Below, in pieces: positions 1 to 34,354 of a DNA stretch of 34,354 nt. Source of the stretch: Spirochaetaceae bacterium (GTDB lineage Bacteria > Spirochaetota > Spirochaetia > DSM-27196 > PWMO01); the NCBI GenBank assembly GCA_007693485.1, contig REDM01000158.1, positions 1-34,354 on the forward strand, read 5' to 3'. A program made the translations under genes and the position numbers. The notes under the pieces were generated by a model. That model saw only the letters and a program-made list of their open reading frames with translations, had not been told where the DNA came from and searched no databases. Numbering within the stretch: position 1 is the first letter of the stretch; every line of letters starts with the position of its first letter.

Positions 1-321
1 GTCAATACCCGTGTTACGCTGCGGATTCCGGTTTCCAAACTCGACTTGTCTGAGGGCGAATCCGTCCGGGTTCGCTCCATTCTCACGAACCGCATCAATC
101 TGGAAGGCGAACTGGTGATCCACTGCGGTGAGACTCGAAGCCGTGAGAAAAACCGTGGGCTCGCGCTTTCTCGCGCGGTCGAACTGATCGATTCGGCGCG
201 TCGTCCAGTGCGCCGGCGTCGCGCAACCCGCCCGAGCCGCGCCGCGCGTGAAAAACGCTTGACACAGAAACGTCTCACGAGCCGCCGGAAGCTCGATCGT
301 CGGGGTCCGGGGGAGGAATAG
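1..321 (+). CDS. arfB: ArfB/YaeJ-type peptidyl-tRNA hydrolase, 3' part
   Basis: The frame is open from the first base, so the start lies outside the window. The visible 106 residues begin with VNTRVTLRIPVSKL, matching the segment just after the GGQ loop of the class I release-factor catalytic domain. The GGQ motif itself is therefore off the edge. The last 40 residues are rich in Arg and Lys (RRPVRRRRATRPSR, REKRL, KRLTSRRKLD), the basic tail that ArfB/ICT1-family proteins insert into the empty mRNA channel of stalled ribosomes. The family hydrolyses peptidyl-tRNA on non-stop complexes. The tail separates it from PrfH and from RF1/RF2. The ABC-F gene converges on it with a 120-bp gap in which I see no convincing terminator. 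The product call is well supported; the catalytic motif cannot be checked here. Confidence 0.85.
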   Translation, partial: VNTRVTLRIPVSKLDLSEGESVRVRSILTNRINLEGELVIHCGETRSREKNRGLALSRAVELIDSARRPVRRRRATRPSRAAREKRLTQKRLTSRRKLDRRGPGEE

Positions 322-441
322 CGAAGGAATCGAAGCAGAAAACCGAGACTATTGCGCGCCGAGGCCCCGGAGGCCATCTTCCAATCGATCTTCCATGATC
401 AGAGCGATCGCATCCCTTCCGCCGTATGCGACGGAGGGCGG

Positions 442-2247
442 CTACGCCGAGTCGGCCTGCAGCGCCTCCAGCTCCTCCCATCGGGCGTATTGCGCGACGA
501 GCTTCTCCTGCTCAGCCGCAAGCTCCCGGGTGATCCGGGCCACCTCGCTGCCGCCGCCCTGGTAGAGCGCGGGGTCGGCGAGTTCGTGTTGCAGGTTGAT
601 GATGCGAGCCTCGGTTGCCGCGATCAGCTCGGGGAGCGCGTCGAGCTCGCGGGTCTCCTTGTAGCTGAGTTTGCGCTCGCGGTTCCGCGACTTCTCGGCC
701 TTCTCGCCGGGGGCCGACGCGGCTCGTCTCTTCGCTTCCCCCTGTGCGGCAGCCTCCAGAGTCGCACGCTCCCGCTCGGCAATATGCTCACTCCAGTCGG
801 AGTAGCCTCCGGGAAGCTCGAGGATCTCGCCGGAGCGCGTAAAGATCAGGGAGCTCGTGGCCACATTGTCCAGGAACTCCCGGTCGTGGCTCACCACGAT
901 CACCGTTCCCTCATAGTCGAGCACGAGCTGTTCGAGCAGATCGAGCGTCTCGAGGTCGAGGTCGTTGGTGGGCTCGTCCATGACAAGCACGTTGGACGGC
1001 TGGGTGAAGAGTTTCGCGAGCATCACGCGGTTCTGCTCTCCGCCGGAGAGATAGCCCACATCCATCCGTGCGCGTTCGGGCTCAAAGAGAAAGTCTGCAA
1101 GGTAGGCGTTGATGTGTTTCGAGCGCCCGCCAATCACCACGGTGTCGTCGCCGCCGGTGATATTCTCGATGACGCTTTTTCCCGGATCGAGGGTCTCGCG
1201 GATTTGGTCGAAGTAGAGCGGAGCGACGTTCGCTCCTCTGCGAACGGTACCGGAGAGCGGCGCCAGTTCGCCCAGCAGCAGCTTGATGAGCGTTGTCTTG
1301 CCCGCGCCGTTGGGTCCAACAACCCCGATCCGGTCTCCGCGCATGATCGTGGTTGAGAAGTCGTTGATGATGGGATCAGCCCCCGGGTATGCGAACGAAA
1401 TTTCCGTCGCTTCCACCACGAGTTTCCCGGACTTGCCCGCGCGTTCGACGGTGATCCGTCCCTGCCCCGCCCGGGTTCTGCGCGCGGCGTACTCCTCGCG
1501 CATGCGCAACAGGTCGCGCACGCGCCCTTCGTCCCGGGTCCTCCTCGCCTTGACTCCCCGTCTGAGCCACGCCTCTTCGGCGGCGAGCTTCTTGTCAAAC
1601 GTCCGGCGCTGCTTCTGTTCCGTCGCCAGAAGCTCATCGCGTTTCTGGGTGAACTCATCGAAGCCGACGGAGAAGCTGAACACCTCCCCGCGGTCTATCT
1701 CCACCACGCGATTCGACACGGCACGCGCAAACGCCCGATCATGGGTTACCAGGACGAGCGATCCGACACTTCGCCGCAGGAATTCTTCGAGCCAGAGCAC
1801 GGCCTCAGTGTCGAGATGATTGGTCGGCTCATCGAGAAGCAGCACGTCCGCCTGAGCCGCAAGGGCGGCTGCAAGCATGACCCGCCGCCGCCCCCCTCCC
1901 GAGAGGGTTCCAAACAGCGCGTGCGGATCGGAGCCGAGCTTCGTAAGAATCTTTTCTGCATCCACTGCAGAAACGGCTCGCTGCGTGCAGTAATCAAGCG
2001 CGGATCCGTTGAAGTCGGCCACGGTGCCCTGCCCCAGAAGCTCAACATGAATCGCGTTCGAGATCGCAACCGCGCCCTCGTCGGGCACTGCAGTACCCGC
2101 CATGAGGCGCAGGAGCGTAGACTTGCCGGCGCCGTTTCTGCCAAGGAGGCAGATGCGGTCGCCTGATTCAACGTGCAGGGAAATTCCGTCGAGAACCGGC
2201 GGTCCGCCAAACCGGACCGTCGCCTCGTGAATGCTGATTATTGCCAC
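442..2247 (-). CDS. uup: ABC-F family ATPase, Uup-like
   Basis: This 601-residue soluble protein has two ABC ATPase domains and no membrane segment, the ABC-F architecture. Domain 1 has Walker A GRNGAGKST (36-44), signature LSGGG (115-119) and Walker B DVLLLDEPTNHLD (134-146). A charged linker (about 200-265) follows. Domain 2 has Walker A GPNGAGKTT (311-319), signature LSGGEQ (400-405) and Walker B VLVMDEPTNDLD (420-431). The C-terminal 85 residues are a charged helical hairpin (KLSYKETRELDALP, then EARIINLQHELADP), typical of the Uup subgroup, which binds nucleic acid. ABC-F proteins act on ribosomes, and Uup also affects replication and transposon excision. Translation starts at GTG with no clear Shine-Dalgarno sequence. 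The first signature reads LSGGGRRR instead of LSGGQ(Q/R)RR. Uup is favoured over EttA or YbiT by the C-terminal domain. Confidence 0.9.
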   Translation of the reverse strand: MAIISIHEATVRFGGPPVLDGISLHVESGDRICLLGRNGAGKSTLLRLMAGTAVPDEGAVAISNAIHVELLGQGTVADFNGSALDYCTQRAVSAVDAEKILTKLGSDPHALFGTLSGGGRRRVMLAAALAAQADVLLLDEPTNHLDTEAVLWLEEFLRRSVGSLVLVTHDRAFARAVSNRVVEIDRGEVFSFSVGFDEFTQKRDELLATEQKQRRTFDKKLAAEEAWLRRGVKARRTRDEGRVRDLLRMREEYAARRTRAGQGRITVERAGKSGKLVVEATEISFAYPGADPIINDFSTTIMRGDRIGVVGPNGAGKTTLIKLLLGELAPLSGTVRRGANVAPLYFDQIRETLDPGKSVIENITGGDDTVVIGGRSKHINAYLADFLFEPERARMDVGYLSGGEQNRVMLAKLFTQPSNVLVMDEPTNDLDLETLDLLEQLVLDYEGTVIVVSHDREFLDNVATSSLIFTRSGEILELPGGYSDWSEHIAERERATLEAAAQGEAKRRAASAPGEKAEKSRNRERKLSYKETRELDALPELIAATEARIINLQHELADPALYQGGGSEVARITRELAAEQEKLVAQYARWEELEALQADSA

Positions 2248-2352
2248 CGTGGGGAATGTAGCGGATTTGCTCGGGATTGATAAGGAGGTGGTGGGGAGCG
2301 GACTTCTTCAAAGCCAATCGCCGTTACCCGGCATCCGCATTACACTATCCCC

Positions 2353-2564
2353 ATGAAGAATCGCATTGATTCCGATGCCCGGGAGCAATCGTTGCTCTCC
2401 AGCTCCCGGCCGGCAAACTGGCTCATCTGTGGGTGCTCGCCGAACAGGGCGTTGCGTTCTCATCGCAGGGGGAGACGGTTCATTTCCTCGAAGTCTTTCA
2501 GCCGTGCACGCAGGCGGAGTATGAGACCCGGATCTACCGGAAGCCTCCCGATTTTGTCCGGTGA
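2353..2564 (+). pseudogene. Possible frameshifted small gene in the gap before vapB
   Basis: The 429-bp gap between the ABC-F start and the vapB-like start holds no intact gene I can name. A short ORF in one frame opens with ATG at 2353 (MKNRIDSDARE). In another frame the sequence reads protein-like from about 2374 to a TGA at 2562-2564 (VALQLPAGKLAHLWVLAEQG, then VHFLEVFQP and ending RIYRKPPDFVR). That second frame has a TGA just upstream and no ATG; its first plausible start is GTG at 2433, giving 43 residues. Joining the two frames near 2385 would give a protein of about 70 residues. A frameshifted or degraded small gene is the simplest reading. I recognise no family. Confidence 0.3.
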
Positions 2565-2649
2565 GTCCGGGTGTTCTCCAATCACGGCCGGCGCATGCTC
2601 GTCGGGCTGGCCCCTCCGGTCACTGCAAGTTCCAAGAAAGCTCGTTTTC

Positions 2650-2670
2650 ACACGACTTCCGTGTTACACT
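2650..2670 (+). promoter_or_regulatory. Possible vapB promoter/operator
   Basis: An inverted repeat ACACG-N5-CGTGT (2650-2654 and 2660-2664) abuts a -10-like TACACT (2665-2670), seven bases before the GTG of the antitoxin gene. Antitoxins of this class usually bind such a palindrome over their own promoter. No good -35 is visible and the arms are only 5 bp, so this is tentative. If used, the transcript would be nearly leaderless. Confidence 0.35.
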
Positions 2671-2676
2671 GTTTTC

Positions 2677-2940
2677 GTGAAGAGGCGCAACATTACCATC
2701 GCTCTTGATGAAAACGTGCTTGATGAAAACGTGGCACGTTGGGCGCGCATCAAAGCAGCCGAGAACGACACGAGCGTTTCGCGGCTTCTCGCCGATCAGC
2801 TTGCGAAACAGATGGCACAGGACAGCGAGTACGACCGGGCGCAGGAGCGATTCCTGAGCAGGCCGGGCCGCCCCCTGCGATCGCAGAATACGCCGTACCC
2901 CACGCGAGACACCCTGCATGAGCGATACGGCGTTTGTTGA
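2677..2940 (+). CDS. VapB-type ribbon-helix-helix antitoxin
   Basis: The product is 87 residues. The N-terminus, KRRNITIALDENV followed by ARWARIKAAENDTSVSRLLAD, matches the short RHH/VapB antitoxin pattern: a beta strand, then helices with the [AS]-x-x-N-[TD]-S-V-S-R-L motif, which dimerise and bind the operator. The C-terminal half (about 50-87) would normally wrap around the toxin. The GTG at 2677 is chosen because the upstream residues of the longer frame have no RHH character. The toxin start (ATG 2918) overlaps the end of this gene by 23 nt, the usual antitoxin/toxin coupling, but the toxin is only a stump, so this looks like an orphan antitoxin. The five residues LDENV occur twice in tandem, described separately. 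Confidence 0.75.
   Translation: MKRRNITIALDENVLDENVARWARIKAAENDTSVSRLLADQLAKQMAQDSEYDRAQERFLSRPGRPLRSQNTPYPTRDTLHERYGVC
2704..2733 (+). repeat. Perfect 15-bp tandem duplication inside vapB
   Basis: CTTGATGAAAACGTG occurs twice head to tail (2704-2718 and 2719-2733). It preserves the frame and duplicates LDENV at the junction of the beta strand and first helix of the RHH fold. The copies are identical, which points to a recent slippage event. Confidence 0.95.
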
Positions 2941-3031
2941 CACCAACGTGCTCGTGACCAACCGGAATCACCGCCGCGCGCGCTCCTGCGAGATCTCTCG
3001 CGGGAACGACACCACTACCCGGGTTCCGTGA
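2918..3031 (+). pseudogene. VapC PIN-domain toxin, N-terminal remnant
   Basis: ATG at 2918, inside the antitoxin stop region, opens a 37-codon frame beginning MSDTAFVDTNVLV. This is the first strand of a PIN ribonuclease domain, including the first catalytic aspartate (D8 in VDTNVLV). VapC toxins are normally about 130-140 residues with three more acidic residues. Here the frame ends at TGA 3029-3031, and from about codon 25 it is simply the antisense of the kinase gene's 3' end. The toxin has been cut off, most likely by a deletion or rearrangement that joined it to the kinase gene around 2965-3010. It cannot encode an active nuclease. Confidence 0.75.
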
Positions 3032-5199
3032 GAGTCCGGATCGTGTGATGATTCGTACCGGATGGTTCCGTTCAGCTGTGCGACCATCGCCTGCACCATC
3101 GTCATGCCGAATCCAGCCGGGGCGTCCGGATCGAATGAGTCAGGCAGGCCTGGACCGTTGTCCTGTACGCGGATTTCGATCGCCTCGTCCCGACACGCCG
3201 TCGTGACCACAAGGCTCGGCGGGTCAATGCTGGCATCAACCGGTTGTGCTTCCGGCGGGAAGGCATACTTCATCGCGTTGGTCAGCAGCTCGTTGACGAT
3301 CAGTCCCACCGTCGAGAGCCGCTTCACGTCCAGGACGCACTGCCCCGACGTATCGCTCGTATCCGTATCGACAAGACCGCAGGAATCCCCGTCCGATGAA
3401 ACCGTTACCCGAACCCGCTCGGCACCGGGGAATATGCTCACCACCTGCCTGACCAGTGTCTTCAGGTATTCAGCGAGTGAGCCGCTCCCGGGCGCATCGG
3501 CCCGATAGAGCCGGTCGTAGAGGACTTCCATGCTGCGAAACCTGCTGCGTACATCGTTGAGCACTTCCTCTGCAACGCGAGTTCCACGGACCTCGTGCGC
3601 CTGCAGCGAGAGCAGGCTGCTCATGGTGCCCATGTTGTTCTTGATCCGGTGCTGCACTTCCTTGAGCAACGTCTCCTTCTCCCCGACCAGTCGTGCGTTC
3701 TGCTTCTCGGTTTGCATTCGCGCCAACGTCGCTCCCACCATCCCCGCAAACACCTCCAGCAGATCGCGGCGCTTCAGGTGTTGCCCACGGGAAAACAGCA
3801 GGGTGAAGTCGCCGAGCGTACCTGCAGCGTTGGTAATCCGGGTGATCACAACCTCGCCGAGGTCGAATACTCGTGCTACTCCGTCCGCCAGGGATGCGGA
3901 GAAACTGCTGGAGGTAAGGGCGCCGAGCGACGGGAACACCGTTGTCCGGTTGTCCCCGAGGGCGGCTTCGCGAGACGGATCGTAATTCCAATGGCGACCC
4001 TCAAGCGGGAATCCAAACAGCTCGCCGGCTTGCCGGATAGAGTGGGGAAGCCCGGCCACTGCGGAAGTCGTGAAACCCATCCCGTCTGGATCAAACAGAT
4101 TGAGCGCAGCGCACGACGCTCCCGACAGGTCTTTCGCGGTCTCCGCGATGCCGGCGTAGTCGACGGTCTCGGACGTACAGGTTTGCAAATCCGTTGCCGC
4201 GGTAACGAGTTGAAGACGGGCCTGCTCTTCGGTCTTCCGCTGGGTGATGTCCTCCGCGAACCCAAGGAACTGGCTCGGGGAAACAGCCGTGGAGACAAGG
4301 TTACACCATCGCGTCTCCCCCGCACGGGTGACGAAGGCCAGCTCGCTGGAAGCTCGTCCCTCCGCCAACAGCGTACGGAAATGGCCCGCGGCTACCCTCC
4401 GGTGCGCGGGAAGAACAATCTCTGCGACCGTCATCCCGATCAGCTCATCCGGAGAGTATCCAGTGATTCGACACGCTTCCGGATTCACTTCCCGGCATCG
4501 CGCGGTTTGGTCAACGACAAAGATACCCAATGGAGCCCCATTCACGTAGGAGCGGTATACCGCTTCGGTCTCCGCAAGAGAGGTGCTGGTGATACGTAAT
4601 CGGTTTCGGGTTCGCACAATCCACCAGAGAAGAACCAGGAGTCCGGCCAACAGTGCCGCCGCGAACCCCGCCAGCGTTCTGATTTCGTAGGTCCGCACCT
4701 GCTGCTGTGCGACGAGTCGGTCGGTAATGTCGAAGATAATTGAGTAGAGGTAGGTTGTGCCCCCAATGACCACGGGAAAACTGTAGACCTCAACATCGCG
4801 GACACCCCGATCGCGGGTTGCGTGGCGGAACAGGAAATAGTTGCGCTCTTCGGAAGCGGCGAGTCGCATTTCGTGGGCGACTTCCGCATCAGTCAGAAGA
4901 TTAATCTCGCCGATCACCATGTCCAGAAGAGATGGGTACCCGTAGAACTCCCGCGCAGCGCGGTTGGCGCCGACAATGGCGCCGTTGGCGGGATCGATGA
5001 TCAGCTTGATGGTCCCGTGTTCCTCAAAGAGTTCGGCACCCTGCCAATTCTCGCCAACCTCCGCCGGGAGCACGGCGGCACTGAATACCAGGAAGCATAC
5101 AGCGACGAGCAGTATCTGAGCGGCAACCGGAGTCACCCTTTGGTTCCCGGTACCGCTCCTTTTTTGCAACTGATCGCCATTGTTCATGCCATATTTCAA
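2968..5199 (-). CDS. Membrane PAS/GAF-like sensor histidine kinase, HisKA_2 type
   Basis: This 743-residue protein has TM segment 1 (about 24-46) and a PAS-like sensor (about 55-165) that should be extracytoplasmic. TM segment 2 follows (about 175-196, ALLAGLLVLLWWIV), then a second PAS domain (about 208-325, ending FAEDITQRK). A GAF-like region (about 328-495) precedes the HisKA_2 box LLKEVQHRIKNN, with phospho-His near 518, and a HATPase domain with NELLTNAMKYAF (N box), DNGPGL (G1) and a closing GTRVVVSFP. The family autophosphorylates and passes phosphate to a separate regulator. No regulator lies beside it; the hybrid kinase 1.5 kb away carries its own receiver. The start is TTG at 5199, with an internal ATG four codons later as an alternative. 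Its 3' end overlaps the antisense vapC remnant. Confidence 0.9.
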   Translation of the reverse strand: MKYGMNNGDQLQKRSGTGNQRVTPVAAQILLVAVCFLVFSAAVLPAEVGENWQGAELFEEHGTIKLIIDPANGAIVGANRAAREFYGYPSLLDMVIGEINLLTDAEVAHEMRLAASEERNYFLFRHATRDRGVRDVEVYSFPVVIGGTTYLYSIIFDITDRLVAQQQVRTYEIRTLAGFAAALLAGLLVLLWWIVRTRNRLRITSTSLAETEAVYRSYVNGAPLGIFVVDQTARCREVNPEACRITGYSPDELIGMTVAEIVLPAHRRVAAGHFRTLLAEGRASSELAFVTRAGETRWCNLVSTAVSPSQFLGFAEDITQRKTEEQARLQLVTAATDLQTCTSETVDYAGIAETAKDLSGASCAALNLFDPDGMGFTTSAVAGLPHSIRQAGELFGFPLEGRHWNYDPSREAALGDNRTTVFPSLGALTSSSFSASLADGVARVFDLGEVVITRITNAAGTLGDFTLLFSRGQHLKRRDLLEVFAGMVGATLARMQTEKQNARLVGEKETLLKEVQHRIKNNMGTMSSLLSLQAHEVRGTRVAEEVLNDVRSRFRSMEVLYDRLYRADAPGSGSLAEYLKTLVRQVVSIFPGAERVRVTVSSDGDSCGLVDTDTSDTSGQCVLDVKRLSTVGLIVNELLTNAMKYAFPPEAQPVDASIDPPSLVVTTACRDEAIEIRVQDNGPGLPDSFDPDAPAGFGMTMVQAMVAQLNGTIRYESSHDPDSHGTRVVVSFPREISQERARR

Positions 5200-5224
5200 A
5201 ATGACCGCTCGATGAAATTAAGAT

Positions 5225-5230
5225 ATTATA
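5225..5230 (-). promoter_or_regulatory. -10 element of the sensor-kinase promoter
   Basis: On the minus strand a perfect TATAAT lies in a conspicuously AT-rich stretch (about 5200-5280), 25 bp before the TTG start of the kinase. No good -35 at 17 bp is seen (TTGCGC sits 20 bp upstream), so only the -10 is annotated. The 120-bp gap to the glycosyltransferase gene makes an independent promoter likely. Confidence 0.55.
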
Positions 5231-5319
5231 CAAAAATGATACAAGATAGCGCGCAATATTGCAAGTTTTTTCTGCGTCTTTCTCAAGGCCTCGGCGCCCC
5301 CTGCCGGCTCGCCCTGAGC

Positions 5320-6192
5320 CTACCCCACCAGCATCCCCACCAGCTGATCGGCGCCGTTGCCGGTGAAGCGGTAGTCCTGGCACCGGTTGATGCGCTGAGC
5401 CTGGCTTTCGAAACGGCGGGCGTGGGGGACGAAGACGGCATCCTTGCCGAAGAAGAGCGCCTCCCAGAAGGCGTTGTACCCGCCGGAGCAGACCACCAGA
5501 TCAACCGCGTTGAAGAAGTCCACAATGGGAAAGATCCCTCCGTGGTGGTTTGAGGTGCGGATCAGCTGGAACTCGTCGTCAAGATAGGAGTAGGTCTGGA
5601 TGAGCTCTTCGTACTCACCCAGCTTGCCGTTGGTAGCGATGAGGGCGGTTGGTCGTGCCGGATCCAGACCGAGCGTCGATGCTGCGTCGGCGCGGCTGAA
5701 AATCTCCGACGGATTGCGGATTACGATCGGGTTGATGGTCTGGGCGTGAAACGGCAGATCGCACGGCTCTATTCTGATCACCCGGTCGAAGGCGGTCGGG
5801 TCAAAATACACGGCGGTGCCGTCGTACTCGTACGAGAAGAAATCCTTGGACACCTGCCGCACCAGAAGCACCGTCGTTGCTCGCAGATCCGCGACGAGCC
5901 GATGCGTGGCAAACCACGCAAGGTCCACGATGAGAATGTCCGGGTTGAGCTCCAGCAAGGTCCGAAAGGTGACTGACTCTCGATAGCGGTCCGGGTCGAG
6001 CGTCTCGAAGGTTTCGTGCTCCAGCTCCACAACCGCGATACCCCGGCCGCGCGCGAGCTCCGGCATGCCCATCGTCCCCACCATGGTGAACTCGCAGGGA
6101 ACGCCCGTTCGCACGAGGGCGTTGTGGATGGCGACTCCGCGGACCGTGTGACCCGATCCGGTCACCGCGGCGCAGTAGTAGACAATGTGCAT
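5320..6192 (-). CDS. MurG-like (GT28-type) GT-B glycosyltransferase homologue
   Basis: The 290-residue protein opens with a Rossmann strand and glycine loop, MHIVYYCAAVTGSGHTVRG, as in MurG and related GT-B enzymes that handle UDP- or nucleotide-sugars. The second half contains DLVVCSGGYNAFWEALFFGKDAVFVP (about 233-258), matching the donor-binding GGxxTxxEALxxGxPxVxxP region of GT28 C-terminal domains. This is followed by QAQRINRCQDYRFTG. The protein is shorter than MurG (about 350), and substrate specificity cannot be read. A small 82-residue gene ends 25 bp upstream on the same strand and probably shares its transcript. A weak GGAG lies upstream of the ATG. It could be a glycolipid or secondary-metabolite glycosyltransferase; a peptidoglycan MurG is unlikely given the missing cell-wall neighbours. 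Confidence 0.7.
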   Translation of the reverse strand: MHIVYYCAAVTGSGHTVRGVAIHNALVRTGVPCEFTMVGTMGMPELARGRGIAVVELEHETFETLDPDRYRESVTFRTLLELNPDILIVDLAWFATHRLVADLRATTVLLVRQVSKDFFSYEYDGTAVYFDPTAFDRVIRIEPCDLPFHAQTINPIVIRNPSEIFSRADAASTLGLDPARPTALIATNGKLGEYEELIQTYSYLDDEFQLIRTSNHHGGIFPIVDFFNAVDLVVCSGGYNAFWEALFFGKDAVFVPHARRFESQAQRINRCQDYRFTGNGADQLVGMLVG

Positions 6193-6217
6193 ATCGCACG
6201 CTCCGCCCGCTGAGCCC

Positions 6218-6466
6218 TCAGCGCAGTTGGCTCTGTATCGTATTCAGCAGCCCGATTGCCGCGTTCCCTTCAGCGTCCAGCCCGGCGAGCGAAAAGCGGT
6301 ACCGCATCGATTCGGTACATATGCGCAGCGACTCGGTGTCAATCAGAACCGACTCGATCGCCGGCACCCTGATCATCACTGCCTCGTTTGTTGCACTGTT
6401 GCGAAACGTGAATACACTCTTACCCGGATCAAACTCGTCGGCCGCAAAATCGAAAACGTTGTCCAT
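6218..6466 (-). CDS. Small hypothetical protein (82 aa)
   Basis: I do not recognise this protein. It is acidic at the N-terminus (MDNVFDFAADEFDPG), with no membrane segment, no Cys pair and no known nucleic-acid motif. The middle alternates hydrophobic and polar residues (KSVFTFRNSATNEAVMIRVP, VLIDTESLRI), suggesting beta strands. It has a strong AAGGAG Shine-Dalgarno (complement of 6477-6482) 10 bp before the ATG, so translation is likely real. It ends 25 bp before the glycosyltransferase gene on the same strand, which suggests a two-gene transcript. Confidence 0.65.
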   Translation of the reverse strand: MDNVFDFAADEFDPGKSVFTFRNSATNEAVMIRVPAIESVLIDTESLRICTESMRYRFSLAGLDAEGNAAIGLLNTIQSQLR

Positions 6467-6605
6467 TTAATTGATACTCCTTTATCTGAGCGTCGGTTCA
6501 TCGTGCCATGGTAACACGAAGCTCTCCCGATGGTCACGCACGCTCGGACACTTGCGCTCACCAACTGCCCGTGGTACAATCACTAAATATTGATAATCGA
6601 TGTAT

Positions 6606-6634
6606 TTGAAATAGCATCCTAAATTAGTTATAAT
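6606..6634 (+). promoter_or_regulatory. Sigma-70-type promoter for the hybrid kinase
   Basis: TTGAAA (6606-6611), a 17-bp spacer and a perfect TATAAT (6629-6634) lie in a locally AT-rich stretch, about 70 bp upstream of the hybrid-kinase ATG. The rest of the 236-bp gap between the divergent genes (6467-6702) shows no further ORF or strong hairpin. Confidence 0.75.
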
Positions 6635-6702
6635 GGTGTTGATTCGGTGTGCGCAGATGGCGACACGCGAGACAGCACCGGCAGATAAGGCGACGAAGCC
6701 GA

Positions 6703-8496
6703 ATGAACGAAAATCCCCGCACGATCCTGCTCGTAGAAGATGAACCCGTCACCGCGATAGTCGAACGCAAGACGCTGGAAGCCCACGGCTACCGCGTGAC
6801 GATCGCGGAGAGCGGCGAGCGCGCTGTTGAGCTCGCACTGGGCTCGAGCGAAATCGACCTGATCCTCATGGACATTGATCTGGGGCCGGGAATCGACGGA
6901 ACGTTGGCGGCGCAGGAGATTCTACGATCCCGTTCGGTTCCCATTGTATTCCTGACCAGTCATACCGAGCAGGAAACCGTCGCCAAGGTCAAAGGTATCA
7001 GCGGCTACGGGTACGTGGTCAAGGAGTCGGGAGGCTTCGTTCTGCTGCAGTCGATCAGTATCGCCCTGCAGCTGTTTGAGGCACACCGACACCTTGCCGC
7101 CGAGAGCGAGCAGCGCCGGGATGCTGCAGAGCGACTGCGCATGATCTCGGAGAACATCGTCGACATGGTCGCGCTGGTCGACATGACCGGAACTCGGCTC
7201 TACGTGACTGAGTCTCACCGCCAGCTCGGATACGAACCCGCTGGCCTCATCGGAAGAAGTGTCTTCGATCTGGTTCATCCCAAGGACCTGCCTCCGATTC
7301 AGCAGAAGCTGGCGGAGATCTCGCGGAGCGGTGAGACGGCCTTCGTTGAGTTTCGCATGAGGTTTGCCGACGGCAACTATCGGTGGTGCGAGAGCTCGGG
7401 GAAGGTCGTCTTCGATGATGAGGGCAGACCGCAGTTTGCCGTGGTATGCGCCCGTGACATATCGAGCCGCAAGATGATGGAGCAGAAACAGCGCGACAGC
7501 GAGGCGCGGTACCGTGTGCTTGCAGACCTCACCCTCGAGGGGCTGGTAATCCATCGGCAGGGAGTCGCGGTTGACGTCAATCCCGCGCTCTGTCGGATTT
7601 CAGGATACGAGGAGCACGAACTGATCGGAAACGGTGTGTACCGACTCTTTCACCCTGCCGACCTGCCGATGATTCGCGAGAAGGTTTCCAAGGCGAGTAT
7701 GGAACGATACGAAGCGCGACTGATGCACAAGGACGGCCGAGTGGTCCCCGTCGAGATCGAGGCGCGCAATATCACCGTGAGCGGCGAAGATCTGCGGGTG
7801 GGGGCGATACGCGACATCACCCACCGTAAAGAGGCGGAACGGGCTCTGGAGGCGCAGGTGGCAGAGACACACGCCGTGCTGAAAGAGGTGCAGCACCGGA
7901 TCAAAAACAACTTTGCCACCGTCGAAGGGTTCGTGTCGCTGCAGATTGATTCCGTCCAGAACCCCGAGACCATCGCCGCACTGAACGATGTCTTGTCGCG
8001 CGTGCGCAGCATCCGCGTCCTCTACGAAAAGCTGCTGACCACGCAAACCGGTGAATCGGTATCGGCCCACGGTTACCTCGGCGGGCTGATCGACGAAATC
8101 AGCGCCGCCCATGCGGGAGAACGCGCTCCACGAATTGATTTCGAGATTCAAGACGTACCGTTGTGCGCAGACCGGGCGTTTGCCGTTGGTGTCATTCTCA
8201 CCGAGCTGCTGACCAATGCCATGAAGTACGCGTTTGTCGGTCGCTCCGAGACGGGAACGATTCGCGTCCGGTTCACCGTCACCGCGGACTGCGCTACCTT
8301 GAGCGTCTCAGACGATGGCGTCGGGTTTGCCCCGGACATCACACCCGATACCACGGACAGCTTTGGACTGATGCTGGTTCGCCTCTTCGCCGAACAGCTC
8401 CGTGGTTCGATCTCGATCACTTCGAAGCCGGACTCGGGCACTGAGGCGGTGCTTTCGTGGGTATACGTGCCGCCGAGTGATCCCGGATCCGGATGA
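6703..8496 (+). CDS. Hybrid REC-PAS-PAS-HisKA_2 histidine kinase
   Basis: This soluble protein of 597 residues has an N-terminal receiver domain (about 6-122) with acidic pocket VEDE, phospho-acceptor D57 in LMDIDLG, the switch Thr in VFLTSHT and the conserved Lys in VVKES. Two PAS domains follow (about 140-262, ending CARDISSRK; about 268-378, ending IRDITHRK). Then come the HisKA_2 box VLKEVQHRIKNNF with phospho-His near 398 and a HATPase domain with ILTELLTNAMKYAF, DDGVGF and SFGLMLVRLF. The ATG at 6703 is chosen because the 18 extra codons upstream are Arg-rich and lie outside the REC fold. An N-terminal receiver suggests phosphorelay input or light/stress-type signalling. The kinase core is close to the sensor kinase at 2968-5199, so the two are probably paralogues. 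A diguanylate cyclase starts 64 bp downstream. Confidence 0.9.
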   Translation: MNENPRTILLVEDEPVTAIVERKTLEAHGYRVTIAESGERAVELALGSSEIDLILMDIDLGPGIDGTLAAQEILRSRSVPIVFLTSHTEQETVAKVKGISGYGYVVKESGGFVLLQSISIALQLFEAHRHLAAESEQRRDAAERLRMISENIVDMVALVDMTGTRLYVTESHRQLGYEPAGLIGRSVFDLVHPKDLPPIQQKLAEISRSGETAFVEFRMRFADGNYRWCESSGKVVFDDEGRPQFAVVCARDISSRKMMEQKQRDSEARYRVLADLTLEGLVIHRQGVAVDVNPALCRISGYEEHELIGNGVYRLFHPADLPMIREKVSKASMERYEARLMHKDGRVVPVEIEARNITVSGEDLRVGAIRDITHRKEAERALEAQVAETHAVLKEVQHRIKNNFATVEGFVSLQIDSVQNPETIAALNDVLSRVRSIRVLYEKLLTTQTGESVSAHGYLGGLIDEISAAHAGERAPRIDFEIQDVPLCADRAFAVGVILTELLTNAMKYAFVGRSETGTIRVRFTVTADCATLSVSDDGVGFAPDITPDTTDSFGLMLVRLFAEQLRGSISITSKPDSGTEAVLSWVYVPPSDPGSG

Positions 8497-8560
8497 TCCG
8501 GAACGCGCAGCGCAGGCTTTTTCCCCACCACGGAATCCGTGTACACTCCGGGCGAAACCT

Positions 8561-10144
8561 ATGGAGTATCTCTTCGCACTCACCTACGCCTTCTCGGCCG
8601 GCATGCTTGCCGTTACCATCGTCTCTACGCTGATTACTCAGGACCGCTCGGAACCGCTGGTGCGCGTATTCGTGGCGTTCTGCGTCACAACCGCAGCATG
8701 GAATCTTTCCTACGCGGTGATGGCAATTGTCCCGGATCCCGACGTTGTCGCGATGGTCTATCGCTTGAGTTCGATCGGCTGGGGGCTCAGCCCGTCGCTC
8801 GCCCTCTACTACGGGTACCGGTCGTACGTGACCTATCTGGGAACCAACCGCAACCGCACGGTGGAGATGCTGATCTTCCTGCCTACCCCCTACGTCTGGG
8901 TTGGTGTCTTTTCCGGAACCATGCTGGCGATTGGATTCGAACGAACGCCCTTTGGATGGAGAGAGATCATGGACGCGAGCGCGCCGGCGAACTACATTTT
9001 TGTGGCGCTGACGGTCGCGGCACTGGCGGCGTTTCTCTATTTTGGGGTGGCGATCCGCCGCCGGTGCCGGACCAACCGCGCACGGCTGCACGCCGCACTG
9101 CTCACCTACCCGTTGACGGGAGTGGTCCTGCTCGTAGTGGTCTTTCACCTGACGCTTCCGATCATGGGGGTGGCCACCCTTCCGCCGTCGGCCCAGGTCT
9201 TCATTGCCGCATGGCTGGTGGTTGTCGGAAGCCTGCTCAACCGATACCCGGTCTTCACCGTCTCTCCCCGGATTGCCGCCGACATCATCGTAAACTCCAT
9301 GTCGGATGTCTGCCTCCTGCTGTCCAACGACGGAACGATTCAGGCCGCAAATCCGGTGACGCACACCCTGCTGGGATACGATCCGGCTCAGCTGGTCGGC
9401 CGGCCCGTGGGATCACTGTTCGCCGGGGGGACCTCCCTTGCCGCACACACCGTCACGGACATCGCTGAGGTTCTCCGGGATGGGGCGCCACAAGAGTGGC
9501 CCGCGACAGAACGAACGGAAGTCCTGATGCATACCGCGTCGGGCGGGACCATCCCCTGCACGGTAACCGCCACGGTGGTGCACGATTCGCTGCGCGATCC
9601 GGTTGGATCGGTAGTCATCGCCCGGGAAATCCGTGAGCTGAAGCGGCTCGCCTCCCTCGCCTCAACCGATACGCTGACCGGCGCCATGAACCGGCGCCGA
9701 ATTGAAGAGCTCATCGAGCACGCGTTCAGCGACACCGGGAGGAGGAGTTCCAAACCATTTTCGGTCATGATGATGGATCTCGACCACTTCAAGAGCGTGA
9801 ACGACGACCTCGGCCACGAGGCTGGAGACCGGGTGCTCATTCAGTTCAGCGAGATCGTGCGTTCTTCCGTGCGAGAAGAGGATTGGTTTGCACGCTGGGG
9901 CGGAGAAGAGTTCATTGTGGTGGCCCCGGAGACCTCCGACGGGACGCTTGCGGCGGTGGCCGAACGAATTCGAAACCGTGTGGCCGAGTACGATTTCGGC
10001 ATTGGACGACAGGTCACGTGCAGCTTTGGCGTGGCACAAGCGGGCGCTCATGAGAGTGCCCCGTCTGCGATCAAGCGGGCGGACGACGCGATGTATCAGG
10101 CGAAGCAGTCCGGCCGCAACCGGGTTGTGATCACGGAGGAGTGA
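8561..10144 (+). CDS. Membrane-anchored PAS-GGDEF diguanylate cyclase
   Basis: The 527-residue protein starts with about seven hydrophobic segments (1-235), resembling the 7TM sensor region found ahead of some histidine kinases. A PAS domain follows (about 240-350; SNDGTIQAANPVTHTLLGYD, then VIAREIRELKRL), then a GGDEF domain (about 355-525). The active-site signature is intact as GGEEF (447-451). An RxxD inhibitory site (REED, 438-441) sits five residues upstream, so feedback inhibition by c-di-GMP is expected. It should make c-di-GMP from GTP at the membrane. ATG at 8561 is chosen as the start because the frame upstream overlaps the kinase gene and has no membrane character. Its stop codon directly abuts the next ATG, and the upstream kinase may feed into it. 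Confidence 0.9.
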   Translation: MEYLFALTYAFSAGMLAVTIVSTLITQDRSEPLVRVFVAFCVTTAAWNLSYAVMAIVPDPDVVAMVYRLSSIGWGLSPSLALYYGYRSYVTYLGTNRNRTVEMLIFLPTPYVWVGVFSGTMLAIGFERTPFGWREIMDASAPANYIFVALTVAALAAFLYFGVAIRRRCRTNRARLHAALLTYPLTGVVLLVVVFHLTLPIMGVATLPPSAQVFIAAWLVVVGSLLNRYPVFTVSPRIAADIIVNSMSDVCLLLSNDGTIQAANPVTHTLLGYDPAQLVGRPVGSLFAGGTSLAAHTVTDIAEVLRDGAPQEWPATERTEVLMHTASGGTIPCTVTATVVHDSLRDPVGSVVIAREIRELKRLASLASTDTLTGAMNRRRIEELIEHAFSDTGRRSSKPFSVMMMDLDHFKSVNDDLGHEAGDRVLIQFSEIVRSSVREEDWFARWGGEEFIVVAPETSDGTLAAVAERIRNRVAEYDFGIGRQVTCSFGVAQAGAHESAPSAIKRADDAMYQAKQSGRNRVVITEE

Positions 10145-10891
10145 ATGGAACTCTCACTCGCGGCGCTGCCGCTGATTGCGCTGGCAGGTACCGCCGCCGG
10201 ATTCATCAACGTAGTGGCCGGCGGTGGATCGCTGATCACCCTGCCGGTGCTGATCTTTCTGGGCATGCCCCCGGCAATGGCAAACGGGACCAACCGAATC
10301 GCCCAGGTAGGTCAGAACAGCATGGCGGTCTATCGCTTCCGGGCGAAGGGGTTTTTCCCGTGGCGGGAAGGCATCATTCTGGGCATTGCCGCTTCCGCCG
10401 GCGCCCTCGTCGGCAGCCGCGTGGCCGTTGACATCGAGCCGGGCCTCTTCAACCGGATTCTCGCCGGGGTAATGGTAATCGTGCTGATCCTGACGCTCAC
10501 CGGCGGGAAGCGTCCGGAAGGGGGCGCCCAAGAGATCAAACGGTGGGGCGCGCTGATTCCAGCCTTTTTCCTGATTGGCATCTACGGAGGTTTCATCCAG
10601 GCCGGGGTGGGGTTCCTGATCATGGGCGCGTGCAGCCGCCTGAGCTCCGCCGGGCTGGTGCTGACCAACGCGTTGAAAGTCATGGTGGTCTTTATCTACA
10701 CCTTCCCGGCACTGGCGATGTTTGTCTATTTTGGTCAGGTCGACTGGGTGGCCGGTCTGGTACTCGCTGCGGGCAGTACCACCGGGGCGTGGCTCGGCGC
10801 GCAGTTCTCGGTCAGCAAGGGCGATCGATGGATCAAGCTGGTGCTGACGGTTGCGGTCCTGGCGATGGCGATTCGGCTGTTCTTTTTTTAG
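10145..10891 (+). CDS. TauE/SafE-family membrane permease
   Basis: This 248-residue integral membrane protein has about eight hydrophobic helices. The N-terminal repeat signature GFINVVAGGGSLITLPVL with NGTNRIAQ is diagnostic of the TauE/SafE family, as is the second repeat (QAGVGFLIMG, then LVLTNALKV). Members export sulfite, sulfoacetate and other small anions, or move unrelated substrates. The ATG directly follows the diguanylate cyclase stop, so the two are co-transcribed. It is thus not part of the sulfo-TK transcript, although its 3' end lies 39 bp from the GH116 stop and a sulfonate-export role is possible. Confidence 0.85.
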   Translation: MELSLAALPLIALAGTAAGFINVVAGGGSLITLPVLIFLGMPPAMANGTNRIAQVGQNSMAVYRFRAKGFFPWREGIILGIAASAGALVGSRVAVDIEPGLFNRILAGVMVIVLILTLTGGKRPEGGAQEIKRWGALIPAFFLIGIYGGFIQAGVGFLIMGACSRLSSAGLVLTNALKVMVVFIYTFPALAMFVYFGQVDWVAGLVLAAGSTTGAWLGAQFSVSKGDRWIKLVLTVAVLAMAIRLFFF

Positions 10892-10908
10892 TCAGTGTGA
10901 AGTGCTGT

Positions 10909-10930
10909 GAAGTGGTGCGAAAATTGTGCT
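10909..10930 (+). repeat. 22-bp direct repeat, left copy
   Basis: This sequence is identical to 22009-22030 and contains GTGGTGCGAAAATTGTGCT. It sits in the short gap between the converging TauE/SafE and GH116 genes and ends on the last base of the GH116 stop codon. Just left of it, GTGAAGTGCTGTGAAGTGG shows a further short tandem repetition. Together with the right copy it brackets the GH116-ROK-sqw block. Confidence 0.95.
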
Positions 10931-13383
10931 TATCCGGCTGCGAGATCCAGAAACCAGACCGCGAGCGGACGCATATTCATGGGCGCGCGGAACCGTCCTT
11001 CGGCGTCCCACGCTGCCGGTGTGCGAAACTGCAGGCCAGCGGGCCCGGTGAGCATGCCGACCATCGCGTCGCAGATTTCGCGGGACTCCGCATCCAGGCC
11101 ATAGAAGCGCATCATTGCGGCGGTCATCCACGCCGATCCCACGATTACCTCGTTGACCTGAAGCTCGTCACCGCCGTCACCAGAGAAGCGGGTCTGGCCC
11201 TTCGCCGCAAGCAGTAGGGGGCCAACCCGCCCGTCGGCGTACTGCGTGAAACAGTAGCGGTGCGCGGCCCGCAGGTGGGAGCGTATGGTCTCCCGGTCGA
11301 TATCGGAGATCAGACCACCAAGACCCGCCGCGTCCGCCAGAAAGAACCCCAGCACCGAGTCTCCCATGATGCAGTCGGCGTATTTGCCGGTGTCGCTCAC
11401 GCGGTAGTACTCGCCGGTCCAGAGCGCATCCACAAATGAGTGCTGCGCGGTCTGCAGCCTGCGGCGACACTCCGCCTCCAGCTCGCCATCGGAGAACTCC
11501 TCCGACCATCGAACCAGGGCCGCGAGCGCACCGATGGTGAGGCTCCCACTGTAAGCGGCTCGACCACGGATACCGAGGTTGTCCCAGGTGCTGTCGCCAA
11601 ACTCGTCGTGGACCGGCAGCCCGACGGTGGGGTCCGCCTGAGCCAGGGCGAAGAGCGCCGCCTCCCGGACGGTACGCCATTCGGTGTCATTGAGACGGTG
11701 GCCGGTGACTCGGTGATGCAGCGCGAGGCTGAGCAGGAAGGCAGGATTATGGTCCTTCCAGAGGTTGGAGTTGTCGCGCATCTGGTAGCCGTTGATGCGA
11801 TGCCACGGGTCTTCCATCACGGAGCCCAGATCGTGAGGAATCTTGCCCGCCACCGTCAGCCGCGCCATGGTTTCGGTACGGTAGATCAATTTCTCTTCGG
11901 CGAGTTCGATGGGTACCGTGGACAGCAGGTCACCAAACACGTTCCGCGCGGCGTCGGGCCACCATCGGGCCACCGCGTACCACGCGTAGGGCCAGAGGTC
12001 GCTGGTATTATAGTAGCAATACCCGATGTCGTAGCCCTCAAGGATGCCGAAGTGCTCACCGCCGCCGAGCAGCGGCGGTTCAATTCCGTGATCACGCTGA
12101 TCCACGCAGCCGTCCACCCAGACGGTACCGCCCCCGTTCAGAAAGGAGAGCTCGTTGATCATGAGACCGGCAAGCCCCGGCGCCTCGCGCACCCCGCCGA
12201 TCACCGCGGCGTGCCATGTGGCGATCGTCTCACGCCAGCCATCCATATGCGCGCGGGCGAGATCAATCATCTCCAGCGAGCGGCCTGCCTCGCGCCCAAA
12301 GAGCCGACAGTGCCGCCGATACCAGCTTCGACCACTTCCGAATCGAACGAGGGGCCAGTCGAACACAACGATGAAATCGAGGCGAGCCGATGCACCGGGA
12401 GCCAGGGTACACCCGCAGCTGGCGGCGGAACCGATTGCCTCATCCCAGTGTGCGGTCCACTCGCGGTTGGATTGAGGCAGGCGCCCGGTGGTGCGAAAAT
12501 TGTGCTCGGCCCACGCCACCGTGTGGCCCTGCTGATGGGGCGGCCGGTCGATGGCATTCTGTCCCGCCTTGAAGCAGCTCTCGTACGACACCCGTGGCTC
12601 GGATACCCCCGGCAGGCTGCTGGAATCCCCGCCGAGGCCGGCCCAGAGCACGGTCGTCCCTTCCATGTCACCGACTACCGGCCGCTCGGGGTGGCGCAGC
12701 TGACGGACCGAGACTCCGCCGGCGCCCGCTTCCGCAAGTCGAGCAGTGTTGCCCGAGTGGGTCTGGGAGGGCCAGCTGCGTGCGGGTCGGTCGACCGACG
12801 GCATCTGCTGGACGCGCCAGCCGAGCTGGTTTGGCCAGAAGCAGGCGGCGTCCACGTCCACCTCGGTGCTCCCAACGTTCCGCACGGTGAGCGAGGCGAT
12901 CCAGAGCGGCAGACTCGAGGCGTCCGAATCGCCGGGTATGATCGGAGAGAAGAACTCGGCGGCAATCTCCAGCGGGACGTCGGCGTGCGAATAGGTTTCG
13001 TGAATCACGGGGAAGAGCGAGAAGACCTCTCGACTGCCGGAACTCGCGTTCGTGCCCGACTCGGCGAGGCGAAACGCATCGGAGGCCGACGACGAGCTCC
13101 ATCGGACGGTGAAAAACGCTTCGTCGATGGTCTGGTTCACGTGGTGGCCGTTCTGCAGGTGCCAGCGCGAGAATCGGCCGTCGAGGTTTCGCCCACAGAC
13201 CGGCGCCCCCATTCCCCCGAGGAACATCCCCGTCAGGGGACCGTCGTCCTGACTCGCCGGTTTGGCCCGATACGGAGCGCGATGCGCGGTTTCGGGAAAC
13301 GGATAGCGATGCCCGTGCTGGAGGATGTCGCGGCGGGAGGTAACAGCGTCCCACGGATCACAGCGTGGCTCGCGGTCGGGCAT
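10930..13383 (-). CDS. GH116-family (GBA2-like) glycoside hydrolase
   Basis: This 817-residue protein has the two-domain plan of GH116. An N-terminal beta-rich domain opens with LTGMFLGGMGAPVCGRNLDG and DGRFSRWHLQNGHH, and a C-terminal (alpha/alpha)6 catalytic domain follows. The nucleophile motif INELSFLNGGGTVW gives E411. The acid/base motif TWDNLGIRGRAAYSGSL gives D601. Both match the FNELYFLADGGT and D..GxSAYCGGLW regions of characterised members. The family is retaining and beta-specific (beta-glucosidase, beta-xylosidase, glucosylceramidase). No signal peptide is seen, so it should be cytoplasmic. ATG at 13383 is chosen for its GAGAGG ribosome-binding site; an upstream in-frame extension runs into the regulator gene. 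It lies 10 bp downstream of the ROK regulator and probably shares its transcript, which ties it to the sulfo-TK operon. Confidence 0.8.
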   Translation of the reverse strand: MPDREPRCDPWDAVTSRRDILQHGHRYPFPETAHRAPYRAKPASQDDGPLTGMFLGGMGAPVCGRNLDGRFSRWHLQNGHHVNQTIDEAFFTVRWSSSSASDAFRLAESGTNASSGSREVFSLFPVIHETYSHADVPLEIAAEFFSPIIPGDSDASSLPLWIASLTVRNVGSTEVDVDAACFWPNQLGWRVQQMPSVDRPARSWPSQTHSGNTARLAEAGAGGVSVRQLRHPERPVVGDMEGTTVLWAGLGGDSSSLPGVSEPRVSYESCFKAGQNAIDRPPHQQGHTVAWAEHNFRTTGRLPQSNREWTAHWDEAIGSAASCGCTLAPGASARLDFIVVFDWPLVRFGSGRSWYRRHCRLFGREAGRSLEMIDLARAHMDGWRETIATWHAAVIGGVREAPGLAGLMINELSFLNGGGTVWVDGCVDQRDHGIEPPLLGGGEHFGILEGYDIGYCYYNTSDLWPYAWYAVARWWPDAARNVFGDLLSTVPIELAEEKLIYRTETMARLTVAGKIPHDLGSVMEDPWHRINGYQMRDNSNLWKDHNPAFLLSLALHHRVTGHRLNDTEWRTVREAALFALAQADPTVGLPVHDEFGDSTWDNLGIRGRAAYSGSLTIGALAALVRWSEEFSDGELEAECRRRLQTAQHSFVDALWTGEYYRVSDTGKYADCIMGDSVLGFFLADAAGLGGLISDIDRETIRSHLRAAHRYCFTQYADGRVGPLLLAAKGQTRFSGDGGDELQVNEVIVGSAWMTAAMMRFYGLDAESREICDAMVGMLTGPAGLQFRTPAAWDAEGRFRAPMNMRPLAVWFLDLAAG
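12488..12506 (+). repeat. 19-bp internal copy of the flanking repeat
   Basis: GTGGTGCGAAAATTGTGCT, identical to the core of the repeats at 10909 and 22009 and in the same orientation, lies inside the GH116 coding sequence, where the minus strand encodes EHNFRTT. A 19-bp chance match in a window this size is very unlikely. Confidence 0.9.
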
Positions 13384-13393
13384 CACCAACCTC

Positions 13394-14527
13394 TCAGGAC
13401 GCGCCCTGGAAGAACTGCTGGAAGACCAGATCGGTGGCGCCGTAGCATGCCTGGACCGGGTCGTACACAATCGAAATTACGTGGCGCTCGGGCAGCGTGC
13501 GCCGGGCTACGTCACCGAGGAGCCGCGCGAGCGAGGCGTACCGCGCAATGATCAGCACCGCCTTGGTATGAAATAGGTGGTCCAGGTTGCGAAGCGCCGC
13601 CGCGAAGACCGCCTGCGGGAACTCCAGAGCGTCGGCAAACTCCTGTGGTGACAGGCGCGCCTCTGCTTCATCCCACGTGCCGACGCCGAAGCGCTCCTGC
13701 AGCACCTCAAGCACCGCACGCTCCGAAACCACCGACTCGAGGCTTCGACCGCCGGGCTCGATTTCGGTGCGCCCCACCTCCAGAACCGTGGAGTGACCGT
13801 TCAGGAAAATCTTACCCTGATTGACGAGCGCACCACCGACGCCGGACCGCACCAGCACCGCTAGCAGGCTGTCCTGTCCGCGCGCATCACCGTAGTGGTA
13901 CGAACTCGAGGCTACCACCGAGGCGTTGTTGTGCACCAGCACGGGCGCACCAAACCGATCCTCAAAGTGAGCCTTGAGGTTGAACCCGGCGAGCCCTTCG
14001 ATCCGCTCGTACTCCAGAACCACGCCGGTGACCGTATCGATCATCCCCGGCGATGCAACGCCGATCCCAAGCAGCTCACCGGCGCTGATTCGGCTTTCGG
14101 AGATAGCCGTGCGGATCATGTCGTCGATTGCTTCGAGAATGTGATCGCAATGGGGTGCGGGATCGAGCTCGCGGGTCGTGTGGTAGATAACGTCGTTGCG
14201 GAAGTTGACCACAATCACCGAGGCGGTCTGGATCGAAAAATCGACGCCAACCGCATATCCGCTGTCAGGATTGACCGAGAAGAAGCTCGGACGCCGCCCC
14301 TTTCGCTCGCCGGCCGCGCCGGCGTCGTCCTCGGCACAGGATTCGCAGTGCTGGATCAGCTGTTCGGCCTCCAGCTTGGCAAATATGCGGTAGACGGTCG
14401 GAGCCTTGAGGCCGGTTTGCTGCACCACCTGGGACTGGGATAGCCGCTGATGCTGGAAGATGAGATTCAGGACCAGCTTTTCGTTGGTCTCGCGGATGTC
14501 GTTACTGCGCAGCGGTTGTCGGACCAA
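13394..14527 (-). CDS. ROK-family transcriptional regulator lacking the zinc motif
   Basis: The 377-residue protein has an N-terminal winged HTH (about 10-70; LVLNLIFQHQRLSQSQVVQQ, then GLKAPTVYRIFAKLEAEQLI) followed by a ROK sugar-kinase-like domain. That domain starts near YAVGVDFSIQTASVIVVNF and includes GIGVASPGMID and VRSGVGGALVNQGKIFLNG. The usual cysteine-rich zinc site (CxCGxxGCxE) is absent: after the GHSTVLEVGR segment the sequence goes straight to GRSLESVVSERAV. The protein probably lacks kinase activity and acts as a sugar-responsive repressor. Translation starts at TTG with GGGAAG six bases upstream. It is divergent from sqwG, and a palindrome over the sqw start site is the likely operator. 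The GH116 gene follows by 10 bp. Confidence 0.88.
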   Translation of the reverse strand: MVRQPLRSNDIRETNEKLVLNLIFQHQRLSQSQVVQQTGLKAPTVYRIFAKLEAEQLIQHCESCAEDDAGAAGERKGRRPSFFSVNPDSGYAVGVDFSIQTASVIVVNFRNDVIYHTTRELDPAPHCDHILEAIDDMIRTAISESRISAGELLGIGVASPGMIDTVTGVVLEYERIEGLAGFNLKAHFEDRFGAPVLVHNNASVVASSSYHYGDARGQDSLLAVLVRSGVGGALVNQGKIFLNGHSTVLEVGRTEIEPGGRSLESVVSERAVLEVLQERFGVGTWDEAEARLSPQEFADALEFPQAVFAAALRNLDHLFHTKAVLIIARYASLARLLGDVARRTLPERHVISIVYDPVQACYGATDLVFQQFFQGAS

Positions 14528-14596
14528 AGTTACTTCCCAAAAGAAAGATTATCCAGCATACCCCGGAACCGCCCGTCTGTACAGCGGTTTCTCCTA

Positions 14597-14625
14597 TTTA
14601 CAGATGCGGGAAGCCGTGCTACTAT
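14597..14625 (+). promoter_or_regulatory. Promoter of the sqw operon
   Basis: TTTACA (14597-14602), a 17-bp spacer and TACTAT (14620-14625) form a good sigma-70-type promoter, placing the start site near 14632. The first gene follows with AAGGAG at 14663-14668 and ATG at 14674. Confidence 0.7.
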
Positions 14626-14629
14626 TCTT

Positions 14630-14650
14630 TTACTTAGTTTCCGTAAGTAA
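14630..14650. promoter_or_regulatory. Palindromic operator TTACTTA-N7-TAAGTAA
   Basis: Two perfect 7-bp inverted arms are separated by 7 bp and centred about 8 bp past the predicted start site of the sqw promoter. The layout, AT-rich arms starting TTA and ending TAA around a short spacer, resembles known ROK operators such as those of XylR and NagC. Binding here would block transcription initiation or clearance. The divergent ROK gene 13394-14527 is the obvious candidate repressor. That assignment is inferred from position. Confidence 0.7.
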
Positions 14651-14673
14651 TATAACCCCATCAAGGAGTTTTC

Positions 14674-15513
14674 ATGAACAGTAGCGAAATTCGCTCCCTG
14701 CAGCGCAAGGCTGCGGAAATCCGACGCCTCACGGTGGAAGAGATTGCCCATCTGGGGATCGGTCACGTGGGTGGGTCGATGTCGATTGTCGAGGTTCTGG
14801 TTCTGCTCTATTACCGCCACCTGAAGATCGACCCTCGCGATCCTGCGCTGGAAACGCGCGACAAGTTTGTTATGTCCAAGGGCCATGCTGGACCGGCGCT
14901 CTACGCGGTGCTCGCCGACAAGGGATTCTTCCCCACGGCGATGCTGCAGACCCTCAATCAGGGCGGCACCAATCTTCCGAGCCACTGTGACATGAACCGG
15001 ACCCCCGGCATCGACATGACCACCGGCTCGCTCGGCCAGGGGCTCTCTGCGGCGGTGGGAATAGCCCTGGGGCACCGGCTGCGCAAACTGCCCGGCCGGG
15101 TCTTTGCACTCATCGGCGACGGCGACACCAACGAGGGGCAGACCTGGGAGGCGGCGATGTCGGCCTCGATGTTTGGTCTCGGAAACCTGGTCGCGTTCAC
15201 GGACTACAACAAGATGCAGATCGACGGCCCCATTGACGTCATCATGAAGACCGATCAACTGGTCGACCGATGGACCAGCTTTGGCTGGTTTGCGCAGCAG
15301 GTGCCGGGCCACGACTTTGCCGCCCTGGATGAGGCGCTGCAGAAGGCGCTTGCCGAAGAGAAGCGGCCGTCGATGATCATCGCCGACACCATCAAGGGAA
15401 AGGACCTGCCCGGTATCGAGGGCGACTACAACAATCACAACATGCCCATCAGCGCCGAGCAGGCCGAACAGCTGGTCGCATCGCTGCGTGAGCTCGAGGA
15501 GGCATCCGCATGA
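14674..15513 (+). CDS. sqwG: 6-deoxy-6-sulfofructose transketolase, N-terminal (TPP-binding) subunit
   Basis: This 279-residue protein corresponds to the TPP-binding half of transketolase. It has GHVGGSMS with H31, SKGHAGPALY with H71, and the TPP/metal motif GDGDTNEG (148-155) continuing to DYNKMQIDG. Split transketolases occur in several special pathways. Here the partner half, an RpiB-fold isomerase, an acylating aldehyde dehydrogenase and a SucCD-like pair follow at once. That is the gene set of the sulfo-TK route, in which the enzyme removes C2 units from 6-deoxy-6-sulfofructose and then from 4-deoxy-4-sulfoerythrulose, passing them to glyceraldehyde 3-phosphate. It has a strong ribosome-binding site (AAGGAG) and is first in the operon. 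Sequence alone shows only a transketolase subunit; the sulfosugar substrate rests on context. The alternative is an ordinary pentose-phosphate or apulose-phosphate transketolase. Confidence 0.75.
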   Translation: MNSSEIRSLQRKAAEIRRLTVEEIAHLGIGHVGGSMSIVEVLVLLYYRHLKIDPRDPALETRDKFVMSKGHAGPALYAVLADKGFFPTAMLQTLNQGGTNLPSHCDMNRTPGIDMTTGSLGQGLSAAVGIALGHRLRKLPGRVFALIGDGDTNEGQTWEAAMSASMFGLGNLVAFTDYNKMQIDGPIDVIMKTDQLVDRWTSFGWFAQQVPGHDFAALDEALQKALAEEKRPSMIIADTIKGKDLPGIEGDYNNHNMPISAEQAEQLVASLRELEEASA

Positions 15514-16514
15514 AATGGAATATCACCCGTCCCGCTGATCCCCAGCCCGAAGAGATGCGCGCCGTCTACGGCGATGTCCTCACTGCGATCGCTGCCGAAG
15601 ACGAACGCATCGTGGTCCTGGACGCCGACCTCATGAAGGCAAACGGGACCCTCGGCTTCAAGAAGGCGTACCCGGAACGCACCTTCGACGTTGGCGTGGC
15701 CGAAGCCAATATGGTCGGCGTAGCCGCCGGCCTGTCGGCCGTCGGACTCATCCCCTTCCCCGCAACCTTCACCTGTTTTGCGGCGCGGCGGACCTTCGAT
15801 CAGTTTTTCATCTCTGCGAACTACGCGCGGCTCAACGTCAAGCTCACCGGAACCGACCCGGGCGTCGCAGCCGCGTTCAACGGCGGCACCCACATGTCCT
15901 TTGAGGACATTGGCCTGATGCGGACCATCCCCAAGATCGTCATCTGCGAACCGAGCGATCCGGTGAGTCTGCGCAAACTGCTGCCCGAAATCACCTTCCG
16001 CTACGGGTCGAGCTATCTCCGCCTCCACCGCAAGCCAATCACCCGCATCTACGATGCATCGGAGACCTTTGAGTTGGGCCGTGGAAAGGTGCTGATCGAC
16101 GGTGAGGATCTGACCATCATCGCCGCCGGCGCCATCCTGGTGGCCGAGGCAATCAAGGCCGCCGAGAAGCTCGATGCCGAGGGCATATCCGCTGCGGTCA
16201 TCGACATGCACACCATCAAACCGATCGATGAGGAACTCGTCGTACAGTACGCGCGCAAGACCGGCGCAATCCTGACCGCGGAGAACCACCAGGTGAGAAA
16301 CGGCCTCGGCAGCGCCGTTGCCGAAGTGGTCACCGACCAGATTCCCGTGCCGATGGTGCGGGTGGGTATCCTCGACGAGTTTGGAGAAGTGGGTACGCAG
16401 GAGTTCCTGCAGGAACGATTTGGACTGACCGCGGAGAACCTGGTGGCCCAGGCGCGGGAACTGATGAACAAAAAAACCCGGGTGGGAGCATCACCCGCAA
16501 GGAGTCACGCATGA
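15510..16514 (+). CDS. sqwH: 6-deoxy-6-sulfofructose transketolase, C-terminal (pyrimidine) subunit
   Basis: The 334-residue second half of the split transketolase begins with the pyrimidine-binding domain. DVGVAEANMVGVAAGLS carries the Glu (E65) that activates the TPP aminopyrimidine; canonical transketolase has GIREHAMG here, so the following His is replaced. It is followed by FPATFTCFAARRTFDQ and THMSFEDIGLMR, then the transketolase C-terminal domain (about 200-325; LTIIAAGAILVAEAIKAAE, AVIDMHTIKPID). The ATG overlaps the sqwG stop by 4 nt, as expected for subunits needed in equal amounts. The last codons contain an A7 run followed by a small hairpin, noted among the findings. The substrate assignment rests on the operon. 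Confidence 0.75.
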   Translation: MKWNITRPADPQPEEMRAVYGDVLTAIAAEDERIVVLDADLMKANGTLGFKKAYPERTFDVGVAEANMVGVAAGLSAVGLIPFPATFTCFAARRTFDQFFISANYARLNVKLTGTDPGVAAAFNGGTHMSFEDIGLMRTIPKIVICEPSDPVSLRKLLPEITFRYGSSYLRLHRKPITRIYDASETFELGRGKVLIDGEDLTIIAAGAILVAEAIKAAEKLDAEGISAAVIDMHTIKPIDEELVVQYARKTGAILTAENHQVRNGLGSAVAEVVTDQIPVPMVRVGILDEFGEVGTQEFLQERFGLTAENLVAQARELMNKKTRVGASPARSHA

Positions 16515-16999
16515 GCAGCAAAACACGAATCGCCATTGTAAGCGACAAAGCCGGATTCTCTCTGAAGGCAGCAGTCACCGAATATCTTCAGAGCCGCGAT
16601 GACATCGACGTCATCGACTTCGGGTTGCACAGCGCCGACGAGGTGCAGCCCTACGACACGCAGGCACCCAAGGTTGCCCGCGCCATCCAGAAGGGTGAGG
16701 CGGACCGCGGGGTGCTGATCTGCGGCACCGGACAGGGTATGGCCATTGTTGCCAACAAGTTCAAAGGCGTCTACGCCGTCGTCGCCGACACGGTGTTTGC
16801 CGGCACGCGCGGCCGGATCATCAATAATTCCAACGCCATCACCATGGGCGGCTGGATCACCGCTCCCATTCTGGGCGTGGAGATCGTAAAAAGGTGGCTC
16901 GAGCTCGAGTTCACCCAGACCATGGAGGAACGCGCCGAGTGGCTTCAGGGAGCCTTTGATCGGCTTCAGAAGCTGGAAGGGGAGAACTTTACGGCATGA
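16511..16999 (+). CDS. sqwI: RpiB/LacAB-fold isomerase, probable 4-deoxy-4-sulfoerythrose isomerase
   Basis: The 162-residue protein has the RpiB/LacAB fold: IAIVSDKAGFSLKAAV at the N-terminus, catalytic cysteine C71 in LICGTGQGMAIVANK, and GRIINNSNAITMGGW. Two positions differ from ribose-5-phosphate isomerase B. The His after the first Asp is Lys (K13 in SDKAG), and the ring-opening His of the ARxHNNAN segment is Ile (I104). A sulfotetrose with sulfonate at C4 cannot form a furanose ring, so the ring-opening His would be dispensable. This fits the sulfo-TK role of converting 4-deoxy-4-sulfoerythrose to the erythrulose before the second transketolase cycle. The start overlaps the sqwH stop by 4 nt. 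An erythrose-phosphate isomerase is the main alternative. Confidence 0.72.
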   Translation: MSSKTRIAIVSDKAGFSLKAAVTEYLQSRDDIDVIDFGLHSADEVQPYDTQAPKVARAIQKGEADRGVLICGTGQGMAIVANKFKGVYAVVADTVFAGTRGRIINNSNAITMGGWITAPILGVEIVKRWLELEFTQTMEERAEWLQGAFDRLQKLEGENFTA

Positions 17000-18426
17000 G
17001 CGAAGCAACCCGGGAAGACGTCGAGCTGATCGCGGGCTACCTGCAGCGCGCCCGCGCGGCTCAGGCGCAGATCGCAGACTACTCGCAGGAACAGATCGAC
17101 GACGCCTGCCTCTCGGTTGCGTGGGAGGTGTACGCGGACGAAAACATCGCCGAGCTTGCCCGCATCGCGGTGGAAGCCACCGGCATGGGCAACGTGCGCG
17201 ACAAGATCACCAAGCACAAGGTGAAGGTGATGGGCGTGCTGCGCGACATCGTTGAAGCAAAAACCGTCGGGCTCATTGAGAAAAACGAAGCGACCGGCAT
17301 CTCCAAGTACGCCAAGCCGGTTGGGGTGATTGGGGCGCTGTTGCCGGTGACCAACCCGACCGCAACCCCGGCGAGCAACGGTCTGGGGATCCTGAAAGGG
17401 CGCAACGCGATGATTTTTGCCCCCCACCCCAAGGGTGCGGCCGCGAGCAAGGTCGCGGTGGAGTGCATGCGCCGCGGCCTGCGACGGGTGGGCGCCCCGG
17501 AGGATCTGATCCAGATCATCGAAGAGCCGTCGATCCCGCGAACCGGTGAACTGATGAAGCAGGTGGACCTGGTGGTTGCCACCGGCGGTGGTCCGATGGT
17601 GAAGGCCGCCTACTCCAGCGGAACGCCATCGTACGGAGTCGGACCCGGCAACTCGGTGCAGATCATCGCCGAGGATGCCGATGTGGCCGACGCGGTAGCA
17701 AAGATCGCGCTGAGCAAAGCGTTTGATTACGCCACCAGCTGCTCCAGCGAGAACAGCGTGATCATTCACGAGTCGCTCTACGACCAGGCCCTTGCGCTCT
17801 TCACCGGAAAAGAGAAGAGCTACCTGGTGACGGGCGCCGAGCGCGATCAGCTGCTGAAGTGGATGTGGCTGCCGAACAAGGCCGGAAAGCTCGCGCTCAA
17901 CCCGGAGATCATCGCCCACAGCGCGGAATCAATCGCGAACGGCGCGGGGTTCTCAGTCCTCGAAGGCACGCGCATTCTGCTGGTCGAAGGGACCATGCCT
18001 CTGGAAGAGGACAAGTTTGCCGACGAGAAGATCTCGCCGGTGCTCACCCTCTATCGGTACGGCACCTTCCCCGAAGCGGTCGAGATCCTCACCCGCCTTA
18101 CCGACAACGCGGGCACCGGCCACTCCTGCGGCATCCACACCTGGAAGCAGGAGTACATCCACGAGCTCGGCATGCGCATGCGCACCAGCCGGATCATGGT
18201 CCGCCAGCCGCAGGCGCCGGCCAACGGTGGCAACTTCTACAATGGGATGCCCAGCACCGTGACCCTTGGCTGTGGCACCTGGGGCGGCAACGTCACCACC
18301 GAGAATATCCACTGGAAGCACTTCATCAACGTCACCTGGGTGAGCGAACCCATCCCGGCGCGCAAGCCCACCGACGAGGAGATCTGGGGAGGGTTCTGGC
18401 AGCGCTACCCGAAGGAGCAGGCGTGA
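16996..18426 (+). CDS. sqwD: CoA-acylating sulfoacetaldehyde dehydrogenase
   Basis: This 476-residue aldehyde dehydrogenase belongs to the CoA-acylating group related to AdhE, EutE and SauS. The catalytic cysteine is C249 in ATSCSSENSVII, and VGVIGALLPVTNPTATPASNG (110-130) is the cofactor-binding start typical of this group. GGGPMVKAAYSSGTPSYGVGPGN (197-219) is equally typical. There are no shell-targeting N-terminal residues as in microcompartment enzymes. In the sulfo-TK scheme it oxidises sulfoacetaldehyde with NAD(P)+ and CoA to sulfoacetyl-CoA. The immediate SucCD-like neighbours, which could use that thioester to make ATP, support the role. The 4-nt overlaps on both sides indicate tight coupling. 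Acetaldehyde or another aldehyde remains possible from sequence alone. Confidence 0.75.
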   Translation: MSEATREDVELIAGYLQRARAAQAQIADYSQEQIDDACLSVAWEVYADENIAELARIAVEATGMGNVRDKITKHKVKVMGVLRDIVEAKTVGLIEKNEATGISKYAKPVGVIGALLPVTNPTATPASNGLGILKGRNAMIFAPHPKGAAASKVAVECMRRGLRRVGAPEDLIQIIEEPSIPRTGELMKQVDLVVATGGGPMVKAAYSSGTPSYGVGPGNSVQIIAEDADVADAVAKIALSKAFDYATSCSSENSVIIHESLYDQALALFTGKEKSYLVTGAERDQLLKWMWLPNKAGKLALNPEIIAHSAESIANGAGFSVLEGTRILLVEGTMPLEEDKFADEKISPVLTLYRYGTFPEAVEILTRLTDNAGTGHSCGIHTWKQEYIHELGMRMRTSRIMVRQPQAPANGGNFYNGMPSTVTLGCGTWGGNVTTENIHWKHFINVTWVSEPIPARKPTDEEIWGGFWQRYPKEQA

Positions 18427-19634
18427 AACTGTTTGAATACCAGGGCAAGGCGGTCTTTCAGGCCGCCGGCATCCCGGTGCCGGAATCCCGCCTGGTGCCG
18501 TGCACCAGCGCTTCCGTTGCCGTCATCGCCGGGCAGGTGGCAGAGGCCGTGCGCGAACTGACCGCGGCGAGCAGCTCCGACAACAAACCAGCCGGCGGTG
18601 ACACGGCGATCGTGGTGAAGGCGCAGCTCGACATGGGAGGTCGCGGCAAGGCGGGTCTGATTCACGTGGCGCGCGGCCCCGAAGCTGCCGCAGAAGCCGC
18701 CCGCACCATCATGGGCAAGGGATACACCATCCCCGCCCTGCTGGTAGAGCGCGCGGTCAGCATCGACCGTGAGCTCTACCTGTCGATCTCAGCGGACGCA
18801 ACCTCGGCGAACTTCGTGATTCTGGCGAGCGCAGAAGGGGGCGTGGACATCGAGGATCTGGCGAAGAACCGGCCGGAAGCGATCCGCCGGGTTGTGGTTG
18901 ATCCCTTTCGCGGACTGCAGGGCTACCAGAGCCGGGGCCTTGCCTACGATCTGGGCCTGAGCGACAACGTGGCGAAACAGTTTGCCGCCATGGTGGAGGC
19001 GCTCTACCGCGTCTTTCGCGGCAAGGACGCCGAGCTCGCCGAGATCAACCCGGTCTTCATCACCACCTCCGGTGAACTGATCGCCGGAGACAGCAAGCTG
19101 ATAATCGACGACAACAGCCTCTACCGGCAGCGGGAGTTCCAGCTCGCCCGCGAGCAGTTTGACTCGGACGCCGCCTACGAGGCCGCGGTTGAAGGCATCC
19201 CCTACCTGCAGTTTGACGGCGACATCTCGCTGATGTGCGCCGGCGCCGGACTCGCGACCACGGTTTTTGATCTGGTGAATTACGGCGGCGGCGCAGTCGC
19301 CAACTACCTTGAGTTCGGCGGCCCAAACTACCAGAAGGCTCAGCGCGCGATGGAACTCTGCCTGAAGAACCAGAGCTCGGTAATCCTCGTAGTGACCTTT
19401 GGGACCATCGCCCGCGCCGACGTCATGGCGCAGGGCATTGTGGACGCGATGAAACTCCTGAAGCCCGACCGCCCGATTGTAACCTGCATCCGAGGCACCA
19501 ACGAAGAAGAGGCCCACGAGACCCTGCGGGCGGCCGGGCTCGAGCCACTGCTCGACACCGAGGTGGCGGTACAGCGCGCGATCGACCTGGCCGCGGCGAG
19601 AAAAGGCAGGGAAAAGAAGGATGGAAGGGCATGA
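18423..19634 (+). CDS. sqwK: ADP-forming acyl-CoA (sulfoacetate-CoA) ligase, SucC-like beta subunit
   Basis: The 403-residue protein begins KLFEYQGKAVFQAAGIPVPES, the ATP-grasp start of succinyl-CoA synthetase beta subunits. It has VVKAQLDMGGRGKAGLI as the nucleotide-binding loop region and AELAEINPVFIT (metal/nucleotide site). A C-terminal CoA-ligase domain follows (SLMCAGAGLATTVFDLVNYGGG, YLEFGGPNYQKA). The normal SucC reading GGGA-NFLDxGG is altered to GGGAVANYLEFGG, consistent with a non-TCA substrate. The start is GTG at 18423, overlapping the sqwD stop by 4 nt (GTGA). Together with SqwL it would convert sulfoacetyl-CoA and ADP to sulfoacetate, CoA and ATP, a substrate-level phosphorylation step. 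TCA-cycle SucC is unlikely given the neighbours. Confidence 0.75.
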   Translation: MKLFEYQGKAVFQAAGIPVPESRLVPCTSASVAVIAGQVAEAVRELTAASSSDNKPAGGDTAIVVKAQLDMGGRGKAGLIHVARGPEAAAEAARTIMGKGYTIPALLVERAVSIDRELYLSISADATSANFVILASAEGGVDIEDLAKNRPEAIRRVVVDPFRGLQGYQSRGLAYDLGLSDNVAKQFAAMVEALYRVFRGKDAELAEINPVFITTSGELIAGDSKLIIDDNSLYRQREFQLAREQFDSDAAYEAAVEGIPYLQFDGDISLMCAGAGLATTVFDLVNYGGGAVANYLEFGGPNYQKAQRAMELCLKNQSSVILVVTFGTIARADVMAQGIVDAMKLLKPDRPIVTCIRGTNEEEAHETLRAAGLEPLLDTEVAVQRAIDLAAARKGREKKDGRA

Positions 19635-20527
19635 GCATCTACGTCAATCGAGAGACCCGCATCCTGGTCCAGGGCATTACCGGAAACGAGGGTGCGTTCT
19701 GGTCCAAACACATGCTGGACATGGGATCGAAGGTGGTCGCCGGCGTTACACCCGGGAAAGAGGGGCAGAAGGTACACGGCGTGCCGGTCTTCCACAGCGT
19801 GGCGCGTGCCGTGGCCTCAACCGAAGTTGAGGCGGCGATGCTCTTTGTTCCGCCACGCTTCACCCGCGACGCGGTGTACGAGGCACTCGACGCCGGTATC
19901 CGCAAGGTGGTGACCATTGCCGACGGCATTCCCCTGCAGGATCAGATTCAGATACGCGCCCACGCACAGAGTCTGGGCGCGCAGGTGGTGGGCGGCAACA
20001 CCTCCGGCGTGATCTCGCCGGGCGCGTCGATGCTCGGAATGTTTCCCTACTGGATCGAGCGCGTCTACAAGCCGGGAACCATCGGCGTGATGACGCGCTC
20101 CGGTTCACTCACCAACGAGGTGACCGCCATGGTAGTGCGCGCCGGGTACGGTGTCTCGACCCTCGTTGGCGTGGGCGGCGACCAGGTACCGCTCTCGCGC
20201 TTTGCCGAGTTCCTGCCCGCCTACCAGGCCGACCCGGCCACGCAGGCGGTGGTGATTATTGGAGAGCTCGGCGGCACCATGGAAGAAGAGGTCGCCGCGG
20301 AGATTGCCGCAGGCCGCTTCACCAAACCGCTGGTCGCCTTTATTGGCGGGCGGACGGCACCGGCGGGAAAGCGCATGGGACACGCGGGTGCGATTGTCAC
20401 CGGCACAACGGGCACGGTGGCAAGCAAGGTAGCGGCGCTGGAAGCCGCAGGCGCCCTGGTAGCCGACCGCCCGAGCGCGGTGGGTGCACTCTTGCAGCAG
20501 GCGATGCAGAAGGCGGGACATCAATGA
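19631..20527 (+). CDS. sqwL: ADP-forming acyl-CoA (sulfoacetate-CoA) ligase, SucD-like alpha subunit
   Basis: This 298-residue subunit has the Rossmann CoA-binding domain ([30 protein letters not shown]) and the active-site histidine H251 in GHAGAIVTG, which carries phosphate between CoA ligation and ADP. The segment [11 protein letters not shown] replaces the SucD reading GPNCPGIITPG, so the acyl pocket differs from true succinyl-CoA synthetase. That supports a different acid substrate, here inferred to be sulfoacetate. The start overlaps the sqwK stop by 4 nt and the stop overlaps the transporter start by 4 nt. It completes the energy-conserving end of the pathway. Confidence 0.75.
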
Positions 20528-22005
20528 GTGACACACAGAAGAAAAAGGCGCCGGGACTGGAACTCTCGCGCGGAACACGCTGGGCCTTCCTGGGTGTAGC
20601 CTTTGCGATTGCTCTCGCGGCATTCCTGTTCCCGCTTCCGGAGAGCATCCGCACCGTCAATGAGCTCACGCTCACGCCGCAGGGGCAGACCACCATGGGG
20701 ATCCTGCTCTTCGCGCTGCTGCTCTGGGTGAGCGAAGCGATTCCCTTCCACCTGACCGGTCTGATCGGAATGATCCTGATCGCACTCTTTGGCGTGACCA
20801 GTTTCACGCAGGTGGTGAGCATCGGGTTTGGGAACCATATCTTTGTGTTCTTCATCGGCGTGCTGATTCTGTCGAGCTTCATCACCCGGTCGGGACTGGG
20901 TAACCGGATCTCGGTCTATCTGCTGTCAAAAACGGGCAACAGCACCTCGGCCATCATCTTCGGCTTTCTGGTGGCGGGGATGTTCCTCTCCATGTGGATC
21001 ACCAACACCGCGGTCGCGGCCATGCTGATGCCGCTGGGCGTTGCCATCCTGAAAGAAGAGGGAGTGCCGCCGCTGAAGAGCAACTTCGGCAAGGCGCTGA
21101 TGATCGCCTGCGCGTGGGGGCCGATTGTCGGGGGGCTGATGGCGCCCTCGGGGGCGGGTCCCAATCCCATTGCGATCGGCTTTCTGAAAGAGATGGTCGG
21201 CATCGAGCTGACCTTTGTGGGGTGGATGCTCTACGGTGTGCCCGCCGGAATCCTCCTGCTCTTCCCCACCTGGTGGATCCTGCTGCTGTTTTTCAAGCCC
21301 GAGATGAAGCGCCTTAAGAAAAGCAAGGAAGAGCTGCGTGCGGCGTACGCGGAGCTGCCGCCGATGGATCGCGAGCAGAAGGTGACGCTGGTGCTCTTCG
21401 CCACCACCGTGGTGCTCTGGCTCATCACCCCGCTGCTCGAGGCGCTGCTCGGCGTCTCAATTCCCATTTCGCTTCCGGTGATGATCACCGGCGCCCTCTT
21501 TTTCTTTCCCGGCGTGGCAACCACCACCTGGGAGAAGGTCGAGAAGGAGATCAGCTGGAGCAGCATCCTGCTCATCGTGTCGGGGATTTCGCTGGGGATG
21601 GTTCTCTACCAGACCGGCGCCGCGGAGTGGCTCGCCATTGCGATGCTCGGCGGTGTGGGCGGATTGCACCCCTTCCTGCTTGTGCTGCTGGTTGTGCTCA
21701 TCGTCGAGTTCCTGAAGGTCTTTCTCTCGAGTAACACCGTGACGGCAACCATCGTTATCCCGATCATGATTACCCTGGCTGCCAACCTCGGCATCGACGC
21801 CCTCAGCATCACCATGCCCGCAGCGCTCAGCACCAGCATGGCCTTCATCCTGGTGACCAGCACGCCCACCAACGTAATCCCCTACACCGCGGGCTACTTC
21901 TCCATCCGCGACATGGCGGTTGCCGGCCTGGTGATGACGCTCATCGCAGCACCCATCGTCGCGGCGACGATCTTCATCATCGGTGGATTCACCGGGTTGT
22001 ATTGA
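20524..22005 (+). CDS. DASS/SLC13-family anion transporter, candidate sulfonate transporter
   Basis: The 493-residue protein has about 11-12 hydrophobic segments and the paired sodium-site motifs of the divalent anion:sodium symporter family: WITNTAVAAMLMPLGVAIL in the first half, and LSSNTVTATIVIP with TSTPTNVIPYTAG in the second. Family members carry sulfate, dicarboxylates, citrate and sulfonates by symport or exchange. As the last gene of the sqw operon, coupled by a 4-nt overlap, it most likely moves a pathway compound: sulfoacetate out, or the sulfosugar in, possibly as an exchanger. The sequence does not show direction. A repeat and a small hairpin follow before the convergent kinase gene. 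Confidence 0.8.
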   Translation: MSDTQKKKAPGLELSRGTRWAFLGVAFAIALAAFLFPLPESIRTVNELTLTPQGQTTMGILLFALLLWVSEAIPFHLTGLIGMILIALFGVTSFTQVVSIGFGNHIFVFFIGVLILSSFITRSGLGNRISVYLLSKTGNSTSAIIFGFLVAGMFLSMWITNTAVAAMLMPLGVAILKEEGVPPLKSNFGKALMIACAWGPIVGGLMAPSGAGPNPIAIGFLKEMVGIELTFVGWMLYGVPAGILLLFPTWWILLLFFKPEMKRLKKSKEELRAAYAELPPMDREQKVTLVLFATTVVLWLITPLLEALLGVSIPISLPVMITGALFFFPGVATTTWEKVEKEISWSSILLIVSGISLGMVLYQTGAAEWLAIAMLGGVGGLHPFLLVLLVVLIVEFLKVFLSSNTVTATIVIPIMITLAANLGIDALSITMPAALSTSMAFILVTSTPTNVIPYTAGYFSIRDMAVAGLVMTLIAAPIVAATIFIIGGFTGLY

Positions 22006-22008
22006 CGG

Positions 22009-22030
22009 GAAGTGGTGCGAAAATTGTGCT
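22009..22030 (+). repeat. 22-bp direct repeat, right copy
   Basis: This is a perfect match to 10909-22-bp-copy at 10909-10930 in the same orientation, starting four bases after the transporter stop. Like the left copy it lies between two converging genes. The two copies are 11.1 kb apart and enclose the GH116, ROK and sqw genes. Confidence 0.95.
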
Positions 22031-22036
22031 GCACCG

Positions 22037-22053
22037 GAGCCGTAGGCCGGCTC
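22037..22053. terminator. Short GC hairpin between converging genes
   Basis: GAGCCG-TAGGC-CGGCTC forms a 6-bp stem with a 5-nt loop in the 71-bp gap between the transporter and FGGY kinase stops. There is no U-tract on either strand, so it is at best a weak or Rho-assisted terminator. Confidence 0.35.
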
Positions 22054-22076
22054 AGGATAGCGTACGATCGCCTCGC

Positions 22077-23588
22077 TTACACCGTGCCCAGCGAGCGACT
22101 GATCTCGCGGATTTGAGGGTAGATTTTCGCGTAGACATCGCGCAACCGATCATATGTTGCGCGATGCTCGCTGTTGGGATGGAAACTTTGCTGCAGGCGC
22201 ACCGTTGATTGCGACGCATCGACCATGTCCCGATACACTCCAATACCCACTCCCGCGAGCAACGCAGCCCCGAGGGCCGTTGACTCGCTGACATCGGGGA
22301 TGTTCACCGTCAGTCCAGTCACATCCGCCTTCAGTTGCTGCCAGAAGTGGTTTCGCGCCCCACCCCCAACGGTGTTCAATGCGGTCACCCGTGCGCCAAA
22401 GCTCGACTCGACCGCGTCAAGGAGATTGCGGAGTTCCAGGCAGAGCCCTTCAAATACGGCCCGTGAGAGATGCGCCCGCGAGTGTTCGGCACGCAGCCCC
22501 ACGAAGGCGCCTCGTGCGCCGGGATCCCAAATGGGAGCCCCGGCGCCGAGAAGATGCGGTACAAAACAGAGGCCGTTACATCCGGGGGGAACCGATCGCG
22601 CAGCCTCGATCAGTCCGTGATAGCCGTCCGGCGAGCCCTTTTCATCATCGGCCCAGATACTGCGCAATACCCATTCGACGGAAGCCCCTGATGCCAGAAT
22701 GCCCCCCATCGTTGCATATCGAGAAGGATCCAGAAAGAACCCGACCCGCATTCCGTTTGGCCGCCGGGGTCGGGGCCGGTCCGGTGGAAGAAGGGTCATG
22801 ATGCTCTCTACGGTTCCCGACGAGTCGAGTACCACGTCGTCGATCAGTGCGCCCGCGGCGAGAAACGCGCAGTGATGGTCGTGCCCACCCATAACCACCG
22901 GGGTTCCCTGGGACAGTCCCGTCTCGCGCGCTGCGACGGAGGTTACGCTACCAAGCGGTTTTCCCGAGGCAAGAACCGGGGGGAAAATTGATGTCTCCAG
23001 ACCCAGGGTTTCGAGAATCTCGGAGGACCACCTCCGTCCGTCAAGCTCGAATGCCAGTGTGCGAGAAGCCTGGCTGTAATCGGTCGCAATCTCTCCGGTC
23101 AACCGGTAGTTGACGTAATCGGCGATGGGAAGCCACGTAGCAACACGGGCGTAACGTTCCGGTTCATTGTCCCGGATCCAGGCGATCTTGGGAACCGAGA
23201 ACACCGGATTCGGATCCAACCCGGTCAGCTCGTAGAGTCGATCGGGCCCGATGGTGCGATTCATCTCTTGAGCTTGCGGCGTTGAACGCGGATCATACCA
23301 CGGTATCGCTGGATAGACAGGGCGTCCTTCCCTGTCAATGGGAACACCAGATTCCGCCATGCCGGTAACGGAAATCGCCCCAACGCCCGACAACCGGTAT
23401 TTCTCCTGGAGTTGTCTCAACAAAGTGCAGACGGTGTTCCAGAGTTCCTCCGGGTCGTAATACTGCCCCTTCTCGTCGGTATGAACGAGTGCCGCGCTGT
23501 CCATGGTGCCGATCAAGCGCCCATCCGGATGAAACGCAGCCACTTTCCAGTTCGTCGTGCCAACGTCAACTGCGAGCAGAGTTCCCAT
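22077..23588 (-). CDS. FGGY-family carbohydrate kinase
   Basis: The 503-residue kinase has the two-domain FHKS/FGGY fold. The N-terminal phosphate-1 loop is LLAVDVGTTNWKVAAF. The acidic catalytic region is GGHDHHCAFLAAGA, followed by a DSSGTVESIMTL loop. The FGGY-C signature reads FEGLCLELRNLLDAVESSFG, with GGGARNHFWQQLKADVTG and STALGAALLAGVGIGVYRD. Family members phosphorylate ketoses, polyols or sugar acids (xylulose, fuculose, gluconate, erythritol, glycerol). The exact substrate is not readable. It starts 34 bp after the LarA-like gene on the same strand, so the kinase probably acts on the epimerised or oxidised product of that pathway. It converges on the sqw operon and is regulated separately. 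Confidence 0.87.
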   Translation of the reverse strand: MGTLLAVDVGTTNWKVAAFHPDGRLIGTMDSAALVHTDEKGQYYDPEELWNTVCTLLRQLQEKYRLSGVGAISVTGMAESGVPIDREGRPVYPAIPWYDPRSTPQAQEMNRTIGPDRLYELTGLDPNPVFSVPKIAWIRDNEPERYARVATWLPIADYVNYRLTGEIATDYSQASRTLAFELDGRRWSSEILETLGLETSIFPPVLASGKPLGSVTSVAARETGLSQGTPVVMGGHDHHCAFLAAGALIDDVVLDSSGTVESIMTLLPPDRPRPRRPNGMRVGFFLDPSRYATMGGILASGASVEWVLRSIWADDEKGSPDGYHGLIEAARSVPPGCNGLCFVPHLLGAGAPIWDPGARGAFVGLRAEHSRAHLSRAVFEGLCLELRNLLDAVESSFGARVTALNTVGGGARNHFWQQLKADVTGLTVNIPDVSESTALGAALLAGVGIGVYRDMVDASQSTVRLQQSFHPNSEHRATYDRLRDVYAKIYPQIREISRSLGTV

Positions 23589-23622
23589 GACTATGTTCCG
23601 TTCTCCAATCGCGCGAAGCCGC

Positions 23623-25071
23623 TCATTCCGGTGAGGAGTGCTGCATGGTCAGATGCACCGCCGCGGTGCGGAACGTTCGTGGCAACGCGAGAACCCTGGG
23701 TGACGGACCGACGTATCGCCGTTTCGCATCGGCGAACGCATCCTCGAAGGTCGCTCGCGTCTGCATCCCCATTGCCCGTGCGTACCCTGGCTCGTACGCC
23801 CCAACAAGATAGATCGCCGCACAGTGCCGTTCGGCGATATGACCGCAACTCACCATGGAGAACGCGTGATACGGGTGATAGCCGTAGTTGAATCGATATC
23901 GCTTGATGAACTCCTCATTGTTGCAGAAGTACTCGCCGTGCTCCGCGAGGTCCGGCAACGTATTGTGATAGTCCTTCTGGTACAGGTCGAAGAGTTCGCG
24001 ATACCCTGTGAACTCTTCATCGTGAAAATACCCGTTGCAGATTGAAGAGCAAATGACCACGCTTCGGTCCGACAAGACGCGTCGATGGCGAATCACGTTC
24101 GCAGCGATGGCCTGGAGAATGAGAATCGGGTTGGTTCCGTGGCCGTTGCCGTAGTGAAACGCCTGCGGCATTCCAAACACCATGACATCGAAGGGCTCTT
24201 CCGCCCACGGGACATAGGTGCGTTTGTCGGCGACCTCCCAGGAAGCCGGTTGCATTGCAATACCATGCCCCGCGAACACGGCTATTTGTCGCGCGTTCGT
24301 ATCGAGTACTGCGTCGACGAGGAAAAACGGTTTCCCCATCTGCGACTCCATGTGTTGTCCGATGGCGTCGAACTTTCGACGCATGAGGCTTTTTGAGTTG
24401 ACAGGCGTGAAATCCGTGCGGTGCATCACGTCGGGCACGTGGTGAGCCGCGATCGTTCGCCAGTGGGTGATTCCCGTTGCCACGTGCTTATACCCGCCGG
24501 AGTACCCACCGTAGGGGTTCCCCATGGTGTGGCCCACGGCGATTGTCAGATCGGCTTCAAACGCCGTTCTGTTCATAATAACGTGATCGTTGAGTTCATC
24601 GTGGCCGAGATCGACCAGATCCTCCCAGTCTTCCGAGTCGTGATTCTTGATCTGGTTTGACCACCAGAATTGATCGAACACGCGATCGCCGAGAATCGCC
24701 CGGATTTCGTTTTTGGTGTTCTTGCGGTGCAGACCGTTGGAGCAGATCAATGTAATGTCCTGGGGACGGACGCCGGCGGCGTAACACTCTTCAAGCAGGA
24801 TTGGGATCGCCACCTTGCGATGACTTGTTTCCTGAAAGCCGCCTTTCACGCGATCAGGAAACACAATACAGACACGAGAACCGGCACCCACGAGATCACT
24901 GATCGGCGCCATTCCCATTGGGTTGCGAATTGCATGACGAGTCGCTTCTTCGAGCCGGTCCGTCGGAATATACGGTGGATCCGCCACGGTTTCGCCGGGA
25001 ACAAATTTCCTGGTCGTGTCCGGCAGATCCGCGCTCATCATCCCCTGTCCGTATTCGAAATCGATATTCAT
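23623..25071 (-). CDS. LarA-like (DUF2088) nickel-pincer racemase/epimerase homologue
   Basis: This 482-residue protein belongs to the lactate racemase LarA superfamily. SNGLHR carries H115. The core GHTMGNPYGGYSGGYKHVATGI carries H181 and K195, the Lys that in LarA covalently holds the nickel-pincer nucleotide. The LarA substrate motif DxTRP is changed to FPDRVKGG (D73, R74). About four residues are inserted between H181 and K195 compared with LarA. It is longer than LarA (about 425). These changes argue against lactate and for another 2-hydroxy acid; known homologues act on malate, gluconate and others. ATG at 25071 is chosen for its GGAGTG ribosome-binding site. The larB, larC and larE cofactor genes are not in the window. 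The FGGY kinase follows. Confidence 0.8.
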   Translation of the reverse strand: MNIDFEYGQGMMSADLPDTTRKFVPGETVADPPYIPTDRLEEATRHAIRNPMGMAPISDLVGAGSRVCIVFPDRVKGGFQETSHRKVAIPILLEECYAAGVRPQDITLICSNGLHRKNTKNEIRAILGDRVFDQFWWSNQIKNHDSEDWEDLVDLGHDELNDHVIMNRTAFEADLTIAVGHTMGNPYGGYSGGYKHVATGITHWRTIAAHHVPDVMHRTDFTPVNSKSLMRRKFDAIGQHMESQMGKPFFLVDAVLDTNARQIAVFAGHGIAMQPASWEVADKRTYVPWAEEPFDVMVFGMPQAFHYGNGHGTNPILILQAIAANVIRHRRVLSDRSVVICSSICNGYFHDEEFTGYRELFDLYQKDYHNTLPDLAEHGEYFCNNEEFIKRYRFNYGYHPYHAFSMVSCGHIAERHCAAIYLVGAYEPGYARAMGMQTRATFEDAFADAKRRYVGPSPRVLALPRTFRTAAVHLTMQHSSPE

Positions 25072-25190
25072 GGTCACTCCCGTTTTTTCGTCGCCCCACG
25101 ATATTAGCATGTGGACCGTGAGGCGTCAACGACCGATCCGTCTATGATTCTCAACGATGATCCGAAGGTTCGAATTCGTACCACCGGGTC

Positions 25191-25219
25191 TTGGGTTCCG
25201 ACGGTAATCCGGTTAGAAT
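25191..25219 (+). promoter_or_regulatory. Promoter of the second ROK gene
   Basis: TTGGGT (25191-25196), a 17-bp spacer and TAGAAT (25214-25219) lie 24 bp before the ROK ATG in the 172-bp divergent gap. For the opposite strand only a loose TAATAT near 25110 is visible. I found no convincing palindrome in this gap. Confidence 0.55.
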
Positions 25220-25243
25220 ACGCCATCCGGCTGGACAGGGACG

Positions 25244-26467
25244 ATGAGAGTAGAACCGAGCGAGCTTACCGAAAACCAACGGTGCGTTGTGACCCTTCTC
25301 CAGAAATCAGGACCGCTGTCCAAGGGAGAGCTCGCTGAGCGCGGCAACATGGGTTGGGCAACGGTCGTGAAAGTCGTCGGACAGCTCAGTGCAGCGGGAA
25401 TCGTCGAACGGTTGGGAACTGCTCCCGGCGATCCAACGAAGAAGGGCAAGCGTGCGTACCTTTACGGTCTCACCCGCAGCACGCCTCTGGCGGTTGGAAT
25501 CGATGTCGAATACCGAACTACCACGATGGTACTCACCAACCTTTACGGTGACATTCTCGCACAGCAGACAACCGCCACCGTGGAACCAACTTCGGATCGT
25601 GCGATTCGTGAGTTTCTGTACGGGTGCATCCAGGGGTTTCTGAACACCCACTCCGTGGGCTCTGGACTGTGCGGAATCGGAATCGGTGTACCCGGCATCG
25701 GGTTTCCGTCGCGTACCCAGCTGGACAACCTCATCTCCATGCAGGAACTCTCGCGGTGGTTGGCGGCACGGTTGCGCATGAACGTTCAGGTTCGCGACAA
25801 CACCAAGAGCTACGCGGTATTCGAACAGTGGAGCAACCAGACCTTCGCGTACGAAGACTTCGTGTTCATTTCCATCCGGACGGGAATCGGCAGCGGAATC
25901 TTCCATCACGGAGACCTCTACCTGGGAACCCACGGTCTCTCCGGGGAGATCGGCCACATTCAGACCGTTCCTAAGCGCGGAGTGGCCTGCCGGTGCGGCA
26001 AGAGTGGATGCATGGAGACCGTCGTTGGACAGCGCAACCTGTACCGGTCATACTGCCTTCGGGTCCTTCGCGACGAAGCGCGCGCTGAGGGGTCCGAGCA
26101 GGCAGACCAGGAGACACTTTCACAGGCACTCTGCGATCTGTTCAGCCGGGCACGTCGGGGAGAGTCGGCAGCGTTACGGATCGTTACCGAAGCGGCTGAG
26201 CACCTCGGCCGTTGTATCGCATACACCATCCTGGTGTTGGACATCTCCAACATCATCATCAGCGGCCATTTCGGCCCCGATGGGGTGCTCCTCGAAGAGT
26301 TGCTGCAAGCAGAACTCGCCCGAACGCTCTTGCGAGGAGCATCGTATTCGGTTCGCTACGTACCCTTCGACCCATTGGGACACGTCCGGGGCGCCGCCCT
26401 GCTCGTACTGAAAGAATACCTGATCGATCTGCGATCGAATCATATCGACCACAACGAAGACTTATAA
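25244..26467 (+). CDS. ROK-family transcriptional regulator with intact zinc motif
   Basis: The 407-residue protein has an N-terminal winged HTH (about 10-70; CVVTLLQKSGPLSKGELAER, then ATVVKVVGQLSAAGIVERL) and a ROK domain with AVGIDVEYRTTTMVLTNL, GIGVPGIGF and SIRTGIGSGIFHHGDLY. The zinc-binding signature CRCGKSGCMET is complete, in contrast to the first ROK protein of this window. The GEIGH segment carries the sugar-contacting Glu and His of ROK kinases, so ligand binding is likely. It sits between the leftward larA-like/kinase pair and the converging aldolase gene, so it is the probable repressor of this locus. Its last codons TTA TAA overlap the aldolase stop. Confidence 0.88.
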   Translation: MRVEPSELTENQRCVVTLLQKSGPLSKGELAERGNMGWATVVKVVGQLSAAGIVERLGTAPGDPTKKGKRAYLYGLTRSTPLAVGIDVEYRTTTMVLTNLYGDILAQQTTATVEPTSDRAIREFLYGCIQGFLNTHSVGSGLCGIGIGVPGIGFPSRTQLDNLISMQELSRWLAARLRMNVQVRDNTKSYAVFEQWSNQTFAYEDFVFISIRTGIGSGIFHHGDLYLGTHGLSGEIGHIQTVPKRGVACRCGKSGCMETVVGQRNLYRSYCLRVLRDEARAEGSEQADQETLSQALCDLFSRARRGESAALRIVTEAAEHLGRCIAYTILVLDISNIIISGHFGPDGVLLEELLQAELARTLLRGASYSVRYVPFDPLGHVRGAALLVLKEYLIDLRSNHIDHNEDL

Positions 26468-27358
26468 TCGCCCCGCACTCCCGCACAGCCGAAACAGCGG
26501 TCGCACATCTTCTTTCAATTTTGCACACACGTGCTGATTCACTCGCCACAGGTGCCCGCCGTGCTCACACCCACCGTCCAGCGCACCGGACAGGTGCTGA
26601 AGCGCTCGCGTTCGAATCAGGGTTCCAAAATTGATCTTGGCCATCCCACCTTCAATGCAGTTCCGAACGACCGGGTCGGGTATTCCGGTACTGCCGTGCA
26701 ATACTAATGGGGTGTCCCCAGACAGCGACCTCACCTCACGCAGCAAATCGAGACGAATACCCGGCTCACCCTCGTAAAATCCATGGGCGTTGCCAATTCC
26801 GATCGCGAGCATATCCACTGAACAGGCGTCAAGAAACTGCTTCACATCACCCGGCCGAACCAGGTGTTCGTTGCCCTCTCCCGGTTCGCCGCCGCTCGCG
26901 GCCTCAGCCACAGACGCGTTCCGTACCGCTGCCCGTCCGAGTTCTCCCAACTCGGCCTCAACTGCCACACCGCGGGATCGTGCATACGCAATCACCTGGT
27001 TTGTTGCGGAGATGTTTTCACCAAGCGGTTGTGCCGAGTAATCAATCATTACCGACGTGTATCCCGCATCAACCGCTGCAATCGCGGTTTCTACCGACCG
27101 CCCGTGATCAAGGTGCACGCCAAGGGTCGAACCCGTTTCTGCACTCAACCGCTGCGCGAGAAAGGGCAGCCAACCGAGTCCATAGTACGTCGTGTTCGTC
27201 TCATACGCCATAAGGAGGATGGGAGAACGCTCCTCCGCGGCTGCTTCAAGAATCGCGCGAACGATCTCATATGCGCCGCCCTGAGTATTGATGGCAGGTA
27301 CCGCATAGCCGTTGCGGAATGCCTCGCGAACCAACTCTCCCCCGTTTACTACCGCCAC
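26462..27358 (-). CDS. Class II (zinc) ketose-bisphosphate aldolase
   Basis: This 298-residue TIM-barrel enzyme has all the class II FBA-type residues: VHLDHG with catalytic D84 and zinc ligand H85, GNAHGFY with H192, and LHGSTGI with H221. The substrate phosphate would be held by the KINFGTLIR region, where typical enzymes read KINVNT. The closest general families are fructose-bisphosphate, tagatose-bisphosphate and fructose-1-phosphate aldolases such as GatY and IolJ. The reaction would release dihydroxyacetone phosphate plus an aldehyde. It is second in a two-gene transcript, 9 bp after the SDR gene, and fits as the cleavage step of the right-hand pathway. The exact ketose phosphate is unknown. 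Confidence 0.85.
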   Translation of the reverse strand: MAVVNGGELVREAFRNGYAVPAINTQGGAYEIVRAILEAAAEERSPILLMAYETNTTYYGLGWLPFLAQRLSAETGSTLGVHLDHGRSVETAIAAVDAGYTSVMIDYSAQPLGENISATNQVIAYARSRGVAVEAELGELGRAAVRNASVAEAASGGEPGEGNEHLVRPGDVKQFLDACSVDMLAIGIGNAHGFYEGEPGIRLDLLREVRSLSGDTPLVLHGSTGIPDPVVRNCIEGGMAKINFGTLIRTRALQHLSGALDGGCEHGGHLWRVNQHVCAKLKEDVRPLFRLCGSAGRL

Positions 27359-27367
27359 GGGCAGCCC

Positions 27368-28144
27368 CTAATGCACTTCGCGGCCGCCGGTGACGTTCAC
27401 CGACTGCCCGGTCATATAACCTGCATCCTCTGAGGCAAGAAAGGCTACCACGCCCGCCACGTCCGCCGGCTCCTGCAGGCGGCCAAGCGGTATGCTCTTG
27501 CGACGCAGCTCGAGTGCCTCACCTTCTCGCGACCCTTGAAGCCGAGCAAGGTCCTTGTCGAGTTGAGTCCACATCTCGGTACGGACGATACCCGGACAGA
27601 CGGCGTTCACCGTTATCCCGTGCGGGGCCAGTTCCATTGCCAGCCCCTGAGTAAACCCGATAACCCCGAACTTGGTTGCCGCGTACAGGGCAAACAGCGG
27701 CTTACCGGTTTTTCCCGACTCAGATGAAATGTTGATTATGCGCCCGGAACCCTGCGCCACCATGACGCGGGCCACCCGCTGCGCACAGCGGAACACGCCT
27801 TTGAGATTGACGTCTACCATGAGATCCCAATCTACTTCGGCGAAATCGACCACGGGCCCTGGAATCGTTATTCCCGCGTTGTTCACAAGGACATCAATCC
27901 GCCCGTAGTCTCGCGTGATCGCATCAACGGCAGCTTGCACCCCGTCCGTACTTCGCACATCGAGCGCGTAGGCCCGAGACGCCGACTGCACACCAGCCAA
28001 CTCCTCCGCAGCCCGGCGAGCCCCCTCGCCATCCTTGTCGCAGACCGCGACCGCGGCCCCTTCCCGGGCGAACCGCTGCGCAATCGCGAGCCCAATTCCT
28101 CGCGCACCTCCGGTCACCATCACTACTCTTTCCTGGAATCGCAT
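27368..28144 (-). CDS. SDR-family NAD(P)-dependent dehydrogenase
   Basis: The 258-residue classical short-chain dehydrogenase has TGGARGIG (11-18), NNAG (88-91), catalytic Ser in INISSESG (140-141) and YAATK (Y154, K158). PGIVRTEMW and MTGQSVNVTGG lie at the C-terminus. Asp36 after the second strand (VAVCDKD) favours NAD over NADP. Such enzymes commonly oxidise polyols or sugar acids (sorbitol, galactitol, gluconate). It is first in the transcript with the aldolase and is divergent from the TPI-like operon. It and the second SDR (29200) are not close copies, so the two probably act on different hydroxyl groups. Confidence 0.85.
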   Translation of the reverse strand: MRFQERVVMVTGGARGIGLAIAQRFAREGAAVAVCDKDGEGARRAAEELAGVQSASRAYALDVRSTDGVQAAVDAITRDYGRIDVLVNNAGITIPGPVVDFAEVDWDLMVDVNLKGVFRCAQRVARVMVAQGSGRIINISSESGKTGKPLFALYAATKFGVIGFTQGLAMELAPHGITVNAVCPGIVRTEMWTQLDKDLARLQGSREGEALELRRKSIPLGRLQEPADVAGVVAFLASEDAGYMTGQSVNVTGGREVH

Positions 28145-28205
28145 GTAGCACCTCGGTTATATGTTATAGTAGGATATTTATTATTGCAAGCAGGATAACT
28201 CAGGA

Positions 28206-28234
28206 TTGACAGGTACACAAGCCTATGCTAACGT
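28206..28234 (+). promoter_or_regulatory. Promoter of the TPI-SDR-ABC operon, nearly leaderless
   Basis: TTGACA (28206-28211), a 17-bp spacer and TAACGT (28229-28234) place the start site near 28241, only about three bases before the ATG at 28244. No Shine-Dalgarno is seen there. On the other strand of the same 99-bp gap, TTGCAA and TAACAT with 17-bp spacing could serve the SDR gene. Confidence 0.6.
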
Positions 28235-28243
28235 CATGGTACG

Positions 28244-29203
28244 ATGATAAAGAGCGGTCCCGTTCGGATTTTCGTCAACCTGAAGCGATTCGACATCCCA
28301 ATGTCGCGTGGCGGCCTCTGCCCAACCGACGATCCCGCCCAGTGGATCGAAGAGGTCATCGCAGAGACGGTCACTCTTGGGCTTGGCCGACGAGACGGCC
28401 TGGATCTGGTCTACGTGCTGCCGGAGTCACTGCTGATCTCCGCTCGGCAGGCCGTGGACCGGCATCCGCCCGAAAATCGGACCGGTATCCAGATCGGGTG
28501 TCAATCGGTCTATCGACAAGACTGTTCGCCGGGGGGAAATTTCGGAGCGTTCACTGCAAATCTGCCTGCATCGGCCGCCGCAGCAGCCGGGGCTTCGTGG
28601 GCAATGGTTGGCCATTCTGAGGAGCGCCGGGACAAGCTCGGAATTATCTCCGCATTTGACCCAACCACCAACTCAAACCCTTCCGCGATGGCGCGTGCGG
28701 CGGAAACCGTCGATACGCTGGTTGGCGATGAGGTCTCGTGTGCCATGGCGGCGGGCCTTGATGTGCTGCTCTGTGTCGGCGAAACGCTCGAACAGCGCGG
28801 CGACGGGACATTTTCTCAGCAACAACCGCGCATCGAAACCACACTGCGATCCCAACTGCGGCGCGGGCTTGGTTCGATGCGGGATTTTCCGGACCGAGCG
28901 GTGGTAATAGGATACGAACCGGTATGGGCGATCGGCCCAGGAAAGACGCCTCCCGATCCCCCGTACGTATCCTTTGTTGCGCGCATCATCAAGCAAATCA
29001 CCCAAGAGTGCGCCGGCGTTTCTCTGCCTGTGGTCTACGGTGGCGGATTGAAGCGGGAGAATGCAGCGGGACTCGGCGGCGTGCCGGAGCTCGACGGTGG
29101 GCTTGTCGCACTCACCAAGTTCACCCAGCCGCTTGCGTTCGAGCCGGTGGAACTGGATGCGATCGTGCAACGGTTTACTGATGCTCGGGGAGACTCACGG
29201 TGA
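28244..29203 (+). CDS. Divergent triosephosphate-isomerase-family enzyme
   Basis: The 319-residue protein keeps the TPI catalytic set: N12 and K14 in FVNLKRF (canonical NWKMN), H124 in VGHSEER and E225 in IGYEPVWAIGPGK. It is about 65 residues longer than TPI, and its phosphate cradle is altered: YGGGLK replaces YGGSVK, and LVALTKF replaces the LVGGASL double glycine. It is therefore unlikely to be the glycolytic enzyme. TPI homologues of the EryH/LerI kind isomerise erythrulose phosphates in tetritol catabolism, which is the nearest known analogy. It is first in the rightward operon and overlaps the next SDR gene by 4 nt (GTGA). The start must be at or before this ATG because strand 1 begins at residue 7. 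Confidence 0.78.
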   Translation: MIKSGPVRIFVNLKRFDIPMSRGGLCPTDDPAQWIEEVIAETVTLGLGRRDGLDLVYVLPESLLISARQAVDRHPPENRTGIQIGCQSVYRQDCSPGGNFGAFTANLPASAAAAAGASWAMVGHSEERRDKLGIISAFDPTTNSNPSAMARAAETVDTLVGDEVSCAMAAGLDVLLCVGETLEQRGDGTFSQQQPRIETTLRSQLRRGLGSMRDFPDRAVVIGYEPVWAIGPGKTPPDPPYVSFVARIIKQITQECAGVSLPVVYGGGLKRENAAGLGGVPELDGGLVALTKFTQPLAFEPVELDAIVQRFTDARGDSR

Positions 29204-29982
29204 ACACTGGACTCTCCGGCAGGGTCGTCCTGGTTACCGGAGGTGCCGGCGGATTGGGAGCGGCTGCGGCATCCGCGTTCCACGATGAAGGTGCCCGCGT
29301 TGTTCTGGTGGATCGCGATAGAGAGCGGGTAACGCAGGTCGCAAGGGATATCGGCGCCAACTGCAGACCGTGTGAACTCGACCTCTGCGTGGAAGCGGAT
29401 GTGGAGCAGACGCTTGGTGCACTGCAGGACGAACTTGGACACGTCGCTGTCCTTGTCCACTGCGCGGGCATCGCCCGTGGGCCGGACCAGATGGGCCCCA
29501 ACGGTTGGCTCTCCATGCAGGATGTCAGTATTTCCGACTGGCAGACGGTCCTCACCACCAACCTGACGGCAACATTCCTGATCAACCGCACCGTTGCGCG
29601 ATCGATGATCGCCGCCGGTTGGGGTCGAATCATCAATGTCGCCTCGATGTCCGCCCTGGTTGCAAACCGGGGACTGTCGGGGCTGGGGCCCTACGCGGCA
29701 TCCAAGGGAGGAGTGATTTCCCTTTCGCGGGTGCTTGCGGCCGAATGGGCGCAGCACGGAATTACGGTCAACTGCATCAGCCCGGGATACATGGCAACCT
29801 CAATGGGAACCCGGTCACAGTCCATTCCTGGATTTCGTGAGCTGCAGATCGACATGAACCCACAGAGGCGGCTTGGCGAGCCGAATGAGTTCGCGAACGC
29901 CGCGGTGTACCTGGCGTCCGACGGCGCCGCTCACGTGAACGGTCATAATCTGGTAATCGACGGTGGATACACCGTCTGGTAA
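29200..29982 (+). CDS. SDR-family dehydrogenase, translationally coupled to the TPI homologue
   Basis: The 260-residue classical SDR has VTGGAGGLG (12-20), HCAG (87-90, in place of NNAG), S149 in NVASMSA and YAASK (Y165, K169). It ends with HVNGHNLVIDGGYTVW. Asp38 in VLVDRD suggests NAD. The GTG start overlaps the TPI-like stop by 4 nt, and the RBS lies inside that gene. The insertion GPDQMGPNGWLSMQ near residue 94 may shape the substrate pocket. It probably oxidises a polyol or hydroxy acid of the right-hand pathway; the substrate is not readable. Confidence 0.85.
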   Translation: MNTGLSGRVVLVTGGAGGLGAAAASAFHDEGARVVLVDRDRERVTQVARDIGANCRPCELDLCVEADVEQTLGALQDELGHVAVLVHCAGIARGPDQMGPNGWLSMQDVSISDWQTVLTTNLTATFLINRTVARSMIAAGWGRIINVASMSALVANRGLSGLGPYAASKGGVISLSRVLAAEWAQHGITVNCISPGYMATSMGTRSQSIPGFRELQIDMNPQRRLGEPNEFANAAVYLASDGAAHVNGHNLVIDGGYTVW

Positions 29983-29988
29983 GTGAGG

Positions 29989-30002
29989 CAACTCTGGAGT
30001 TG
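29989..30002. repeat. CAACTC-TG-GAGTTG inverted repeat
   Basis: A perfect 6-bp palindrome with a 2-bp centre starts seven bases after the SDR stop in the 133-bp gap before the solute-binding protein. It has no U-tract. It could be a small mRNA hairpin or a protein-binding site. Further on, GAGGTG (about 30024) and CACCTC (about 30068) could also pair. The true ribosome-binding site of the next gene is the GGGGG before 30116. Confidence 0.4.
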
Positions 30003-30115
30003 TCCCAAGATCGAATACGAAGGAGGTGAGACAGCCGAAGACCGGCATGGATATCAATGCAGATCGCACCTCACATTGAGGCGCATAATCGCACGGAAAA
30101 ACAAGGGGGAAAAAT

Positions 30116-31474
30116 ATGACACGAATTCGCATTCGAGTGCTGGTAACCGTTCTGGTTCTCTTGCTGGCACACTCGGTATTTGCAGGGGGGCGCCCTGAAG
30201 GGCCAACGGCAACCCCAACCGCCGCTACGGAAGAATTCAGCTGGCGCCGATTTGAGGGAGATCGGATCCATTTTCTCGCCAATAACAACCCTATCGGTCA
30301 GCTTCTGCAGAGATACGCACCGGAGTTCACCGCGTTAACCGGTATCAACGTCGAGGTCAGCCTCTACGCTGAGCAGCAGTACCGCCAAAGATTGGAAACC
30401 ACCTTTCAGGCGCGAAGCGATGAAGTCGATGTGTTCATGTCACTGGTATCCCGAGAGGGGTCGCTGTACGACCAGGCCGGCTGGTACGCGGATCTCAAAC
30501 CGTTCGTCGACAACCCCGCGGTAACCTCGCCCGACTATGATTTTGCCGATTTCGGACAGGGTGTCATCGATGCAGGAACGCTGCGTGACCGGTTGACCGG
30601 TATCCCCGTAAACATCGAAGGCCCCGTTCTCTACTATCGGGCAGATGTTCTTGAGGCATGTGGAATCCCGGTACCGGGAACGCTCGCGGAGCTCAGACAA
30701 GCAGCCGAGCGCGTGAAGACATGTCGACCGGACATGATTCCATTCGCATCGCGCGGCCTCGCCCCAGCGGTGCCCTACACCTTCAGTAACTTTCTGCACA
30801 ACATGGGCGGACAGTACGTCGACGCTCAGGGGCGATCGAGCCTTTCCAGCGATGCGAGCGTACGTGCAATCGAGCTCTATGCTGAACTGCTGCGAGACTT
30901 CGGACCTCCCGGCGTAATCAACTATTCGTTCCCGCAACTCACCGCAGTGAACTCGAATGGACAGGCAGTCATGACCTTCCAGTCCAGCAACGAATTTGGA
31001 AAGATCATGGAAGTAGCCGAGCGGGCGAACGACACCCGGATCAAAGTGCTACCCGCAGGACCCGCGGGCAGCGTTCCGGTGGTCATCGGATGGCAGCTGT
31101 CGATGTCTCCAAACTCCCGCAAGCAGGAACAGGCATGGTACTTCCTCCAGTGGGCAACCAGCCGGGCTATGCAGGTCAAGTTGGGCTTGGACGGCCTCGC
31201 CCCACCGCGGACCTCCGTCTGGGAATCCCAGGAGTTTACCGCGTGGCTTGATGAGGTGGCGGTTCGACGGGAATGGGCAGAAGCGCTGTCAATCCTGTCC
31301 GAAACCGGAAGCTCCGTTCTCGCACCGCAGATCATTCTGCAACCGGAATCCCGACAAATCATCGGTGAAGCCGTGGGAAGCGTGATTCTGGGCGAAGCGA
31401 CCGCCCGTCAGGCGGCGGCCCGAGCGGATCAGTTGATCAATGACCTGATCCAGAGATCTGAACGACTGCAATAA
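30116..31474 (+). CDS. ABC-transporter extracellular solute-binding protein, family 1
   Basis: This 452-residue protein begins with a signal peptide (MTRIRIRVLVTVLVLLLAHS, cleavage likely after VFA, before GGRPEG) and no lipobox cysteine, so it should be periplasmic. The mature part has the MalE/UgpB-like family 1 pattern: EFTALTGINVEVSLY, EVDVFMSL, LTGIPVNIEGPVLYYRADVLEACGIPVP and SEFGKIMEVA-like hinge regions, with SRKQEQAWYFLQWATS near the C-terminus. It should capture a sugar, polyol or sugar acid and deliver it to the two permeases that follow. Its position after the TPI-like and SDR genes makes it the probable importer for the right-hand pathway. The ligand cannot be read. Confidence 0.9.
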   Translation: MTRIRIRVLVTVLVLLLAHSVFAGGRPEGPTATPTAATEEFSWRRFEGDRIHFLANNNPIGQLLQRYAPEFTALTGINVEVSLYAEQQYRQRLETTFQARSDEVDVFMSLVSREGSLYDQAGWYADLKPFVDNPAVTSPDYDFADFGQGVIDAGTLRDRLTGIPVNIEGPVLYYRADVLEACGIPVPGTLAELRQAAERVKTCRPDMIPFASRGLAPAVPYTFSNFLHNMGGQYVDAQGRSSLSSDASVRAIELYAELLRDFGPPGVINYSFPQLTAVNSNGQAVMTFQSSNEFGKIMEVAERANDTRIKVLPAGPAGSVPVVIGWQLSMSPNSRKQEQAWYFLQWATSRAMQVKLGLDGLAPPRTSVWESQEFTAWLDEVAVRREWAEALSILSETGSSVLAPQIILQPESRQIIGEAVGSVILGEATARQAAARADQLINDLIQRSERLQ

Positions 31475-31491
31475 CCTCATCGCTTGATATC

Positions 31492-31516
31492 CCGGCGGCC
31501 CGATTCGGGTCGCCGG
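31492..31516 (+). terminator. Strong intercistronic hairpin after the binding-protein gene
   Basis: CCGGCGGCCCG-ATT-CGGGTCGCCGG forms an 11-bp stem with one G-U pair and a 3-nt loop, 17 bp after the binding-protein stop. There is no U-tract, so it probably stabilises the upstream mRNA or causes partial termination, keeping binding protein in excess over the permeases, as in mal-type operons. Confidence 0.6.
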
Positions 31517-31529
31517 AGTCGGGCGTGAT

Positions 31530-31545
31530 AGACCCGCGGTCTTTT
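31530..31545 (+). terminator. Weak hairpin with U-run (AGACC-CGC-GGTCT-TTT)
   Basis: A 5-bp stem followed by T residues lies downstream of the stronger hairpin and 37 bp before the first permease gene. It may act as a leaky terminator that lowers permease expression. Confidence 0.35.
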
Positions 31546-31582
31546 CCGGGTTACGATACTCCAACATTATGAGAGGTACCGC

Positions 31583-32476
31583 ATGACCGCGCTCCCAACC
31601 GGGGTCAGCAGAAAGACGCGTTGGACACGACGACTTCCGTTTCTCTGGCTGATCGCTCCCGCTGCACTCTTCACTGTCATTATGACCGCCTTTCCTATTC
31701 TCCAGGTTGTGCACCTGAGTACCCGTGAGTTCGTTATCGGTTTCCGAAGCGTATACACCGGACTCGACAATTACCGGGAGATGTTGGCTGACCCCATATT
31801 CTGGAGCGGAATGAGGGTTACCTTTGAACTCTACTTCCTCTCTCTTGCCGCACAGTTGGTGATTGGTCTCTACCTCGCGATACTCCTGCACCGCGCCCTC
31901 AAAGGGTCGCGGCTTCTGCGCACGGTTCTGCTCTCTCCGCTGGCAATGCCGCCCGTGGCAGTCGGAATGATGTGGCTGATCCTGCTCGATCCGTCGTTTG
32001 GCCCAGTGAACTATCTGCTTGAACTCGTCGGCATGAACAAGAGCCTCTTTCTCGCCTCACCGCGACTGGTTGTTCAGACGCTGGCAGCCATCGATACCTG
32101 GCAGTACACCCCCTTTGTCACGCTCATTCTTCTCGGAGGTCTTCAGGCTCTTCCGGAGGAACCATACGAGGCAGCAGAAATCGACGGCGCAAGCAGGGCA
32201 CAGAGATTCTGGCGTATTACGTTACCACTGTTGCGACCATCAATAATTACCGCCTCGATACTGCGTAGCGTCGATCTGTTGCGGTTTTTTGATACCATTT
32301 ACATCACGACCCAGGGAGGCCCCGGCACCGCCTCCACCACACTCAACATATACGCGTATCGTACCGGTTTTGTCTTCTTCCGAATGGGGTACGCGAGCGC
32401 ACTGATGCTCACGTTGATGGTAATGGTGCTCGCAATCACATTCCTGCTGAACGGCGTCCGGCGCCGATTCCAGTAA
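31583..32476 (+). CDS. ABC sugar-transporter permease, MalF type
   Basis: The 297-residue protein has six hydrophobic segments starting at FLWLIAPAALFTVIMTAFPI. The permease EAA loop, which contacts the ATPase, is EEPYEAAEIDGASRAQRFWRITLPLLRP (about 192-219). It belongs to the MalF/UgpA group and pairs with the MalG-type permease 12 bp downstream. No ATP-binding subunit is encoded nearby, so a shared MsmX/UgpC-type ATPase elsewhere in the genome is expected. GAGAGG lies upstream of the ATG. Confidence 0.92.
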   Translation: MTALPTGVSRKTRWTRRLPFLWLIAPAALFTVIMTAFPILQVVHLSTREFVIGFRSVYTGLDNYREMLADPIFWSGMRVTFELYFLSLAAQLVIGLYLAILLHRALKGSRLLRTVLLSPLAMPPVAVGMMWLILLDPSFGPVNYLLELVGMNKSLFLASPRLVVQTLAAIDTWQYTPFVTLILLGGLQALPEEPYEAAEIDGASRAQRFWRITLPLLRPSIITASILRSVDLLRFFDTIYITTQGGPGTASTTLNIYAYRTGFVFFRMGYASALMLTLMVMVLAITFLLNGVRRRFQ

Positions 32477-32488
32477 GAGGAGAACACC

Positions 32489-33307
32489 ATGCGTAAACCC
32501 GGCACCGGCGAAGTCGCCTCTACCTACATTCAATACCTGGTTGTCAGCATCATCATTCTTGCCCCGGCGGCGTGGATGATCGCGTCAAGCTTCAAACCAT
32601 CGGCCGCCGTTGTAGTCTATCCGCCGATTCTCATCTTTGAGCCTACCATCGCAAACTACGTGCGATTGTTTCGTACCCTGCCCTACCTGCGGTACACGTT
32701 CAACAGCTTAGTGATAGCGGGCGGCTCAACCGCGTTTGGGTTACTGCTCGCGATCCCTGCGGCATTTGCCGTATCGTGGTACCGGACGTCCTGGCCAACA
32801 TCGGTCGCGTTGATCGCCAGAATGGCGCCAGGAGGACTGTATCTGTTGCCGTGGTACATGATCTTCACTGAAATGGGATTGCACGGCTCGTTCATTTCTC
32901 TTGTTCTGACGCACACGGTAATCACCATGCCAATTACCCTTTTGATCATGGCGTCGTTCTTTGACGAGATACCCCGCGAACTCATGGAGTGCGGAATGAT
33001 CGACGGATGCAGCCTTGGTGGGATCATCATGAAAATCGCAATTCCCCTCGGCGCCCCAGGAATGGTCGTATCGACAGTGCTGACGTTCATTCTGTCGTGG
33101 AACTACTTCCTGTTCGCGCTGGTGCTTTCACGAATACGGACAACTCCGCTGACGGTCGCCGCCTTTCGCTTTGTTGGCGAAGGGGTCACCGACTGGGGCA
33201 TGTTGATGGCAGCAGCGACGGTCCTGGCTCTCCCCCCGCTCCTTATCGCCTTCCTCGCGCAGAAATGGCTGGTGAAAGGGCTCACCTTTGGAGCGGTGAA
33301 GGGATAA
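32489..33307 (+). CDS. ABC sugar-transporter permease, MalG type
   Basis: The 272-residue permease has six hydrophobic segments and the MalG-type first helix VVSIIILAPAAWMIASSFKPS. The EAA loop is EIPRELMECGMIDGCSLGGIIMKIAIPLGAPG (about 163-194), where the usual EAA Ala-Ala is Met-Glu, a minor deviation. The C-terminus ends with FLAQKWLVKGLTFGAVKG, typical of the family. AAGAGGAGA precedes the ATG. It is the last gene of the operon, and a strong inverted repeat follows its stop immediately. The cognate ATPase is not present in the window. Confidence 0.92.
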   Translation: MRKPGTGEVASTYIQYLVVSIIILAPAAWMIASSFKPSAAVVVYPPILIFEPTIANYVRLFRTLPYLRYTFNSLVIAGGSTAFGLLLAIPAAFAVSWYRTSWPTSVALIARMAPGGLYLLPWYMIFTEMGLHGSFISLVLTHTVITMPITLLIMASFFDEIPRELMECGMIDGCSLGGIIMKIAIPLGAPGMVVSTVLTFILSWNYFLFALVLSRIRTTPLTVAAFRFVGEGVTDWGMLMAAATVLALPPLLIAFLAQKWLVKGLTFGAVKG

Positions 33308-33308
33308 C

Positions 33309-33341
33309 TAAACCCGCCGGGCGACCGCAGCCGCGGGTTTA
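33309..33341. terminator. Bidirectional terminator hairpin
   Basis: TAAACCCGC (33309-33317) and GCGGGTTTA (33333-33341) form a perfect 9-bp stem with a 15-nt loop in the 43-bp gap between two converging genes. The A/T ends of the arms give short U-tracts on both strands, so it can stop transcription from both sides. Confidence 0.8.
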
Positions 33342-33350
33342 AAGCTCGTC

Positions 33351-34354
33351 CTACTGCGTCGCGATCCCGAGCAGATCCGCGACCGCTTCCAGACGCTCGG
33401 CGTGGTGTCCCTCGCAGAGCGCGATGTGGTGCGGCATACCCGAGCGCACCAGATACAGGAAGAAGTCGTTCACGTCCACATCGTCGAAGGCGACCAGCCC
33501 GTTGGTTCCCATCAGGGGGCGGCGCGGCTGGACGCTGACGCCCTCCATCACCGCCATCTTCAAGCCGCCGTGGCCCCGCCAGATGCGAAAGAGCGTCACG
33601 TCCATGTCGGGGCGCAGGATCGACTCGACCACCGCGGGTTTGGGCACGTTGAAGTGGCGCGCTACCACCGGGCCGCCCGGCGAGCCCACCGGCGGTGAGA
33701 GCGAGAACGGCAGGTTGCCGGCGTGCCAGAGGGTGATGGTGTTCTCATCGTGACCGAGCCAGTCGGAGATGTAGCAGCGGCCCATTCCCAGCGCCTCGGC
33801 GAGCCACGAACCGATCGCCCCGTAGGAGTCACCCTCCATCGAGATGGGGTAGCCCTCCTCGGTGAGGCGGGTCATGGCGAGGTAGGGCCACTGCCCGTAC
33901 TCGTTTGGTAACTCCGGCCAGCAGCGAAGCGCCACCGCGTCGAAGTGCTCCTGCTCGAAGTAACGCTTGAGCGCGAGGTAGTAGCGGCTCTGTACGGCGA
34001 GGTCGGCCGGTTCCACTTCTTTGAGTGGGAGGCCGAGTTCTTTGGTGCGGGCGAGATCCGCATCGATGTCAGACTGGGCTACCTCGTCGAAGAATGCACG
34101 AAAGTCGGTGAGGCTCACCGTCTGGTGCTGGACCCCGAGGTGGTCCTTCAGCTCGAAGGGGTCGACCTCCATGGCGATGAAGCCGGGAGCCGCACTGCCG
34201 ATCACGGCAAGTCGCGAGCGGCGCAGCCCCCGCGCGGCGGCGCAGGCGTGGATCGCGGTGAGGAGGGAGTCGGTGGTGTGTACCTCGCTGGGGTCCCCGT
34301 AGACTACCGCCGGTCGCACGCCGCTGTTGATCAGAATAGAGGCCCAGTTGTGGG
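33351..34354 (-). CDS. Fucose/arabinose isomerase superfamily protein, 5' end off window
   Basis: The frame stays open on the minus strand through the right edge (HNWASILINSGVRPAVVYGD before residue 20 or so), so the start is outside and 334 residues are seen. It resembles the L-fucose isomerase C-terminal family: ALRCWPELPNEYGQWPYLAMTRLTEEGYPISMEGD (metal-site Glu and Asp region), and later LWHAGNLPFSL. The metal ligands of FucI-like enzymes (Glu, Asp, His) are plausibly E and D in this segment and H in WHAGN. Such proteins interconvert aldoses and ketoses. It converges on the ABC operon and is separated by a terminator, so it belongs to a different transcript. The substrate is unknown; a link to either pathway in this window is not shown. 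Confidence 0.75.
   Translation of the reverse strand, partial: HNWASILINSGVRPAVVYGDPSEVHTTDSLLTAIHACAAARGLRRSRLAVIGSAAPGFIAMEVDPFELKDHLGVQHQTVSLTDFRAFFDEVAQSDIDADLARTKELGLPLKEVEPADLAVQSRYYLALKRYFEQEHFDAVALRCWPELPNEYGQWPYLAMTRLTEEGYPISMEGDSYGAIGSWLAEALGMGRCYISDWLGHDENTITLWHAGNLPFSLSPPVGSPGGPVVARHFNVPKPAVVESILRPDMDVTLFRIWRGHGGLKMAVMEGVSVQPRRPLMGTNGLVAFDDVDVNDFFLYLVRSGMPHHIALCEGHHAERLEAVADLLGIATQ

Follow-up and report, generated by a model that had tools for sequence, protein, structure and literature searches.

A predicted oxidative sulfo-transketolase operon in a Spirochaetaceae bacterium and an adjacent GH116 glycosidase as a candidate sulfoquinovosidase

Sulfoquinovose (SQ) is a sulfosugar of plants and algae. 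Its output amounts to about 10 billion tonnes per year, and the glycosidases that free SQ are a diagnostic gateway for finding the corresponding pathways in genomes; two sulfoquinovosidase families are known, GH31 and GH188 (PMC10755693). Sulfo-transketolase (sulfo-TK) bacteria with neither family have been noted and may carry a yet unknown sulfoquinovosidase (PMC13219744). An oxidative variant of the sulfo-TK pathway is on record for both Acholeplasma and Spirochaetes (Chu et al. 2023, cited in PMC12890257 and PMC11659671). As far as these citing papers describe it, the Acholeplasma sp. set (SqwGH, SqwI, SqwD and SqwKL) is encoded in one operon without SqwF and, likened by families and description, comprises the same six enzyme types as the locus analyzed here. 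The reductive variant of Clostridium sp. MSTE9 (SqwGH, SqwI and SqwF) has the split transketolase and the RpiB-type isomerase in common with this locus, whereas its SqwF makes isethionate, a step for which SqwD and SqwKL are proposed to stand in here, with sulfoacetate as the result; no organism has yet yielded a direct measurement of SqwI activity (PMC9594981). The SauS and SauCD pathway with which Bilophila degrades sulfoacetate shares the CoA-acylating dehydrogenase and the ADP-forming CoA ligase but runs in the opposite direction, without a transketolase or SqwI (PMC12890257).

The window, that is the whole stretch of 34,354 nucleotides analyzed, carries a seven-gene operon at 14674-22005 on the forward strand, in which all six junctions are 4-bp overlaps. 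The SqwG candidate, a transketolase N-terminal half with the thiamine-diphosphate domain (14674-15513; Pfam PF00456, 174 bits), is followed by the SqwH candidate, the C-terminal half (15510-16514; PF02779 and PF02780), which is 54-77% identical to its conserved-operon copies. An RpiB/LacAB-fold protein (16511-16999; PF02502, 128 bits) is the candidate 4-deoxy-4-sulfoerythrose isomerase SqwI, and an aldehyde dehydrogenase (ALDH) with Cys249 (16996-18426) is the candidate CoA-acylating sulfoacetaldehyde dehydrogenase SqwD. The candidate ADP-forming sulfoacetate-CoA ligase consists of a SucC-like beta subunit with a GTG start (SqwK candidate, 18423-19634; PF08442 and PF00549) and a SucD-like alpha subunit with the phosphohistidine His251 (SqwL candidate, 19631-20527; PF02629 and PF00549). 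A DASS-family anion transporter, the candidate sulfoacetate exporter, ends the operon (20524-22005; TIGR00785, 230 bits, above cut-off), in which it differs from the Acholeplasma set as cited. The gathering of these genes in one operon had been reported in the earlier note, and both the coordinates and the Pfam/NCBIfam families hold, as do Cys249 and His251. Divergent from the operon is a ROK-family regulator (13394-14527, reverse strand; Pfam ROK), and a TauE/SafE-family transporter, the second candidate sulfonate exporter, is encoded at 10145-10891 on the forward strand (PF01925, 145 bits). The TauE gene and a GH116 glycosidase gene, both flanking the operon, were unmentioned in that note.

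The best NCBIfam model for the ALDH was SauS, the acylating sulfoacetaldehyde dehydrogenase (NF047625), with 516 bits versus a cut-off of 600 bits. The SucC-like subunit scored below all succinate/malate-CoA ligase cut-offs of NCBIfam and the SucD-like subunit slightly below that for succinate-CoA ligase; all ligase and transketolase equivalog cut-offs were missed by the operon proteins. The assignment of the SqwK and SqwL candidates as an ADP-forming CoA ligase pair is borne out by their families, by His251 and by their pairing, which is conserved among the operon copies. The operon transketolase did not group with pentose-phosphate transketolase, an outcome that would have spoken against the original reading, and formed a 100/100 clade separate from full-length housekeeping transketolases in the tree. 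Housekeeping transketolase and RpiB are encoded elsewhere in the same genome, and the operon RpiB-type protein is only 34% identical to the other RpiB. A housekeeping origin of the operon transketolase and RpiB was ruled out by the tree and this identity.

The gene set, its families and key residues and its conservation were observed directly, as were its neighbors in relatives, namely YihQ, GH188, SftI-type isomerases and ABC importers. In a phylum sample of 393 genomes, the complete seven-gene set recurs in the same order in 10 other genomes (45-81% identity per protein), so the arrangement is not a matter of chance; the set is partly present on three more named MAG contigs, and the DASS gene closes every complete copy. 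G323 and G355 carry an ALDH homologue only, and the operon genomes were counted as 12 (probability value with n = 12, about 2e-5). Linkage to a sulfoquinovosidase was found in six relatives (G378, G130, G245, G343, G372 and G380), where a YihQ-model GH31 adjoins the set, and not in this genome. Most of the operon-linked YihQ-model proteins have all five of the YihQ residues Q262, Q288, R301, W304 and Y508; Gln stands at position 301 in G130 and G378, the nearest YihQ-bearing relatives. SftI/SqvD-family isomerases adjoin the set in five or more relatives, and an ABC importer also lies beside it in the nearest ones. G378 has an operon-adjacent GH188 sulfoquinovosidase homologue as well, with the sulfonate-binding Arg and Lys kept (PMC10755693). 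The ROK gene has counterparts (51-74% identity) at the same position in G378, G130, L088 and L089, and the TauE gene one (76%) in L088.

Judged from protein families and gene linkage, the operon very probably encodes the oxidative sulfo-TK branch of sulfoglycolysis (SqwGH-SqwI-SqwD-SqwKL), for which we infer the substrates, the direction and the identity of the exporter. SQ released from a glycoside would be isomerized to 6-deoxy-6-sulfofructose, from which SqwGH would transfer carbons 1-2 to glyceraldehyde 3-phosphate, yielding xylulose 5-phosphate and 4-deoxy-4-sulfoerythrose. SqwI would convert the latter to a ketose, and SqwGH acting on this ketose would yield the second xylulose 5-phosphate and sulfoacetaldehyde. 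Oxidation by SqwD would then turn sulfoacetaldehyde into sulfoacetyl-CoA with a gain of NADH, SqwKL would form sulfoacetate and ATP, and sulfoacetate would leave the cell by DASS and/or TauE. The sulfo-TK reading of the gene set, as first proposed from the sequence, gained support from the linkage to YihQ, GH188 and SftI in relatives, from SauS as the best model and from the separate transketolase clade. Counting against it are the scores of the ALDH below the SauS cut-off and of the isomerase below the SftI cut-off, and the absence of YihQ, GH188 and the relatives' importer, which makes the feeding end of the pathway conjectural in this genome.

The earlier note had listed a known sulfoquinovosidase, an importer and an SQ isomerase as missing. 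The first two absences extend to the genome at large, as covered by a 92%-complete assembly: no YihQ (GH31) was found over the cut-off (best GH31, 187 bits versus 553, without the YihQ residues), nor a match to the GH188 (SqgA) protein of G378 at E <= 1e-20, nor a member of the SqvB family (PF16161) over the cut-off or as an ortholog, nor an ortholog of the relatives' importer binding protein. Without the YihQ residues, the GH31 on C66 does not qualify as a YihQ. The third absence was only partly upheld, as an SftI/SqvD-type (FucI-like) isomerase gene, a candidate for the SQ isomerase, does occur at the right-hand contig end of the window (33351-34354, reverse strand) and was completed through a 55-bp overlap with contig C239, which holds the N-terminus; its 451-residue product scored 118 bits with NF048012 versus a cut-off of 700 and shares 41-43% identity with the isomerases that adjoin the operon in relatives. 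Neither of the FucI-like genes on C10 and C81 proved a better candidate. Beside the SftI-like gene lies an ABC sugar importer with a binding protein and two permeases (30116-33307, forward strand; Pfam SBP_bac_1 and BPD_transp_1), a possible substitute importer whose permeases are 28-33% identical to the operon-linked ones of relatives.

The GH116 glycosidase, a candidate sulfoquinovosidase, is encoded at 10930-13383 on the reverse strand (PF04685, 213 bits; PF12215, 139 bits; both above cut-off), its ATG 11 bp past the ROK stop codon. Seven genomes were found to have this GH116 subfamily, next to the operon in every case, and the sample genomes that carry it have neither YihQ nor GH188; in Alkalispirochaeta it occupies the slot held by the GH188 homologue in G378. 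An adjacent GH116 with neither known sulfoquinovosidase also sets this clade apart from the Acholeplasma set as cited. GH31 YihQ and GH188 SqgA (PMC10755693), to which GH116 is unrelated in sequence, take the same position relative to the operon in relatives. Compared with beta-glucosidase TxGH116 (PDB 5BVU and others), the catalytic and glucose-type residues are shared, with equivalents of the nucleophile Glu441, the acid/base Asp593, Asp452, His507, Thr591, Arg786 and Arg792, whereas the Glu777 position is Ala in 7/7 subfamily members; many neighboring positions also differ. In the protein encoded here this residue is Ala790, or Ala819 when numbered on the longer ORF. The solved structure of Tlr0193 matches the GH116 along its full length, and a literature search on Tlr0193 returned nothing. 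The AlphaFold model (mean pLDDT 45.7, six sequences) was too poor for use. In GH27, a YihQ-like N-terminal fragment comes after the GH116.

It is conceivable, if a little short of probable, that the neighboring GH116 takes over the role of YihQ and SqgA in releasing the sulfosugar. The operon-linked subfamily might likewise, with a likelihood just under even, constitute a third, unrelated sulfoquinovosidase family, where losing the Glu777 carboxylate while keeping Arg786 would provide the space and the charge needed by a sulfonate at C6. The main objection is that the GH116 enzymes characterized to date act with retention and are specific for beta-linkages (PMC11375437, PMC10509167) and SQ is alpha-linked in sulfolipid. 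This objection also favors a conventional beta-glucosidase or beta-xylosidase that accompanies the cluster and is inactive on sulfosugars, an explanation that we hold to be realistic without being quite probable. Ala at 777 might equally fit a xyloside, which has no C6, and the fragment in GH27 speaks for it too; the constant adjacency to the operon, the GH188 slot of G378 and the lack of YihQ and GH188 in genomes with the subfamily speak against it.

Other explanations concern the pathway itself. The same enzymes could be fed by another sulfosugar or another anionic hexose glycoside rather than by sulfolipid-derived alpha-SQ, which would account for the replaced YihQ and the divergent isomerase of this clade. 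The presence of GH116 without YihQ or GH188, the modest identity of the SftI-like protein and Gln301 in G130 and G378 fit such a sugar, and the sulfofucose pathway is a precedent for another sulfosugar route (PMC12421959). We nevertheless regard it as unlikely, as the core enzymes share 62-87% identity with their counterparts in relatives with adjacent YihQ or GH188, which makes a different C4-C6 chemistry unlikely. Ordinary pentose-phosphate and TCA genes brought together by coincidence are hardly credible: every family does include central-metabolism enzymes, but the separate housekeeping copies, the phylogenetic distance of the operon copies, the missed equivalog cut-offs and the upkeep of the set next to sulfoquinovosidases already contradict this. 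DASS proteins are mostly importers, which counts for a reversed operon end, where DASS would import sulfoacetate and SqwKL and SqwD would reduce it to sulfoacetaldehyde for assimilation. The homologous SauCD and SauS do run that way in Bilophila (PMC12890257), but the cluster has no sulfoacetaldehyde reductase or sulfite lyase, transketolase and SqwI genes are present in all complete copies, and glycosidases and sugar importers flank the set; this direction is very improbable.

The operon adds a further case of the oxidative sulfo-TK pathway, which would here be expected to end in sulfoacetate. Since the oxidative variant was previously reported from Spirochaetes, the core route is already known, and the new part is the operon-adjacent GH116 outside 14674-22005. 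The locus offers a concrete sulfoquinovosidase candidate from a family not earlier tied to SQ. A copy is available in culture in the type strain Alkalispirochaeta alkalica DSM 8900 (L092), and the Glu777-to-Ala position gives a testable single-residue prediction. With the usual GH116 stereochemistry, the enzyme would act as a beta-sulfoquinovosidase, whereas cleavage of sulfolipid-derived alpha-SQ would make it an alpha-acting GH116. To our knowledge, there is no precedent for either.

The earlier note had read 14674-22005 as a sulfo-TK sulfoglycolysis operon, and the analysis supported this reading. The region holds seven ORFs, all on the plus strand, and adjacent ORFs overlap by 4 bp at six of six junctions, as in a tightly coupled operon. 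The Pfam/NCBIfam order is Transketolase_N, Transket_pyr + Transketolase_C, LacAB_rpiB, Aldedh, ATP-grasp_2 + Ligase_CoA, CoA_binding + Ligase_CoA, and DASS; sqwF is absent. The dehydrogenase has Cys249 and the SucD-like subunit has His251, each at the position that the note had given. The top NCBIfam model for the dehydrogenase was the acylating sulfoacetaldehyde dehydrogenase SauS (516 bits; AdhE, next named, 412 bits), a score below the 600-bit cut-off and thus a match to kind, not a formal equivalog call. A maximum-likelihood tree of transketolase N-terminal halves (35 rows) grouped the operon copies and one extra G245 copy in one clade, and nine full-length transketolases, including the genome's own C88 enzyme, in a separate group (100/100 each), setting the operon transketolase apart from housekeeping enzymes. 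A second RpiB in the genome shares 34% identity with the operon copy.

In the known pathway, sulfofructose and two glyceraldehyde 3-phosphate give two xylulose 5-phosphate and sulfoacetaldehyde, which in the oxidative variant is converted by SqwD and SqwKL to sulfoacetate, yielding NADH and ATP (PMC9594981, PMC12890257, PMC11659671). Judged by its predicted gene content, the operon fits the oxidative variant. The DASS gene closes every complete copy of the gene set, a TauE-family gene (10145-10891) adjoins the GH116 gene in the window and in the DLM2.Bin48 contig (L088), and G130 carries another TauE-family gene downstream of the operon; DASS or TauE would be the candidate sulfoacetate exporter. 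The dehydrogenase query had a strong match in 28 of 393 phylum genomes, and the neighbourhoods show the full seven-gene set, its order kept, in 10 genomes besides the one studied (G378, G130, G293, G335, G074, G245, G363, G321, G343 and G372). Only the final five genes are present in G380 and only a dehydrogenase homologue in G323 and G355. On three further named MAG contigs (L088, L089 and L090) the set is present up to the limits of the available sequence. The nearest named locus is that of Spirochaetaceae MAG DLM2.Bin48 (operon proteins 72-87% identical). Because the pathway is already known from Spirochaetes, the core operon is ordinary.

Genes predicted to act on sulfoquinovose (SQ) accompany the set in relatives. 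GH31 genes matching the YihQ model PRK10426 with 814-913 bits (curated cut-off, 553 bits) adjoin it in G378, G130, G245, G343, G372 and G380, and the match of the G130 protein to the YihQ structures from E. coli has E = 5e-205. Q262, Q288, R301, W304 and Y508 (E. coli YihQ numbering), the residues that read the sulfosugar, are all kept in six GH31s of set-bearing genomes; position 301, Arg in E. coli YihQ, is Gln in the G130 and G378 GH31s (L046:16733-18820 and L070), which may alter the reading of the sulfonate. SftI-family isomerases with 58-85% mutual identity lie beside the set in G378, G130, G293, G335 and Spirochaeta sp. GH27, and a more distant one in G372. G378 also encodes a homologue of GH188 sulfoquinovosidases (PDB 8QC2, 8QC3; 198 bits against 52 bits for the next family), whose alignment retains equivalents of the sulfonate-binding Arg and Lys of ArSqgA (PMC10755693). 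G245 has a second transketolase N-half (L113, G245:C17:16305-17060) inside the operon clade and a second YihQ over the cut-off (G245:C178:31982-34030), suggesting from sequence an additional sulfosugar locus.

The window is the entire contig C14 of a 3.76-Mb assembly (304 contigs, 92% complete). Its right end and the start of contig C239 share an exact 55-bp overlap, and joining them would give a complete protein of 451 residues, for which the SQ isomerase SftI is the best NCBIfam model; the C14 part scores 118 bits (cut-off, 700 bits). This SftI-like isomerase ends a second sugar cluster (22077-33307) encoding an FGGY kinase, a LarA-like protein, a ROK regulator, a class II aldolase, two SDRs, a TPI-like protein and an ABC importer. 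This cluster resembles an isomerase-kinase-aldolase route and can be compared with sulfo-EMP2, which relies on an SqvD isomerase plus a class II aldolase; it was not found adjoining sulfo-TK genes in the relatives' neighbourhoods examined. C239 also carries a sulfopyruvate or phosphonopyruvate decarboxylase-like pair (L038:6460-7576; alpha part 153.6 bits, cut-off 148 bits), near an aldehyde dehydrogenase, a TRAP transporter and amidohydrolases. Sulfopyruvate decarboxylation would be another source of sulfoacetaldehyde.

In L088, a binding protein and two permeases (L088:6691-9983) separate the ROK gene from the GH116 gene. In the window they are gone, with 11 bp remaining (13383-13394), and a search of the rest of the assembly for the binding protein gave no ortholog (best 29% identity), in line with the importer having been noted as missing. 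The ABC set next to the SftI-like gene (30116-33307) may take the place of this importer.

The known sulfoquinovosidases, also noted as missing, are both absent from the searched genome (92% complete): its best GH31 scores 187 bits against the 553-bit cut-off with the YihQ residues wrong, and no GH188 was found. Beside the operon stands a GH116 gene (10930-13383, minus strand), 11 bp downstream of the divergently oriented ROK regulator gene. Members of this subfamily, 50-62% identical, occur in G293, G335 and MAGs DLM2.Bin48, Spirochaeta sp. GH27, PLM2.Bin37 and T3Sed10_372, adjoining operon genes in every one. Among the 12 set-bearing genomes of the sample (11 complete plus G380), three carry GH116, all without YihQ and GH188, and eight of the nine without GH116 have YihQ over the cut-off; G363 has YihQ-like fragments only, on other contigs. 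By simple counting, the chance that the three GH116 genomes of 393 all fall among these 12 is ~2e-5, with G293 and G335, as one genus, not independent. The gene order is also telling: in G293 and Alkalispirochaeta, binding protein, permease, permease and GH116 meet a convergent operon, and in G378 GH188 occupies that slot. A possible GH116 start in L088 lies ~9 bp past the permease stop.

All seven distinct GH116 copies keep the equivalents of the TxGH116 nucleophile Glu441, acid/base Asp593, Asp452, His507, Thr591, Arg786 and Arg792, and all seven have Ala at the Glu777 position; Glu stands there in one unlinked GH116-type protein (L123). When TxGH116 binds an arabinofuranose analogue, Glu777 and Arg786 hold the primary hydroxyl of this ligand; the ring hydroxyls are recognised by Asp452 and His507 of the enzyme (PMC11375437, PMC10509167). 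A natural reading of these residues is that the ligand would be a sugar of gluco configuration whose C6 is modified and anionic; a xyloside is another. The odds that the enzyme is instead an ordinary beta-glycosidase not acting on sulfosugars fall just short of even. The GH116 enzymes that have been characterised are retaining beta-glycosidases (PMC11375437, PMC10509167), and SQ in sulfolipid is alpha-linked; SQ is also found in archaeal S-layer N-glycans (PMC9855744). Spirochaeta sp. GH27 bears on the same alternative, as a 135-codon frame following its GH116 gene at the contig end weakly matches the YihQ N-terminus (26 bits), so that GH116 and YihQ may coexist there.

Set against this alternative, the linkage and the shared slot give a sulfosugar-directed GH116 about the same odds, and the GH116 gene beside the operon is the part deserving experiment. 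The SQ linkage in archaeal S-layer N-glycans is probably beta, and these glycans would then offer a substrate for a beta-acting GH116.
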